In this document: piece after piece, positions 1-64,000 of the stretch
How the letters are laid out: every line of letters begins with the position of its first letter
How positions within the stretch are numbered: position 1 is the stretch's first letter
DNA from: Amedibacterium intestinale
GTDB lineage: Bacteria; Bacillota_I; Bacilli_A; Erysipelotrichales; Erysipelotrichaceae
Assembly: GCF_010537335.1 (NCBI RefSeq)
Contig: NZ_AP019711.1
Location: 1,550,001 to 1,614,000 of the forward strand
DNA: 64,000 nucleotides
Direction of reading: 5' to 3'
The notes under the pieces: model-generated
What the model saw: the letters and a program-made list of their open reading frames with translations, nothing else
Told to the model about the DNA's origin: nothing
Databases searched by the model: none
Made by a program: the position numbers and the translations under genes

Positions 1-1893
1 GAAAATTCACAGGATGCGATGTATACATTTATTACACAAGGTGTTGATGAACTAACAAAAAAATGCATCATGTATGCAACAGAAGCATTCTCTCGCATGC
101 AGGTACGCTCTTCAACTTCCATATCTATGGGAATACGTATGGAAAGTGATTTGCTGCATATTGACTTTGATACTTATGACTTTCCAAAAGAAGAACTGCA
201 AAACGTATTGGAAGCCTATCGTTTAAATCGAAAATACTATCGTATGAAAGATGGTTCCTTTGTTAGTCTTGAAGACAATGCTTTACAGGAATTATCCTTA
301 TTGCTGGATGGAATGAATGTGAGCGCATCCCAATTAGAAAATGGAAATCTCATCGTTCCAAAGTATCGTTCCTTATATATAGATAAAAGTTTAGAAGATG
401 CAGATATGATGAAAATTGATCGTGATGCCAGTTTCAAAGATATCATTCGTGGAATCCATAACATTAAAGATGCCGATTACCCTGTCCCTCCTAACCAGAA
501 ACATATTTTAAGAAACTATCAAAAGATTGGATATCGCTGGTTAAAAACAATGGCCAATTATGGCTTTGGCGGCATTTTGGCAGATGATATGGGAATAGGA
601 AAAACCATACAGGTCATTACTTTATTAGAAGATGAAAGAATCCAGCATCCAGAAAGTGTTTCTCTGGTTATTTGCCCTAGTTCTTTACTGTTAAACTGGC
701 AAAGTGAAATACAGAAATTCTCTAAAGATTTATCCTGCATCATGATTAGCGGTACAAGTGAAGAAAGAAAAAGACAAATACAAAACTGTAAATCATATGA
801 TGTCGTTATTACCTCGTATGATTATATAAAAAGAGATATTGAACAATATGAAGATGTTCTTTTTACATATCAAATTCTTGACGAAGCACAGTATATTAAA
901 AATCATACAACTAAAAATGCAACTTCCGTAAAACAGATACAGGCGAAACATCGTTTTGCTTTAACTGGGACACCAATTGAAAACTCATTGGCAGAACTAT
1001 GGTCGATTTTTGATTATCTTATGCCTGGATATTTATACAGCTATCCATACTTTAAAAAGCACTACGAATTTCCAATCGTAAAAGAAAATGACCCAGCTAC
1101 AGTAAAAGAACTGCAGCGAATGGTAGAGCCTTTCATTCTTCGTCGTGTGAAAAAAGATGTATTAAAAGAATTGCCAGAAAAAATAGAAAAAACAATGATG
1201 ATTGAACTGGATGAGGAAACTCGAAAATTATATATGGCAAATGTTAACAGCATGAAAGAAGATTTAAGAAAGAATCTAAATGAAAAAGGTGTTGCCGCAA
1301 GCAGGATTCTTGTATTAACGATGTTAACAAGACTTCGTCAGCTATGCTGTGATCCTCGCCTTGTCTATGAAAATTATGCTATGGTGGGAAATAAGATCAA
1401 TGCCTGTATGGAATATATTGAAACTTGTTATGAATCAGGTAAAAAAGTACTGTTATTCTCCCAATTCACTTCTTTATTATCTTTATTAGAAGAAGAACTG
1501 CATAAGCGAAATATCCGTTATTACCTGTTAAAAGGATCAACGCCAAAAGATAAGCGACAGGAATATGTCAATGCTTTTCAAAATGACAATACCCCTGTAT
1601 TCTTAATATCTTTAAAAGCTGGCGGTACCGGTTTAAATCTAACAAAAGCAGAAGTTGTTATCCATTTTGATCCATGGTGGAATATTTCTGCACAAAACCA
1701 GGCTACTGATCGTGCGTATCGTATTGGGCAGCATAACAACGTACAAGTAATCAAAATGATTGCGAAAGATACCATTGAAGAAAAAATCATGAAACTCCAA
1801 GATAAAAAACAAAGTCTTAGTGATACGATCATCCAGCAAAATGAAGGAATCATTACACAAATGAGCAAAGAAGAAATTTTAGATTTGTTCTAA
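1..1893 (+). CDS. SNF2-family DEAD/DEAH-like helicase, 3' part (5' end outside window)
   Basis: ATP-driven DNA translocase of the Swi2/Snf2 superfamily. The frame is open from base 1, so the ATG at 19 is probably internal and the gene begins upstream; bacterial relatives are usually near 1000 aa with an extra N-terminal region. Counting from that ATG, motif I (DDMGIGKT) is near residue 189, the Walker B variant DEAQ near 288, motif III (LTGTPIEN) near 320, and the C-terminal helicase lobe carries GGTGLNL and motif VI DRAYRIGQ near 565. The gene ends at TAA 1891-1893, followed at once by a hairpin terminator. Substrate and partners cannot be told from the sequence. Confidence 0.93.
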   Translation, partial: ENSQDAMYTFITQGVDELTKKCIMYATEAFSRMQVRSSTSISMGIRMESDLLHIDFDTYDFPKEELQNVLEAYRLNRKYYRMKDGSFVSLEDNALQELSLLLDGMNVSASQLENGNLIVPKYRSLYIDKSLEDADMMKIDRDASFKDIIRGIHNIKDADYPVPPNQKHILRNYQKIGYRWLKTMANYGFGGILADDMGIGKTIQVITLLEDERIQHPESVSLVICPSSLLLNWQSEIQKFSKDLSCIMISGTSEERKRQIQNCKSYDVVITSYDYIKRDIEQYEDVLFTYQILDEAQYIKNHTTKNATSVKQIQAKHRFALTGTPIENSLAELWSIFDYLMPGYLYSYPYFKKHYEFPIVKENDPATVKELQRMVEPFILRRVKKDVLKELPEKIEKTMMIELDEETRKLYMANVNSMKEDLRKNLNEKGVAASRILVLTMLTRLRQLCCDPRLVYENYAMVGNKINACMEYIETCYESGKKVLLFSQFTSLLSLLEEELHKRNIRYYLLKGSTPKDKRQEYVNAFQNDNTPVFLISLKAGGTGLNLTKAEVVIHFDPWWNISAQNQATDRAYRIGQHNNVQVIKMIAKDTIEEKIMKLQDKKQSLSDTIIQQNEGIITQMSKEEILDLF

Positions 1894-1901
1894 ACAAAAA
1901 G

Positions 1902-1928
1902 AACTGTGCGCAAAAAACACAGTTTTTT
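1902..1928 (+). terminator. Rho-independent terminator of the SNF2 gene
   Basis: Stem AACTGTG (1902-1908) pairs with CACAGTT (1918-1924) around a 9-nt loop and runs into a T tract, starting 9 bases after the helicase stop codon. Confidence 0.75.
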
Positions 1929-1948
1929 AAGGAAGAAAGAAAATATGT

Positions 1949-2314
1949 TTAATCCATCATTTGTGTTCGAACGACATCAACAATCATTGCGATAAATTCT
2001 TTATTACTCGGTTTGGCTCTTTGAAAATGGACAGTATTCCCAAATACAGAATGTATGGCAGAAATATCACCCCTAGCCCATGCTACTTCAATCGCATTTC
2101 GAATTCCCTTTTCCACACTATATACAGAAGTATCATAATAAATCGCTACCTTTACATATAGATGTTTCGTGATGTTTTTTAATAAAGCTGGATTTTCACA
2201 TGCTGAAACTATCGCATGTCGTATATAATCATGACCAACAATGTGAGCAGGTATCCCTATTTCATGCAATAAATTTGTAACATTTACATAAATTGCCTTT
2301 CTTGAATTATCCAT
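1949..2314 (-). CDS. Stand-alone Spo0A C-terminal-type DNA-binding protein (no receiver domain)
   Basis: About 121 aa that match the Spo0A effector domain from end to end: VTNLLHEIGIPAHI at the start, the recognition-helix segment SVEKGIRNAIEVAWARG, then VFGNTV and AKPSNKEFIAMI at the end. The phosphoacceptor receiver domain of classical Spo0A (about 260 aa in all) is absent. An ATG at 2350 is in frame, but the start at 2314 has a GGGGGAAG ribosome site about 7 nt upstream and gives the domain its natural N-terminus. It should bind 0A-box DNA without phosphorylation control. Three 0A-like sequences lie 86-122 bp upstream, so autoregulation is likely. Domain assignment is firm; role in sporulation or another programme is unknown. 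Confidence 0.88.
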   Translation of the reverse strand: MDNSRKAIYVNVTNLLHEIGIPAHIVGHDYIRHAIVSACENPALLKNITKHLYVKVAIYYDTSVYSVEKGIRNAIEVAWARGDISAIHSVFGNTVHFQRAKPSNKEFIAMIVDVVRTQMMD

Positions 2315-2399
2315 ATTTGTTTCTTCCCCCACAAAGCAGATGCTTTCCATATTTTAATAAACACCCTTTTAAATTAAACAGCAAAGAGTTCAAAAAAAT

Positions 2400-2436
2400 A
2401 GTCGAAAAATGTCGTATTTTACTCTTTTTTGTCGAA
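2400..2436. promoter_or_regulatory. Cluster of three 0A-box-like sites
   Basis: Plus strand carries AGTCGAA (2400-2406), TGTCGTA (2410-2416) and TTTTGTCGAAT (core TGTCGAA 2430-2436), in the same orientation and offset by 10 and 20 bp, so all face one side of the helix. The Spo0A consensus core is TGTCGAA. They lie upstream of the Spo0A-type gene. Confidence 0.6.
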
Positions 2437-2520
2437 TATTGCTTTCTCAATTCTTATCCTTCCCTTTTTTCAACTATATATAGTTAAAAAACTATAATAT
2501 ATACAAAATATATCTTTTAA

Positions 2521-2528
2521 ATTATTTA
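2521..2528. repeat. Target site duplication, left copy (IS1595-type)
   Basis: ATTATTTA directly abuts the left end of the insertion element; the identical octamer is at 3664-3671 abutting the right end. Eight bases is the duplication length known for the IS1595 family. Confidence 0.85.
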
Positions 2529-2554
2529 CGCTTAATTTAACCAATGGGTACCTA
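2529..2554 (+). repeat. Left terminal inverted repeat of the IS1595-type element
   Basis: CGCTTAATTTAAC, five variable bases, then GGTACCTA; mirrored at 3638-3663. Confidence 0.85.
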
Positions 2555-2624
2555 AATATAACTTCTTACATAAATAATGTAACAAATTGGTATATGATTA
2601 TTTCAGAAACAGGAGGAACAATCC

Positions 2625-3621
2625 ATGAAACAATCAGAATTATTAAAATCTATTGCTTCTTTAACACCATACCAAAAGAGAAAATTAGAAATCTATGTTA
2701 TTGATGCTTTGAACCTTAATGAAGAAGACAGGGATTTGAAACCAAAACGCTGTCCATATTGTGGCAAGGAATCCAGAATGATCAAGAAAGGGTTTAAAAA
2801 CGGGAAACAGCGTTATATGTGTAAAGATTGTAGTCATATCTTTACTTACAATTCACACACGATTACAATGTACTCCAAGATTGAAAGAAGCATGTTAAAA
2901 AAAATCGTATTAGATACATTAAGTTTTGTTTTCGTTAAAAAGACAGCAGCAGACTTGGATCTCTCTGTCCCCTGCATATTTGAAAATCGCCATAAAATAC
3001 TTTGTTCACTGAAAGTATTATTATATAGCGAAAATATGAAATTAAGCGGAACCATAGAGATTGATGAAACTCTTGAGCTTGAAAGCCAAAAAGGGTGCAG
3101 GAAGATACAAAGAAAAGCCCGCAAACGAGGCGGGCCATCATCTTATAGAGGATTATTTCATGAACAAGTTTGTATCGTCACCACAACAGATAGAAATGGT
3201 CATGAGATATTCAAAGCAGTCGGTTATGGAAAACCAACCAAGAACAGTATACTAGAAAACTTCCTAAAAAATCTAGACCCAAAATCAATTCTATATTCCG
3301 ATGGAGCATTTTGTTATGATGAACTAGCCAAAAAGGCAAACTGCAGTCTTGTACAATTAAAAATCACATTTGTCATACAACACCGTAGAACATATCAATA
3401 CAGTGAACAGTATACATTCGCTAATAAAAGGTCAATTGGCTGGATACAGGGGTATCGCAACAAAATACATGAACCGATACATGAGCTTGTTTGTATTTGT
3501 TCGTAGATTTCAGGAAATGGATGATAATGAAAAACTGCCTATCATCTTACGAAGATTGAAAGATTTAAAGTTTACCATAACAAGAAAATCTTTAAAAACA
3601 TATAATTTGCTTTATATTTAA
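2625..3621 (+). pseudogene. IS1595-family (ISXO2-like) transposase, frameshifted
   Basis: Starts at ATG 2625 with AGGAGG upstream. Residues 43-65 form a zinc ribbon (CPYCGKES...CKDC) and the ISXO2-like DDE domain begins near residue 145 (IEIDETLE), with LYSDGAFCY near 225. In the + frame the product ends at 3506 in non-homologous sequence. The true C-terminus (NTVEHINTVNSIHSLIKG, then TKYMNRYMSLF) is read in the +1 frame to the stop at 3619-3621. The switch lies at an A run at 3359-3363; removing one A restores one continuous frame (L-K-S-H). Either an inactivating insertion, a sequencing error in the homopolymer, or less likely programmed frameshifting. Confidence 0.85.
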
Positions 3622-3637
3622 GGATTCATTTGTTATC

Positions 3638-3663
3638 TAGGTACCTTCTTGTTAAATTAAGCG
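3638..3663 (-). repeat. Right terminal inverted repeat of the IS1595-type element
   Basis: Reverse complement reads CGCTTAATTTAAC, AAGAA, GGTACCTA, matching 2529-2554. Confidence 0.85.
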
Positions 3664-3671
3664 ATTATTTA
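3664..3671. repeat. Target site duplication, right copy (IS1595-type)
   Basis: ATTATTTA, identical to 2521-2528. Confidence 0.85.
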
Positions 3672-3717
3672 TTTACTGTTTTTCCTTACTTATTTTATAT
3701 TTCTTTTTCAAATAATA

Positions 3718-3747
3718 TTGACATTTTATAAACTTAAATGATATTAT
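3718..3747 (+). promoter_or_regulatory. Sigma-A promoter of tRNA-Ala
   Basis: TTGACA at 3718-3723 and TATTAT at 3742-3747, spaced 18 bp, about 18 bp before the tRNA 5' end. Confidence 0.65.
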
Positions 3748-3765
3748 TATTGAGCAGTAAAAATT

Positions 3766-3841
3766 GGGCTGTTAGCTCAGCTGGGAGAGCACCTGCCTTG
3801 CACGCAGGGGGTCAGCGGTTCGATCCCGCTACGGTCCACCA
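3766..3841 (+). tRNA. tRNA-Ala (anticodon UGC)
   Basis: Complete cloverleaf of 76 nt including encoded CCA. Acceptor GGGCTGT pairs with ACGGTCC (with G-U pairs), the anticodon stem CCTGC/GCAGG encloses loop CTTGCAC giving anticodon TGC at 3799-3801, and the T arm contains GGTTCGATCC. Single-gene unit with its own promoter and terminator. Confidence 0.97.
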
Positions 3842-3853
3842 TGAAAAACGATT

Positions 3854-3879
3854 AAGATTCCTCACAGGAATCTTTTTTT
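3854..3879 (+). terminator. Rho-independent terminator after tRNA-Ala
   Basis: Nine-base stem AAGATTCCT/AGGAATCTT around loop CAC, followed by a T tract. Confidence 0.85.
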
Positions 3880-3977
3880 GTATAAAAATAAAAACCATGA
3901 TATTTAACCTAGCACTTTTCTTTTTATCACATAGGATAAAGTGAGGATGATAAAACCTCAGGAAAGGAGATGTTAGT

Positions 3978-4247
3978 ATGACTAACAATTGTGGATGTGA
4001 AAACAGAAGAAATCGTTGCTACAGAGGGAATGATCGTGGATTTGATCGTGAAGGGTACTGGAATCAAGATCGCAGATGCGGATGTGGATACTACAACCCT
4101 GAAGAAGTAGCACGAGCTGCAGAATTTGTTGCCAGAGCTACCAGAGAATTTGCTGAAGGTGACTTCAGTGAAAGAATGCACGAAAGCAACTGTGCTCGTC
4201 AAATGATGCGCTGCATGCGTCGTGGATGTGGATGCGGCTGGGAATAA
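3978..4247 (+). CDS. Small Cys/Arg-rich protein of unknown function
   Basis: 89 aa, ATG preceded by AAAGGAG at good spacing and followed by a strong terminator, so it is very probably expressed as a single-gene unit. The chain is rich in Arg, Cys and Gly, with paired-cysteine clusters at both ends (NCGCE near residue 5, RCGCGYY near 34, RGCGCGW at the C-terminus) around a helical central part (PEEVARAAEFVARATREFAEGDF). The CxC motifs could bind metal or form disulfides; spore-coat-like or metal-handling roles are possible but nothing in the sequence decides. No family recognised. Confidence 0.75.
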   Translation: MTNNCGCENRRNRCYRGNDRGFDREGYWNQDRRCGCGYYNPEEVARAAEFVARATREFAEGDFSERMHESNCARQMMRCMRRGCGCGWE

Positions 4248-4254
4248 ACTAGCC

Positions 4255-4290
4255 AAAAGACCATGGGATAATAAATCCTGTGGTCTTTTT
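4255..4290 (+). terminator. Rho-independent terminator of the Cys-rich gene
   Basis: Long stem with arms at 4255-4269 and 4275-4289 (AAAAGACCA.. / ..TGGTCTTTT) around a 5-nt loop, T tract included; symmetrical enough to work both ways. Confidence 0.8.
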
Positions 4291-4522
4291 TAATGAAAGC
4301 AGAAAATCTTAATCATTAAATAATATCCATATACGTACATCTCTACATCATGCAATACTTGATGGTATCTTTCTGCATATAATTTTTACAATTCATTGTT
4401 TTCATCTTCGGCTTCTGCTAAAAAATTTCCTGTAATTGTTTATAACCCGCTTGCAGAATTTCTTCATGAATACCCTTTTTTGCTAATAAAAAAGCAGAAC
4501 AAAAAATTTCTGTTCTACTCAT
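4290..4522 (-). pseudogene. Decayed small gene, family not recognised
   Basis: ATG at 4522 has AAGGGGAT about 8 nt upstream and opens a 34-aa frame (MSRTEIFCSAFLLAKKGIHE...) that stops at 4418. A one-base shift continues into sequence with coding character (AEAEDENNEL, then after another stop KLYAERYHQVLHDVE) down to about 4290. Ribosome site plus successive coding-like segments separated by stops suggests a recently decayed gene rather than random sequence. No family was recognised. The + strand frame at 4396-4605 has no ribosome site and is not supported. Confidence 0.35.
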
Positions 4523-4628
4523 TTAAATATCCCCTTGGGTATCATTTTTCTTCCCTCAAAACAAACAATGCATTGTTAATCACTTCTAAAATTTTATATC
4601 TATAATCCCTAAAGCTTAATAATTTGTT

Positions 4629-4961
4629 TTATCCATTTTTAAGCATATCATTAATATCTTCTTGGACTTTTTTCATAATCTTATTCATTTCCTCAGTACA
4701 TATATCTTCTAAATGAATACCACATATACATGTAACAACACATTGAAATTTTAATACAGCAGCTTTCACATACATGGCTGCGACATGATCATCTTTATGT
4801 CCCACTTGATTCCAAATATTCATTGTTACATGCGTCTCACCACCTTTTAGATATGGCTGTCCAATAACAACACTGCCAATATGCCCATTTTCATTTTGAA
4901 CATGAATAACCAAATCTTTTCCCATCCATTGCATAGTACGTTTTAAATGAATTTTTCTCAT
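4629..4961 (-). CDS. lpdD: LpdD-like protein (prenylated-flavin decarboxylase accessory factor)
   Basis: 110 aa resembling the small LpdD protein that accompanies UbiX/UbiD-type hydroxyarylic acid decarboxylases such as the gallate decarboxylase locus of lactobacilli; the family is thought to act as a prenylated-flavin chaperone. Shared features seen here: HIGSVVIGQPY near residue 27, NQVGHKDDHVA near 51, and VTCICGIHLEDIC near 77. AAAGGAAATGA precedes the ATG. It is transcribed divergently from the LysR gene (53 bp between start codons at 4961 and 5023), and a LysR-type box lies in that gap. Unlike in lpdBCD-type operons it is separated from ubiD and ubiX by the regulator. Confidence 0.8.
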   Translation of the reverse strand: MRKIHLKRTMQWMGKDLVIHVQNENGHIGSVVIGQPYLKGGETHVTMNIWNQVGHKDDHVAAMYVKAAVLKFQCVVTCICGIHLEDICTEEMNKIMKKVQEDINDMLKNG

Positions 4962-4994
4962 CGTTCATTTCCTTTCTTCTAAAATCATGATAAA

Positions 4995-5013
4995 ATACTC
5001 CAATAAAGAATAG
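4995..5013. promoter_or_regulatory. Putative LysR operator, copy 1 (lpdD/lysR divergent region)
   Basis: ATACTCCAATAAAGAATAG, identical at 16 of 19 positions to 8996-9014 upstream of ubiD. It has the interrupted dyad character of LysR sites and sits between the divergent lpdD and lysR starts. Confidence 0.6.
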
Positions 5014-5022
5014 GTGATTATC

Positions 5023-5898
5023 ATGACAATTGAACAATTACAATATTTTTACGCTGTTACTATCCATCAAACTTTTTCACAAGCAGCAGCAGAAATGAAT
5101 ATTACACAATCTGCGCTTTCAAAGCAGATTGCTAAACTCGAACAAGAGCTTGGTGTTTTCTTGTTTAATAGAAGCCACAGACAAATCACTCTTACAAATG
5201 CAGGTAAACAATTCTTAAAAGATACAGAGATTTTACTAGCTGACTACCAAAAGATGATAGAGAATCAATACACTTTAAAAACAAATCATAAAAATACACT
5301 TAAAATAGCTATGCTCCCTATCTTTTCACAATATGACCTAGCACATAAATTAAATGATTTTTCTAAAAAACATCCTTCTATTCACCTTGTGATTGATGAA
5401 ATTGAAGAACGAGATCTCCAATATAAATTAGATTATCATGATTATGATATCTATATTCTAAGAGGAAACTATCATGCACTTGATTCATTCCAAAATATCC
5501 TTTTATATGAAGATGAGTTAGTAGCAGTTATATCTAAACAACATCCTCTTTCTCATCTTAAACAACTTTCCATTCAGCAATTAAAAACCGAAAAATTACT
5601 TTTACCTCCAAAATATACAAATATTTCAGATTTAGTTATTGAAGCCTGCCATCAGAATCACTTCAATCCTTATATCCATCGACATGGACGTATCGAAACG
5701 ATTCTAAGCGCAGCAAGTGAAAATGAAGGAATCGCATTGGTAATGAAGAAATCCCTACATATTTTTCATCTTAATCAAGTGCTAGTTTTACCTTTTCAAG
5801 AACATATTCAAGGTAATATTTTTATGTACTATTCTTTAGATTCTCTGCACAAAGACATCATACAAGAATTCATTCAAGCAATACGCCCTGTTCAATAG
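5023..5898 (+). CDS. LysR-family transcriptional regulator
   Basis: 291 aa. N-terminal winged HTH (residues 1-60: MTIEQLQYFYAV...FSQAAAEMNITQSALSKQIAKLEQELGVFLFNR) and a C-terminal substrate-binding fold. The start is ATG 5023, with AGGTGA just upstream; the in-frame GTG at 5014 overlaps that ribosome site and is unlikely. Placed between lpdD and the convergent ubiX-DUF554-ubiD operon, with a shared 19-bp box upstream of both units, it is the likely activator of aromatic-acid decarboxylation, responding to the hydroxyarylic acid. Effector identity is inference. Confidence 0.92.
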   Translation: MTIEQLQYFYAVTIHQTFSQAAAEMNITQSALSKQIAKLEQELGVFLFNRSHRQITLTNAGKQFLKDTEILLADYQKMIENQYTLKTNHKNTLKIAMLPIFSQYDLAHKLNDFSKKHPSIHLVIDEIEERDLQYKLDYHDYDIYILRGNYHALDSFQNILLYEDELVAVISKQHPLSHLKQLSIQQLKTEKLLLPPKYTNISDLVIEACHQNHFNPYIHRHGRIETILSAASENEGIALVMKKSLHIFHLNQVLVLPFQEHIQGNIFMYYSLDSLHKDIIQEFIQAIRPVQ

Positions 5899-5903
5899 AA
5901 GAA

Positions 5904-5922
5904 AGCAGTCGAAATGACTGCT
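5904..5922. repeat. Left copy of duplicated terminator hairpin flanking the MITE
   Basis: AGCAGTC-GAAAT-GACTGCT, identical over 19 bases to 6113-6131. In this copy the T tract survives only on the minus-strand reading (into ..TTTCTTC), i.e. for transcripts arriving from ubiX. On the + side the hairpin runs directly into the MITE end. Confidence 0.85.
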
Positions 5923-6112
5923 CAGGTTGTTGACAAACTATATATTTTGAAAATATATAAAACCAATTTAAAAAAAGTGGTAGAAAGATTCCTTTTACTA
6001 GGTGATTTTTGGTAAATGATAGCTTAAAATCACCTGTTTTTTATACAAAAGTGGGGATAAAAAAAGACCGAATGACAAAGTCTGCTCAAAGAGCGACTTT
6101 GTCAACGGTCTG
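5923..6112. mobile_element. 190-bp MITE-like insertion with IS1182-like ends, inserted in a terminator
   Basis: Left end CAGGTTGTTGACAAAC and right end (reverse complement) CAGACCGTTGACAAAGTC resemble the ends of the full-length element at 54027-55672 (CAGATTGTTGACAAAGT and CAGGTTGTTGACAAAGT). No open frame. The right part folds on itself (6065-6110: GACCG..TGACAAAGTC against GACTTTGTCA..CGGTC). An internal hairpin (AGGTGATTTT at about 6000, AAAATCACCT at about 6026, then T tract) could terminate + strand transcription. It is bracketed by 19-bp direct repeats that are a whole terminator stem-loop. Probably mobilised in trans by an IS1182-type transposase. Confidence 0.72.
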
Positions 6113-6136
6113 AGCAGTCGAAATGACTGCTTTTTA
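6113..6136 (+). terminator. Terminator of lysR, right copy of duplicated hairpin
   Basis: Stem AGCAGTC/GACTGCT, loop GAAAT, followed by TTTTTATTT on the + strand. It overlaps the ubiX stop codon (6134-6136). Before the MITE insertion one hairpin probably served lysR and ubiX from both sides. Confidence 0.8.
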
Positions 6137-6694
6137 TTTCCAGCGTTTAAAATCCTCTAATTCAATACCAAACTGTGATAATATTTTTCCTACAATATGT
6201 ATTTCTAAATCATCTATTGATTGAGGCAATTGATAATAAGTTAACATCGGTGGCATAATCACAACACCAGACAGCTTTGATAAATAAGATAAATTATCAA
6301 GATGAATAGTTGAAAGTGGTGACTCTCTTGCCACAAGAATTAGTTTTCTTTTTTCTTTAATCATGACATCACAAGCTCTTAATAAAAGATTATCAGAATA
6401 ACCATGGGCAATACCTGCAATTGTTTTCATAGAACATGGAATAACTATCATACCATCATTTTGAAAAGTACCACTTGCAATACTTGCGCCCAAATTATGA
6501 TTATCATAAACAACATCAGCCATATCACAAATTTCCTTTAAGGAATAAGGTGTTTCTTGATGAAGTGTCATCTCAGCTCCGCGAGTCATAACCAGATGTG
6601 TTTCAACATCAGGCTGTTTCTTTAATTCTTTTAACAATCTAACAGCAAGTGGTATACCACTTGCACCGCTTATACCAACAACAAGTTTCTTCAT
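6134..6694 (-). CDS. ubiX: UbiX-family flavin prenyltransferase
   Basis: 186 aa, normal for the family. Makes prenylated FMN, the cofactor of UbiD decarboxylases, from reduced FMN and a dimethylallyl phosphate. N-terminal GISGASGIPLAVRLL is the flavin-binding loop; IPCSMKTIAGIAHGYSDNLLLRA (about residues 86-108) and LVARESPLSTIHLDNL (about 120-135) are the conserved prenyl/phosphate-binding segments. Last gene of the ubiD-DUF554-ubiX operon; its ATG lies 1 bp after the DUF554 stop, so translation is probably coupled. Its terminator has been split by the MITE at 5923-6112. Confidence 0.93.
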   Translation of the reverse strand: MKKLVVGISGASGIPLAVRLLKELKKQPDVETHLVMTRGAEMTLHQETPYSLKEICDMADVVYDNHNLGASIASGTFQNDGMIVIPCSMKTIAGIAHGYSDNLLLRACDVMIKEKRKLILVARESPLSTIHLDNLSYLSKLSGVVIMPPMLTYYQLPQSIDDLEIHIVGKILSQFGIELEDFKRWK

Positions 6695-6695
6695 A

Positions 6696-7421
6696 TTAAA
6701 CCAAAGCCATAATATAAGTGACCCAAAAATAGCTCAATGGCATAACCAAAATCATTGCAGGAATCATATCCGCAATTGGAAAATTTTTCAATTTTACCAT
6801 TCTAAATCCGGTTGCTAACATTAAGAAACCACCACAGGCTTTAAAATCAGCTATCATATCCGGTGAAGTCATTGGGTAAATAAATCCAGCACATAAAAAT
6901 AAAATAAAGAAAATAATAAATTGTGGAACTGAAATTACAGAAACAACATAACCTAATTGGCAAGCAAAGATAGCTGCTGTAAAAAAATCTAAAATAGATT
7001 TAGAAATAAGGATAGAATTATCACCAGTCATACCCGCAGTTAAAGAGCCATAAATGCCTGTTCCGCTGGCACAGAATAAAACAATGATCGTAACCAATTG
7101 ATTTAAAAATTCTTCTTCACTCATATTAGAATTATTTTTAAATATTTTTGAAATAGGTTTTTGCATTAATGTAGCACCTTTATGAATCCAATCACCTAAA
7201 TGTATAGCTAATCCTAAAGCTGTACCAATGATAATCGCAAAAATAACAGCTGGCATATTTTTCATAAGCCCAATTGTACTAATTCCCATACCCATGGAAC
7301 AAACACCGAAAATCAATGATATTTCTGCTTTAAACTTTGAACTTAACTTATGTCCAGCTAACGCTCCTGCAATACCTCCAAGTAATACAGAAGCCGCATT
7401 GATAAGAACTCCTATAGGCAT
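6696..7421 (-). CDS. DUF554 family membrane protein
   Basis: 241 aa, highly hydrophobic with about 6-7 membrane segments. The start MPIGVLINAASVLLGGIAGALAGHKL and the internal GVCSMGMGISTIGL, ASGTGIYGSLTAGMTGD and GCGGF-like motifs are typical of the DUF554 (YdfK-like) family, whose function is not established. It is embedded between ubiD (14 bp) and ubiX (1 bp), so transport of the aromatic acid substrate, the phenolic product or a related ion is a reasonable guess from context only. Ribosome site AGGAGG precedes the ATG. Confidence 0.85.
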   Translation of the reverse strand: MPIGVLINAASVLLGGIAGALAGHKLSSKFKAEISLIFGVCSMGMGISTIGLMKNMPAVIFAIIIGTALGLAIHLGDWIHKGATLMQKPISKIFKNNSNMSEEEFLNQLVTIIVLFCASGTGIYGSLTAGMTGDNSILISKSILDFFTAAIFACQLGYVVSVISVPQFIIFFILFLCAGFIYPMTSPDMIADFKACGGFLMLATGFRMVKLKNFPIADMIPAMILVMPLSYFWVTYIMALV

Positions 7422-7435
7422 AAATAATCCTCCTT

Positions 7436-8920
7436 TTATTTAAACATATCTGGTAGCCAATGAGCTGGATCTACATCCATGAATTTAGCTCTTTCAAATC
7501 GATTTTTTTGATCAAATGGTATCGTACAATCAAAAATAGCTTTACATGCAACACCACGTGCTCGAATATGTGGTGAATATTCAGGTTGATTAGATGGATC
7601 TAATGGGTGACATTGAACTCCTGGGATGGTAATTACATCCAAGTCCGCCTGAAAACGTGTTGTCATTGCCCACATTACATCTTTCATATCAAAAGGATCA
7701 ACATCTTCATCAACTAGGAAAACATGTTTCAACTCAGCAAAAGCACTGAAAGCTAATAAGGCTGCCTGTCTTTGCCTTCCTTCATCAGATGGAACAGATT
7801 TCTTAAACTGCATAACTGCAATATATTTACCGCCTCCACTAGAAGCACAATACACATTTAACAACTTCCCAGGCATTGCTTTATCAACCATTGTTAATAT
7901 ACTTGCCTCAGTTGGAATACCAGCCATAGACACATGCTCTTCACTTGGACCAATACACGTTTGCATGATTGGATTTTTTCTTGTCGTTACAGCTTTAACC
8001 TTGATAATTGGAAGCTCAGGATTTGCTGGACCACAATATCCTGGAAACTCCGGCATTGCTTTACCTGTGTTAGAGTGTATATCCTCACGAATACGTTTTC
8101 CAGGTAAAATTTCTCCTTCAATAACATATTCAGCATTAGCAATAGCTTTTTCATTGATAGTCAAACATTGAACAAGTTCAACAGGTTTATTTCTGATTGC
8201 TCCAGCTGCCTGTAACTCATCATATCCTAATGGTGTTGTAGGTGCTTCAAAACAGGAAGCGATTTCGATAGCTGGATCCACACCGATACTAATTGATATC
8301 GGAAGTGGTTCCCCTTTTGCTTCTGCCAATTCTCTAAAATACCCAATATGACGTGCTCCAGGTTGTAAGAAAATAGAGATTTCATCCTTTGATTGAAAAC
8401 ACATACGATGAATCGTCACATCTGATTCTCCTGTTTCTGGATGAGAAGCATAGCACATACCTAACGTAATATATGGTCCTGCATCTTCTAATGTATTTGT
8501 AGGAGCAGGCACTAATTTTCTAATGTCGAAGTTCTCATCTGTTGCATAATATTTAACTTCTTGACATTTTGCTTTTTCATTTGGAATAACAACAGGTTTT
8601 ATAGGATTATTTACAGAATCCTTCAATAAAAAGCCTAATTTTTCTGGTTCACAACCTAATAAATATCCTACTCTTTTACGACTTGCTAATAAACCAATAG
8701 CAACTCTTGCTCCAGGATGACCTTTTATATTATTAAAGATCATTGCTGGTCCTTCTTGTGTTGGACGCATAACGGTTCCACCTGCACCAACATGACGATA
8801 TACTCCTGAAAGTTCCCCCATTGGATCAACTTCCACATTCGTTTCAACCAATTGTCCATCAATAGATTGTAATAACTCTAATGCTGAACGTAAATCAATA
8901 ACTTCGTTATTTAACATCAT
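7436..8920 (-). CDS. lpdC: UbiD-family non-oxidative hydroxyarylic acid decarboxylase
   Basis: 494 aa, the length of LpdC/BsdC-type enzymes. Removes the carboxyl group of hydroxylated benzoates using prenylated FMN made by the neighbouring UbiX. N-terminal ELLQSIDGQLVETNVEVDP and VYRHVGAGGTVMRP, then IFNNIKGHPGARVAIGLLASRKR; the centre has IHRMCF and QPGARHIGYF; the C-terminal half has TCIGPSEEHVSM and the DEDVDPFDMKDVMWAM acidic stretch. AGGAGGAAGTAA precedes the ATG pair at 8917-8920. First gene of a three-gene operon, with an upstream LysR-type box (8996-9014). Gallate or protocatechuate-like acids are plausible substrates; exact specificity cannot be read. Confidence 0.92.
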   Translation of the reverse strand: MMLNNEVIDLRSALELLQSIDGQLVETNVEVDPMGELSGVYRHVGAGGTVMRPTQEGPAMIFNNIKGHPGARVAIGLLASRKRVGYLLGCEPEKLGFLLKDSVNNPIKPVVIPNEKAKCQEVKYYATDENFDIRKLVPAPTNTLEDAGPYITLGMCYASHPETGESDVTIHRMCFQSKDEISIFLQPGARHIGYFRELAEAKGEPLPISISIGVDPAIEIASCFEAPTTPLGYDELQAAGAIRNKPVELVQCLTINEKAIANAEYVIEGEILPGKRIREDIHSNTGKAMPEFPGYCGPANPELPIIKVKAVTTRKNPIMQTCIGPSEEHVSMAGIPTEASILTMVDKAMPGKLLNVYCASSGGGKYIAVMQFKKSVPSDEGRQRQAALLAFSAFAELKHVFLVDEDVDPFDMKDVMWAMTTRFQADLDVITIPGVQCHPLDPSNQPEYSPHIRARGVACKAIFDCTIPFDQKNRFERAKFMDVDPAHWLPDMFK

Positions 8921-9283
8921 TTACTTCCTCCTATTTTTTACCAAAAGATTCTAGCATGCCAAAAACTCTTTAAACAATTCAAATTTAGCAACACTATATT
9001 CCAAAATAGAATAGTTTTTATAATCAATCATTTTCTTTCAATTCAAAAAAGATGAAACCATCTGCAAAGATATAAATATTTTAAAATTAAGCGTTATTTT
9101 ATATGATTTATTTTCAAACATTTGGTTTAATCCACTCTTATTTTTTTCAAAAGTGCTTGAAAAAAGATTAGAATATCCTTATGGTAAAGTTGTTGTTAAA
9201 AATCTAAATTTTAAGCAATGAAAAATTGTTATAATCCATGTATAGAAACAATAGTTAAATCACAATTTTCTAGGAGGTGTAAA
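8921..9283. other. Intergenic region upstream of ubiD
   Basis: 363 AT-rich bases. They hold the ubiD ribosome site and promoter region and the LysR-type box at 8996-9014; the part from about 9060 to 9270 shows nothing recognisable beyond the ribosome site of the next gene. Confidence 0.5.
8996..9014. promoter_or_regulatory. Putative LysR operator, copy 2 (ubiD promoter)
   Basis: ATATTCCAAAATAGAATAG; with the preceding bases it forms the dyad CTAT(A)TTC...GAATAG. It matches 4995-5013 at 16 of 19 positions and lies 76 bp upstream of the ubiD start. Confidence 0.6.
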
Positions 9284-9460
9284 ATGAAAAAGAAGAATGA
9301 TAAAATTGCAGGAGTGTGTTCTCTAGCAGCAGCTATATGCTTCTTCATTAGTGCAGCTATTATTTTTTTTAACAAAGGGAATATGACAGTTGTTCATTTA
9401 TGCTTAGGTGCTTGTTTTCTATGTTTCTCATCCATGTATTTTAGTAAAAATAAAACGTAA
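9284..9460 (+). CDS. Small two-helix membrane protein
   Basis: 58 aa from ATG 9284, which follows TAGGAGGTG at ideal spacing; the upstream in-frame ATG at 9218 has no ribosome site. Lys-rich start (MKKKNDK), then two hydrophobic segments (about residues 9-28 and 35-51) joined by a short FFNKGNM loop, and a basic tail. No family recognised. Followed 52 bp later by another membrane-anchored gene in the same direction, possibly co-transcribed. Confidence 0.65.
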   Translation: MKKKNDKIAGVCSLAAAICFFISAAIIFFNKGNMTVVHLCLGACFLCFSSMYFSKNKT

Positions 9461-9512
9461 TTAAAATTAGAAGTTGTTAATATATAGTTATTAAGTATGG
9501 AGGTAGCAGTAG

Positions 9513-9974
9513 ATGGCAACGGATGAATTTGAAAAAGAAAATGAAAAAATTGCATGGATCATGGCAGGAATCATACTAATCATCACAGTAGTATTGATTG
9601 GAACATTGCTGTGGTCAACTCATCAAGATGCACAGAGCGGGAATGCATATGAAATTCGTTTGGAAGATGATTGCATAGGATTTGATGGAATAACTGCAGA
9701 TTTGGTAAAATTCAAGGATATAAAAGAGATTAAGCTCCTGGAAAAACTGCCACATGGAATGAAATCAGGCGGTGGAATCGGCACTAATGAATTATCTGTT
9801 GGAGATTTTAAATTTGATGAAATTGGAAAATGTCGTGCATATCTTTACAATGATAAAAGCCCTTATATTTACTTGAAAACGGATAAAGTATTTCTATTCA
9901 ATCAGTTTAACCCCAGTGATACTAGAGAACTTTATAATGAAATAAAAAAGCAAATCAGTCATAAACAAAAATAA
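9513..9974 (+). CDS. Membrane-anchored protein with a bacterial PH-like domain
   Basis: 153 aa, GGAGG ribosome site. One transmembrane helix at about residues 13-33 (IAWIMAGIILIITVVLIGTLL). The outer part (about 45-148) is predicted beta-rich: EIRLEDDCIGFDG, LVKFKDIKEIKLLEKLP, GKCRAYLY, YIYLKTDKVFLFNQ, ending NEIKKQI. The pattern resembles small bacterial PH-domain proteins that report a profile value for a membrane. Function unknown; this is a fold-level guess. Confidence 0.6.
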   Translation: MATDEFEKENEKIAWIMAGIILIITVVLIGTLLWSTHQDAQSGNAYEIRLEDDCIGFDGITADLVKFKDIKEIKLLEKLPHGMKSGGGIGTNELSVGDFKFDEIGKCRAYLYNDKSPYIYLKTDKVFLFNQFNPSDTRELYNEIKKQISHKQK

Positions 9975-10070
9975 TTAACCGTGTACAATTTCTGCCATAT
10001 CGTATAAGGTCAAAGTGTATTGTTGTATAATAAATTTTAAGAGGTAAATATACGAATTTAGCAAACCTAT

Positions 10071-10230
10071 TCATCTAAAAAAAGTCTTCATCATAATCGA
10101 ATACAATACATTCCAGATTAGTAAACAAAGCCATATATAAATAAAAACTGTAAATCCCTATAAAATAAGAACTTACAGCATTCTTTTCATGGCACCCTCT
10201 ACGAGAATCGAACTCACAACTAACCTTTAA
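10071..10230 (-). repeat. Left direct repeat of island, with tRNA-Arg(CCU) 3'-half remnant
   Basis: Diverged copy of 14691-14874. It contains the tRNA terminator hairpin region (CTGTAA..TTACAG) and, at 10189-10230, 42 bases equal to the 3' half of tRNA-Arg(CCU) (anticodon loop through CCA) with a few changes. The 5' half of the tRNA is missing here, so no functional tRNA is encoded. This is the arrangement expected of an att-site duplicate left by integration at a tRNA 3' end. Confidence 0.65.
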
Positions 10231-10353
10231 AAGTAAGTCCTGTACCTAACGTTCAAGGGATGTCCAATGACATCTAATACTTTATTTTAATGAGCTTTTC
10301 ACGGTTTTGTTTTCCATCTGATACCACCCTGTAATAGCTAATTCAGAGGGATT

Positions 10354-10554
10354 TCAGATAGCCCTTTTAGCAATCGTTTTACACATCTGATAAAAAATGG
10401 TGGGCGTTGTCGGTGCAATTTTATGGTACAAAATGATATGTTGTATATCGTTTTGTAAGCCAGTTATATACCGTACATTCCTCAAACGTAATTTTCCATC
10501 ATTAAACTGATATGTATTATAACGCAATACCCAAAATCTGTAGTGAACATTTTC
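10354..10554 (-). pseudogene. Coding remnant, unrecognised
   Basis: A 66-codon stop-free stretch without a start codon, reading ENVHYRFWVLRYNTYQF..., LRLRNVRYITGLQND, then PTIFYQMCKTIAKRAI before TGA. Composition is protein-like. Probably the tail of a gene lost in island decay; no family recognised. Confidence 0.3.
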
Positions 10555-10642
10555 TTAACTTTTATGTACAGCAGCTCAAAAGCTGCTCGCCGGATTTCGA
10601 ATAAATTATTTGAGGTAGCAAACTGCGACCTCAAATAATTCG

Positions 10643-11386
10643 TTATTCTTCCGATTCCAGTTCTAATCTTTGCAAGATGTCCCTTGTAATTCCCACATCA
10701 TCAATCTTTGTTATACCAAAGCACTTTTTGCCGGCATCCTTCAGTGACGCTCCAATATGGTAAGCTATCCTGCGATCGAGAAGCAGGAATCGATCATGGA
10801 ACACATCCGTATATTTCACTTCCAACTCAGGATACTGTGCATTAAAGCTGTTCACATCCAACTCACTTAATCTTGTTCGATTGTGGGTATAAATGGTAAC
10901 TGCCACATTGTCCTTTTTCTTGGAGAGCAAATTAAGTGTTCCCACGTCTACGTATCCATCTATCAGTGTAATCTCATTATCTGCTTTTTGAATTAAACTG
11001 ACAATCAGGCTGAAAGCATCATAAATCTGTCCGTCAAAGAATACTTTCTGGTTGGCTTCCTGATGATCGGATATGTACTCAAATATTTGTTCAAGCTTTT
11101 CGTCCGTCTGCTTCTGGTATTCCAGCTGTTTTAATTCTACGTTACTGATACGCACAAAAAGTAAAGCGTTGTTGGTGATGAAGCGGCGCATTTCTACGAA
11201 AGCATCCATTATATTTATACTAACTTGAATTTCCACATCACTTCTTAAAACAGAAGATAACATAGCAATTCCTTGCTCTGTAAATACATAAGGTAGTTTT
11301 CTTCGCCCTCCATATCCATTATCCATCTCTTCAATTGAAAGCGAAAACGTTCCGGGAAACGTTTTCTTTGAAATATGAAGAATCAA
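10643..11386 (-). pseudogene. ORF6N-domain protein with PLD-like C-terminus, N-terminally truncated
   Basis: The conserved segment GGRRKLPYVFTEQGIAMLSSVLRSDVEIQVSINIMDAFVEMR (about residues 26-66) is the C-terminal half of the ORF6N DNA-binding domain; full relatives have about 80 more residues before it. The remainder has a helical linker (70-115), then a domain with HDRFLLLDRRIAYHIGASLKDAGKKC (about 195-222), a phospholipase D-like HxK/HxR-type signature often fused to ORF6N. The first 20 residues (MILHISKKTFPGTFSLSIEE) are read through the junction with the oppositely oriented AlbA_2 fragment. Truncation by rearrangement is the best reading; translation from an internal start cannot be excluded. 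Confidence 0.7.
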
Positions 11387-11943
11387 ATCTTATTGAATTA
11401 AAAAGAACACTTGATGAAAAAATGAAACCTGAAATTATTGCGTTTTTGAATAGCTATTTAGGTGGAACTATTTATGTTGGTGTTAATGATGATGGCTCAG
11501 TCTATGATTTCAGCATGGAAGAAAGAGATAGTAATGAATCTAGAGTTATTAACTGGATAAGAGATGAAGCCATTTATCCAAATTGTTCAGATTTTGTTAA
11601 ATTAACTCATAACGAAGATGGAGTTTTAGAAATTTGTATTGAATCAGGTAATAGGAAGCCTTATTACCTAAAATCAAAAGGTTTAAAGCCAAGCGGTGTT
11701 TATGTTAGATATGGAAGAAATAAAGCACAAGCAACTCAAGAAGAAATAGCTAGAATGATAAGAGAAAGTGAAGAAATCTCTTATGAATCATTAATTTCTA
11801 AAAATCAAAAATTAACGTTTCGAGAACTCCGAAGCATTATAAAACAAGGACTTTATAGCATTTTTGTCACTTACTTGCTGCATTTGCAAAAACTACTTAA
11901 AACAACTTATTGTAAATTTCATTTAAACTATATTAAGATTTAA
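11335..11943 (+). pseudogene. AlbA_2/Schlafen-type RecG-like regulator, 5' part of a split gene
   Basis: YEESNLIELKRTLDEKMKPEIIAFLNSYLGGTIYVGVNDDGSVYD (about residues 14-58) is the AlbA_2 DNA-binding fold of the large AlbA_2-HATPase_c_4 family, followed by GVYVRYGRNKAQATQEEIARMI. Homology ends near residue 170 (LTFRELR); the remaining C-terminal residues are unrelated. The missing ATPase-like half resumes at 13443. No ribosome site precedes the start, which overlaps the 5' end of the opposite ORF6N fragment; a palindrome (GAAAACGTT...AACGTTTTC, 11346-11369 region) marks this junction. The gene has probably lost its own start as well as being split. Confidence 0.7.
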
Positions 11944-11945
11944 TG

Positions 11946-12431
11946 TCAACGATTACCTCTTATTCTTTTATAGATTTCAAATTGTCTATTTATTTCATCT
12001 TCCAAGTTTAAGATCATACCTTTTGCCTCTAATATACGTTCTATAGCCTGTTCAGGGCTAAGTGTATGATATGGTAAAAATAATCCTCTCAATTCCTTTG
12101 GCTTTATAATTTTATAGACTCGAGTTGATGATAATTCATACGTATATGAAAAATATCTATACAAATATCCTATCCAATACATTTCGTTTTTTGTATATTT
12201 TACTGATCCATATTTCGATTCTTTATATTCTTCTTCTACTCGTTTAATTATATCTTTTGGTTGTATATTCATCTGTAAAATGCTTTCATTATCTATCATT
12301 TTTGCCACTTTACTATTCATAAATCTTCGCATAAATATTTCAGAGCTCGTTGATGTTAGTTGAATAGAAAGTTCAAAAGCATTTCCTTGTAAATCACACA
12401 ATAACAAACCATCTTTATCCATTTTTCTCAT
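11946..12431 (-). CDS. Partner protein of HTH-ART module, candidate antitoxin/accessory factor
   Basis: 161 aa from ATG 12431, which has AAGGTGA 6 nt upstream; the in-frame ATG at 12449 directly abuts the upstream stop and has no ribosome site. Mixed alpha/beta, soluble, with an N-terminal CDLQGNAFELSI strand pair, FMRRFMNSKVAKMID, a segment YWIGYLYRYFSYTYELSS near residue 88 and a C-terminal basic helix. No family recognised. Gene order (directly after the HTH-DUF3990 gene, essentially no spacer) and size suit a toxin-antitoxin or toxin-accessory pair; this is inference from context. Confidence 0.6.
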   Translation of the reverse strand: MRKMDKDGLLLCDLQGNAFELSIQLTSTSSEIFMRRFMNSKVAKMIDNESILQMNIQPKDIIKRVEEEYKESKYGSVKYTKNEMYWIGYLYRYFSYTYELSSTRVYKIIKPKELRGLFLPYHTLSPEQAIERILEAKGMILNLEDEINRQFEIYKRIRGNR

Positions 12432-12449
12432 TATTTTCACCTTATCCAT

Positions 12450-13304
12450 TTAGTATAAAATCTCATCAATATATTTACCTTTTCCTCTATACTGTATTCT
12501 TGCTAATTTTACTTTATCCTCTCCAAGTTTAGAATCAGAACTTCTCATTTCTTTATAATAGTTTTTCTCATTATCAGCAAGATATACACGTTCCACAATT
12601 TTTAATTGAGAAATAGCCAAATCACTCACAAAAACATACTGTTTTCCCAGATTCGTTGCAGCTAGACAATGTTTACATTGTTCATCTGTTATTTCTCCTT
12701 GAATAAAAGAATCAATAATTTTAAACATCCTATTATCTGCGATTGGTGCAATAATATAATCACAGTTTCTTGAATCTTTTATTATTTTTTGAATAATTGC
12801 ATGATCTTTATATTTATCTAAAGCTCCTCGATAATAGGCTATCGTCATCATCCATTCTTGATTTACTTGATACTCTTTACATTTTAAATTTTGACTATTA
12901 AAATCTAAATAATAAACAGATGACCCATTATATCCAGAGACAAAAGATATTGCCTGAGCATATGTTTCTCCAGTATAAAACCCTTGTCCAAAATCATTAT
13001 TTATTCTTCCAACATGTACATTTAAAGGTCCTTCTATAATCCTTTTAGCTCCGTGAAACAATAATTTATGATTTAAAGGTAATTTTTCTATCCATAACAT
13101 TTCTTTTAATCTATTTAATTGTATTTTTTTATCAAAAGCAAAATTATATACTAGTTCCATCAATTGATTTGAAGGATTATTTTTATGAAGTTCATTTCTC
13201 GAAATAGTTACCTGTTCTACTCCTATTTGTTCAGCTATCTCAAATTGAGTATAGCCTAGTATTTCTCTTATTGCCCTTAGATCATCTGCAAAATTATAAT
13301 CCAT
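12450..13304 (-). CDS. Fusion of Cro/CI HTH with DUF3990 (ADP-ribosyltransferase-like) domain
   Basis: 284 aa, AGGGTGAT before the ATG. Residues 5-60 are an XRE-type HTH (LRAIREILGYTQFEIAEQIGVEQVTISRNE). Residues about 80-240 match DUF3990: LLFHGAKRIIEGP, then NNDFGQGFYTGETYAQA, YYLDF, and CDYIIAPIADNRMFKIIDSFIQGEITDEQ followed by QYVFVSDLAISQLK. DUF3990 proteins are related to mono-ADP-ribosyltransferase toxins; the H-G / FGxGFYT pair fits the H-Y-[EDQ]-type active-site layout. The HTH, usually a separate antitoxin, is fused here. Upstream lie two tandem 19-bp operator-like repeats (13329-13386), suggesting self-repression. Domain calls firm, toxin role inferred. Confidence 0.82.
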   Translation of the reverse strand: MDYNFADDLRAIREILGYTQFEIAEQIGVEQVTISRNELHKNNPSNQLMELVYNFAFDKKIQLNRLKEMLWIEKLPLNHKLLFHGAKRIIEGPLNVHVGRINNDFGQGFYTGETYAQAISFVSGYNGSSVYYLDFNSQNLKCKEYQVNQEWMMTIAYYRGALDKYKDHAIIQKIIKDSRNCDYIIAPIADNRMFKIIDSFIQGEITDEQCKHCLAATNLGKQYVFVSDLAISQLKIVERVYLADNEKNYYKEMRSSDSKLGEDKVKLARIQYRGKGKYIDEILY

Positions 13305-13328
13305 AATATCACCCTAACTTATTTATAT

Positions 13329-13386
13329 CATATTACTTAAATAAGTTCAATAATAACTTTTTTATAACATATTACTTAAATAAGTT
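13329..13386. promoter_or_regulatory. Tandem operator-like repeats upstream of the HTH-ART gene
   Basis: CATATTACTTAAATAAGTT occurs twice, at 13329-13347 and 13368-13386 (39-bp period); each holds the dyad ACTTA-AA-TAAGT. The copies span the promoter position of the HTH-ART gene, 25-82 bp upstream of its start. Confidence 0.6.
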
Positions 13387-13442
13387 TTGTGTATCATTAT
13401 TGATAAAAAAAGAAGTATCTAAACTTCTCACAACAATTATTA

Positions 13443-14376
13443 CTAACGTTTAAAGAATTAAGGGAAAAATTTGAAGAAAAGAATTTAGACTTTAATAAGT
13501 TTAAGATGACCACATCAGGTTTTGTAGATCCTGAAAATCATCTTTATACAAATCTTGCATTTCGGTTTAGTGATCAATATGATATACCTACAAAAATGGC
13601 TGTTTATCAAGGTTTAAATCGTTCTGTTTTTCGTTCTAAAAAAGAGTTTCAGGGTTCTATTGTTAAACATATAGAAAGAGTTATGGAATATTATGAGGTT
13701 TGTAACGAAGTGCGAGTGATTATTGATGGAAAACCAACGAGAACAGAGATACCATCTTATGATATGTCTTCAGCACGTGAAGCTATATTGAACTGTTATT
13801 GTCATCGTGATTTTTCTCGAAAATTAAATATAAAGATTGAATTTTTCGATGATAGATGCGAAATTATTTCACCGAGTGTTTTTTTTTGATGGGTTAACTT
13901 TGGAAGATGCCTTAAATGGTTTGCAGAGTTTTATAAATGAAAATCTGGTTAAACTTTTATATAAGTTAGAGTATGTTGAAAACTATGCTTCTGGTCTTAC
14001 ACGTATTTTTCAAAATTCCAAAGAGTTAGGTATAGTTCCAGAAATTTATACATCATTATACATGTTTAAAGTTACTTTACCAAATAAAAATTATGAAGGC
14101 TTATATTTAAACCCTGAAAAACATATAGAGGATAATAAGGTAAAATCAAATGGCAGAGTAAATAGCGATATAAATGAAGAACATTTTCAACTTGAAAATC
14201 AAAAAGATATCGAAATCTTGGAAATAATTAGAGATAATCCAGGTATTAGACTAAAAGAGATAGCACCAAAGCTAAAAAGTAAATACCCTTCAATAAATTC
14301 AAATATCATTTATAAACGTATCAAAATATTAGATTCTTATATAGAGTTTAGAGGAATACCTAAGAAAGGTGGATAA
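13443..14376 (+). pseudogene. AlbA_2/RecG-like regulator, 3' part of the split gene, frameshifted
   Basis: Coding homology begins at 13443 (LTFKELREKFEEKNLDFNKF), repeating the LTFxELR motif at which the 5' part breaks off. It continues through the ATPase-like domain (SSAREAILNCYCHRDFS, DDRCEIISPS) and stops at 13887-13889. The continuation (DGLTLEDALNGLQSF, VENYASGLTRIF, and a C-terminal winged helix IRDNPGIRLKEIAPKLKSKYP) is in another frame. The shift coincides with a run of nine T at about 13878-13886. Removing the 1.6-kb HTH-ART insert and correcting the T run would restore an ordinary AlbA_2-HATPase protein. Confidence 0.75.
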
Positions 14377-14515
14377 CACCTTGTCGAACTCGTTCTATTA
14401 TCCCTAGTTTTGCATATTTAGATAACAAAGATTTAGATATTCCAATTTCTAACGCTTTAGCAGTAGTTATTGTATTATTATTCTTTCTCATTTCACATAC
14501 AAGTTTATTGAGCAT
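14360..14515 (-). pseudogene. AbiEi-type antitoxin N-terminal remnant
   Basis: A 51-codon frame with good ribosome site (GAGGTGA) reading MLNKLVCEMRKNNNTITTAK, then ALEIGISKSLLSKYAKLG and IIERVRQGV before sequence diverges and stops. This is the N-terminal winged-HTH signature of AbiEi-family (type IV) antitoxins, which are normally about 200 aa. Truncated within the island; its last 17 bases overlap the 3' end of the AlbA_2 gene. No AbiEii partner in the window. Confidence 0.6.
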
Positions 14516-14831
14516 AGCAATCACCTCTGTTTACTTTTGTATAGATGTTTTATTCAATTTCTATTCAAAAGTTAACTTATGTATTTTAGCTTTATTCATT
14601 ATCTACAGAACAAACAGAGATACACTTCTAATACAAACCTTACAAAACAAACTATAGAAACACCTTTTTCAAAAATTGTTATCAAGTCCATTCATCTAAA
14701 AAATCTTCATCATCGAAAACAATATATTATAAATTACGAAGCAAAGCTATATTTCACAGATAGGATTGTCAGCCAGAACAAACAAAAAAACTGTAAATTC
14801 CTATAAATAAGAACTTACAGCGTTATTTATA
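14516..14831. other. Non-coding right edge of the tRNA-Arg island
   Basis: AT-rich, no credible gene (a + strand frame at 14579-14806 has no ribosome site or family). Contains most of the right direct repeat (14691-14874) and the tRNA terminator. Confidence 0.5.
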
Positions 14832-14874
14832 TGGCACCCTCTGCGAGAATCGAACTCACAACTAACCCTTAGGA
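14691..14874 (-). repeat. Right direct repeat of island, overlapping tRNA-Arg(CCU)
   Basis: Matches 10071-10230 with scattered differences and small gaps: TTCATCTAAAAAA, TCTTCATCAT, CTGTAAAT..AGAACTTACAG, then the tRNA 3' half. The copies are 4.6 kb apart and bracket the degenerate gene set. Confidence 0.65.
14784..14820 (-). terminator. Terminator of tRNA-Arg(CCU)
   Basis: On the minus strand CTGTAAGTTC and GAATTTACAG form a stem followed by seven T, 12 nt after the CCA end. Confidence 0.7.
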
Positions 14875-14906
14875 GGGGCTTGTTATATCCATTTAACTAA
14901 GAGGGC
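14832..14906 (-). tRNA. tRNA-Arg (anticodon CCU)
   Basis: 75 nt with encoded CCA. Acceptor GCCCTCT pairs with AGAGGGT (G1-U72 wobble), anticodon stem AGCCC/GGGTT encloses CTCCTAA giving CCT, and the T arm is GTGAG-TTCGATT-CTCGC. Its 3' half is duplicated at 10189-10230, making it the apparent integration site of the neighbouring island. Confidence 0.92.
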
Positions 14907-15013
14907 AATTGCTTAATTAGTATATCATATTTGCATTAAGAAAAAAAGTTATGGCGCAAAACATTTTCCAGTCAATACCCCACAAAAATATGGAAGTATT
15001 TATCGAAATCATG

Positions 15014-15051
15014 AAAAAACCACTTTATCATAGCAAACAAAGTGGTTTTTT
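15014..15051 (-). terminator. Terminator of the YhgE-like gene
   Basis: Perfect 13-bp stem (arms 15014-15026 and 15039-15051, AAAAAACCACTTT type) with T tract on either strand, 5 bp after the yhgE stop. Confidence 0.85.
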
Positions 15052-15055
15052 CGTT

Positions 15056-17431
15056 TTATTCATTTACATGTTCAAATGCCTGTGGAAGAAATGGCTGTGG
15101 TTTTTTATTTCTATATTGATATATAAGTATTGTAAGAATACTGCATACTATAAGAATACCTGCAAACACCATACATTCTGTTGAAAGAGAAGCATTTGAC
15201 ATACTGATTACTTTTCTAAAACCATTTACACTATAGGTGAATGGTACAAATGGATGAATCGTATGGAAAAGTGATGTAGATGTTTCTAATGGATACGTTC
15301 CAGCTGAACCACCTAAATTAATGATCATGTAAATCAAAAGTACAAATTCTCCAATTTTTCCACATGTAATGCTTAATAAGGTAATAAGTGCCATAAATGC
15401 TGCACTTACTAAAACAGCAAACATAAACGTTTCTCCTATATTTTCAGGAGCGAAACCATTGATAAGCATCAAAGATCCAACCATTGCTACTGCAGCTAAT
15501 GTAGAAATAACAAACCATACAGATGCTTTTCCTAACCAATACGTAAATCCATTTTTCGCATCTTCTACATGTTTCATTAAAGGGAACATCAATACAAATG
15601 CCATACATGCAACATATAAAGCAACACTCATCATATAAGGTGCCATCGCATGTCCATTATTTTTCACAACACTAGTTTCCACATGTTTGGTCGTTAATGG
15701 AGCTGACATCATTGTAAATGTATCATCACTTGTTTGAATATTACTTTCTTTTGCCCCATCTTGTAAACCTGTATGAAGGGTTGTAGTTCCTTCTTTTGCC
15801 TCTTTTAATCCATCCCCTAAAGTCATAGAACCATTGGCAAGCAGAGAAGCACCATCTTGTATCAAGTTTGCTCCTTTTGCTAATTCTTTTGAACCATTCG
15901 TTAACGTTTGATTATTCGCTACCAAAGTGGATGTTCCATCAAACAATTGATTCGTTCCCTGGTGAAGCTGTGAAATTCCATCGATTAATACTGGTGTCTT
16001 ATTAGAAAGACTCTTTGTTCCTGCTGCCAGCTGTTTACTTCCCGCATTCAAACGATCATTGTTTTGTGTTATCTGTGCCAATCCATTATTCACTTGTTCA
16101 ACACCTGCTATATAACGATTTAGTCCAGTAACAAGACCTAAGTTTTCATCATTTACTTTGCTATCCAGCTGTGTTAACCCATTTTGCAGTGTTAAAACAC
16201 CTGTACGAAGTCCCTGATCACCAACAGCTGTTTGTAATTGTGCTAAATTTCCATCTAACATTTTTAACATTCCTTCAAAAGAAGGTAAATCACTTTCCAC
16301 ATGAATACCGAATTGTGCCAGTTGTTCTTTTTTTAATCCATTTTCTTTTAATATTTCTGCAAACTTTTTTGTTTCTGCATTACTGTTTAACTCTTCATAT
16401 AAAGCAAGATAACTATCTAAACTTACTTTACCTTTTGATATTTCTTCTGATAGTAAATTAACCCCTTGTACGATTTGTTCATTTCCAGCCACAAGAGATT
16501 TTGTCCCCTCAGATAATGATTTTGTCCCTTCTTTAAGAACTGCATTGTTTTTTACTAATTCCTGCGTACCAGCATAAGCCTGTGATACACCTTCTGTATA
16601 TTGACTTACCCCATTCGCTAATTCACTAGAGCCTTCATCCAATTGTTGAATTCCTTGTGATAATTGTGGAGTAGCTTCCTTTAAAGTAGTTACCCCATCT
16701 TTTAATGTTGTAATACCATCATGCACACTTAATACACCATCAGTATAGTCTTTTAAACCTACTTCTAATGTGTTTGCTCCATCTTTAAAAGTAAGTGAAC
16801 TAGATGCTAGTACATTTAAGTTATCAGAAATCTCTTTGTTTCCATCACTTAACTGATTTACTCCATCCAGTAACTTATGACTGCCATCTGCTGCCTCTTT
16901 TAATCCATTAGAAACAGTTCCTATCTGCTCAAAAATCGTCTTTGCATACGTTTTTGTTACCTGAGAAGATACTTCTTCTTTGATTTGAGAAATCGCAGAA
17001 TCATCCATCTTGGATGCAATATAGTTTGTTCCTGGATTTGTTGTATATTGTAAAACCATATTCTTAGGTTTTTTATCTAATAAAGTAGTCGCATTGGAAG
17101 AAAAATCCTTTGGAATCGTAATGATCATATAATACTTTCCATCTTCCAATCCTTTTTCAGCTTCTTCTTCATCAACGCATTGAAACTTCATTGCATCGCT
17201 GTCTTCTAAATTTTTAACCAAATCATTTCCTACATCCAGCATCTCATTTTCGTAAAAAACTTTTTGATCATGATTTACAACTGCAACTGGAATATCTTTT
17301 GTATTTCCATAAGGATCCCACATAGAACCAAGAAAAATACAAACATATGCACATGGTATGATAAGAATCGCAATCATAACGATTTTTAACCATTTGCTGT
17401 GCAATAACTCCTTCCATTCTTTTTTAATCAT
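15056..17431 (-). CDS. yhgE: YhgE/Pip-family ABC-2-type membrane protein
   Basis: 791 aa. One N-terminal transmembrane helix (about residues 15-35), a long extracytoplasmic region with an N-terminal domain (PVAVVNHDQKVFYENEMLDVGNDLV) and many repeats of the L-x-x-G type (LLDGVNQLSDG, LKDGVTTLKE, LAAGTKSLSN; about 190-560), then five C-terminal membrane helices (about 605-770) of ABC-2 permease type. This is the layout of YhgE/Pip proteins (phage infection protein; related to ESX accessory YueB/EsaA-like proteins). It probably exports or displays a substrate with an unidentified partner. Divergent from an Rrf2 regulator, with tandem palindromes in the shared promoter. Confidence 0.88.
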   Translation of the reverse strand: MIKKEWKELLHSKWLKIVMIAILIIPCAYVCIFLGSMWDPYGNTKDIPVAVVNHDQKVFYENEMLDVGNDLVKNLEDSDAMKFQCVDEEEAEKGLEDGKYYMIITIPKDFSSNATTLLDKKPKNMVLQYTTNPGTNYIASKMDDSAISQIKEEVSSQVTKTYAKTIFEQIGTVSNGLKEAADGSHKLLDGVNQLSDGNKEISDNLNVLASSSLTFKDGANTLEVGLKDYTDGVLSVHDGITTLKDGVTTLKEATPQLSQGIQQLDEGSSELANGVSQYTEGVSQAYAGTQELVKNNAVLKEGTKSLSEGTKSLVAGNEQIVQGVNLLSEEISKGKVSLDSYLALYEELNSNAETKKFAEILKENGLKKEQLAQFGIHVESDLPSFEGMLKMLDGNLAQLQTAVGDQGLRTGVLTLQNGLTQLDSKVNDENLGLVTGLNRYIAGVEQVNNGLAQITQNNDRLNAGSKQLAAGTKSLSNKTPVLIDGISQLHQGTNQLFDGTSTLVANNQTLTNGSKELAKGANLIQDGASLLANGSMTLGDGLKEAKEGTTTLHTGLQDGAKESNIQTSDDTFTMMSAPLTTKHVETSVVKNNGHAMAPYMMSVALYVACMAFVLMFPLMKHVEDAKNGFTYWLGKASVWFVISTLAAVAMVGSLMLINGFAPENIGETFMFAVLVSAAFMALITLLSITCGKIGEFVLLIYMIINLGGSAGTYPLETSTSLFHTIHPFVPFTYSVNGFRKVISMSNASLSTECMVFAGILIVCSILTILIYQYRNKKPQPFLPQAFEHVNE

Positions 17432-17453
17432 AAATAACCTTCTTCCTATTTTA

Positions 17454-17487
17454 TAGATATTAAATATCTATAGATATTAAATATCTA
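17454..17487. promoter_or_regulatory. Two tandem perfect 17-bp palindromes (putative Rrf2 operator)
   Basis: TAGATATTAAATATCTA occurs twice back to back (17454-17470 and 17471-17487), 23 bp upstream of the yhgE start and 93 bp upstream of the Rrf2 gene. Position and symmetry make it a likely operator of the adjacent regulator. Confidence 0.7.
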
Positions 17488-17579
17488 CGAATAATTATAG
17501 TAATATTTGTATGATTGTCAACAATTTTAAACACAAATAGTTCATTATTTGTTAAAATAAAGTTAAAGGGGTAATACGT

Positions 17580-18041
17580 ATGAAAATTAGACATAGTTTT
17601 GAACAAGCTATCTGTATATTATTATTAATAGCATCCAGTGATGGTCCTTTAAAAAGCCACCAGTTAAGTGAAATCTTAAAAGTTTCTGATTCTTATTTAA
17701 AAAAAATAACCAGACAACTTGTTGTATCTGGCTTAATTACTTCAAAAGCTAGTAAACGTGGAGGATTTGTATTAAACAGAGAAACAAAGGATATTTCCTT
17801 TTTAGATATTTTTGATGCCATCGAAGGAAAAGAAAACTTTATTGAAACAACACATTTAATGGATAAAGTATTTGATTCTTCTATAAAAGTCGCAGAAACA
17901 GAAAATGTCTTTATGGAATATTTGAATAACGCAGAAGAACAATATCGTTCAAAACTAAAAGAGATTACATTAGAGCGCATTATTAAAGTAGCACATAAAG
18001 TAGAAAAAGAAACAGTTCATGTTGATAGCGTTTTAAAATAA
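17580..18041 (+). CDS. Rrf2-family transcriptional regulator
   Basis: 153 aa. N-terminal winged helix typical of Rrf2 (RHSFEQAICILLLIA, LKSHQLSEILKVSDSYLKKITRQLVVSGLI, SKRGGFVLNR). The conserved Fe-S cysteines of IscR/NsrR-type members are absent from the expected region (residues 90-110: FIETTHLMDKVFDSSIKVAE), so it probably does not bind a cluster and senses something else, as in CymR- or YwnA-like proteins. Divergent from yhgE and presumably controls it through the tandem palindromes. Confidence 0.88.
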   Translation: MKIRHSFEQAICILLLIASSDGPLKSHQLSEILKVSDSYLKKITRQLVVSGLITSKASKRGGFVLNRETKDISFLDIFDAIEGKENFIETTHLMDKVFDSSIKVAETENVFMEYLNNAEEQYRSKLKEITLERIIKVAHKVEKETVHVDSVLK

Positions 18042-18045
18042 AACA

Positions 18046-18083
18046 CATATTAAAGAAGAGGAAAATCCCTCTTTTTTAATATG
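18046..18083. terminator. Bidirectional terminator between Rrf2 and HAD genes
   Basis: Stem CATATTAAA-GAAGAGG against CCTCTTTTTTAATATG with a short loop; serves both convergent genes. Confidence 0.8.
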
Positions 18084-18089
18084 CGTTTT

Positions 18090-18923
18090 CTACAACAATG
18101 TTTCCAGCATTACCGCAATGCCATCTTCCTCATTTGATAACGTTATTTTATCCGCAATTTTCTTTAAGGAATCCTGTGCATTGTCCATAGCTACTCCAAT
18201 ACCCGCATAGGAAAGCATAGTCGCATCATTATCCCCATCACCAAAGGCAACCATTTCTTCCTGTTGAAATCCCATAGGTTTTAAAACAGAATCCAATGCT
18301 TTGGCTTTATCGATTCCCTTTGCAGTAAACTCAAAATAAAATGGCGCAGTAAACATACAGTTTAAACGTTCTTTAAATGGTTCCATCATATCCTGATAAT
18401 GTTCATTTAAATACTCTGGATCTCCTGCTGTTAAGATTTTATTTAGAGGAAAATCTACAAAAGAAGATAAATCTTCTATTTCACAAAGTTTAAAATTTCC
18501 ACCACGTGCTTCATATTGAATAATATCAATCTTTTCATTTTGATAAGTAATCATACCTTTATATACGTCATTTACAAACAAATAGTTTCCTTTATCAATC
18601 ATAGGATATACCTTAAAGTTTTTCATATGTTCTAAAACTTCCCTAGCATCTTCGATTCGCATTGTCTGATTAAATAAAACTTCCTTTGTTTGACAATCAA
18701 CAACTTTGGAACCATTAAAAGAAACCAATAGTCCATGATGTTTTTCCATTTCCAGCTCTTTCGCCAATCCTATTAAACCACTAACTGGTCTTCCTGAAGC
18801 CAGTACCAGTTTGATTCCCTTGTTTTGTGCTGCAATCAGCATTTCTTTTGTTTTTGGTGTGATTTGCTTTTTACTATTGGTTAAGGTACCATCTACATCC
18901 ATAATAATTACTTTTATCGCCAT
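18090..18923 (-). CDS. Cof-type HAD phosphatase
   Basis: 277 aa. HAD motif I DVDGTLTNSKK at residues 9-19, motif II SGRP near 43, motif III Lys in the cap-to-core return, and motif IV GDGDNDATML near 228. A large C2-type cap marks the Cof subfamily, which dephosphorylates sugar phosphates or cofactors such as FMN and PLP. Single-gene unit with GGAG ribosome site, lying downstream of the terminator of PTS operon 1. One of four Cof-type proteins in the window. Confidence 0.9.
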   Translation of the reverse strand: MAIKVIIMDVDGTLTNSKKQITPKTKEMLIAAQNKGIKLVLASGRPVSGLIGLAKELEMEKHHGLLVSFNGSKVVDCQTKEVLFNQTMRIEDAREVLEHMKNFKVYPMIDKGNYLFVNDVYKGMITYQNEKIDIIQYEARGGNFKLCEIEDLSSFVDFPLNKILTAGDPEYLNEHYQDMMEPFKERLNCMFTAPFYFEFTAKGIDKAKALDSVLKPMGFQQEEMVAFGDGDNDATMLSYAGIGVAMDNAQDSLKKIADKITLSNEEDGIAVMLETLL

Positions 18924-18970
18924 ATTTTTCTCCTATACTACTATTTTTATACTATAACATAATTTTGATT

Positions 18971-19003
18971 AAAAAAAACGTGATAATCGCTACAATTACC
19001 ACG
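18971..19003 (-). terminator. Terminator of PTS operon 1
   Basis: Minus strand: CGTGGTAAT and ATTATCACG (one A-C mismatch) form a stem followed by eight T, 14 bp after the last GH1 gene. Confidence 0.75.
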
Positions 19004-19016
19004 GTATTTTATGATA

Positions 19017-20501
<1,485 letters not shown>

Positions 20502-22895
20502 CTATTTTTCAACAACTTTAAAATCAAACACTCTTTCGTGTAGTATTTCTTTTGTCTTTCCCTTAAATTCAATACGTCCTTTTTCCTGTATTACAGATGA
20601 ATTATCACCTACAAAAATTTCTTGTGGACGATTTTCTATTACAAACTGCTCTAATGCATTGTAGTATCCAAACTGATGTGTATCAAATTCAAATTCAATT
20701 GTTTTTGTTTCTTTAGGATTTAAATATACATTTTTAAATCCTCTAAGTTCTTTAATTGGACGATTTATTGTTGGAGCCATAGAATGTGTATAAACCTGTA
20801 CAACATCACTACCAGCAATCGTACCAGTGTTCGTAATATCTATACTTACTTTAAAACTATCACCAATTTCTACCTCTTTTTCATGTTTTAAATTACTGAT
20901 TTTAAATGTAGTATAGCTTAAGCCATATCCAAATGGATATAATGGCTGCATAACACTAGCATCTGGTTCTTGATGAATGTTCATGTACCCACTTCCTGTT
21001 TTATGACCATAATAAATTGGACATTGCGCACTCATTCTAGGGAATGTAACAGGAAGATGTCCTTGTGGATTAAATGCACCTGATAGAACTTTCGCAACTG
21101 GTTTTCCACCAGATGGTCCAGGATACCAAGCTTCTACGATGGCATTGACTAGTGGCTCTGTTTCACCAAGTGCTAAAGGACGTCCATTAAATAAAACCAA
21201 TACAGATGGTTTATGAATGGAATGAATGGCTTCAACAAGTTCTTGTTGATGGAATGGTAAAGATAAATCTGGATTATTTACACCTTCTCCACTTGTTGCA
21301 TCCTTTCCTTGCCCTGTAACCTCACCTAAAGCAAGAATAACTGCATCGGCATCTTTGGCAACCTCTAAAGCTTTTTCAATACATGCTTTATAATTCTCAG
21401 TATTTAAACTTTCTCCATAACTAACGAATGTAATATCTTTACATTCCTGCTGCAAAGCTTCTGTTAATGACTGCGTACCTAATTCTTCTTTTAAATAGTT
21501 ATCAAAATTTTCCGCAAAAGATTTGGATGGATCTTTATACATTTTTTGCTTCATACTTTCAATATCAAACATTTTTTCCGCAATTTCTTGAAATCCTTCC
21601 ATTTTTACCGCAACAGATGGATCTACACACATTTCCAAAAAAGAACCCATCATAGCTGGATATGCATAACCTCCAAAAAAGGAAGAAAGTTTATTTGCAA
21701 ATGGTCCAATAACTGCAATTTTCTTATACGTATTTTTTAATGGCAAGATACCATCATTTTTTAACAATGTAATTGCTTTTTGTGCAATTTCTTCACTTAA
21801 TTTATCTGCTTTAGGATCATCATATACTTCCTGTGCTTTTTGAGGATCAACATAAGGATTATCCAAAAGTCCCATTTCCTCTCTAAATTGCAGAGTTCTT
21901 AAAACAGCGGCATCTAAATCTTCTTCATTGATACATCCTTTTTTTACACCTTCACTAATATGGTTATACACTGTTGTAAACATTGTATCTGCATCAATAC
22001 CTGCTTTTAATGCAGCAGCTGCCAATTCTTCTCTAGAAGCAAACATTCCCTGTGTTTCAAAGACACGAGGGATAGACATTCCATCACATACTGCAATTCC
22101 ATTAAAACCTAAATCTTCTCTTAATACCTTTTGTGTATATTCCTCATTTACTGACATTGGTCTGCCATCAATTTCACTGTAAGTAACCATTATACTTTGC
22201 ATGTCATTTTCTTTAATAGCCGCAGCGAATGGGGTGGCATATACTTCAAATAATTCTTTCTTTCCTATATTGATCGTAGCACAGTTAATTCCACCTTCGG
22301 ATGCTCCATATCCAACCCAATGTTTTGCTAAAGCTGCACATCTTGAAGTATAATCTTCTCCTTGTATTCCTCTTACTTCTTCACTTGTAAAACGTGCACA
22401 AACAAGTGGATCTTCCCCAAAAGTTTCATCAACTCTACCCCATCTGGCATCACGACTTACATCCGCAACTGGTGACATCATCGCATGAACACCAATAGCC
22501 TTTCCTTCATCCGCAATGACTTTTCCCATTTCATAGGATAATTTTGGTTCAAAACTGCTTGCTAATGCAATAGGAACTGGAAATATCGTTCCTTGTGCCG
22601 CAACCGTTCCAGAAGAACTTTCATTTTGAATAATCGCAGGTAACCCTGTTTTTTCTATCATATATTTTTGTATCGCATTATAACCAGTTGCTGCCTGTAC
22701 AGGTCCTTGTGTAAAACCAGATGCAAATTGTGTCATACGTCCAACACCAAAAGGCATTTCTTTTAATGCTCTCTCCTCTTTAAATTCCCCTTTTTCTAAA
22801 ACTAAAGATGGTATTACACAAGATAATTGTGCTGCTTTTTGTTCTATGCTCATATTTGCTAAAATATCTTTAACTCTTTGACTTGGTTCTTTCAT
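20502..22895 (-). CDS. GH3 beta-glucosidase (BglX-like)
   Basis: 797 aa with no signal peptide, so cytoplasmic. N-terminal barrel with KHWVGYG and the nucleophile Asp in GIAVCDGMS near residue 271; the alpha/beta sandwich domain follows (KIAVIGPFANKLSSFFGGYAYP, VILALGEVTGQGKDATSGEG, VLVLFNGRPLAL), and a C-terminal fibronectin-III-like domain (about 670-770) closes it. Hydrolyses unphosphorylated beta-glucosides or short glucans from the non-reducing end. Its place between two GH1 genes suggests oligosaccharides that escape phosphorylation are also handled. Confidence 0.93.
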   Translation of the reverse strand: MKEPSQRVKDILANMSIEQKAAQLSCVIPSLVLEKGEFKEERALKEMPFGVGRMTQFASGFTQGPVQAATGYNAIQKYMIEKTGLPAIIQNESSSGTVAAQGTIFPVPIALASSFEPKLSYEMGKVIADEGKAIGVHAMMSPVADVSRDARWGRVDETFGEDPLVCARFTSEEVRGIQGEDYTSRCAALAKHWVGYGASEGGINCATINIGKKELFEVYATPFAAAIKENDMQSIMVTYSEIDGRPMSVNEEYTQKVLREDLGFNGIAVCDGMSIPRVFETQGMFASREELAAAALKAGIDADTMFTTVYNHISEGVKKGCINEEDLDAAVLRTLQFREEMGLLDNPYVDPQKAQEVYDDPKADKLSEEIAQKAITLLKNDGILPLKNTYKKIAVIGPFANKLSSFFGGYAYPAMMGSFLEMCVDPSVAVKMEGFQEIAEKMFDIESMKQKMYKDPSKSFAENFDNYLKEELGTQSLTEALQQECKDITFVSYGESLNTENYKACIEKALEVAKDADAVILALGEVTGQGKDATSGEGVNNPDLSLPFHQQELVEAIHSIHKPSVLVLFNGRPLALGETEPLVNAIVEAWYPGPSGGKPVAKVLSGAFNPQGHLPVTFPRMSAQCPIYYGHKTGSGYMNIHQEPDASVMQPLYPFGYGLSYTTFKISNLKHEKEVEIGDSFKVSIDITNTGTIAGSDVVQVYTHSMAPTINRPIKELRGFKNVYLNPKETKTIEFEFDTHQFGYYNALEQFVIENRPQEIFVGDNSSVIQEKGRIEFKGKTKEILHERVFDFKVVEK

Positions 22896-22910
22896 AAGAC
22901 ACCTCCTATA

Positions 22911-24347
22911 TTAATCTAAATCCTCTCCATTTGAGGAAATGACTTTCTTATACCAGTAAAAACTATCTTTTCGATATCGTTTCATTTCGGCTGTTTTTGC
23001 TTTTTCATCATCTTCATCACGATCGACATAAATAAATCCATAACGCTTTGTAATTCCTTCACGTGTGGAAACTAAGTCAACAGCACTCCATGGACAATAC
23101 CCAAAAATATCTGCTCCTTCTTCAATACCTAGCTTCATCTGTTTTATCGTTTCTTTTAAATGTTCAATACGATAAGAATCATGAATAGTACCATCATCTT
23201 CCAAAGTATCCGCTCTACCATAACCATTTTCTGTAATAATAAGTGGTAAATGATAACGATCACTTAAACGTCTTGCAGTTACACGAATACAGTATGGATC
23301 AAAAGAATGTCCATCTTCTCCTTTTGGAAACTTATCATTTTCTACACTTTTACCAACACCAGGTTTATCCATCAATGCTTTTAAATAACTTAAGTCACGA
23401 TTATCTGCACCCTCAAAAATGCCATAATCCATCTCATAAAAATCTAAAACTTCTACTGTATCATTTCCATAACAGTTAAATCCTATAAAATCAGGATGAC
23501 AACTACGTAAAAGTTCCATATCCCCATCTTCAATTTCTAATTTGATATGATGATTTTCAAAATAGGTATTGACACTTTTTGGATAAGTACCAAACACTAA
23601 TGGATCCAAATAAAAATTATTTCTTAAATCATCCATGTTATAAGCAGCTATCTGATCTTTCGGATCACAAGTTTTTGGATAAGCTGTTGTAATATTAGGA
23701 GCTGGTCCAATTTTCGCATGTGGACACATTTCATGACATAAATGAATAGCTTTTGCCTGTACAACGATTTGAATATGTGCCTGATTATACAAATCATTCA
23801 AATCGTTCCTTTTAAATGTTCCCCCCATCATATCTACTGCACCAAAGAAAATCAGCATATTTTGTTCATTATAAGTTAACCAGTAGTTAACATCATCTTT
23901 GAAGTTTTCAAACAATACTTTGCAATAGTTGACGTAAGCATCCATCATACGTCGATCTCTCCAGCTTCCATATTTTTCTTCTAATGCCAAAGGCAAATCA
24001 AAGTGGAAAATTATAACAACAGGTTCAATACCATATTTGTGACATTCTTTAAATACATCTTTGTAAAAGGCAATACCTTCTTTATTAATTTCTCCTTCTC
24101 CTTTTGGTAAAATACGTGACCAGGAAATAGACATACGATATGCTTTAAATCCCATTTCTGCCATTAACGCAATATCTTCTTTGTAATGATGATAAAAATC
24201 AGAAGCATAGTGGAAAGAACAAGTTCCTTTATTCAAAGGTTTTACATCCCAAATGGATAATCCTCTTCCTCCTTCATCATATCCTCCTTCTATTTGTGCA
24301 CTACTAGAACTTGCACCCCATAAAAAATTTTCTGGAAATTTTGCCAT
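22911..24347 (-). CDS. GH1 6-phospho-beta-glucosidase (divergent paralogue, operon 1)
   Basis: 478 aa. FLWGASSSSAQIEGGYDEGG at the start, acid/base Glu in LTYNEQN near residue 160 and nucleophile Glu in ITENGYG near 372; [16 protein letters not shown] retains the phosphate-site Lys and Tyr. It differs from the other GH1 proteins of this region in lacking the N-terminal insertion and in the TYNEQN variant, so its aglycone preference is likely different. Thirteen bp from the GH4 gene upstream. Confidence 0.92.
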   Translation of the reverse strand: MAKFPENFLWGASSSSAQIEGGYDEGGRGLSIWDVKPLNKGTCSFHYASDFYHHYKEDIALMAEMGFKAYRMSISWSRILPKGEGEINKEGIAFYKDVFKECHKYGIEPVVIIFHFDLPLALEEKYGSWRDRRMMDAYVNYCKVLFENFKDDVNYWLTYNEQNMLIFFGAVDMMGGTFKRNDLNDLYNQAHIQIVVQAKAIHLCHEMCPHAKIGPAPNITTAYPKTCDPKDQIAAYNMDDLRNNFYLDPLVFGTYPKSVNTYFENHHIKLEIEDGDMELLRSCHPDFIGFNCYGNDTVEVLDFYEMDYGIFEGADNRDLSYLKALMDKPGVGKSVENDKFPKGEDGHSFDPYCIRVTARRLSDRYHLPLIITENGYGRADTLEDDGTIHDSYRIEHLKETIKQMKLGIEEGADIFGYCPWSAVDLVSTREGITKRYGFIYVDRDEDDEKAKTAEMKRYRKDSFYWYKKVISSNGEDLD

Positions 24348-24359
24348 TGATATTCTCCT

Positions 24360-25757
24360 TTACAATCCTTGCTCTGTAAGCTCTCTTGCAACGTCGTCTT
24401 TGATCGTTACACCTTCTTTTTCTAACTCTTCAATCTTTTTCTTAAATCGTGGTAAATATTTCTTGTGTGCAATCAACAATTCATCTAAAACTCGTTTCGC
24501 TGTTTCTCCTGATGGAATTTGTGGATTCAAAAAGAACGCCTGTAGTGCCATACCATAATCCCCTGTTACAGCAGCTTCTTCTACGCATAATTCCATATTT
24601 TTCATACATTGCAGCCATCCTCTTTCAGCTGGATGTAAAGGTCCAAAAGCAATTGCTTTGGCTCCTGTAGCCCCAACAAAAGAAGAAACTTCAACTGCAC
24701 AATCACTTGGTAAATCAGGAATTGCACCATTATTTCTTGTTGTTACAACAATATGACGATTCGCATTGGAATAAATAGAAGCTATTGTTTCACAAGCTGC
24801 ATCTGAATAATGTGCACCACCACGTTTTGCCAACTGTTCTGGTTTATGATCTAAAGCAGGATCTTTATATAATTCAAACAATTCTTCTTCTGTTTTCTTT
24901 ACCTGCTGTCCTCTTGTACCAACTCCATGATATTCCTCTAAACCATGCTTTAACATTTCTTCTTGTCGATAGTAATAATTGTGATATCCACAAGCCAGCA
25001 TCTTCATCGCATCATATTGTTCTTTAAACAAAGGAAGTTTATGAATGTTTTCAGGTACTCCTGTATCTTTTCCACTATATATCGCATCAATTATATCCTG
25101 AGTTACCTCTTTTCCACATTCATCGTATACTTTATGCCAATGGAAATGATTTAAACCGGCAAATCGATAAGTTAACTGATCTAATGTTTTTCCAATAGTA
25201 GCTGGTTCTGCCATCATAGAAGCTATTGGAACATTGCATAAACCAATTACTTTGTCCCATTTTCCATAACGCATGACAGATTCACTTACCATACCACTTG
25301 GGTTTGTAAAGTTGATAAGCCATGCATTTGGACATAATTCCTTCATATCTTCTACTATAGATAAGATAACAGGAATCGTTCGAAAAGCTTTAAAAATCCC
25401 TCCAGCCCCATTCGTTTCCTGTCCTAACAAACCATAAGAGAATGGAATACGTTCATCTTTAATTCTGGCATTTAATAAACCTACACGAAATTGAGTTGTG
25501 ACAAAATCAGCATCTTTTAATGCTTCTCTTCGATTTAGTGTTAAATACACTTTTACATCATAAGGAGAAGCATCCCACATACGCTGTGCCATCTTTCCTA
25601 CAATTTCTAGTTTTTCTTTTCCATCTTCAATATCTACTAACCATATTTCTTTAATCGGAAGTTCTTCATAACGTTTAATAAAACCTTCCATTAATTCTGG
25701 AGTATAACTGCTACCTCCTCCAATTGTAACAATTTTTATTGGTTTCTTTTCGGACAT
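24360..25757 (-). CDS. licH: GH4 NAD-dependent 6-phospho-beta-glucosidase (LicH/CelF-like)
   Basis: 465 aa from ATG 25757, preceded by AAGGAG; an in-frame ATG at 25805 has no ribosome site. N-terminal Rossmann loop VTIGGGSSYTPEL, DFVTTQFRVG near residue 80, and the metal/redox residues in LCNVPIASM (Cys near 171) and GLNHFHWHK (His near 200). GH4 enzymes cleave phospho-glucosides by NAD+- and Mn-dependent oxidation-elimination. CNVP at the Cys motif suits the CelF/LicH (beta) rather than the maltose-6-phosphate branch. Follows the PTS permease genes, as in lic operons. Confidence 0.88.
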   Translation of the reverse strand: MSEKKPIKIVTIGGGSSYTPELMEGFIKRYEELPIKEIWLVDIEDGKEKLEIVGKMAQRMWDASPYDVKVYLTLNRREALKDADFVTTQFRVGLLNARIKDERIPFSYGLLGQETNGAGGIFKAFRTIPVILSIVEDMKELCPNAWLINFTNPSGMVSESVMRYGKWDKVIGLCNVPIASMMAEPATIGKTLDQLTYRFAGLNHFHWHKVYDECGKEVTQDIIDAIYSGKDTGVPENIHKLPLFKEQYDAMKMLACGYHNYYYRQEEMLKHGLEEYHGVGTRGQQVKKTEEELFELYKDPALDHKPEQLAKRGGAHYSDAACETIASIYSNANRHIVVTTRNNGAIPDLPSDCAVEVSSFVGATGAKAIAFGPLHPAERGWLQCMKNMELCVEEAAVTGDYGMALQAFFLNPQIPSGETAKRVLDELLIAHKKYLPRFKKKIEELEKEGVTIKDDVARELTEQGL

Positions 25758-25826
25758 AAAATTTCTCCTTCTTCTATCTAAAAAAGGAAAGGATTGATAA
25801 ATCAACCCCCTCCTCCGTTTATTTTA

Positions 25827-27125
25827 TTAAGCCTGATTTTCTGCTGCTTTTGTTTCCTGTTCTTTCTTATATAGCTGATTATCATAAACTTTAAAGAATG
25901 GATACCATACAATTCCAGCAGGAATTAACATTAAATAATCCCAGATTGCATTTTGCCAACGTAATGTTCCAAAGAATTGTGCAAATCCCATTGGCATCAA
26001 TGTCATAATTGGTACGAATGCAGGAATTAGCCATCCAGTCTGATATCCGATTAATGTACATAACATAACTACTAGAATTGCTAGTACATAAGGAATACAT
26101 AAGATAGGATTATACATAATAGGCATACCGAATGTCATTGGTTCATTGATACCAAACCAGCCTGGAACCAAAGCAATTTTTGAAACCGCTCTAATTTGTT
26201 CAGATTTTGCTTTTAAACCAAAGATTGCCAAAGGAAGTGTATTACCTGTTCCTCCACAAAGTGCCATCGCACCAAATAAAGATACTGGATAGAATGTCAA
26301 TGCTTCAATACCACCTTGTGCATACGCTGCAGCATTTGCAGATAAAGCCTGCATCATCAATGGCATTAACACAGACATAAGAATCATTGTTCCATGAATC
26401 CCAAAACACCATAACAAACCAGCAAATCCACAAATGACGAACATTCCTGATACAGAAGTTAAAGCATTTAATGGTGCAGCTAAAATTGCCATAAATCCAG
26501 AACAAATACCAAAGGCACCGCCAGTTGCTGTTTGAATAATGATTTGTAAAGCATACATTGGAATCAATGCAAATGCCAAAGGAAGAATTGCAGTAAATCC
26601 ATTAACCAGTGATGGTGGACATACATCTGGCATTTTTACACGAATGTTGTGTGCAATACAGAATTTTTCAATCTGACATACAACAAATACACATAAGAAA
26701 CCAATGAACATTCCTGATGATCCCAAGTAAGTTACATCAATAACACTAGCACCAGCCTCATTGACACCCCATGTACAGGCAATCAAAGTAAATACGATGG
26801 TTGTTTGTACAGCAGACATAACTGGAGATTTCAAACCAATAGCTTTTCCATATTGATATCCCATGATAAGAACGATCCACAGAGATAACAAATCCATTGT
26901 GAAGTGATAAGGAGCATATAAAATATTATAAATTGCATCTCCATTTTCAAACAAACCAACCATTGGTCCTACGGCACAAATAATTGAGAAGATGGCACCA
27001 ACCATGATTGGCGCCATACAAGACATCATTGCACCTTGTAAAGCTGATAAAAACTTATTTGATCCTAACTTTTGTCCAAATTCCTGTAATTTTATCATCA
27101 CAGGACTATTAAAGATTCCATCCAT
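25827..27125 (-). CDS. celB: PTS cellobiose/lichenan EIIC permease
   Basis: 432 aa, about 10 membrane segments. MVGAIFSIICAVGPMVGLF near the start, LWCFGIHGTMI near residue 235 and WFGINEPMTFGMPIMYNP near 320 are hallmark segments of lactose/cellobiose-family EIIC. Imports the beta-glucoside while it is phosphorylated by EIIB. Third gene of operon 1 after EIIA and EIIB. Confidence 0.93.
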   Translation of the reverse strand: MDGIFNSPVMIKLQEFGQKLGSNKFLSALQGAMMSCMAPIMVGAIFSIICAVGPMVGLFENGDAIYNILYAPYHFTMDLLSLWIVLIMGYQYGKAIGLKSPVMSAVQTTIVFTLIACTWGVNEAGASVIDVTYLGSSGMFIGFLCVFVVCQIEKFCIAHNIRVKMPDVCPPSLVNGFTAILPLAFALIPMYALQIIIQTATGGAFGICSGFMAILAAPLNALTSVSGMFVICGFAGLLWCFGIHGTMILMSVLMPLMMQALSANAAAYAQGGIEALTFYPVSLFGAMALCGGTGNTLPLAIFGLKAKSEQIRAVSKIALVPGWFGINEPMTFGMPIMYNPILCIPYVLAILVVMLCTLIGYQTGWLIPAFVPIMTLMPMGFAQFFGTLRWQNAIWDYLMLIPAGIVWYPFFKVYDNQLYKKEQETKAAENQA

Positions 27126-27145
27126 TCTTTTTCCCTCCTATAATT

Positions 27146-27445
27146 TTATTTTTCTGCGTATAGTTTATTTGCAATCTTCATGATATTTTCACAATTTCCG
27201 ACAGCATAATCGAAAGAAGGGATTCCTTCACATGGTAAACCTGTATCTTCTTTAATTTGTTTTAAACGATAACTTACCTGTGGCCCTGTCATGATAATAT
27301 CATAATCCTGATATACGTTAGCATATTCACTTAAACCAACTGCATTAATAGAATTATCTTCCCCTCTTTCTTTCCAGTAAGCTTCCATCTTTTTCATTAA
27401 CAATCCTGTAGACATACCTCCGGCACAAACTAGTAAAATTTTCAT
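27146..27445 (-). CDS. celA: PTS cellobiose/lactose-family EIIB
   Basis: 99 aa. P-loop with the phospho-accepting Cys at position 7 (LLVCAGGMSTGLL), and IIMTGPQVSYRLKQI in the middle; full family length. Receives phosphate from the EIIA encoded 25 bp upstream and passes it to the sugar bound in EIIC. Confidence 0.94.
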   Translation of the reverse strand: MKILLVCAGGMSTGLLMKKMEAYWKERGEDNSINAVGLSEYANVYQDYDIIMTGPQVSYRLKQIKEDTGLPCEGIPSFDYAVGNCENIMKIANKLYAEK

Positions 27446-27470
27446 TTTCTTTTCCTCCTTATTTTTTAAA

Positions 27471-27794
27471 TTATTTTGCTTCTTTTTTATACATTATGAT
27501 TAATTCTTTAATTAGCTCTGTAGCGAGCATGCTTGTCATTAGATGGTCCTGAGAGTGAACAAGAAGTACATTCACTGGGGTTGGATTTCCATTTACTTCA
27601 TCAAACAACAAATCCGTTTGTGCTTTGTGAGCAAGTGTTGATGCTTCTTCTGATTTTTTCAACAATTCTTCTGCTTCATCAAAGTTTCCAGACTTAGCTG
27701 CATCCAAAGCCTGAAATGCGTATGATCTTGCATCTCCAGCATTGGCAATGATACCAAATGAAATTTCATCTATTGATTTTTTTTCTTCTTCCAT
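27471..27794 (-). CDS. celC: PTS lactose/cellobiose-family EIIA
   Basis: 107 aa all-helical EIIA. SFGIIANAGDARSYAFQAL near residue 12 and the phospho-His in VLLVHSQDHLMTSMLA near 78. First gene of operon 1, with a cre-overlapped promoter 40-70 bp upstream and palindromic operators beyond. Confidence 0.94.
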   Translation of the reverse strand: MEEEKKSIDEISFGIIANAGDARSYAFQALDAAKSGNFDEAEELLKKSEEASTLAHKAQTDLLFDEVNGNPTPVNVLLVHSQDHLMTSMLATELIKELIIMYKKEAK

Positions 27795-27831
27795 CCTTTC
27801 ACTTCCTTCCTTAACCTGTTTGCACTGTAAC

Positions 27832-27868
27832 TTTATACCACAATCGTTTATGTGTCAAAGCGCTTTCA
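27832..27868 (-). promoter_or_regulatory. Operon 1 promoter with overlapping cre box
   Basis: Minus strand: cre-like TGAAAGCGCTTTGA (27868-27855) overlaps -35 TTGACA (27858-27853), followed after 15 bp by an extended -10 TGGTATAAA. CcpA binding would block RNA polymerase. Confidence 0.75.
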
Positions 27869-27883
27869 TTAGTGAATCATGCA

Positions 27884-27916
27884 TAGTGTATACACTAAAA
27901 CTTTGTGTATACACTA
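27884..27916. promoter_or_regulatory. Tandem GTGTATACAC palindromes upstream of operon 1
   Basis: TAGTGTATACACTA (27884-27897) is a perfect palindrome; TTGTGTATACACTA (27903-27916) has one mismatch; a third partial copy TAGTGTATA begins at 27958. They lie upstream of the -35, where an activator or looping repressor would bind. Cognate regulator not identified. Confidence 0.55.
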
Positions 27917-28089
27917 GCTATACTAGAAAACATGCAAATTCACAGTATACATTTATCTAGTGTATAGATTTTCCCTTCAAAAAAAAGCTTAGTGTTTAAA
28001 TAATCACGCTTGCGTATGTCATTTCTTATAATCCGTATAAAACCACCTTCATTTGATACAAGTTTCCATCTTCATGATATAATACAGAC

Positions 28090-28602
28090 ATGAAGTTAAT
28101 AAGAAATTTTAAAATCACATCCGATGAGTTTTATGACTATTTAGAAGAAAAACTTCTTCAAGATATTCAGCAAACTACTGGAAAAAAAGTGAAGGCAAAA
28201 GAAATTAAAAAAGGATTTAGATACGACAAGAAAGACGCTTATACGACGATTACCATCAACGACTATAAACGCCATGAGATCTATTCTGCAACTGTAAAAT
28301 CAAGGACGGATTTTATCACGATTACGTATCAGACAAAAGAGACGAAAGAGGGGTTACAAATAACATTTGAAGAATATGTAGATTCTTATGACAGCGTACG
28401 TGATAAAAAAAATATTGTTTCTAGAACCTTTCATGACTGGATTTCTTTTGGACGTATGTCAAATACACTCTATGGCATACGAAATGACATTGTAAACAAA
28501 AAAGAAGGAATTTCACCTGTTAATCAAAAACAAATGGAATCCTTCAAAGGATTACGAAAAACATTAGAAAAAAAATTAAATGAAAAAGGACAGGAAGACT
28601 AA
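28090..28602 (+). CDS. DUF3284 domain protein
   Basis: 170 aa, soluble. Begins MKLIRNFKITSDEFYDYLEEKLLQDI, with TTITINDYKRHEIYSATVKSRTDFITITYQT in the middle and a basic helical tail (FKGLRKTLEKKLNEK). This matches DUF3284, a family found mainly beside cellobiose/beta-glucoside PTS genes in Firmicutes; function unknown. Divergent from the EIIA gene of operon 1, sharing the palindrome-bearing intergenic region, so probably co-regulated. Confidence 0.8.
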   Translation: MKLIRNFKITSDEFYDYLEEKLLQDIQQTTGKKVKAKEIKKGFRYDKKDAYTTITINDYKRHEIYSATVKSRTDFITITYQTKETKEGLQITFEEYVDSYDSVRDKKNIVSRTFHDWISFGRMSNTLYGIRNDIVNKKEGISPVNQKQMESFKGLRKTLEKKLNEKGQED

Positions 28603-28627
28603 CTACATAATTATTCCTGTCCTTTTC
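28583..28627. terminator. Bidirectional terminator between DUF3284 and LevR-like genes
   Basis: Arms AAAAGGACAGGAA and TTCCTGTCCTTTT with a 17-nt loop; overlaps the DUF3284 stop and ends at the LevR-like stop. Confidence 0.8.
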
Positions 28628-31273
28628 TTATATACGTTTTAATATTCTTATAATGGTTGCTATCTGTGTATCGTCAATAATAATATGAAATTTCTTTTCT
28701 AGTTCTTTCATAATTTTAGATATTATTTTAAAATCCTCCTGATATACCATGTTGATTCTTTCGTCTTCCTTCGTTATTTCAAACTTCTGACCTTCTAATA
28801 TTTTATCCAGCATACAGGCAATATGCACAAATAAACCTGTTTTTTGATCAGAATCCAAAGAATACATGACTTCAAGATCATCTATGATTTGTGGAAGAAC
28901 ACTTTTTAATTTGGAAATCGATACATAGTGGAGCTGTTCCTCCAAAAATTGATATACTTCTGTATAATTTATTCCATCTTTCGATTTAATAGGTTCAAAC
29001 AACAAAATTCTGTCCAAATCTTCTGTTTTATTTTCAAATACTTTAGAAATTGAAATAAAAGGAATTCCAAGTAATTTAGGATCATAAGTACCGACAAAAC
29101 AATGAATTTGGTATAGATTTTTAATTGTCATAATTTGCTTAATCAATTCACTTCGATTTGATATCGATAAGGCAATTACTTTCATTCCCAAATTCGAATA
29201 TTGCTCAATATACTGTTTTAATTGATAAGCTCCTCCATCCCCTGTATGACATAAAGTAACAATCACTTCTTTTCGTTTTTCTTGTTCTCCAAACATTTTT
29301 TGTAATTCAAGATTTGTTGTATGATATACATAATCAATATCTTCTTCCTGCAAACATTTACGTGCTACATCAATGCCAATCAAAGTAATCGGAACATGGA
29401 TATATCGAATCTTTACATTCTCCTCTTGTGCAATTGTATCCAGCATAGATTGGATAGAACCCATATCATAGATAACAATCACTCCCTGTCCATTGTCAAT
29501 CTGCAAAATTACAGAACGAATTTCTTCTAATGCCTGCCTTGTATCTTTTTCCAGTGCTAAATCATAACTATATACATTTTCACAATGAATCAAATTCTTT
29601 GTAACTTCCTGCAATGCTTTCGCAACTCCATGGCCATGCAGAATATATAACAATACCGGATGACATCTATTTTCTTCCTCTTCATCCTCTATTAAAAACA
29701 TAGCTAAAATAACGACTTCTTCTATGGATAGTTTTAAGTGAAAACTATCTTCCAATACCTTTGCAAGCTGCACACTAGCTGCATATTCCCTTGGATAGTC
29801 TTGAATAATTTGTATAACTTTATCATTATCAATTCGCTTTTTATCTGGCTTTAAAGTAAGCAGAGAATTGATATGAAGACATAATCCATAAAAAACACTT
29901 GGCTTAAAGCTTCTATTTAGTTCATCCTGACAAGTATTTAATATCTTCTGAACAGCATTTATTAATTTCGGATCTACAATTTTTGAAAGCTGCTCTATAT
30001 CATATGTATCCTCTAAACCATCAAAACATTTGTATCGCTTAAATAGATTTGATATATGATTATTAATAACATCTTTGATTCCCGATGAATTAATTCCTCT
30101 TTTTGACAGTTCATCGTATTGAAGCTGAATGTCTTTATATAAGTCCCTGGTTTCATGCGATGTTAAATTTTTATAATCCATATTACAATCAAAGATAAAC
30201 AACTTTTGAGTACCAAGCAATGCAAAGATTTCCTGTCCCCTCGTACGTACTTTAATAAGACTTTTTTGTACTACACTAGAAAAATCATGCAGACATACTT
30301 CTATACTGGAATTAACATCTTCTATGACCCTGACACAAGCAGTTGCACATGCTTTCCTAATTTCCATCTCTAATTCTTTGATATTCCGTGGAAAATCCGC
30401 CAGCAGCAATCCTTGCATAACTTCTTGTGTAATTTCAATGTTTCGCTTTGCATTATTTGCCTCAACAGAGAAAAAATATTTAATTAGTTCAAGTCTTTCT
30501 TTTAAGGGTCTATTTTGTAATTCAGGAAGTTCAATAACCATTGGAATTCTTTGATTAAACTGATAAAGGGCACTTGGATTACACGATAACACAAGAAAAA
30601 CATCCTTACAATCCACGGAAGACTTCCGATCTTCACTATAGATTATCCCAGATTCTATAAAACTGGATAAAAAGCTAATTTGTTTTGCGTTTAATAATTC
30701 CGCACCATCAATAAACAGCATTCCACCCTTTGCTTTATAAAATAAAGTATGTTCTAAAGAAATAGAATTATCTACTCCCCTACCAAAAATTTCTGCATCT
30801 AATTCATTTATATTTTTTTGATAATGGCGACAATTTATTTTTATAAAAGGGGCAGAAGAGGTAAAGATCTTCTTTTCTTTCGCAAAGGCATACATGGAAT
30901 AAACAAAATGTGTAGTCCCACAGCCTGGTTTCGCACTAATTAAAACATTTAAACTTCGTTTTGGATATAAAATTGCAGCTTTTGCCACTTGAAATGCATT
31001 CGCAAGACTCCCTTTTGCACCTATGAAAATTTTATCTCCATAACATATTTCTTCCATTTCATTTTTTTCAGGTATCCGATACAATACAGGTCTTCCTGTT
31101 GTTTTTTCAAGTTTTCCTTCCTTTACTAATGTGTTTAACAAACTAGAAACATTCGATCTTTGAATTTGAAAAGCATCTGCAATTTCATTCGTTGACAATC
31201 CTTCTTTATGGATACTATCTGTAAAAACTTCTCTTTGAATATACTCCAACAAACTTTCTTTTGTTGTTTTCAT
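28628..31273 (-). CDS. LevR/LicR-like PRD regulator with degenerate AAA+ domain
   Basis: 881 aa from ATG 31273 (AGGGGAG upstream; the ATG at 31297 is less good). N-terminal winged HTH (residues 5-65). Next an AAA+ domain shaped like sigma-54 activators (NINELDAEIFGRG, GGMLFIDGAELLN, FPRNIKELE), but the P-loop reads AKPGCGTTH without the usual GK[ST], the acidic pair after LFID is lost and no GAFTGA loop is present. Then a PRD, an EIIA-Man-like domain (LLYILHGHGVAKAL near 545, the His candidate) and a second PRD near the C-terminus. PTS phosphorylation of PRD histidines would set its activity. Probable regulator of operon 1. Confidence 0.85.
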   Translation of the reverse strand: MKTTKESLLEYIQREVFTDSIHKEGLSTNEIADAFQIQRSNVSSLLNTLVKEGKLEKTTGRPVLYRIPEKNEMEEICYGDKIFIGAKGSLANAFQVAKAAILYPKRSLNVLISAKPGCGTTHFVYSMYAFAKEKKIFTSSAPFIKINCRHYQKNINELDAEIFGRGVDNSISLEHTLFYKAKGGMLFIDGAELLNAKQISFLSSFIESGIIYSEDRKSSVDCKDVFLVLSCNPSALYQFNQRIPMVIELPELQNRPLKERLELIKYFFSVEANNAKRNIEITQEVMQGLLLADFPRNIKELEMEIRKACATACVRVIEDVNSSIEVCLHDFSSVVQKSLIKVRTRGQEIFALLGTQKLFIFDCNMDYKNLTSHETRDLYKDIQLQYDELSKRGINSSGIKDVINNHISNLFKRYKCFDGLEDTYDIEQLSKIVDPKLINAVQKILNTCQDELNRSFKPSVFYGLCLHINSLLTLKPDKKRIDNDKVIQIIQDYPREYAASVQLAKVLEDSFHLKLSIEEVVILAMFLIEDEEEENRCHPVLLYILHGHGVAKALQEVTKNLIHCENVYSYDLALEKDTRQALEEIRSVILQIDNGQGVIVIYDMGSIQSMLDTIAQEENVKIRYIHVPITLIGIDVARKCLQEEDIDYVYHTTNLELQKMFGEQEKRKEVIVTLCHTGDGGAYQLKQYIEQYSNLGMKVIALSISNRSELIKQIMTIKNLYQIHCFVGTYDPKLLGIPFISISKVFENKTEDLDRILLFEPIKSKDGINYTEVYQFLEEQLHYVSISKLKSVLPQIIDDLEVMYSLDSDQKTGLFVHIACMLDKILEGQKFEITKEDERINMVYQEDFKIISKIMKELEKKFHIIIDDTQIATIIRILKRI

Positions 31274-31324
31274 CCCAACTCCCCTGCCTTTCCACATATA
31301 GTATAATACATTTTAAGTCATATA

Positions 31325-31358
31325 AAAATACACCTACTTGCAGGAAGCAGGTATATTC
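31325..31358 (-). terminator. Terminator of operon 2
   Basis: Minus strand: ATACCTGCTT / AAGTAGGTGT stem, loop CCTGC, then TTTTTAT, 15 bp after the GH1 stop. Confidence 0.75.
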
Positions 31359-31373
31359 TTATAAGGTTTACAT

Positions 31374-34317
<2,944 letters not shown>

Positions 34318-34328
34318 TTACCTCCGAT

Positions 34329-34910
34329 TTATTGTATCTTAGAAAAGTCATGGTTGATTATTTCAACCAGTTTAAATTCATTATTGTCAAATTCGAATTT
34401 TAATATGCAGCAGTTGTCTAAACGCCCCTTTTTATCAACAGAACTTGTATGTTCCCAATAGCGCATAAATTGACGACAGCTTGCCCCATGAGAAACAGCC
34501 AGCACACATTGATGATCTTCCTTTTTCATAATATCCATTAATGTATCTGCTACACGTTTTCGAAAAGAAATCTCTTCTTCTCCACCATACGTCACAAAGA
34601 AATCTTTATAAGGAAGGGATGGATTAAGATCCTCGCTCTCCCCTTCAAACATACCAAAATTCCACTCTTTTAATCCTTTCACACGCTGGTATGGCATATC
34701 ACATACATATTCCAGCGTATCACATGCTCTTTCTGATGTTGAAGAATATGCATGATCAAAAACAATGTTCTTTCGTTTAAAATATTCTCCAGCAATTTTT
34801 GCCTGCTGAATACCTGTTTGTGTCAAAGGGGAATCACACCATCCCTGTATTTTTCTGCGCACATTAAACAAAGTTTGCCCATGACGCATTAAATATAGTG
34901 TTTTTTTCAT
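34329..34910 (-). CDS. Histidine phosphatase family protein (operon 2)
   Basis: 193 aa. Phosphoglycerate-mutase-like fold with catalytic LMRHGQT at residues 7-13, QGWCDSPLTQTG, the second half-site ERACDTLE near 62 and SHGAS near 140. Paralogue of 40328-40891 in operon 3. Its position inside a phospho-glycosidase operon suggests hydrolysis of a small sugar phosphate derived from the imported glycoside. Confidence 0.9.
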   Translation of the reverse strand: MKKTLYLMRHGQTLFNVRRKIQGWCDSPLTQTGIQQAKIAGEYFKRKNIVFDHAYSSTSERACDTLEYVCDMPYQRVKGLKEWNFGMFEGESEDLNPSLPYKDFFVTYGGEEEISFRKRVADTLMDIMKKEDHQCVLAVSHGASCRQFMRYWEHTSSVDKKGRLDNCCILKFEFDNNEFKLVEIINHDFSKIQ

Positions 34911-34941
34911 TGTCTTAGTTCCTTATATATGACTTGAATAT

Positions 34942-36432
<1,491 letters not shown>

Positions 36433-36493
36433 TTAAACCAAAGAAAGGTTCAATTCGTAGAATACACCCGAATTAAACCTTTATCATATGAAA

Positions 36494-38320
36494 TTAGTTT
36501 AAGCAGCTGATAATATCATCTCCTGCTTTCACAGTTCCTGATGCCATTTCTACTACATCTAAATAATCTGCTGTATTTGTAACAATTACAGGTGTAATCA
36601 TAGAATATCCTTCTGCTTTGATAGCCTCTACATCACAAGTTACAAGAACATCACCTTTTTTAACTTTATCACCTTGTTTTACATGTGCTTCAAAATATTT
36701 TCCATCTAATTTAACTGTATCCATTCCCAAGTGAATCAAGATTTCTGCGCCATTATCACTCACTAGTCCAATTGCATGTTTTGTAGGGAATAACGTCATA
36801 ACGGTTCCATCTACTGGAGATACAACTTTTCCATCTGCAGGATCGATTGCGACCCCATTTCCTAATAAACCTTGAGCAAATGCATCATCTTTTGCTTCTG
36901 ATAAAGGAAGTACATTTCCATTTATTGGGCTGCAGATAACTTCTCTTCCTTTCACAAGTTTTTCTTCTTTATTTTCGATAACTGCTTCTTTTTTGTCTTT
37001 GTATGTTACAAATGCAATGATAAATCCAATAACGATAGCAGCTACCGCAACAATAACAGCTGAAATAATACTTCCACTTCCATTTGCAGGATCAATCATT
37101 GCAGGAAGTGCAAATACACCCATTCCACCCATCGTAAACTGAGAAACACCAAGCAATACAGATAAACCGCCGATGACACCTGCGCCAACACAAGTTAAGA
37201 TAAACTGTTTTCCATTTGGAAGAGTTACCCCATAAATAGCAGGTTCTGTAACACCAAAGATACCAGAAATCCAAGCAGGCAATGCGATTGTTTTTAATTT
37301 TTTATTTTTAGATTTTAACCAAATCGCAAATACTGCACCTGTCTGCACAAAAGATGGAAAAGCAACTACTGCCATCAAAGGCTGAGGTTCTCCAGCCATT
37401 AACCCCATCATCATTGGTAAAACAACAAGTACATGACATCCTACCATGACAAGCAATTGCCATAAGAAACCAAGTAAAATACCTGCAACGATTGGACTAA
37501 ATCCATATGCTCCCTGAATAACGTTGTTAATGATCGCACCTACTTCATTTGCTGCAGGACCAATTAAACAAAATCCTACTGGAACACAAACAAATAATAC
37601 AACGGCAGGAACTACGAATGTTTTTACTACATCCGGTACTACTTTATTTAACCATTTTTCCATTGGTACTGCAATAAATGACATTACCAAAATTGGAAGC
37701 ATTGTACTTGTATAAGTCGCATTTACGTTAAATCCTAAAACGTTTAGATTTACACCTTGTAATGCTGGATAACAAAGTGCAGCTCCAAGTGTCATACCTA
37801 GATATGGATTTCCTCCTAATTTCTTAAATGCGTTAAATCCTAAAATAATAGGGAAGAACCAAAACATTGCATCGGCTGCACCTGCCAAAATCTGTCCAAG
37901 ACCAGATGCTGCAGGAATAAGACCAGCCATATCTAAAATTATATTTACACCTTTTAAAATACCACTTGCACAAAGAATTCCAATAGATGGCATAAAAATT
38001 CCTGAAATGATATCCAATGCAGCTTCAGAGAATTTACGTTTTACTTTTTCTCCACTGCCTTCTCCACCACTAATTCCAGCAACTTCACATACATCTTTGA
38101 ATACATCTGGAACATGATTTCCAATAACAACCTGATATTGTCCTGCTGTCTGCATAACAGTAACAACACCATCCATGTTTTTCAAAACATCTGTATTTGC
38201 TTTCCCTTCATCTTTTAACTGAAAACGTAGACGTGTAACACAATGTGTTAAACTTAACACATTTTCTTTACCTCCGACATTTTTAATAATGTCTTTTGCT
38301 AATTGTTCATACTTACCCAT
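36494..38320 (-). CDS. bglP: PTS beta-glucoside-specific EIIBCA
   Basis: 608 aa three-domain permease. EIIB at the N-terminus with phospho-Cys in SLTHCVTRLRFQL (about residue 27), EIIC from about 105 to 440 (multiple membrane helices, FGVTEPAIYGVTLP), and a glucose-type EIIA at the C-terminus with ILIHLGMDTVKLDG (phospho-His near 531). No EIIA gene elsewhere is needed. First gene of operon 2, preceded by a LicT-type antiterminator/terminator leader and a cre-overlapped promoter. Confidence 0.95.
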   Translation of the reverse strand: MGKYEQLAKDIIKNVGGKENVLSLTHCVTRLRFQLKDEGKANTDVLKNMDGVVTVMQTAGQYQVVIGNHVPDVFKDVCEVAGISGGEGSGEKVKRKFSEAALDIISGIFMPSIGILCASGILKGVNIILDMAGLIPAASGLGQILAGAADAMFWFFPIILGFNAFKKLGGNPYLGMTLGAALCYPALQGVNLNVLGFNVNATYTSTMLPILVMSFIAVPMEKWLNKVVPDVVKTFVVPAVVLFVCVPVGFCLIGPAANEVGAIINNVIQGAYGFSPIVAGILLGFLWQLLVMVGCHVLVVLPMMMGLMAGEPQPLMAVVAFPSFVQTGAVFAIWLKSKNKKLKTIALPAWISGIFGVTEPAIYGVTLPNGKQFILTCVGAGVIGGLSVLLGVSQFTMGGMGVFALPAMIDPANGSGSIISAVIVAVAAIVIGFIIAFVTYKDKKEAVIENKEEKLVKGREVICSPINGNVLPLSEAKDDAFAQGLLGNGVAIDPADGKVVSPVDGTVMTLFPTKHAIGLVSDNGAEILIHLGMDTVKLDGKYFEAHVKQGDKVKKGDVLVTCDVEAIKAEGYSMITPVIVTNTADYLDVVEMASGTVKAGDDIISCLN

Positions 38321-38360
38321 GTTAACTCCTCCTATTAGGTAATCAAGTGTGTTTTTGACA

Positions 38361-38448
38361 AAAGAAAAACCTATCTACAACAAAAAGAATGTAATTTCAT
38401 CTTTTCTGTTATAAATAGGTTTAGCTTGTACTTAAACAATCACTATCC
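38361..38448 (-). promoter_or_regulatory. RAT antiterminator/terminator leader of operon 2
   Basis: Minus strand: a ribonucleic antiterminator of about 32 nt (38448-38417, beginning GGATAGTGATTG and ending GCTAAACCT) overlaps the 5' arm of a terminator whose 3' arm is GTAGATAGG followed by TTTTTCTTTT (about 38375-38361). This is the BglG/SacY-type switch: bound antiterminator stabilises the RAT hairpin and prevents termination. Nearly identical to 42603-42688. Confidence 0.88.
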
Positions 38449-38463
38449 GTTTTTCACGTTTTT

Positions 38464-38499
38464 ATTATATCAATTATTTTAATTTTGTCAACGCTTTCA
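38464..38499 (-). promoter_or_regulatory. Operon 2 promoter with cre box overlapping the -35
   Basis: Minus strand: cre TGAAAGCGTTGACA (38499-38486) includes -35 TTGACA; -10 TATAAT at 38469-38464 after a 16-bp spacer. Confidence 0.85.
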
Positions 38500-38567
38500 T
38501 GCGTTTTTTTGTTTATAAAATTTTGAAGCCAATACCATTTTAACTTTAACTCAACTTGCAAAGCTAA

Positions 38568-38610
38568 AAAACACCCTCTTTCACATGGATTCAGGTGTAT
38601 ATTTCCTCAA
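38568..38610 (-). terminator. Possible terminator of operon 3
   Basis: Minus strand ACACC (38598-38594) and GGTGT (38575-38571) pair around a long loop and run into TTTTTT. The stem is short, so this is tentative. Confidence 0.35.
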
Positions 38611-38619
38611 TTCTTTATT

Positions 38620-39477
38620 CTATTTATTATCTCTATTTATAATCTTCATCATTTCTGCTGTAACTGCATAATCGTTATTATTTCCAATGATGTGATTTGC
38701 ACTTTCTTTTGCTTTTTCTGCTGCATTTTCCATTGCATAGGAATGTGGAAAACTAGCCAACATTGTGACATCATTGCCACTATCCCCAAATACTGCCACT
38801 TCTTCCTTCTTTATTCCAAGCAATTCACTCAAATACAACAAAGCCGTGCCTTTATCCGCTTCTTTTCTTGTTATTTCAATCGACATGCCATCATAAGCAA
38901 TATGGAACATATCTTTCCCAAACAAATGAAACAATCGCTCTCTAATTATCTTTTCTATGGAATCATCACAGCACATAAAATCAATCTTATAAATCTTATT
39001 TGAAGCAATTTCCTCACTACTTGCATTAAAAATATTTTTTGAAAAAAACGTACATGCAATTTCTTCATAATTTATCGCTTGTTTAAATTTATCTGGTATG
39101 TTCTCTAGTACATACGCTTCAAAAGATTCTTTATCCTGTTGAACCCATTTATCTCGCATTCCAAGAAATTCCAAAGGATAGTTAGCGAATTCTTCACAAA
39201 TGGCTTTTGTAACTTCATATGAAAAAGGATAGCTTTTCAAAAGATTATGCTTTTGATCTAATATGATGGCACCATTCATGGAAACGACATACGCAGGCAA
39301 TCTCCACAAATATTCTTCCATTTCAATTTCACGTAAATTTCTTCCTGTCGCAAAACACATCAAATAATTCTTATCGATCATTTGTTTTAAAGTATTATAA
39401 ATCTTCTCATCACAACCTGGCTGTTTACTTAACAACAAAGTTCCATCAAGATCTGTCGCAAACAATTTTATCATCAT
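38620..39477 (-). CDS. Cof-type HAD phosphatase (operon 3, distal)
   Basis: 285 aa. Motif I DLDGTLLLSKQ at residue 8, ATGRN near 44, and GDSGNDVTML near 231, with a C2B cap between. Closest in the window to the HAD protein at 43134 (both begin MIKLFA.DLDGTLL and have GNDYAV or DHAV-type tails). Substrate probably a phosphorylated sugar or polyol released from PTS substrates; not determinable from sequence. Confidence 0.9.
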   Translation of the reverse strand: MMIKLFATDLDGTLLLSKQPGCDEKIYNTLKQMIDKNYLMCFATGRNLREIEMEEYLWRLPAYVVSMNGAIILDQKHNLLKSYPFSYEVTKAICEEFANYPLEFLGMRDKWVQQDKESFEAYVLENIPDKFKQAINYEEIACTFFSKNIFNASSEEIASNKIYKIDFMCCDDSIEKIIRERLFHLFGKDMFHIAYDGMSIEITRKEADKGTALLYLSELLGIKKEEVAVFGDSGNDVTMLASFPHSYAMENAAEKAKESANHIIGNNNDYAVTAEMMKIINRDNK

Positions 39478-39493
39478 TTATTTCCAGCCTTTA

Positions 39494-40309
39494 TTACAAC
39501 GTACCCTCTAGGATTTTAGAAATAAAGTTACCTACACCATCATGATTATTATCTTCTGTAATATAATTCGCTGCACTCTTCGTTTTTTCACTACCATTTG
39601 CCATAACAACACCCATCGCAGCATTTTTTACCATATCATAATCATTATCCGCATCCCCAAAAACACAAAGTTCATCCAAAGATAAATCATGCATTTTTAA
39701 TGCTTCTATTAATCCATTTGTTTTTGTAACTCTAGAATCCATGTATTCATATAGAACACTTGCTGTTTTTAAAGAAGCAGATTTGTAATTTTCATTATGG
39801 AACGTTTTACTTTTTTCTATTACTTTTTCCATATATCCTTCATCACAAACAATCATCACTTTTGATTTCGGTTCTTTTAAAAATTCTTTAAAATCTACAA
39901 CCTTATAAGGTACCTTATCAAAATAAGATAGCATTTGAATATATTTATCATCTTTAGGAGCGTATAAAATTCCTTCATAAGGTATCGCAAAATTCAAATC
40001 CATTCCTTCATAATGATTTATAATGTCCTGAATCAGTGCTCCATCTAATGGATAATTTGATTTATCGATTCCTAAAATATAATCATAAATTTCTGCACCG
40101 CCAGTACCTACGATAATGTCTACTATATTGTTTACTCCCCATGTTTCTAACAAGGTTTTTACACTATCTACATCTCTTCCTGTACATAGACCAAACAAGA
40201 TTCCCTGTTCTTTTGCTTTTTTTATCATTTCTATCGTAAATGGAGAAACATACCCTTCATCATTCAATAAAGTTCCATCTACATCACACATAATTGCTTT
40301 TATCACCAT
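39494..40309 (-). CDS. Cof-type HAD phosphatase (operon 3)
   Basis: 271 aa. Motif I DVDGTLLNDEG, motif II CTGRDVDS near 42, motif IV GDADNDYDMV near 216. Stop-to-start distances of 16-18 bp on both sides place it in one transcript with the histidine phosphatase before and the other HAD protein after it. Confidence 0.9.
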   Translation of the reverse strand: MVIKAIMCDVDGTLLNDEGYVSPFTIEMIKKAKEQGILFGLCTGRDVDSVKTLLETWGVNNIVDIIVGTGGAEIYDYILGIDKSNYPLDGALIQDIINHYEGMDLNFAIPYEGILYAPKDDKYIQMLSYFDKVPYKVVDFKEFLKEPKSKVMIVCDEGYMEKVIEKSKTFHNENYKSASLKTASVLYEYMDSRVTKTNGLIEALKMHDLSLDELCVFGDADNDYDMVKNAAMGVVMANGSEKTKSAANYITEDNNHDGVGNFISKILEGTL

Positions 40310-40327
40310 AAGCTATCTTCTCCTCAT

Positions 40328-40891
40328 TTATCGTATTACTTCTTTTAATGTAAAGTGATGATCGTTATATTCATACACAAAAACACAACAGTTCGTAAAA
40401 CCCTTTTTTAATTCTTCGCTAGGATCTTGTACACCTCGAAGAAAGTTAAAACAAGCACCTCCATGAGAAACCGCCAATACACTTTGATGATCTTCTTTTT
40501 CCATGATTTCTGTTAATGTTTTCATCATTCTATCTTTTACATCATCACTGGATTCCCCTCCAAACTGCAAATAGTATGTTTTACACCCTTCAGGATCATC
40601 GCAATTCAAACGTTCACTTTCTCCTTCTAATTCTCCATAAAACATTTCTTTTAATCCTTTTAAACGAGTATATTGCATATCGGTAACGATTTCTAAGGTA
40701 TCACTGCAACGCTCACTTGTAGAACAATAGGCATGGTCAAAAGATATGCCATGTTCTTTAAAATATTCGGATACTTTCTTTGCCTGTTCTTTTCCCTGCT
40801 GAGTGAGTGGGGAATCACACCATCCCTGAATCTTTTTCTGTACATTAAACATTGTTTGTGCATGTCTCATCAAATATAAAGTTTTACTCAT
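40328..40891 (-). CDS. Histidine phosphatase family protein (operon 3)
   Basis: 187 aa. LMRHAQTMFN at residue 7 (catalytic His), QGWCDSPLTQQG, second His in AVSHGGACFNF near 139. Clearly paralogous to 34329-34910. The start overlaps the end of the MBL gene by 8 bp, indicating translational coupling. Confidence 0.9.
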   Translation of the reverse strand: MSKTLYLMRHAQTMFNVQKKIQGWCDSPLTQQGKEQAKKVSEYFKEHGISFDHAYCSTSERCSDTLEIVTDMQYTRLKGLKEMFYGELEGESERLNCDDPEGCKTYYLQFGGESSDDVKDRMMKTLTEIMEKEDHQSVLAVSHGGACFNFLRGVQDPSEELKKGFTNCCVFVYEYNDHHFTLKEVIR

Positions 40892-41711
40892 TCTTTTTAC
40901 TCCTTACTTCATACACTTCTCCTGGTGCCAGTATTTTTACTCTGTTTGGATTTACAACATGGTCAAGAATATTTTGTGGATTTCCATTAAAGGGCGTCAT
41001 GTCTGGTGCATCCACGCATCCCCAATGGATACAAATTAAATCACTATTAGGATATGTATTTGCCAATTGTATCGCACCTTTTAACGTAATATGCCAATCA
41101 TTATCCGCAAAATCAAATAAAATAACATCTGGAGCTGACATATGCAAATGCTCTTCTAAAAGACGTGAATCCCCCGGCAGCCAAATCGTCCCATCTTCTG
41201 TTTCCATCCAATAACCGCAATACTCTTCTTTTTTCCATTCTCTATACTGATACTTTTTCACATCATTTTGCCAGTTATGCCATGCTGGTGTTAGTTTGAA
41301 AGTTATGTTTCCTATTTGAAACGTATCGTGTATTCCATGTCCAATTCCATTGATTTGCAATTCCTTTTCCATCTGCTGTGCAACATAGTATGGTGCATGA
41401 AACTCCTTGCATTTCTCCTTTAGTTTACGACAAGTCACACGACTGAAATGATCATTATCAATATGGGTAACTAAAACAGCATCTAAAAAGGGAACACTTT
41501 CTGGAAGCATTGGCATTTCAATTAAAAGCGGCATATCAAACCCCTCCAGCAATGGATCGATCATAACATTGGTACCCTTGCTGTTTATCATAATACCGGC
41601 ATTTCCCAACCACCTGATTTGTGTACCTTCTATCTTATCAAATGCTTTTTTATCAATCAATTGTGTCTTCCCTGCTACTGCCTGTCCTTTTTCATTTATT
41701 TTAAATTTCAT
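40884..41711 (-). CDS. Metallo-beta-lactamase-fold hydrolase
   Basis: 275 aa. Metal-ligand motif VTHIDNDHFS near residue 81, IRWLGNAGIMI near 33 and LPGDSRLL / LICIHWGC toward the C-terminus, the UlaG-like/YycJ-like MBL arrangement. The classical HxHxDH reads H-I-D-N-D-H, i.e. the second His is Asp. Possibly a lactonase or phosphoester hydrolase acting on sugar derivatives. Follows licT by 30 bp with AGGAGG ribosome site. Confidence 0.85.
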   Translation of the reverse strand: MKFKINEKGQAVAGKTQLIDKKAFDKIEGTQIRWLGNAGIMINSKGTNVMIDPLLEGFDMPLLIEMPMLPESVPFLDAVLVTHIDNDHFSRVTCRKLKEKCKEFHAPYYVAQQMEKELQINGIGHGIHDTFQIGNITFKLTPAWHNWQNDVKKYQYREWKKEEYCGYWMETEDGTIWLPGDSRLLEEHLHMSAPDVILFDFADNDWHITLKGAIQLANTYPNSDLICIHWGCVDAPDMTPFNGNPQNILDHVVNPNRVKILAPGEVYEVRSKKNE

Positions 41712-41741
41712 ATATAGTTACCTCCTGCTTTTCCTTTTAAA

Positions 41742-42584
41742 TTATGAACGTTCATTCTTATATACAACTCTTGCGATATGTATTGTTAAATATAACGTTT
41801 CTTCCTGTGATAAATCATATGCATAATTTGTTTTTAAAAATTGTTTGATTTTGAGGCAGTATGCATATGCATTTTTATATTTTATTTTAATTAGATCCAG
41901 CAAATCATCACTTTGTTCATCCTGATAACTGCTTTTTGTAATCAAACGATGTGCAAAAAACTTTAAATGTGTTATAAAACGATAAAAATATACGGAATCT
42001 TCATCAAAATCTATATGGAAGAAATACTTCACGATATTCAAAATTTCCTGCATGACCTTTGTAACTTCATAAATCGTTTCCAGCTTCTCATCCATTTCTG
42101 CATTTACGATATGAAGGGCAATAAAGCCTGCTTCATCCTCATTTAACTGTACATTCAGTTTTTCTTTGATCATTTCCAATCCATGTTTTCCTATTTCAAA
42201 TTCATCTTTATAAAATTTCTTAATATCCCACAACAATACATTCTTTACGTCTACTCCTTCTTCATGACGCAGAATTGCGGTAGAAATATGATCACATAAA
42301 GAGAGATAAATGCTATCATTAAGTTTCTTTCCAAGCTTAAGTTTTACATATTTGATAATATCATCACTGATTTTCATATGTTCCACAGGGATTTCTGCAG
42401 CAAGTTCCTGAAATTTAGAAGAAACTTCATCAGATAACGTATAAACCTTGTCTATCAATTCATCCTCAATATGTTCTCCCACTTTTTTCTTAAATGCAAT
42501 TCCTTTCCCCATGGCAATGATTTCTTTATCATGCTCATTTTTGCTAACAATGACATTATTATTTAAAATTTTGTAAATTTCCAT
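41742..42584 (-). CDS. licT: BglG/LicT-family transcriptional antiterminator
   Basis: 280 aa from ATG 42584 (AGGAGAAGG upstream; an in-frame ATG at 42611 lies inside the leader terminator). N-terminal CAT RNA-binding domain (MEIYKILNNNVIVSKNEHDKEIIAMGKGIAFKKK), then two PRDs with candidate phospho-histidines in YLSLCDHISTAILRHEEG (about residue 100), EDEAGFIALHIVNAE (about 160), KFFAHRL and ETLYLTIHIARV near the end. Binds the RAT of operon 2 and, because its own leader has the same RAT, its own transcript, giving positive feedback under PTS control. Confidence 0.94.
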   Translation of the reverse strand: MEIYKILNNNVIVSKNEHDKEIIAMGKGIAFKKKVGEHIEDELIDKVYTLSDEVSSKFQELAAEIPVEHMKISDDIIKYVKLKLGKKLNDSIYLSLCDHISTAILRHEEGVDVKNVLLWDIKKFYKDEFEIGKHGLEMIKEKLNVQLNEDEAGFIALHIVNAEMDEKLETIYEVTKVMQEILNIVKYFFHIDFDEDSVYFYRFITHLKFFAHRLITKSSYQDEQSDDLLDLIKIKYKNAYAYCLKIKQFLKTNYAYDLSQEETLYLTIHIARVVYKNERS

Positions 42585-42602
42585 ATTCCTTCTCCTATAA
42601 AT

Positions 42603-42688
42603 AAAAAACACCTATCTGCAACAAAAAAGAACTCTCTCAATTCTATCTGTGCAAACAGGTTTAGCTTGTACTTAAACAATCACTATCC
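42603..42688 (-). promoter_or_regulatory. RAT antiterminator/terminator leader of licT (operon 3)
   Basis: Minus strand RAT at 42688-42657 has the same GGATAGTGATTG...GCTAAACCT sequence as 38448-38417; the overlapping terminator closes with TTGCAGATAGGTG and a T tract at 42609-42603. Confidence 0.88.
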
Positions 42689-42699
42689 AACTCTTTTAC

Positions 42700-42735
42700 A
42701 TTATAACAAGAATCAAATGATTGTCAACGCTTTCA
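42700..42735 (-). promoter_or_regulatory. licT promoter with cre box overlapping the -35
   Basis: Minus strand: TGAAAGCGTTGACA (42735-42722) with embedded -35 TTGACA, then TATAAT at 42705-42700. Same architecture as 38464-38499. Confidence 0.85.
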
Positions 42736-42748
42736 AATGATTTTCTAT

Positions 42749-42783
42749 AAAAAGACTGTAGCTATCCACTACAATCTTCTTTT
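42749..42783 (-). terminator. Terminator of the 38-aa membrane protein gene
   Basis: Minus strand: GAAGATTGTAG and CTACAGTCTT pair around TGGATAG and run into TTTTAT. Confidence 0.7.
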
Positions 42784-42832
42784 ACATTTTGAAAAGAAAC
42801 AGAGATTAAAATAAGTTATGATTTTTACTACT

Positions 42833-42949
42833 CTACAGATTCATTTTCTTGTCCTGCATTTCTCTAAGAACATTATAAATTTTCTTTAGGAAAAAAACGA
42901 TATCTACCAAGCACAAAACAGCAACAATTAATAGAATGTACATAATCAT
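42833..42949 (-). CDS. Single-pass membrane micropeptide, 38 aa
   Basis: ATG at 42949 has a strong GGAGG site 6 nt upstream; the gene encodes MIMYILLIVAVLCLVDIVFF, then a charged tail LKKIYNVLREMQDKK, and is followed by its own terminator. One N-terminal transmembrane helix (residues 2-20) and an amphipathic cytoplasmic helix. Small size, strong ribosome site and private terminator support a genuine short gene; no family recognised. It lies between licT and a divergent HAD gene. Confidence 0.6.
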   Translation of the reverse strand: MIMYILLIVAVLCLVDIVFFLKKIYNVLREMQDKKMNL

Positions 42950-43133
42950 ATAGTTCCTCCTCTCCCTTGCGATTCTGTAAACCATTGCTTTTCTCTAAAT
43001 AAATACTAGCATATACGATTTGATAAAACAATAACAGTTACAAATGGAAGTGTATATACCTTTTATCAATTATTTTATTCTATTCTATTAGAAGGTATTT
43101 TGTTATAATTACATGGTATGGGGTGATGAGTAT

Positions 43134-43970
43134 ATGATAAAACTTTTCGCATCTGATTTAGATGGAACTTTACTTAATGAACTTCATGAATCTGATGAAG
43201 TTATATTTAATTCAATACAGCAGGTATTAAATAAGAATCTTTATTTTACAATTGCGACTGGAAGAGATTTAAATGGCAGTCTTAGAAATACTGGATTTGA
43301 GACTTTACCTATATATAAGATTTGTATGAATGGAGCATTTATCGCTGCACCAAACAAAGAAATTCTCTATAAGAAAGAAATAGACAAAGCTTTTTTGAAA
43401 GAAATACTTACACAATTTCCTAATATCCATTTTGATTGTATTTCTATAGATCATACATATGTTCAAGGAACAAAGAAGGAATATATACAGCATTTTTATT
43501 CTTCAAACATCTGGAAAAATCTTCATTTCTCAAAGGAAATTTTAGAAGGTTTCATTTCTTCTCATAAATTCGAATGTTCCCTAGAAGAAATATTATCAAA
43601 AGATATTTTGAAATTGAATTGTCGTGTACATGATGAAGAAACAAGAATTCGTCTTGATAATTTTTTAGAAAATCATAAGGATTGTGTTACAAATGCACCT
43701 TTTGAAAAAGGTGCTTATGAAATCACAGACATTTCTGTAAATAAAGGAAATGCAGTTAAAACTTTAGCTGATTATTTAAATATCAACACAAAAGAAGTTG
43801 CTGTTTATGGAGATGGAGGCAATGACTTGGAAATGTTACAAATGTTTGAACACTCTTACGCAACTGAAAATGCGTGTGAAGAAGCTAAGCAATATGCAAA
43901 AGAAATTATTGGACACTGTAAAGACCACGCGGTTCCTTTACATATCATAAAAACGTTATCTAACTGTTAA
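43134..43970 (+). CDS. Cof-type HAD phosphatase
   Basis: 278 aa from ATG 43134 (GGGGTGATG ribosome site; ATG 43113 is less likely). DLDGTLLNELHE motif I, ATGRDLNG near 43, GDGGNDLEML near 222. Related to 38620-39477. A copy of its last 70 or so bases, mutated, occurs at 50602-50675 as part of a segmental duplication. A TATAAT lies just upstream at 43105. Confidence 0.9.
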   Translation: MIKLFASDLDGTLLNELHESDEVIFNSIQQVLNKNLYFTIATGRDLNGSLRNTGFETLPIYKICMNGAFIAAPNKEILYKKEIDKAFLKEILTQFPNIHFDCISIDHTYVQGTKKEYIQHFYSSNIWKNLHFSKEILEGFISSHKFECSLEEILSKDILKLNCRVHDEETRIRLDNFLENHKDCVTNAPFEKGAYEITDISVNKGNAVKTLADYLNINTKEVAVYGDGGNDLEMLQMFEHSYATENACEEAKQYAKEIIGHCKDHAVPLHIIKTLSNC

Positions 43971-44012
43971 GAAATAAAGAAAAAAATTATTTCCCAGGTA
44001 ATATTACAAAAA

Positions 44013-44040
44013 CCTCGCAAATCGCGAGGCTTCTTTTCTT
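44013..44040 (+). terminator. Terminator of the HAD gene
   Basis: CCTCGC/GCGAGG stem with AAAT loop and a T-rich tail (CTTCTTTTCTT). Duplicated at 50719-50748. Confidence 0.75.
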
Positions 44041-44042
44041 TA

Positions 44043-44119
44043 TGGCGCACCCGACAGGGGTCGAACCTGCAACCGTCAGAATCGGAATCTGATACTCTAT
44101 CCAATTGAGCTACGGGCAC
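44043..44119 (-). tRNA. tRNA-Arg (anticodon CCG)
   Basis: 77 nt with encoded CCA. Acceptor GTGCCCG pairs with CGGGTGC; anticodon stem CAGA/TCTG encloses a loop with CCG; T arm contains GGTTCGACC. Intact, unlike the decayed copy at 50750-50826. Confidence 0.95.
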
Positions 44120-44185
44120 TTAACGATAATGATTATACCATAACCCCATGTAAGATTCCACATTCTCATTTAAAATCACTATATG

Positions 44186-44516
44186 CTATTTATTCTCTTT
44201 TTCCAGTTTCAGTAAAAACTCTTTCTTATCCAATCCACCAGCATAACCAACTAACTTATGATTGGTACCAATAACTCTGTGACAAGGTATAAGAATTCCA
44301 ATCGGATTTTTATTATTTGCCATACCTACCGCTCTGCATGCCTTCTCATTTCCAATTTGTATCGCAATCTCCTTATAAGAGCGTGGTTTCTCCATAAGGA
44401 ATGCTGCATAACGCTTTCCATACTTTTTTCTGAAATGAAGTTCCTTCCACTTTTAATGGAAGATCAAAAGACTTTCTCTTCCTTTCCTAGTAATGTTTCA
44501 TTAGCTGGTAAGTCAC
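44186..44516 (-). pseudogene. Decayed copy of ogt (methylated-DNA-protein cysteine methyltransferase)
   Basis: Sequence nearly identical to the 3' two-thirds of the intact ogt at 50892-51344: RSYKEIAIQIGN, ACRAVGMANNKNPIGILIPCHRVIG and the C-terminus are preserved. An inserted base just before RSYKEIA shifts the frame, and similarity fades beyond about 44516, so the N-terminal domain and start are lost. Part of the 0.6-kb duplication. Confidence 0.85.
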
Positions 44517-44662
44517 TCCACCACATAGAATATCTATATTTTATATCTTTTTATTAGAATAATTCACAGTAAATAATGACATTATCATTAGCTCAGTTAT
44601 TTTTATAATGTACTCCATATGTCATTTATACCATATTAATCAAAGTAATCTTTCTATTTCTT

Positions 44663-45553
44663 CTAATTGTTGAAAACAAGACAAGCTGCCCCTAATAATC
44701 CGCTGTCTTCATTTAATGTGGATTTACGCACCTTTACATATGGTTTTACAACGTCATAGACTCTTTCCTTTACCATAGCCTCTATTTCTTCTACAAAACC
44801 TTCAATCTTCAAAGCAACCGATCCTCCCAAAATAATAATCTCTGGATCTGTATAGGCTTGAATATTAGCTATAAAATTTGCAAGATAGATTTTTGCATCT
44901 TGCATAATTTCTTTTGCCACTTTGTTCCCTTCTTTTGCTAAATCATTTACCTGTCCTGCATGTTCTACTTTCAATCCTCGTTTTTTAGCCTGCTCAATGA
45001 TTCCTGTTCCACTGGATATAGCTTCAATTCCACCTGGATAAATCATCCCATGACTTGGACCTTCATGTTTCATACAACAATTAGCAACTTCATTTGCAAA
45101 GCCATGAGCACCAATAAAAATTTTTTTATTAATAACAAGACCTGCACCTAATCCTGTTGATACTGTTAAATACTGAACATAGTCATACGCTTTTCCTTCC
45201 CCAATGACACTTTCTGCAAGTGCTGCTAAATTTGCATCATTTTCCAAATATACAGGAATATGTATTTTTTCTTCTAACTTTTTACTTATTTCACAATCAT
45301 GCCATTTCCCATGTAAATTTGGTGTAGTAAGAATTTTTCCTTTGATAAGATCTAATGGTCCTGGACAAGACATTCCTACTCCCACAATATCTGTTTCAAA
45401 GGATTGAATTGTTTCCGCTATCTTATCCATTGTATTATCTGGATCATTCACATACGTTGAAAATTGAATTCTTTTCTTTATTTCATAGTTTTCATTGATT
45501 AGGGCTACTCTAGTATTTGTTCCGCCAATATCAATCCCTACTGCGTATTTCAT
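44663..45553 (-). CDS. ROK-family sugar kinase
   Basis: 296 aa from ATG 45553 (GGAGGA upstream). ATP-binding GIDIGGTNTRVALI at residue 6, sugar-site VYLENDANLAALAE near 107 and phosphate 2 STGLGAGLVI near 134. The zinc-binding Cys cluster of typical ROK kinases is absent: the stretch reads MKHEGPSHGMIYPGGIEAISSG (split here for reading: MKHEGPSHG, MIYPGGIEA). Last gene of operon 4; likely phosphorylates the unphosphorylated glucose or related hexose released by the GH1 enzyme. Its start overlaps the SGNH gene by 23 bp. Confidence 0.9.
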   Translation of the reverse strand: MKYAVGIDIGGTNTRVALINENYEIKKRIQFSTYVNDPDNTMDKIAETIQSFETDIVGVGMSCPGPLDLIKGKILTTPNLHGKWHDCEISKKLEEKIHIPVYLENDANLAALAESVIGEGKAYDYVQYLTVSTGLGAGLVINKKIFIGAHGFANEVANCCMKHEGPSHGMIYPGGIEAISSGTGIIEQAKKRGLKVEHAGQVNDLAKEGNKVAKEIMQDAKIYLANFIANIQAYTDPEIIILGGSVALKIEGFVEEIEAMVKERVYDVVKPYVKVRKSTLNEDSGLLGAACLVFNN

Positions 45554-46208
45554 TAATATCCTCCTCACATTTTTTTAGCTGATTCTTAATCGCATCTGTA
45601 TAACGTTGATAACCATCTTGTGTTAAATGTAATCCATCTAAAAAACAATTTTCTAAAGGAACTCCATTTTCATCTAATAATGAATCAAATACATCTAAAA
45701 AAGAAACATAGGAATAAGGAATTATTCTTTTATATTCTTCAAATACCATACGAAGAATATCATTACTCCTTAAACCTTGCTTTTTATATTGGTATCCATG
45801 TATTTTTTCTATACAAGGAATACAGCTAATCAAATAGACTTTTGATTCTGGTAAATTCTCATGAATAATTTCTATAAGTTCTTTTACATTCATAGCAATT
45901 TGACGTGGGCTTGTCATAGTTGTATTGCCTAAATCATTAGTACCTATCATTATAAATACTTGTTTTGGGCAATATTTTATGACCGCTTCATCAACAAAAT
46001 GTAAAAGCATATCACTACTAATTCCTACAATCCCACAATTTGCTGCTTCAAAAGAAAAATAGTGATCAATATCCATGTATTTTGTGATTGAATCTCCATA
46101 AAAAACAGTACTTACTTTTTTTCTATTATCTATGATTTCAAGCATTCTTTTAAGAATATCTTTACGTATTTGATAAACATCTGTATCATAAATCATTGTT
46201 TCTCGCAT
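45531..46208 (-). CDS. SGNH/GDSL-family esterase
   Basis: 225 aa from ATG 46208 (AAAGGATG upstream). Catalytic Ser in VFYGDSITKY near residue 38, Gly block GI near 60, Asn in MIGTNDLGN near 88 and Asp/His in FLDGLHLTQDG near 203. No signal peptide, so cytoplasmic. Probably removes acyl groups from imported glycosides or acts as acyl-sugar esterase, matching its place between PTS and ROK kinase genes. Confidence 0.88.
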   Translation of the reverse strand: MRETMIYDTDVYQIRKDILKRMLEIIDNRKKVSTVFYGDSITKYMDIDHYFSFEAANCGIVGISSDMLLHFVDEAVIKYCPKQVFIMIGTNDLGNTTMTSPRQIAMNVKELIEIIHENLPESKVYLISCIPCIEKIHGYQYKKQGLRSNDILRMVFEEYKRIIPYSYVSFLDVFDSLLDENGVPLENCFLDGLHLTQDGYQRYTDAIKNQLKKCEEDINEIRSRD

Positions 46209-46223
46209 CTTTATCATCCTTTC

Positions 46224-46259
46224 AAAAAAAGTGAACATTCCTTTATGGAACGTTCACTT
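46224..46259 (-). terminator. Hairpin terminator within operon 4, after EIIA
   Basis: Minus strand arms AAGTGAACGTTCC and GGAATGTTCACTT (one mismatch), followed by T7. It lies between the EIIA stop and the SGNH ribosome site, so expression of the esterase and kinase is probably reduced relative to the PTS genes. Confidence 0.75.
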
Positions 46260-46263
46260 AACT

Positions 46264-46566
46264 TTATTTCTGATATAACTCAATCAATTCCTGTGCAAGT
46301 AATTTTACTGTTTCACATGAAGCCATTTGATCTTCTGCATGCATTAACAGTAATGAAAACTCTGTTTTTTCACCACTTGCCTCTTTCTGAATTAAAGTTG
46401 CATGTACATGATGTGCGTCCACGAATATATTTTCTGCTTCTTCCATTAACTGTTTGGCACCCACATAATCATTTGCTTTCGCTTTTTGAATTGCTTCTAC
46501 ATACATGGATTTTGCTGTACCACTGCAAGAAATGATTTGAAAACAAATCTGTTCCATTTCACCCAT
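46264..46566 (-). CDS. PTS lactose/cellobiose-family EIIA (operon 4)
   Basis: 100 aa helical EIIA with phospho-His in SLLLMHAEDQMAS near residue 76 and conserved FQIISCSGTAKSMYVEA near 9. Starts 3 bp after the EIIB stop. Second EIIA of this family in the window. Confidence 0.93.
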   Translation of the reverse strand: MGEMEQICFQIISCSGTAKSMYVEAIQKAKANDYVGAKQLMEEAENIFVDAHHVHATLIQKEASGEKTEFSLLLMHAEDQMASCETVKLLAQELIELYQK

Positions 46567-46569
46567 AAA

Positions 46570-46872
46570 TTATTCTCCTATCATTTTCAATGCTGTTTCC
46601 AGCACTTTCTTTCCATTCATCAAACCGTAATCCTGCATATTAATAGTATCTACAGGAATATTTCCTGCTGCAGCTTTTACATTATTTAACTCATAACGAA
46701 TCTGTGGTCCAATCAAAATACAATCTACACCCGATAAATCTTTTTTTGCTTCAGTTAATGATTTTGCTTCAATTTCAACTTCAAGGTTTTGTTTTTTTGC
46801 TTCTTCTTTCATCTTGTTCACTAACATACTTGTTGACATTCCTGCATTACATACTAATAAAATATGTTTCAT
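46570..46872 (-). CDS. PTS lactose/cellobiose-family EIIB (operon 4)
   Basis: 100 aa; phospho-Cys at position 8 in LLVCNAGMSTSMLV, and ILIGPQIRYEL near 53. Located between EIIC (5 bp) and EIIA (3 bp). Confidence 0.93.
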   Translation of the reverse strand: MKHILLVCNAGMSTSMLVNKMKEEAKKQNLEVEIEAKSLTEAKKDLSGVDCILIGPQIRYELNNVKAAAGNIPVDTINMQDYGLMNGKKVLETALKMIGE

Positions 46873-46877
46873 ATTAT

Positions 46878-48200
46878 TTATTCGTCCTGCATTTTACTAT
46901 TTTCAAGTTCAGCTTGTTTTGCTAATACTTTGTCATTAATTCTAACAAATGGAATATAAATTAAGATACCTAAAATGATGATAACCGCCTGTACAATAAC
47001 TGCTCTATAATCACCAGCTGTCGCTAAAAATGCTGATAATAAAGGTGGAGTAGTCCAAGGAATCTGTACTACACAAGGATCCATGAATCCAGTTACCGTT
47101 GCCATGTAGCTAATAAAGATACCCATAGCTGGTACTAGCACAAATGGAATAATCAAAGAAATGTTATACACAATTGGATAACCAAAGATTACTGGTTCAT
47201 TGATATTAAAGATACCCGGAGCAATTGCCAATTTTGCAACATTTTTAGTAACTAAACTACGACCAATGATAAATGTAGCAATCAATAAACAGATAGTTGA
47301 TCCAGAACCACCAATTAAACCAAATGTTGCTACTTGAGATACATTGATAATATTTGGAATTTCCTGTCCTGCATTAAATGCAGCAATATTTTCTGTAATA
47401 TTGATAATCAAAAGTGGTTCTAAGATAGAGCTATAGATAACTGATTGATGGATACCAAAGAACCATAGCATATTTCCTAATGAATAAAGAATGATACATC
47501 CCCATAATCCTGTACTTATATGACGTAAAGGTTCTTGAATAAATGTAGTAATTAAGTTGATTAAATTCATTCCAGTTATATTAAACAACAGTGCTGAAAC
47601 AATTGCAAATAAACTCATTACAATAATAACAGGAATTAATACATTAAATGAACTTCCTACTGCAGGTGGAATATTATCCCCTAAATTCACTTGTAATTTT
47701 TTTATGCTTGATACTTTTACAAAAACCTCCGTTGAAAGTAATCCTATAATGATACCAGCAAACATTGCCCCAGTACCTAAATTAGCAAAAGGCAGAACAC
47801 CTGCTACATCAACCAAATTTCCATTGACATCTTGAACATTTACAGTATTTGGCATCATAACAACTAAAGTTGCCATAGAAACCAATGCTGCAGATAAAGG
47901 ATTTTTAAAATCCCTGTTTTGTGCCATATAGTAACCAGCCATTGCCGCAATCAATAAACCTGAAACATTTAATGTTCCATTCGCAATCACTGTTCCCCAA
48001 TACTGTACATTCGCAAGAGTATCCCCTGAGAAAATCCAAGTAAATACAGTATTATTCAATAATACCGCAAGCCCAGCCAAAATGTATAATGGCATCATTG
48101 TTGCGAATGCATCTCGTAATGAACGTAAATGAATTTCGTTTCCTAGTTTCGCAGCAAACATTGTAAATTTATCTACGAATTTTCTTTTATTGTTATCCAT
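46878..48200 (-). CDS. PTS lactose/cellobiose-family EIIC (operon 4)
   Basis: 440 aa with about 10 membrane segments; NMLWFFGIHQSVIYSSIL near residue 245 and GIFNINEPVIFGYPIVYN near 325 are family hallmarks. Differs clearly from the EIIC of operon 1, so the two systems probably take up different glycosides. Second gene of operon 4. Confidence 0.93.
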   Translation of the reverse strand: MDNNKRKFVDKFTMFAAKLGNEIHLRSLRDAFATMMPLYILAGLAVLLNNTVFTWIFSGDTLANVQYWGTVIANGTLNVSGLLIAAMAGYYMAQNRDFKNPLSAALVSMATLVVMMPNTVNVQDVNGNLVDVAGVLPFANLGTGAMFAGIIIGLLSTEVFVKVSSIKKLQVNLGDNIPPAVGSSFNVLIPVIIVMSLFAIVSALLFNITGMNLINLITTFIQEPLRHISTGLWGCIILYSLGNMLWFFGIHQSVIYSSILEPLLIINITENIAAFNAGQEIPNIINVSQVATFGLIGGSGSTICLLIATFIIGRSLVTKNVAKLAIAPGIFNINEPVIFGYPIVYNISLIIPFVLVPAMGIFISYMATVTGFMDPCVVQIPWTTPPLLSAFLATAGDYRAVIVQAVIIILGILIYIPFVRINDKVLAKQAELENSKMQDE

Positions 48201-48213
48201 AAAATTCCCCTTC

Positions 48214-49632
48214 CTATTTAATTTCTTCTTCTAAATCATAAAGAAAACCATTATTTTCAGATACTTTTTTATACCAATATCCGCTCTTTTTTATATTACG
48301 CTTCTGTGTTTCTAAGTCAATAGATATAAATCCATATCGATTTTTATAAGCATTATTCCATGACCAGCAATCCAAAGCAGTCCATGTATGGTATCCAAAG
48401 CAAGAGCTACCTTCTTCAATTGCTTTTGCAAGCCACGCTAAATGCTCTTTATAAAATTCAATTCGATAATCATCTTGAATATTTCCGTTTGTGTCTTTAT
48501 ATTTTTCTTCACCTTCAACACCCATTCCATTTTCACTAATAAACCATGGAATATTTCCATAGTTATCCTGGATATTTTTAGCAATGTCATATAGAGCTCG
48601 AGGATAGATTTCCCATCCTCTATATGGATTCATGCGTGCTTCTGGCCATTCATATTCTTCAAAATACTTATCCGGATTCCATGGATTTATATATTTTTCT
48701 GGATGCTCTTGTGCCTTTACACGTTTAGGATGATAATAATTAACTCCTAAAAAATCAACCGTATTATGATATATAATTTCCATTTCTTCTTCTGTAGAAT
48801 CCCAAAGTACATTATCTTTTTCAAGTACTTTCACTAATGTTTCTGGAAATTTACCTTTTACTGCCGGATCTAAAAAAGAACGATTAAAGAAATCATCTGC
48901 AAAATGACTTGCATTCAAATCTTCCTCACTATCACTACGTGGATAGGCAGGCGTTAAGTTCAAGATAATACCAATTTGACCTGGAAGATTCATACTTTTA
49001 TATAAAGCAATTGTCTTAGCACTAGCAAGATTAATGTTATACATAACCTGCACGGCTTCTTTTCCTTTACCTATATATTTTGGATAATGAAACCCATATA
49101 AATATCCAGCTTCTGGAATTACCATTGGTTCATTAAAGGTCGTCCAATATTTAATATCTTGTCCAAATTCTTCAAAAGCTACACGTGCGAATTTTACAAA
49201 CAAATCTACAACATGCTTACTCTCCCATCCGCCATATTTTTGAAGCAGGTGTACAGGTATATCAAAATGATGTAAGTTCATCACTAATTCAATACCTAGT
49301 TTTTTTGCTTCAGCAATTACATTCTTATAAAATGTAATACCTTGTGTATCTGGTTCCCCTGTTTCCAAATCTTTAATTAAGCGTGACCATTGAATAGATG
49401 TTCTAAAAGAATTAAAGCCAATCTGCTTCAACAATCCAAGATCCTCTTTGTAGTGATGATAAAAATCACTTGCTACTGTAGGACCTACTCCATTAAAAAA
49501 ATCTTCTGGTTTTGTTCTAAACCAATAATCCATAACATTTTCGTTGGCTTTTTCAAAAGTTCCTTCACTTTGTGGACCACTCGTTGCAGCTCCCCACCAG
49601 AAGTTTTTAGGAAAATGAATCTCTTTATTCAT
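48214..49632 (-). CDS. GH1 6-phospho-beta-glycosidase (possible 6-phospho-beta-galactosidase)
   Basis: 472 aa from ATG 49632 (GAGGAGG upstream; the longer frame start has none). FWWGAATSGPQSEG, acid/base Glu in TTFNEPMV near residue 166, nucleophile Glu in FISENGMG near 366. The substrate loop reads SWNNAYKNRYGF, aligning with LacG SWSNGYEKRYG: Ser and Tyr are kept and a Trp stands where LacG has the Trp associated with galactose-type substrates, while LacG Lys is Asn here. The five other GH1 proteins have the SxSTGEMxKRYG form. First gene of operon 4, transcribed away from a GntR gene. Confidence 0.9.
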   Translation of the reverse strand: MNKEIHFPKNFWWGAATSGPQSEGTFEKANENVMDYWFRTKPEDFFNGVGPTVASDFYHHYKEDLGLLKQIGFNSFRTSIQWSRLIKDLETGEPDTQGITFYKNVIAEAKKLGIELVMNLHHFDIPVHLLQKYGGWESKHVVDLFVKFARVAFEEFGQDIKYWTTFNEPMVIPEAGYLYGFHYPKYIGKGKEAVQVMYNINLASAKTIALYKSMNLPGQIGIILNLTPAYPRSDSEEDLNASHFADDFFNRSFLDPAVKGKFPETLVKVLEKDNVLWDSTEEEMEIIYHNTVDFLGVNYYHPKRVKAQEHPEKYINPWNPDKYFEEYEWPEARMNPYRGWEIYPRALYDIAKNIQDNYGNIPWFISENGMGVEGEEKYKDTNGNIQDDYRIEFYKEHLAWLAKAIEEGSSCFGYHTWTALDCWSWNNAYKNRYGFISIDLETQKRNIKKSGYWYKKVSENNGFLYDLEEEIK

Positions 49633-49678
49633 AAGCTTTCCTCCTCTACATAAGTAGTATATACCTTTTAATCTTATT

Positions 49679-49688
49679 TGTCTAGACA
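49679..49688. promoter_or_regulatory. Putative GntR (UTRA) operator
   Basis: Perfect palindrome TGTCTAGACA in the divergent region between operon 4 and the GntR gene. GTCTAGAC is the core of known NagR/DasR-type operators of the same subfamily. Confidence 0.55.
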
Positions 49689-49797
49689 TATTTATAATAA
49701 ATATATATATTTATTTTTTAAGTATATATTAATTTGCAAAATATAGTATTTTATGGGATAATATAAAAAACTAATATGCGAAAGGGTGGATATATAA

Positions 49798-50511
49798 ATG
49801 AGTACAAAATATAGAGAAATTTATAATATTTTTAAAGAAGAAATAGAAAATGGTACACTGAAACCTAATCAGAAAATTAGTGATGAGTTGACACTCTGTA
49901 AAAAATTCAATTGTAGCCGTATGACAATAAAAAAAGCTCTAGACATATTAGTACAGGAAGGGCTACTATTTCGAAAGCGAGGCATTGGTTCTTTTGTAAT
50001 GAACTCCACTAATACACATCAAAGAATCACTTTATCAGAAAGAGAGCTAACAGGTCTTACAAAATCTGCTAAAAACAGCGTAACATCTAAGATTTTGGAT
50101 TTTAAACTCATTTTCGCAAATGAAACGATAGCCAATTTCTTAAATATGAAACCTAATGAACCTTTATACTCTATTTATCGTTTAAGATATATCAATAATG
50201 ATCCATGCGTGTTAGAACAAACATATATGAATCCTGCTTTAATTCCCGGAATAAATGAAGATATATTACACAGTTCTATTTACAACTATATTGAAAAAGA
50301 TTTAAAACTACGTATTGGTTCCGCAAAAAAAATTACACGAGCATGTATTAGTAACGAAACTGATCACAAATATCTTTTATTAGAAAAAGAGGAACCTGTC
50401 CTCGAAATTGAGCAAATTGCATATTTAGACAACGGAATCCCTTTTGAGTATTCTTTTTCAAGACATCGTTATGATAAATTTGAATTTACCACCTATTCCT
50501 TACGTATTTAA
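49798..50511 (+). CDS. GntR-family regulator with UTRA domain
   Basis: 237 aa. N-terminal winged HTH (residues 5-68: YREIYNIFKEEIENGTLKPNQKI, FNCSRMTIKKALDILVQEGLL, KRGIGSFV) and a UTRA ligand-binding domain (about 90-232) as in TreR/NagR/GmuR. Divergent from operon 4, it most likely represses it and is released by a phosphorylated sugar. GGGTGG ribosome site 8 nt before the ATG. Confidence 0.92.
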   Translation: MSTKYREIYNIFKEEIENGTLKPNQKISDELTLCKKFNCSRMTIKKALDILVQEGLLFRKRGIGSFVMNSTNTHQRITLSERELTGLTKSAKNSVTSKILDFKLIFANETIANFLNMKPNEPLYSIYRLRYINNDPCVLEQTYMNPALIPGINEDILHSSIYNYIEKDLKLRIGSAKKITRACISNETDHKYLLLEKEEPVLEIEQIAYLDNGIPFEYSFSRHRYDKFEFTTYSLRI

Positions 50512-50601
50512 CATAAAATACGTAATTTTCTTATTTGGAAAGTATATAATTACAAACTTTAAGCTTCCATTCTCTATAATTTAGCATCATGGACTTGTTA
50601 A

Positions 50602-51165
50602 GCAAAAGAAATTATAAGTCATTGTAAAGAACACTCCGTTCCTTTACACAACATAAAAACGATATCTAACTTTTAAAAATAAAGAAAAAGTTATTATTTC
50701 TTGGTAACATTATAAAAACCTCGCTAATCGCGAGGCTTCTTTTCTTTATGTCGCACCCGTCAGGGATCAAACCTGCAACCGTCAGAATCGGAATCTGATA
50801 CTCTATCCAATTGAGCTATGGGCACTTAACGATAATGATTATACCATAACCCCATGTAAGATTCCACATTCTCATTTAAAATCACTATATGCTATTTATT
50901 CTCTTTTTCCAGTTTCAGTAAAAACTCTTTCTTATCCAATCCACCAGCATAACCAACTAACTTATGATTGGTACCAATAACTCTGTGACAAGGTATAAGA
51001 ATTCCAATCGGATTTTTATTATTTGCCATACCTACCGCTCTGCATGCCCTCTCATTTCCAATTTGTATCGCAATCTCCTTATAAGAGCGAGTTTCTCCAT
51101 AAGCAATGCTGCATAACGCTTTCCATACTTTTTTCTGAAATGCAGTTCCTTCCACTTTTAATGGG
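50602..51165 (-). repeat. Segmental duplication, copy B (copy A at about 43893-44516)
   Basis: Covers the HAD gene 3' end (remnant 50602-50675), its terminator (50719-50748), a degraded tRNA-Arg and most of ogt. Identity to copy A is high but scattered with substitutions. In copy A the HAD gene and tRNA are intact and ogt broken; here ogt is intact and the other two are broken. The rest of the gap from the GntR stop (50512-50601) shows nothing notable. Confidence 0.85.
50750..50826 (-). pseudogene. Degenerate tRNA-Arg(CCG) copy
   Basis: Same length as 44043-44119, but the 3' end is no longer CCA (reads ACA), the T loop reads GTTTGATC in place of GTTCGACC, and acceptor and T-stem pairs are altered. 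Anticodon arm unchanged. Unlikely to yield a functional tRNA. Confidence 0.8.
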
Positions 51166-51344
51166 AGATCAAATACCTTTCGTTTCCCGCTTAAATATTC
51201 CTCCAGCTGTTGGATAGCATCCACACACAACTTATCCTTATTTTCTTTTTGTTTTTCAGATACAAAACCACAGCGAACAATCGCAGTTCCATCACTGATT
51301 ACTTCAATAAGACCAGCTTCACTTTCCACATACCCAACATACAT
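50892..51344 (-). CDS. ogt: Methylated-DNA--protein-cysteine S-methyltransferase
   Basis: 150 aa. Repairs O6-alkylguanine by irreversible transfer to the active Cys in GILIPCHRVIG near residue 117. Upstream, FQKKVWKALCSIAYGETRSYKEIA and the recognition-helix ACRAVGMANNKNP are conserved; the N-terminal ribonuclease-H-like part is short but complete. It follows the ArsR-type gene by 4 bp and so probably belongs to the MFS-ArsR-ogt transcript. Confidence 0.93.
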   Translation of the reverse strand: MYVGYVESEAGLIEVISDGTAIVRCGFVSEKQKENKDKLCVDAIQQLEEYLSGKRKVFDLPLKVEGTAFQKKVWKALCSIAYGETRSYKEIAIQIGNERACRAVGMANNKNPIGILIPCHRVIGTNHKLVGYAGGLDKKEFLLKLEKENK

Positions 51345-51348
51345 AGGA

Positions 51349-52401
51349 TCATACCCCTAATCTTTCTTCTACCTGTTTTAAGAAATATTGCAGGTATTCT
51401 TTATTCATTCGATAATACAAGCGATTTTGTTTCTTTTCAAAAATAACAAAACGTGCATTAATTAAAGCCTGCATATGATAAGAAATCGTAGGTGTAGATA
51501 AATGCAGTTTTTCTGCCAGCTGTGCTCCATAAGACGTTTCTTTCCCAAGCAGCTGCAGGATTTCAAACTTGCTGGTATCTCCTAATACTTTTAATCCAAA
51601 AAACAATTCTTCTTTGCTAATTTGCTGAATTTCTATAAGTTTATTCACCATGCCCACACCATAACGTATGATGATGTCTTTTGGCTTGCAGTCAATAAAC
51701 GAAATACTTAAGATCTTTCCAACAGATGGATATATATATTCTCCTTCTGCTTCTATGTGAAAATCAAATTTTGTACATAGATAGGAATACAAATCTTTTC
51801 CTTCATATAGTGCAGCGATTTCTTCTTCATAGCGTTTTCCATAATACGCATAGATATCTTTATAATGTTCAAATAGTGGATATAGTTCCTGTATAATTTC
51901 ACATAAATGTTCAACATACTTTTCCACATTCGTATGAATTTTCCATACATTCCATTTTACTGCATCTGTGTATGGTATATGATCAATTTCATTTAATAAC
52001 TCTCCATCATGCGAAATTTGTTCTTTCATTTCTAAATGTGTAGATAATAAAACATCTAAAAATGCTTTTGGATTTTCTTTTGCGTTTTTTCGCATGGAAG
52101 CCAACTGTTTATCCAGTGTTTCTTCCTTGTAATCACAATACGCATAGCATAACAAAGATGAAAGTGTAAGATCATCTTCTTCCTGCAGAAATTGAAACAA
52201 GTATTCATCTTCCTGAAACTTTTCTTTAAATGTTTCGCCCACTTCTTTCATCATCATTAGCAAGCGATCAATCATCGCATATTCTTCTTCGCCTTTCGCA
52301 TTCTGTCTTAACTTTTCAAAGTTCTTAGGCGCATTGTAGTATTTTTCTATAAATGAGATAACCTCATCTGCCATACAAAAGTGATGCTTATAAACTGCCA
52401 T
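51349..52401 (-). CDS. ArsR-type HTH regulator with large N-terminal domain
   Basis: 350 aa. The C-terminal 80 residues form an ArsR/HTH_5 winged helix (LKVLGDTSKFEILQLLGKETSYGAQLAEKLHLSTPTISYHMQALINARFV). The N-terminal 250 residues are acidic and helical with no recognised family; they include no obvious metal-binding Cys cluster, so sensing is probably of an organic ligand or protein. Lies 11 bp after the MFS gene and 4 bp before ogt. Confidence 0.85.
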   Translation of the reverse strand: MAVYKHHFCMADEVISFIEKYYNAPKNFEKLRQNAKGEEEYAMIDRLLMMMKEVGETFKEKFQEDEYLFQFLQEEDDLTLSSLLCYAYCDYKEETLDKQLASMRKNAKENPKAFLDVLLSTHLEMKEQISHDGELLNEIDHIPYTDAVKWNVWKIHTNVEKYVEHLCEIIQELYPLFEHYKDIYAYYGKRYEEEIAALYEGKDLYSYLCTKFDFHIEAEGEYIYPSVGKILSISFIDCKPKDIIIRYGVGMVNKLIEIQQISKEELFFGLKVLGDTSKFEILQLLGKETSYGAQLAEKLHLSTPTISYHMQALINARFVIFEKKQNRLYYRMNKEYLQYFLKQVEERLGV

Positions 52402-52412
52402 ATCTATACCCC

Positions 52413-53657
52413 CTAAATTTCATCCATTTTTTTTATACGAAACATGTAGATAAACAGAAGAATAAATATTATTCCAAACACAAAGAAGATAGGAAGAATA
52501 TCTGTTATCTTGCTGATAGCACCTACTACAAATGATACCACAGGCATAAATGCACATGCAACAGCGCTAAAAATAGCACTCGCCCTTGCAAGATATTCCT
52601 TTTCTACATGCATCATAAAACTGCTGGACGCAAGTACGTTTCCACAACCGGCCGTAATTCCAAGAAGAAAACTGCTACCTAGCAACCCTATCCAAATCCA
52701 CATCCTATTTTCCACATAAGGTAAAGCTGCAAGTATGATATTATAACCACCTAAAATAACTCCGATGGATAAAAGCATCCATTTATTGGAGATTTTCTCA
52801 TGAAGATATGGATAAAGGAAGGCACCGATAATTCCTCCACAGGAAATACTAACAGATAATCCAGATAAAAGTATTGCAGATCCATTTAAAGCACCTTGTA
52901 CATAGGCAGCTTCAAAACTGTTTAAAGGAACCAATCCAACATTTAACAGTGATGCCGTTATCGCAATAATCAATACAACTCGTTTTCTCATCATATAGTG
53001 CAGACCTTCCTTCATCTGTATCATTGTGGATTTTATATGCTGCTTAATGGGTACATTATCTGCAACATTGCTTTCTGTAAGATGAATTCGAGAAATCATA
53101 AGTGCACAGATAAGAAACGCTAAAAGATCACAAAACAAAGTTCCTTTTACACCAACACCTGCGATGATAACCCCTGCCAAACCAGTTCCAATCAGTTCAC
53201 ATGTTCTGGAAGTTGACTGGTTTAAAGATACACCCTGCTCATACATGTCTTGTGGCAATGTATCCGCAAGAAAACATGTTCCAGCTGGCATACGAAATGC
53301 TTCAAATAAATTATTAAGAAAGGTAACAAACAACAAGAATACTGGATTCAACATATCACACATATATAAAAACAATACAAACGTTGTTAAGACAAATCTG
53401 GCACTGTCACATAATACAATAATTTTCTTTTTCGATATGCGTTCAATCATTGCACCAGCAAATGGCTGCAGTATAATCGTAGGAAGCATATTTACCCCAA
53501 AGACGATTGCTGTATAAAGTGTAGATTTTGTTAAACCATACATCATCCAGCTAAAACCAATCATATCAATGGAATCCCCCAGTCTTCCAATCATTCCCGC
53601 TATCAAATTCCATCGATATGCTTTTAACTTCCATACATCACGATACCCTATTTTCAT
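52413..53657 (-). CDS. MFS transporter
   Basis: 414 aa with 12 predicted membrane segments; MIGRLGDSIDMIGFSWMMYGLT at the start, cytoplasmic IERISKKKI loop after helix 2, and a central basic loop near 195-215. Resembles drug/macrolide-efflux type MFS proteins (MefA/YfiS-like). First gene of a unit with the ArsR-type regulator, which probably controls it. Substrate unknown. Confidence 0.88.
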   Translation of the reverse strand: MKIGYRDVWKLKAYRWNLIAGMIGRLGDSIDMIGFSWMMYGLTKSTLYTAIVFGVNMLPTIILQPFAGAMIERISKKKIIVLCDSARFVLTTFVLFLYMCDMLNPVFLLFVTFLNNLFEAFRMPAGTCFLADTLPQDMYEQGVSLNQSTSRTCELIGTGLAGVIIAGVGVKGTLFCDLLAFLICALMISRIHLTESNVADNVPIKQHIKSTMIQMKEGLHYMMRKRVVLIIAITASLLNVGLVPLNSFEAAYVQGALNGSAILLSGLSVSISCGGIIGAFLYPYLHEKISNKWMLLSIGVILGGYNIILAALPYVENRMWIWIGLLGSSFLLGITAGCGNVLASSSFMMHVEKEYLARASAIFSAVACAFMPVVSFVVGAISKITDILPIFFVFGIIFILLFIYMFRIKKMDEI

Positions 53658-54001
53658 TCTATCACCTCATTTTATGTTTATAAAACATCTTGTTTTATAA
53701 TTATATTATATAGATATTTCATAAATATACAACAATAAATTTTATTTTTATCTAATATATTATTTGATAAAAATAAAATAAGTACAAATACGAATACAAT
53801 TACTCTACATTTTATCCCGTAAAATAGATACATCTTTCCCCTGTATAGTGATATAATCCCTTCGTTGCCAATCTCCAACCAGCAGGAAGGAGGTGATTTC
53901 CTGTGGAGATACTATTTTCTTTTTTTCCTCTGTCGCAGCAGGCATTGTTACATACTTTATCTGCAAATTTCTAGACAGAAAATAAAGGCAACAATAATAA
54001 A
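53658..54001. other. Intergenic region between MFS operon and IS1182-like element
   Basis: AT-rich. A possible minus-strand 46-codon frame at 53805-53945 (MPAATEEKKKIVSPQEITSF, then LLVGDWQRRDYITIQGKDVS) has protein-like composition but no ribosome site; its start region (CTATTTTCTTTTTT with TTTCCTGTGG) resembles sequence on the far side of the IS at 55703-55732. May be a gene remnant. Nothing else recognised. Confidence 0.25.
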
Positions 54002-54026
54002 AAAGGAGTGTCGCTAGCACTCCTTT
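54002..54026. repeat. Left copy of duplicated terminator hairpin flanking the IS
   Basis: 25 bases: arms AAAGGAGTG and CACTCCTTT around TCGCTAG. Identical to 55673-55697. On the minus strand this copy keeps the T tract (TTTTTTATTATT), so it can terminate the transposase transcript. Confidence 0.88.
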
Positions 54027-55519
54027 CAGATTGTTGACAAAGTGGTACTTATAAACAAGTATCGCTTTTCTTTTTTCTTAAAATAATTTAAAATTGTGCT
54101 TTTTATTAGATTTTGTACAGTTTTAGAGAGGTTTTTCCACCTCCATCTGGACATTCTTTTTAGATTATAACACGCAAAAATCATCAGCGACTGATGCTGA
54201 TTTTTTTGTAGCCCTCTTACTCTGGTATATCTCAACGTGTGATGTTCTTTACAGTCTGCGAACACCCTCTCTATGCTTTCTTTACGCCTTGGATAGATTT
54301 CTTTCCATTCCGGTGTATGTCTTATCTCATCCATTACCTCCTCCCGGTATTCCTCCCATACATGACGTGTCACTACTTTCTGAAAGTTCTTTGATGATGT
54401 ACATCTTCCTCTTAAAGGACAGTTCTCACAATCCTTTGGATTTGATTTGTATTCTTTATATCCAAGCTTGTTTGTCGTGCTGTATGACAGCACCTTATTA
54501 TTTGGACACAGATAACAGTCATATCCTTCATCATATACATACTCGTACTTCTTATAATATCCTTTCTTTGTCATTGGTCTTTTATAAGGCGCATACATTT
54601 TTTGCCCATTTTCTAATATCGTCTTACATATTGCTGGTGTTATATATCCTGCATCCAGACATACATTTTTTATTTGATCCATATATTTATCGTTTAATAC
54701 TTTATACGCTGAAAAGAAAGATACGCTGTCATGTACGTTTCCCGCAACACATACGCTTGCCAGTACAAATCCATTTCTATCGCAAAATGTTTGATGTGAA
54801 TAAGCAAAACATTTTTCTTTTTCACCTTTATGGAAACAGCCACTCTCCGAATCTGTTTTACTGATTTTGATATGCTTTGTTTGTATGTCCCTTTTCAGTT
54901 TTCCCGTTTCTTCATCAAAATTTAATTCTTCTTTTTCGTTTTTTTTAATTGGTTTCTTCCCATGTTCTTCACGATCCCTGTTTATCTCATCCAGCAGATC
55001 GTTTTCATATATCTTCTTCATAATTTCAACTTCTTCATCTGTATACTTGTTTTTATTCGCATTTGCCTTTTGATGTGTGGAGTCTCCATATACAGTTTCC
55101 ATATCTACAAAGCCATAAGAGATTGCCTGTTTCAATATCTGATCAAATATTTTTTCAAACACTTCACTGTCACCGTATCTTCGGATATAGTTTTGACTCC
55201 AGGTAGAATAATTTGGCACCCTTTCATCCATGGAGATTCCCAGAAACCAGCGATACGCAAGGTTTACCTGTATTTCTCTGCAGGTCTTTCTCATTGAACC
55301 TATTCCGAAAATAATATTGATGAAGATCATTTTAAAAAGAACCACAGGATCTATGCTTGGTCTTCCAACATCACTGTAAAGATTTTCTACAAGAGGGTAG
55401 ATAAAATTCCAGTCGATACAGCTTTCCAGCATTCTGATATCATGATCCTGCGGTACTAATTCTTCTATTGTATTTAATATAATACTATCGTTTTTGTTAT
55501 TTCTTCTTGTCATTGCCAT
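54026..55519 (-). CDS. IS1182-family transposase
   Basis: 497 aa, full length. N-terminal RMLESCIDWNFIYPLVENLYSDVGRPSIDPVVLFKMIFI is the DUF772 region; DDE residues fall in VYGDSTHQKANANK (about residue 147), VCLDAGYITPAI (about 290) and the ERVFADCKEHHTLRYTRVRGL helix near 430; a Cys-rich insert (CYLCPNNKVL, DCENCPLRGRC, about 340-390) is typical. The stop TGA is completed by base 54026, which belongs to the flanking repeat and not to the element, so termination of translation depends on the target sequence. The leader has a strong inverted repeat at 55572-55618. Confidence 0.93.
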   Translation of the reverse strand: MAMTRRNNKNDSIILNTIEELVPQDHDIRMLESCIDWNFIYPLVENLYSDVGRPSIDPVVLFKMIFINIIFGIGSMRKTCREIQVNLAYRWFLGISMDERVPNYSTWSQNYIRRYGDSEVFEKIFDQILKQAISYGFVDMETVYGDSTHQKANANKNKYTDEEVEIMKKIYENDLLDEINRDREEHGKKPIKKNEKEELNFDEETGKLKRDIQTKHIKISKTDSESGCFHKGEKEKCFAYSHQTFCDRNGFVLASVCVAGNVHDSVSFFSAYKVLNDKYMDQIKNVCLDAGYITPAICKTILENGQKMYAPYKRPMTKKGYYKKYEYVYDEGYDCYLCPNNKVLSYSTTNKLGYKEYKSNPKDCENCPLRGRCTSSKNFQKVVTRHVWEEYREEVMDEIRHTPEWKEIYPRRKESIERVFADCKEHHTLRYTRVRGLQKNQHQSLMIFACYNLKRMSRWRWKNLSKTVQNLIKSTILNYFKKKEKRYLFISTTLSTI

Positions 55520-55672
55520 ATAAAATCTCCTCCGTAAGCCATTATAATTATATCATCTTCGCACAATAAAAGGCAGAAAGAGCAACAATTTTTTGGCTTA
55601 CGAAGTCATCTTTCTGCCGTGTTTATATTATCATATTTAAAAATGGTTGTCGACTACTTTGTCAACAACCTG
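54027..55672 (-). mobile_element. IS1182-family insertion sequence, 1646 bp, inserted in a terminator
   Basis: Ends CAGATTGTTGACAAAGTGGT (left) and, reverse complemented, CAGGTTGTTGACAAAGTAGT (right), inverted repeats with two mismatches in 20. Direct repeats of 25 bp on both sides (54002-54026, 55673-55697) are one whole terminator stem-loop, which before insertion ended the ABC permease gene. IS1182 elements are known for variable-length duplications and a preference for palindromic or terminator targets. The element appears intact. Confidence 0.9.
55572..55618 (-). promoter_or_regulatory. Inverted repeat in the transposase leader
   Basis: Arms GGCAGAAAGA and TCTTTCTGCC, followed on the transposase strand by TTTTATTG. 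It can act as a terminator that blocks read-through from flanking genes into the transposase. A second pair (CGTAAGCC at 55533, GGCTTACG at 55594) allows an alternative fold. Confidence 0.6.
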
Positions 55673-55697
55673 AAAGGAGTGTCGCTAGCACTCCTTT
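55673..55697. repeat. Right copy of duplicated terminator hairpin flanking the IS
   Basis: Identical to 54002-54026, followed on the + strand by TTTTTT. For the ABC permease transcript (minus strand) this copy has only three T before the IS end, so its T tract is shortened. Confidence 0.88.
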
Positions 55698-55791
55698 TTT
55701 ATTTCCTGTGGCCTATTTTCTTTTTTGCCTATTCATATTATATGCTAAAAAATATGATTTTACAAGAAATTGGCGGATTTATTTAAAACTT

Positions 55792-58700
55792 TTATTCCAC
55801 AGATTTTAGTGATTCTACCATTGCGACATTCTTTAATTTACGATACATAACAAGGTTTACAATACATGCAAATAACATCGTAATAAAGAAAGATACGACA
55901 AAGGAAATACCATCAATGTTTCTTCCAAACATGACATTTTCCATTTCCGCAAGTCCCATGATTAGATGATGTAATCCAATACCAAGTAAAAGACCTGCCA
56001 AAGCACCAATGATCGTCAAAATAATGTTTTCACGATAAACATAGGCACTAACCTCTTTATCATAAAAGCCTAATACTTTTATCGTCGCAATTTCTCGAAT
56101 ACGTTCTGATATATTGACATTCGTTAAATTATACAATACAACAAATGCCAGTAATCCAGCCGCAATCACAAGAACCACAACAACAAACCCTAAAGAATCA
56201 AGTGTATCTTGGAAAGTTTCTGCCATTCCCGAATAAATGGAAACACTACTAACATGATCTTTCCCCATCCATTCCTGTGCCAATTCATTTTCCACTTTTT
56301 CATCATTGCTTGCTAATTTTGTATACACAGCATTATTGCTTTGTCTCTCTTTAAATACTTCTTTATAATAAATAGGAGACATGTAGATATAATGTCCTAC
56401 ATAGTTTTCCACAATATCATTAATTTTGACATCATATGAGATACCATCTGCATCTTTTAAAGAAATCACATCCCCTTTTTTTACTCCAAGATTCATTGCC
56501 AGTTTTTCACTGATCAATGCCCCATCATCGTCTAATGGTAAAAGTTCTTTACTCCCACGATGACGAAGACTTGTGAAATCTGAAAATTCTGCTATATCCC
56601 CAGGAGAAACAACAGTGACTGCACTATCCTCTCCACTATCAGAAGTTATCGTTACCGGTTTTTGTGTGACACCTAAGACTTCTTTAAAACGCGTATCTTC
56701 TTTCATACTGTCAATAACATCTTCTTTTTCCAGTATCGTTGCACCATCATCTAAAGTAATAACCGCATCGTATTGAAAGATTTCCTCATACTGTTTGGAA
56801 ACAATATCAGAAATACTGTCTTGTATACCAAACCCTGCTACCAGCAAAGCACTGCATCCTGCAATACCAATGACAGTCATAAAGAAACGTTTCTTATAAC
56901 GGAAAATATTTCGGGCAGTTACCTTTTGGGTAAAGCTGAAGGAAGACCATAAAAATGGAATTCTTTCCAAAAAAATCTTCTTTCCTTCTTTTGGTGCTTT
57001 TGGCCGCATTAACTGGGAAGGTACTTCCATGAGTTCTTTGTAAACTGCCGCAAAAGCTGCCAGTATTGTTACCCCAATAACAAGCGCACTGGCACCAAAC
57101 ATCAATGTTGGCTGTAATACAAAGGATAATGGGGGAAGATTGTACATTAAATTCCATGCGTTGAAAATAACCAGCGGGAAGATATACATACCTAAAGAAC
57201 ATCCTAAAATAGAACCAGCCACACCTGCAACAAACGCATACACAATATATTTTAGTGCGATTGCTCCTTGACTGTAGCCAAGGGCTTTCATCGTACCAAT
57301 ATTTCCACGCTGTTCATCTACCATACGTGTCATGGTTGTTAAACATACAAGTGCTGCGACAAGAAAGAAGAATAATGGGAATACTTTCGCAATACCATCC
57401 ATGCGATCTGCTACACTTCCATAATCCATATACGCATACTGTTTATGACGATCCAGTACATACCATTGTGGTTCTGGAAGATTGGATAACTGTGCTTTTG
57501 CCTTATCCAGTTTCTGTTTTGCAAGTTCTAACTGTGCTTCTCCCAAGGTTTTTTGACGCAGCAATTCTTTCTGCCCTTCTTGAAGTTTTTGTTTTCCTTC
57601 TTTTATCTGTGCTTCCCCAGATGCACTCTGTTCTTTCGCCAAAGCTTCTTTGTCTTTTAATTCCTGCTTGGCATCTGCTAACATGGTCGTTAATTCCTTG
57701 CTGTAGTTATCCACATCATCCAGCTGTTTTTGAATTTCCTGCAAAGTTCCTCTCACGGTTGAAATTGAGTCTTCCAATGTTTTTTCCAATTCCTTTGTTG
57801 TTTGAATTGTTTCATCACAAACAGCAATTTGCATCTGATACAGTTTCTTTTCTTCTTCACTGCTCGCTGCATCCAGTTTTGCCTGCAACTCTATTTTTCG
57901 ATTTTCATTATACGAAATAATATCCTCATATACTTTCTTTTGCGCATACAGTTCATCTAATCGTGCATTTGCTGCATCTACTTTGCTTTGAATCTGTACA
58001 CTTAATTCTTTTTGTTTTGCCTGTACCTGTGTCAATGCACTTTCCAGCATCGCAATCTGTGATTTCGCATTGGCAACTTCCTGCTGTGCGTAAAGCTTGG
58101 AAGAATTTAAGGTTGCCTCTGAAACCAAAAGTGTATCTTTGGAAGCATCCAGTTTCGCCTGTGCTTTTGTCATTTCTTCCTCAAAAGTTTTCTTTGACTG
58201 CTCGTATTCCTTTTCCCCTTTTTCATATTCTTTTTTTGCAGTATCCTGTATTTCTTTTGTACGAAGTTCTACACGATCATTTCCTAAAGTCTGTAATCGA
58301 TTTTTTACATTATCCGTTACATCAAAATAGGCATCTTCATAAGAATTATACTTGTCTGCACCACTTACGGTTACTCCAACTTCTGTATAATAATCCATTG
58401 TAAATTCATCATCCAGTACAACGATAAAATAATCAATGGTTCCACTACCTATGGTCGTACTTCCTTTTTCATCTGATAAATATACAGGAGAATATACCGT
58501 TCCTACAATTTTATACGTATCTGTTTTCAAAGAATCTTTGATATCTTCTTTATTTCCACTGGAAAGCGTAATTGTATCTCCGATATGAAAATCTCCTTCT
58601 GTTAACGTCGATTTTTCTACAACACATTCTCCGCTTTTTTCAGGAAATCTTCCTTCCACAAGACGAAGTTTATTCACATCATCTATACTTCCCTGTTTAT

Positions 58701-59040
58701 CTTTAGAAGGCATCCCCATCACTTTCAACGTGTATTGACGGGCATCCTTATTTGTCACGACATCTTTTGTATAAGTAGGATGCACACCTTCGACACCCTC
58801 CACTTTACGAATTTCTTCTACATCTTCTTTTGTGAAACCTACGCTAGATACCAGCTGAATATCCTGTGCCTGATAATCATCAAAATATTTATCTGCGGTA
58901 TATTTCATATCAGGAACGCTTCCTTTTACCCCTGCGAAAAAAGCAACTCCAATCGCAACGATCATCATAATCGAAAAAAAGCGTCCTTTCGATTTTCGTA
59001 TCTCACGCAATATGTCTTTCCATAATGCAGATTTCATCAA
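55792..59040 (-). CDS. FtsX-type ABC transporter permease with coiled-coil insert
   Basis: 1082 aa. N-terminal helix at 20-40, a MacB-type periplasmic region (to about 265), a long coiled coil (about 265-510: KEYEKGEKEYEQSKKTFEEE, and repeated QAKLDAS / KEKL-type heptads), then FtsX block 1 (three helices, about 550-700) and block 2 at the C-terminus (about 965-1075, LLAFVVLYNLTNVNISERIREIATIKVLGFYDKEV). A tenth-helix-like segment lies near 745. Such permeases work with a MacB/LolD-type ATPase in peptide or lipid export or as mechanotransmitters. Overlaps the ATPase gene by 4 bp. Confidence 0.92.
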   Translation of the reverse strand: MMKSALWKDILREIRKSKGRFFSIMMIVAIGVAFFAGVKGSVPDMKYTADKYFDDYQAQDIQLVSSVGFTKEDVEEIRKVEGVEGVHPTYTKDVVTNKDARQYTLKVMGMPSKDKQGSIDDVNKLRLVEGRFPEKSGECVVEKSTLTEGDFHIGDTITLSSGNKEDIKDSLKTDTYKIVGTVYSPVYLSDEKGSTTIGSGTIDYFIVVLDDEFTMDYYTEVGVTVSGADKYNSYEDAYFDVTDNVKNRLQTLGNDRVELRTKEIQDTAKKEYEKGEKEYEQSKKTFEEEMTKAQAKLDASKDTLLVSEATLNSSKLYAQQEVANAKSQIAMLESALTQVQAKQKELSVQIQSKVDAANARLDELYAQKKVYEDIISYNENRKIELQAKLDAASSEEEKKLYQMQIAVCDETIQTTKELEKTLEDSISTVRGTLQEIQKQLDDVDNYSKELTTMLADAKQELKDKEALAKEQSASGEAQIKEGKQKLQEGQKELLRQKTLGEAQLELAKQKLDKAKAQLSNLPEPQWYVLDRHKQYAYMDYGSVADRMDGIAKVFPLFFFLVAALVCLTTMTRMVDEQRGNIGTMKALGYSQGAIALKYIVYAFVAGVAGSILGCSLGMYIFPLVIFNAWNLMYNLPPLSFVLQPTLMFGASALVIGVTILAAFAAVYKELMEVPSQLMRPKAPKEGKKIFLERIPFLWSSFSFTQKVTARNIFRYKKRFFMTVIGIAGCSALLVAGFGIQDSISDIVSKQYEEIFQYDAVITLDDGATILEKEDVIDSMKEDTRFKEVLGVTQKPVTITSDSGEDSAVTVVSPGDIAEFSDFTSLRHRGSKELLPLDDDGALISEKLAMNLGVKKGDVISLKDADGISYDVKINDIVENYVGHYIYMSPIYYKEVFKERQSNNAVYTKLASNDEKVENELAQEWMGKDHVSSVSIYSGMAETFQDTLDSLGFVVVVLVIAAGLLAFVVLYNLTNVNISERIREIATIKVLGFYDKEVSAYVYRENIILTIIGALAGLLLGIGLHHLIMGLAEMENVMFGRNIDGISFVVSFFITMLFACIVNLVMYRKLKNVAMVESLKSVE

Positions 59041-59741
59041 TATTCAATCCTTTCCACAGGCATAGGATTTTCATTAATTTCAATACTTTCGATTCTTCCA
59101 TTTTTTACATGAATAACTTTATCTCCCATTGGCGCAAGTGCCAGATTATGCGTGATCACAATGACCGTTACTTTCTGTTTTCGACAAGTATCCTGCAGCA
59201 GTTTTAATACCTGTTTCCCTGTATTATAATCCAAAGCACCGGTTGGCTCATCACATAACAATAACTTAGGATTTTTTGCTAAAGCACGTGCAATGGCAAC
59301 ACGCTGCTGTTCTCCCCCAGACAACTGTGCAGGGAAATTTCTGCTTCTCTCCCTTAAACCAACGGCTTCAATTGTTTGATCAATATCCAGTGGTTCCTTA
59401 CAAATCTGTGTTGCAAGTTCCACATTTTCTCTTACTGTTAAGTTTTGTACCAGATTATAAAACTGAAAGACAAATCCAATATCGTATCGACGATATGTTG
59501 TCAGCTGACGGGAAGTATATCCACTGATTTCTTTTCCATCTACAAAAATATTTCCACTTGTTAGTGAATCCATACCGCCAAGTATATTCAAAATCGTACT
59601 TTTCCCAGCACCGCTTGCTCCGGCAATCACAACAAATTCACCCTTATCAATAGAAAAATCCACACCTGCCAGTGCTTCAATTTCTACCTCTCCCATTTTA
59701 TATACTTTTTTTACATTTCGAAATTCAATATAGGCACTCAT
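59037..59741 (-). CDS. ABC transporter ATP-binding protein (MacB/LolD type)
   Basis: 234 aa from ATG 59741 (MSAYIEF, AAGGTG upstream). Walker [10 protein letters not shown] near residue 42, Q loop VFQFYNLV, signature [15 protein letters not shown] near 140, Walker [13 protein letters not shown] and H-loop ITHNLAL. Partner of the FtsX-type permease, with which it overlaps by 4 bp (ATGA). Confidence 0.95.
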
Positions 59742-59879
59742 ATTACACACCTTCATTCTTTCTTTTATTATACTAAAAACCGATATGTTTTTGTTCTTTT
59801 CTCCTATAAAAACATAAAATAATTTTTATTACACAAAATCTTCTGATTTTTTAATTTTACATTGTATATGATATAAGCG

Positions 59880-61193
59880 CTAATTCGTTCCTCGTAGATA
59901 TACTTCTATTTTTGTCTGTAAAGTATCTACTCCTATTTTAATATCCTCTTTATTTGATACTAAAGTTTCCATATCTCTATCTGCAATTGTCATTACAGAT
60001 TCATATTCTTTTGATTTCTTTATAGGAATTGCTTCTTCCATGATATTCGTAAAAAATGTAATATATGGTTCTTTACCTACTAATCCATCTTCTTTTAAAT
60101 AATCAGAGGCTTTTTCTGAGTTTAAGACTTCTTTTATAACAGGAACTCCTTGCGAATATTCTAGCAGTTTTTCCTGTGTATCTTTATTATAACTTAGCAG
60201 TTTCATAAATTCCCATGCCAATGCTTTATGGCTAGATGCACTACTCATTCCTATCATTAAAGTATCTAAAGAAGATGTATTTTTTCCTTGTGGACCTGCA
60301 GGCATAGGGATGCATTCCCATTCAAAATCCGAATATTTTTTTATTTTCCATGGATATGGCTTATACGTACGATATTCACTAAAACGCATTGGTCGAAAAG
60401 CTACTTTTCCATTATCAAAATCATTTTCAACTATTCTTTCTCCAAGACTCAGCATTTCCAGTTTCCTTGTAAATTCTACCGCTTCATACACTTTATTATT
60501 GGCAAGTGTTGTATTTTTTCCTTCTTTATCAAAGATCGTCCCTCCATTAGAATACACTGCCTGCTGCCAGGAAAAATCATAAACCCCAAACTGATCTAAT
60601 TCCCCATCTTTGTTTGTATCTTTTGTTACTTTCTCACAAATATCATAAAACTCATCCCATGTCCAATTCTTTGATGGGATTTTAATATGTTCTTTTTCTA
60701 ATAATGTTTTATTCACATACATAAGTGTAGGAACACTCTCATAAGGAAGTGCATAAAAGTCATTCTCCTGTTTACAAGTTTCTAAAGCAGGTGAAAAATA
60801 ATCTTTGATATGAAATGTTTCATCTCTTCTTATATAAGCATTAAGATTTTCTAAAACTCCTACATTCGCAAAAGTCGCAAAATCTTCACTTCGAACCATA
60901 AATACATCAGGAAGATTCGATTTTAAAGCCTGCTGACTCATCCACTCTGCATACTCTTCTTTCTGCAATCCACTGACATACTTAACGTTAACATTTGGGT
61001 GTTTTTTTTCAAATTCCTGAATCGTTTCATCAATAATACGATAACTATCTGCACTTGGCACATCCCAGTTACTTCCTGAAAACATCCCCAGTGTTAAAGT
61101 AATCGTTCTTGTATGGTAATAAAACGCACCAAGCAAGCAGACAGCAATTCCTAAAATAACACTTGCGAATATGAACTTATGTTTTCTTTTCAT
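59880..61193 (-). CDS. Extracellular sugar-binding protein (ABC type, membrane-anchored)
   Basis: 437 aa. One N-terminal membrane helix (FIFASVILGIAVCLLGAFYY, residues 8-27) without a lipobox, so probably an uncleaved anchor, then a family-1 solute-binding fold: FSGSNWDVPSADSYRIIDETIQEFEKKHPNV, YALPYESVPTLMYVNKTLLEKE, DTNKDGELDQFGVYDF and SLDTLMIGMSSASSHKALAWEFMKLL. No permease genes beside it; instead it is coupled (4-bp overlap) to the response regulator gene, hinting at a sensory role or a lone binding subunit. Confidence 0.85.
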   Translation of the reverse strand: MKRKHKFIFASVILGIAVCLLGAFYYHTRTITLTLGMFSGSNWDVPSADSYRIIDETIQEFEKKHPNVNVKYVSGLQKEEYAEWMSQQALKSNLPDVFMVRSEDFATFANVGVLENLNAYIRRDETFHIKDYFSPALETCKQENDFYALPYESVPTLMYVNKTLLEKEHIKIPSKNWTWDEFYDICEKVTKDTNKDGELDQFGVYDFSWQQAVYSNGGTIFDKEGKNTTLANNKVYEAVEFTRKLEMLSLGERIVENDFDNGKVAFRPMRFSEYRTYKPYPWKIKKYSDFEWECIPMPAGPQGKNTSSLDTLMIGMSSASSHKALAWEFMKLLSYNKDTQEKLLEYSQGVPVIKEVLNSEKASDYLKEDGLVGKEPYITFFTNIMEEAIPIKKSKEYESVMTIADRDMETLVSNKEDIKIGVDTLQTKIEVYLRGTN

Positions 61194-61858
61194 TCATGCT
61201 CATCCTTTTCTTTATGCAAATACCAGATTGCCAATTGTGTACGATCTCGTAAGTTTAATTTTTCCAAAATAACACTTAAATAGTTGCGAATCGTTCCCTC
61301 TGTAAACTTTAATTCAAAGGCTATTTCCTTATTAGAAAGCCCTTGTGCGACCTTGCAGATAATTTGCCACTCTGTATTGCTCATAGTAGGCACATCTGTA
61401 TCTGAGATAAAAGTTTCTTTCAATCCCTGATGATTTGCCATTTTCGAAAAAAACTGTGTTACTTTTCCTGCAACATTTGGATTAAAAATAGCACCGCCTT
61501 CCACAACTGTATGAATCGCACTACTTAATTCTTCTAAAGCAACTCCCTTTAACAAATAGCCGCTTGCACCATATTTTAACGCATCAAAAATATAATCGTC
61601 ATCATCAAAAGTCGTTAAAATAATAATTTTAATTTCTGGATAAACTTCTTTTATAAACTTTGTACACTGCACACCATCCATATCCGGCATACGTATATCC
61701 ATAAGAATTACATCCGGAGCTTCATCTCTTACTTTTTCAATAACATCTTTACCACTAACAGCAGTAGAGATAATATTAAATTCTTTTTGTGTACTTAAAA
61801 TAATTTTTAAACTTTCACGAATCAATTCCTGATCATCTGCTATCATAATTTTAATCAT
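61190..61858 (-). CDS. NarL/FixJ-family response regulator
   Basis: 222 aa. Receiver domain with acidic pair DDQ at residues 8-9, phospho-Asp in VILMDIRMPDMDG near 54 and conserved Lys near 104; LuxR-type HTH at 155-215 (MSNTEWQIICKVAQGLSNKEIAFELKFTEGTIRNYLSVILEKLNL). Start codon touches the stop of the kinase gene, so translation is coupled. Confidence 0.94.
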   Translation of the reverse strand: MIKIMIADDQELIRESLKIILSTQKEFNIISTAVSGKDVIEKVRDEAPDVILMDIRMPDMDGVQCTKFIKEVYPEIKIIILTTFDDDDYIFDALKYGASGYLLKGVALEELSSAIHTVVEGGAIFNPNVAGKVTQFFSKMANHQGLKETFISDTDVPTMSNTEWQIICKVAQGLSNKEIAFELKFTEGTIRNYLSVILEKLNLRDRTQLAIWYLHKEKDEHE

Positions 61859-63165
61859 TATAAAACTCCTTCTCGAATTGGGATTTCCGCAATAATTACA
61901 AATCCATTAGAACCATAAAAACGAATATTTCCCTGTAACAGAGAAACCCTTTCCTGCATATGATGCAATCCAAAATCCGGCTTGATATTTTCACATCCAA
62001 TACCATCATCCTCAATTATTAATATCAATATGTTTCTTTCCTTCGCAATCGAAATATATATTTCTTTTGCTTTTCCATGACGAACTGCATTTGTCATTCC
62101 TTCCTGTATGATTCGATAAATAACTTCTTCCTCATCATTATCAAATACAAGTTTTGGCAAATGACATACAAAATGAATAGATACATCTGTTACTTCATGA
62201 AACTCTTGAATCATTTTATCCAATGCTTCCTTCAATGTATAATGTTCCAATGCATCCGGTCTTAGCTTATCTACAGAACGTCGAACATCCTTTAATCCTC
62301 TTCTTGCTGTTTCACTTAATAAACGCAATTGTTTTTTCGTTGCTTCAAGATCTATATCACTTGTCACTACACAGGCATCTAACCCAACAGATAAGCCTGT
62401 TAATGTGTGACCAAGGGTATCATGAATTTCCCTTGCCAGACGATTCCTCTCTCTTGTTTCCCCCATTTTTTCACGTATATCTGCATATTCTTTCAATTGC
62501 TCATTCAAGTTCTTTAACTCATTATTCATTTCAATAAAATGTTTGTTTTCCTTCAATTTATCTTGTACTACAAAAATCATATGTACGATAAAGACAATGA
62601 TATTCAAAGAAGAAAGCGTAGTTAATGCACTTGATAAGGCTGCACGCATAGAAGCATCATAGACAGAAATATATTCCATGAAAGATAGCATGGAAACATA
62701 ACGACTCATCACCTCATAATTGCAAATCAAATACAATACAATCATGCAAAGCATATAAATCATTCGATTTACATTAGAAGTCAGATATAATAAAATATCT
62801 GCCATCACAAATAATAAAATCGCATTGGTACTAAAGGATAATTCCTCCATAATTATCATACATAAGATAATTTCCGCAGCAAACCAAACACCAAGACGAA
62901 CGGAGGTAATTTCCTGTTTTCTTCTTATCCACATCATCACAAGTAAGAAAAGAAAAGCTAGAATAGATATAAGCAATACGGAATAAGGATTTTTAGGTAA
63001 ATGAGAAATTCTGCTTAGAAAAATATAGGCACTATCCATATCACATACAGTTTGTATTGTGATTGCCATTACACTTCCAATAAAAATAATAATGATAAAA
63101 TTAATGAAGCTCATGAATAAAAATGTGAAATGAAGCTTATCTGTATTAGTAATTTTTGAAAACAT
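61858..63165 (-). CDS. Sensor histidine kinase, HisKA_3 type
   Basis: 435 aa from ATG 63165 (GATGGGA upstream); ATG 63177 is possible but its GGAAGG lies directly against it. About 6-7 membrane helices in residues 10-205, a short coiled coil (206-240), the phospho-His in RLAREIHDTLGHTLTGLSVG near 250, and a HATPase domain with RIIQEGMTNAVRHG and EDDGIGCENI. NarL-type partner. Overlaps the upstream binding-protein gene end, suggesting a sensory complex. Confidence 0.92.
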   Translation of the reverse strand: MFSKITNTDKLHFTFLFMSFINFIIIIFIGSVMAITIQTVCDMDSAYIFLSRISHLPKNPYSVLLISILAFLFLLVMMWIRRKQEITSVRLGVWFAAEIILCMIIMEELSFSTNAILLFVMADILLYLTSNVNRMIYMLCMIVLYLICNYEVMSRYVSMLSFMEYISVYDASMRAALSSALTTLSSLNIIVFIVHMIFVVQDKLKENKHFIEMNNELKNLNEQLKEYADIREKMGETRERNRLAREIHDTLGHTLTGLSVGLDACVVTSDIDLEATKKQLRLLSETARRGLKDVRRSVDKLRPDALEHYTLKEALDKMIQEFHEVTDVSIHFVCHLPKLVFDNDEEEVIYRIIQEGMTNAVRHGKAKEIYISIAKERNILILIIEDDGIGCENIKPDFGLHHMQERVSLLQGNIRFYGSNGFVIIAEIPIREGVL

Positions 63166-63167
63166 AG

Positions 63168-64000
63168 TTATTCCCATCCTTCCAGAGAATGCTCATGAAT
63201 ATTTTCTTTCGTTATAAGTGTAACTTCTATTTTTTCGCTTTTCGCATACCCTTTTTTATTTAAAATACGATATAAGATTTCTGCAGTTTCTTTTCCCATT
63301 GTTTTTGGTGATTGAACAACTGTCCCTTCAATAAATCCATCTTTTATTAAATCTTTCACTTCTGGTGAACCATCAACTCCATATACAAGAACATCTTTTA
63401 AACGATTTTGTTCCTGCATAGCTGCTACTGCCCCTAAAATACTTGGATCGTTTAAACCCATGACAACATCAAAAGGAACATTCTTATTTAGGAATTGTTT
63501 CATTTTTGGCATAGCGACTTCCAGTTGTCCATTGCATTCTATATTTTCAACAATTCGATAATTAGGATTATCTTTTATTGTATCTACAAACCCCTGTATT
63601 CGCTGAAGTGCAGAATATGCTTTACTATGACGAAGAAGTACTATATCTGCATGACTTTTTTTCTTCATCATATCTTTTGCACATTCAACTCCTGCCTGAT
63701 AATTATCTGAAGTAATACTAAAAGATACGTAATCATTCTCAGGTATATCTGTATCGACTACAAGAATCGGTATACCTGCTTCACTTGCTTTTTTTAAAGA
63801 GGAGGTCAAACCATTAAAATCAACTGCTGTTAAAACAATTGCATCTACATCCTGCTCAATAAGATATTCCAATTGCTGCACCTGTCTTTCCAGGCTTAGC
63901 TGTGGATCTAAAGAAATTAAAATATCTCCATTCGCATTTACAACACTGCGAATTTCATTGTCTATAATTTGATAAAAAGGATTGTTTAATGTCATATACG
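63168..64000 (-). CDS. Periplasmic-binding-protein-like sugar sensor, 3' part (5' end outside window)
   Basis: At least 276 aa of a RbsB/LacI-type ligand-binding fold: MTLNNPFYQIIDNEI, DAIVLTAVDFNGLTSSLKKASEAGIPILVVDTD (about residues 51-83), VLLRHSKAYSALQRIQGF, FDVVMGLNDPSILGAVAAM, GVDGSPEVKDLIKDGFIEGTVVQSP. The frame continues open past the ATG at 63995 to the window edge, so the anchor or signal peptide is missing. No HTH is seen in this part. Located before the histidine kinase, whose start it overlaps or abuts, it is probably the extracellular sugar-sensing subunit. Confidence 0.88.
   Translation of the reverse strand, partial: YMTLNNPFYQIIDNEIRSVVNANGDILISLDPQLSLERQVQQLEYLIEQDVDAIVLTAVDFNGLTSSLKKASEAGIPILVVDTDIPENDYVSFSITSDNYQAGVECAKDMMKKKSHADIVLLRHSKAYSALQRIQGFVDTIKDNPNYRIVENIECNGQLEVAMPKMKQFLNKNVPFDVVMGLNDPSILGAVAAMQEQNRLKDVLVYGVDGSPEVKDLIKDGFIEGTVVQSPKTMGKETAEILYRILNKKGYAKSEKIEVTLITKENIHEHSLEGWE

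Follow-up and report, generated by a model that had tools for sequence, protein, structure and literature searches.

Amedibacterium intestinale appears to serve two transcripts with a single LicT antiterminator, such that a set of enzymes cleaning up by-products or aglycones would be co-induced with glycoside uptake, a reading to which we assign a probability of about 0.6. The window analyzed here is the whole stretch of 64,000 nt taken from contig NZ_AP019711.1 (genome size, 2.49 Mb). Both transcripts, the glycoside operon (operon A) and the licT operon (operon B), lie on the minus strand, and each has its own promoter and LicT-type leader. Their regulation by LicT is well supported by the sequence, the action of LicT and CcpA is predicted from the known biology of these regulators, and the clean-up role and its substrate are suggested by the company that the genes keep. 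The two control regions contain the following elements:

38486..38499, minus strand: glycoside operon cre (TGAAAGCGTTGACA), with the -35 box TTGACA (38486-38491) as its 3′ part
38464..38469, minus strand: -10 box TATAAT of the glycoside operon, with a TG extension and a spacer of 16
38418..38448, minus strand: RAT (LicT target) in the glycoside operon leader, 31 nt, from leader comparison, genome scan, and folding
38361..38422, minus strand: intrinsic terminator of the glycoside leader, overlapping the 3′ half of the RAT
42722..42735, minus strand: licT operon cre, with the -35 box at 42722-42727 inside it
42700..42705, minus strand: -10 box TATAAT of the licT operon, with a TG extension
42658..42688, minus strand: RAT in the licT operon leader, 31 nt, identical to the glycoside-leader RAT
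42600..42662, minus strand: intrinsic terminator of the licT leader, overlapping the RAT

The initial annotation had described the same 32-nt RAT with an overlapping terminator in two leaders, and this description held. An uninterrupted 32-nt block (GGATAGTGATTGTTTAAGTACAAGCTAAACCT) is identical between both leaders, and a scan of the genome allowing up to 3 mismatches found the RAT only at these two leader sites (reversed control, 0); it is not shared by the genome's three other antiterminators. According to folding, the 3′ half of the RAT forms the 5′ arm of the terminator in both leaders, and the RAT hairpin and the intrinsic terminator are mutually exclusive, as in leaders of a LicT regulon. 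The terminators fold at -27.0 and -25.8 kcal/mol (z, -5.8 and -4.05), values that no shuffle equalled. Both promoters read TTGACA-16-TATAAT (12/12) with TG ahead of the -10 box, and they are the only 12/12 promoters among the 47 listed between positions 28000 and 43200. Each -35 box lies inside the cre, as in the cre/-35 fusion claimed earlier for both promoters; the cre/-35/spacer/-10 block is matched twice in the window against 0.00 expected, and the two promoter cre are its only WTGNAANCGNWNNCAW sites (0.50 expected). The cre consensus at the promoter places both operons in the predicted CcpA/cre-controlled class. The idea that the phosphatase operon adjoins by chance, with a RAT that also arose by chance, was rejected on the strength of the genome-unique RAT and the window-unique promoter block.

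Downstream of these leaders, the two operons comprise the following genes and end signals:

41742..42584, minus strand: licT, CAT_RBD plus two PRDs (NF046042, 371 bits; cut-off, 300)
40884..41711, minus strand: MBL-fold metallohydrolase (MBL), UlaG/NAPE-PLD/UPF0173-like fold
40328..40891, minus strand: HPb, histidine phosphatase of the licT operon, MBL-partner clade, sharing 8 bp with the MBL gene
39494..40309, minus strand: HAD1, Cof-type HAD-IIB phosphatase (TIGR00099, 154.3 bits; cut-off, 137)
38620..39477, minus strand: HAD2, Cof-type HAD-IIB phosphatase (TIGR00099, 140.5 bits; cut-off, 137)
38560..38612, minus strand: weak terminator-like hairpin and U-run 3′ of HAD2 (z, -0.18)
36494..38320, minus strand: EIIBCA, beta-glucoside PTS (TIGR01995, 640.4 bits; cut-off, 614.7)
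34942..36414, minus strand: GH1a, 6-phospho-beta-glucosidase-like (Pfam GH1)
34329..34910, minus strand: HPa, branch 1 histidine phosphatase within the glycoside operon
32875..34311, minus strand: GH1b (Pfam GH1)
31374..32852, minus strand: GH1c, final gene of operon A (Pfam GH1)
31292..31376, minus strand: strong intrinsic terminator stretch 3′ of GH1c (z, -4.04)

By its domains and its score above the LicT cut-off, the licT product is a LicT/BglG antiterminator. It keeps H99, H158, H206, and H269, the PRD phosphorylation histidines of LicT (translation and alignment to 1tlv/1h99); 1h99 has D at the positions matching H206 and H269. The scores listed above likewise identify HAD1 and HAD2 as Cof-type HAD-IIB proteins and EIIBCA as a beta-glucoside PTS EIIBCA. 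GH1 membership is clear in Pfam, and the 6-phospho-beta-glucosidase model PRK09593 (NCBIfam; cut-off, 639), scored for GH1a and GH1c, gave 611.9 and 603.5. The gene content proposed earlier (EIIBCA-GH1s and licT-MBL-histidine phosphatase-HAD-HAD) was recovered with one addition, HPa, which is 56% identical to HPb, and the sequence agrees that phosphatases lie on antiterminator-controlled transcripts. One LicT with two identical targets thus stands from the original reading, but the clean division into a glycoside and a phosphatase operon does not, since the glycoside operon has a histidine phosphatase of its own. GH1c is probably where the glycoside operon stops, given the strong terminator ahead of a PRD/AAA regulator (28628-31297), which was rejected as an operon member because this terminator separates it; a scan for sigma-54 -12/-24 elements was at chance level (4 matches versus 4.68 expected). 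As the hairpin after HAD2 is weak, transcription of the licT operon may read through into the glycoside leader, in which case the two transcripts would not be fully separate.

When no aryl- or alkyl-beta-glucoside is present, EII-dependent phosphorylation would keep LicT inactive, and both transcripts would end at their leader terminators. With substrate, LicT would act on the identical RATs and block both terminators, allowing co-expression of output A (EIIBCA, HPa, and GH1a, GH1b, and GH1c as phospho-beta-glucosidases) and output B (LicT itself, the MBL, HPb, and both Cof HADs). Better sugars would bring CcpA to the -35-containing cre and shut both promoters. Transcript B would then represent a captured unit of MBL and partner phosphatase with two HADs, whose most likely job, rising with flux, would be to hydrolyze reactive or unusable phospho-glycoside by-products (aglycones, lactones, phospho-esters), and which would also remove surplus phosphate esters. 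To our knowledge, little is known about the self-protection of gut bacteria against aglycones and trapped phospho-glycosides, and a hydrolase-phosphatase set tied to uptake by an RNA switch would offer a direct, testable handle on it. Gut bacteria free bioactive and toxic aglycones from plant glycosides by a PTS and phospho-beta-glucosidase route, isothiocyanates from sinigrin being one example (PMC8660893).

Across 315 genomes of the order, the same RAT class was found at 19 sites in 16 of them (reversed controls, 0), a lower bound because the exact RAT pattern misses variants such as that of G001 (GGATAGTAATTG). At all 19 sites, a terminator arm pairs with the 3′ half of the RAT over at least 9/10 pairs; the pairing holds in 185/190 cells, a value reached by 0/2000 arm swaps, in a test that favors these arms since they were picked as best-pairing. 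A strict cre is present at 10/19 RAT promoters of the order. The form in relatives is RAT-licT-EIIBCA-GH1, with licT directly after the RAT at 16/19 sites, and of the remaining 3 RATs, that in the window lies ahead of EIIBCA and those in G120 and G121 ahead of a secreted GH3. The two-RAT LicT circuits of G120 and G121 resemble the present one in RAT class, cre-like -35, and licT-EIIBCA-GH1 with a second RAT elsewhere; unlike here, that second RAT leads to the secreted GH3, and the two RATs of each genome differ in their loops. Given this second LicT-type leader in two relatives, one LicT with two outputs is a known pattern, and the novelty is the cargo of hydrolases and phosphatases rather than the switch. 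In B. subtilis, too, LicT serves more than one transcript, bglPH and bglS. The licT-bglP system of S. mutans and bglPH of B. subtilis share with the locus a two-PRD LicT, a RAT over a promoter-proximal terminator, and licT by EIIBCA and GH1, whereas here the two RATs are identical and the second transcript, in place of a glucanase or glycosidase, encodes an MBL, a histidine phosphatase, and two HADs. For S. mutans, a short terminated transcript without inducer and a RAT 4 bases past the start site are reported (PMC1489936).

The MBL ligand-type residues H83, D85, D87, H88, H145, D181, and H229 are invariant in 54 aligned sequences. Among the best folds for this protein is UlaG, the L-ascorbate 6-phosphate lactonase of a PTS operon (3bv6, Z 26.1; 2wym, Z 25.7; we take 2wyl/2wym and 3bv6 to be UlaG or a close homologue). 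Identity with UlaG was nonetheless rejected, as the UlaG model gave 23.1 bits (cut-off, 306) and the NAPE-PLD and UPF0173 chains are nearly tied with it (Z 24.8). The isothiocyanate hydrolase 6brm, at Z 21.8, ranks under the UlaG, NAPE-PLD, and UPF0173 matches and so gives that activity no specific support.

As judged from other genomes, the MBL and its partner phosphatase form a recurrent two-enzyme unit. In Erysipelotrichales and Coriobacteriia, an orthologous MBL (up to 70%) and phosphatase (up to 79%) are adjacent and co-oriented as they are here; unlike here, they occur with aldo/keto reductase (AKR), TetR or LysR, ABM, flavodoxin, CMD, or cupin genes. Across 80 MBL loci (from 112 relatives found, with ORFs chosen by length and 24 loci having less than 3 kb on one side), we counted AKR in 32, TetR in 29, histidine phosphatase in 27, GH1 in 4, and EIIBCA in 3; the 56 loci without a short flank gave AKR 23, TetR 25, histidine phosphatase 21, LysR 9, GH1 3, and EIIBCA 2. 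The AKR set is a BLAST cluster merged with the MBLs through one fused MBL-AKR ORF. The unit is thus found mostly with aldo/keto reductases and TetR/LysR regulators and seldom with sugar genes, so its glycoside link here could be accidental. In none of the 80 loci was licT next to the MBL, an arrangement thus seen in no other genome, and the window MBL fell in none of the starred sets of the MBL tree, which therefore indicates no donor. Tentatively, the MBL and its own-clade phosphatase might constitute an undescribed two-step hydrolase unit of gut Bacillota/Actinomycetota that removes a reactive phospho-metabolite or aglycone together with aldo/keto reductases and MATE exporters, and that was rewired here from its usual repressor-type control to substrate-triggered antitermination; detoxification would then respond to the same RNA signal as uptake of the glycoside behind the damage. 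The pair would provide a defined target for giving a function to a widespread unit. Our search, which most subscription papers lay beyond, found no paper on an MBL/histidine-phosphatase/AKR unit or on a LicT-controlled phosphatase operon.

The proposal of the initial annotation, in which imported glycosides yield a phosphorylated product in need of dephosphorylation, is one of several readings, and dephosphorylation of the glycoside 6-phosphate itself is possible. We consider its strict form unlikely, however, in which the phosphatases act on imported glycoside 6-phosphates or glucose 6-phosphate, whether because catabolism requires this step or in order to expel phospho-glycosides that cannot be cleaved. 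Glycoside operons of the PTS or under an antiterminator do repeatedly carry Cof HADs. In one relative (L249), the HAD stands between licT and EIIBCA (RAT-licT-HAD-EIIBCA-GH1 in G120); the genome itself has two such operons (EIIBC-EIIA-GH1-HAD at 2.13 Mb and EIIC-GH4-GH1-GH3-GH1-HAD at 18090-27125); and in G233 a relative of HAD1 lies 141 bp behind GH1 (L263). Moreover, of the 19 strong HADs in the genome, 5 have GH1 or EIIC within 5 kb (1.43 expected), but this enrichment includes three HADs of the studied locus itself, without which 2/16 are still close to GH1, and 8 of the 10 fetched loci of close HAD1 relatives lacked any of the glycoside genes searched for. Such dephosphorylation would also compete with catabolism, three GH1s on the same transcript already cleaving phospho-glycosides, and it neither accounts for the MBL nor fits an MBL-phosphatase pair found mostly outside sugar operons. 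The literature search gave no paper on MapP of Enterococcus, a maltose phosphate phosphatase, which carries no weight here. A precedent is SppA of S. mutans, a sugar-induced hexose-phosphate phosphohydrolase in a PTS setting that acts mainly on fructose 1-phosphate; it is controlled by a dedicated repressor, SppR, rather than by antitermination (PMC12077213).

Improbable, too, is a passenger scenario in which unrelated hydrolases came under LicT with no functional link, either because promoter and RAT were duplicated or because an insertion occurred behind licT. Operon B is indeed composite and was found in this arrangement in one genome only: licT is nearest to genomes of family f1 (61%), while MBL (70%), HPb (79%), and HAD1 (72%) are nearest to order-mates of family f2, and strong MBL matches (E ≤ 1e-80) occur in 4/69 f1 versus 30/43 f2 genomes. 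Against this, the genes overlap or sit 16 to 30 bp apart, HPa and HPb belong to different clades, which implies that the regulon took up a phosphatase on two occasions, and HPa is kept with GH1 in a second species of the genus (G001, GH1-HP-GH1). That G001 has no MBL, on the other hand, counts against the clean-up reading. In Collinsella, which belongs to another phylum, the MBL-HP unit also adjoins RpiR-EIIBCA-GH1 (L043 and L049).

HPa and HPb are the only His_Phos_1 proteins of the genome, one per transcript, which favors both the dephosphorylation reading and a SixA-like feedback in which the two enzymes would dephosphorylate histidines in LicT or in proteins of the PTS, tuning their own switch; despite E. 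coli SixA, of the same superfamily, acting on the phosphocarrier NPr (PMC7948535), we regard such feedback as very improbable, because HPa and HPb score 34.5 and 40.7 bits against the SixA cut-off of 74.5, are closer to CobC/PhoE-type small-molecule phosphatases, and the HPb clade lies mostly outside PTS loci. The alpha-ribazole phosphatase CobC model gave 72.5 for HPa and 79.4 for HPb, below its cut-off of 162.9. In a phosphatase tree built from a chosen sample (rows longer than 260 aa or with X left out), the MBL-linked phosphatases form one clade (27/27 linked rows; support, 99), and MBL linkage takes one change against 20.5 in shuffles. Association with GH1 is weak across the order: a same-strand GH1 within 1.5 kb was found in 1/38 phosphatase loci, from the same-genus genome, and a GH1 within 1.5 kb on either strand in 6/63 tree rows, window included. 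The 38 loci are those counted from 40 fetched, L195 and L197 being without an anchor. Phosphatases of the other subfamily, outside the MBL-linked clade, adjoin MATE exporters, with a MATE gene within 11 bp in 5/38 loci and one HP-MATE fusion, carried by L195.

The LicT switch described here is of a known kind, and what is new is its hydrolase/phosphatase cargo. The window (1550001-1614000 of a 2.49-Mb genome in one contig) contains a licT operon (operon B) and a glycoside operon (operon A), with the following genes in window coordinates:

41742-42584, (-), licT, operon B
40884-41711, (-), MBL-fold metallohydrolase (MBL), operon B
40328-40891, (-), histidine phosphatase HPb, operon B
39494-40309, (-), Cof-type HAD-IIB phosphatase HAD1, operon B
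38620-39477, (-), Cof-type HAD-IIB phosphatase HAD2, operon B
36494-38320, (-), EIIBCA, operon A
34942-36414, (-), GH1a, operon A
34329-34910, (-), histidine phosphatase HPa, operon A
32875-34311, (-), GH1b, operon A
31374-32852, (-), GH1c, operon A

Because a strong terminator lies at GH1c (z -4.04), this gene is probably the last of operon A. Behind the operon lies a gene for a PRD/AAA/EIIA-man regulator (LevR/DagR-like; 28628-31297, minus strand), for which no convincing sigma-54 promoter was found within the window. A third Cof-type HAD (43113-43970, plus strand), divergent from licT, shares 37% identity with HAD2.

The initial annotation had described two operons with shared LicT-type leaders, and this observation was confirmed. 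The promoters, the cre (CcpA) sites, the LicT target RNA (RAT), and the overlapping terminators of both operons are alike in kind and in part letter for letter. The RAT and its following base are identical between the two leaders (32 nt), both promoters are sigma-70 promoters (12/12) with an extended -10 and a -35 inside TGAAAGCGTTGACA, and both leaders fold far better than their shuffles. When the whole genome was searched for the RAT with up to 3 mismatches, only the two leaders matched. The genome encodes three other CAT_RBD antiterminators, two of which have clearly different RAT-like sequences upstream; none was found by eye upstream of the remaining one. An antiterminator-EIIBC-EIIA-GH1-HAD operon of the same genome (L295, 4019-9080) has its own, different RAT.

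The switch was then compared across 315 genomes of the order using a relaxed RAT pattern, which yielded 19 sites in 16 genomes and no match with a reversed control. At all 19 sites, the RAT 3′ half pairs with a terminator arm that is followed by Ts. Both sides of this pairing vary in several columns, and 185/190 cells pair, a value reached by no arm swap among 2000. The first gene is licT at 16/19 sites, and EIIBCA adjoins it in 14 of these 16; in genome G120, a Cof HAD stands between the two, and the window is the sole case in which MBL comes after licT. The remaining three sites precede the window's glycoside operon and genes for secreted GH3 proteins in G120 and G121 (L312 7698-10637 and L313 2123-5005). 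Since these two genomes have a second RAT before a secreted GH3, a single LicT with two RAT-controlled transcripts is a pattern already existing in the window's family. The cre/-35 fusion, too, is widespread, with 10/19 sites carrying a strict cre. In Bacillus subtilis, bglS is a second target of LicT. PMC1489936 places bglPH under control of B. subtilis LicT.

According to the initial annotation, the imported glycosides yield a phosphorylated product that needs dephosphorylation or detoxification. This interpretation is supported in part, and operon A also carries a phosphatase, HPa, which had been left unmentioned. LicT proteins undergo EII-dependent inhibition and HPr-dependent activation and bind the RAT (described in part in PMC1489936). 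In the proposed mechanism, substrate would switch on transcripts A and B together, CcpA would switch off both, and LicT would amplify itself because licT sits on transcript B. A clean-up role of the cargo would account for hydrolases and phosphatases rising together with glycoside uptake. The rival explanations are dephosphorylation of the imported glycoside 6-phosphates themselves (the strict phosphatase reading), a cargo that is a mere passenger, and a SixA-like feedback.

HPa and HPb are the only two His_Phos_1 proteins in the genome, one per transcript, and share 56% identity, yet they fall into different clades. A tree of 63 rows places the MBL-linked phosphatases (n = 27, including HPb) in a single clade with a support of 99, and HPa groups with rows not linked to MBL. 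The GH1-HP-GH1 setting of HPa recurs in G001 (locus L168), the one additional representative of the genus in the searched set of genomes; MBL was not found in it. The catalytic-type residues R9, H10, E82, and H143 are invariant in 26 sequences, and the RHG present in 25 of these is RHA in HPb. A MATE exporter gene lies at most 11 bp away in 5 of the 38 histidine phosphatase loci with an anchor, and the two are fused in one ORF in an additional locus (L195 3124-5097); these MATE-linked phosphatases fall on HPa's side of the tree, not among the MBL partners. In one further ORF (L204 6238-7671), a histidine phosphatase is combined with a calcineurin-like phosphoesterase domain.

Seven metal-ligand-type residues of MBL are invariant across 54 aligned sequences. 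The folds closest to its structure model (pLDDT 94.3) are 3bv6, 2wym/2wyl, NAPE-PLD, and UPF0173 chains, with a spread of ~1.3 Z units. As modeled, MBL is a metallohydrolase of the UlaG/NAPE-PLD/UPF0173 group, and its fold does not single out a substrate because the nearest folds are nearly equal in Z. Among 80 MBL loci, neighbors on the same strand within four genes included AKR (32/80), TetR (29/80), histidine phosphatase (27/80), LysR (10/80), GH1 (4/80), and EIIBCA (3/80), and LicT in none. ABM, flavodoxin, CMD, cupin, and MATE genes also occur near the recurring unit of MBL and its partner phosphatase, and MBL is fused to an aldo/keto reductase in one ORF (L079 8983-10848). Collinsella loci L043 and L049 show the order MBL-HP-RpiR-EIIBCA-GH1, and L044 and L052 are similar. 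Judged from its gene neighborhoods, the unit may serve to handle small molecules that are reactive or foreign, and a side link to the use of beta-glucosides is also suggested.

Strong MBL matches (E <= 1e-80) were found in 4/69 genomes of the window's family, compared to 30/43 of another family of the order (f2). The nearest relatives of MBL, HPb, and HAD1 are in f2 genomes, and those of licT are in the window's own family. This fits a history in which the cargo would have been captured behind licT and a second promoter-RAT copy placed before EIIBCA; the MBL tree does not fix the donor of MBL.

HAD1 and HAD2 both score above the Cof-subfamily cut-off, and most f2 genomes having a HAD1 relative carry one with 65-72% identity. 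Ten loci of close HAD1 relatives were fetched: one (G233, a genome of the window's family) has a co-oriented GH1 141 bp upstream, a PTS EII lies ~3 kb away in another (G007), and the other eight contain none of the glycoside genes that were looked for. Neighbors listed for these loci include RpiR-type regulators and histidine biosynthesis. In the window's genome, 5/19 strong Cof HADs have a GH1 or EIIC gene no more than 5 kb away versus 1.43 expected (binomial P of 0.012), three of the five coming from the locus that prompted the test. Locus L249 of G120 and two further operons in the window's genome provide independent examples of HADs in glycoside operons. A second glycoside operon in the window (18090-27125, minus strand) has the order EIIC-GH4-GH1-GH3-GH1-HAD, with a Cof-type HAD last.
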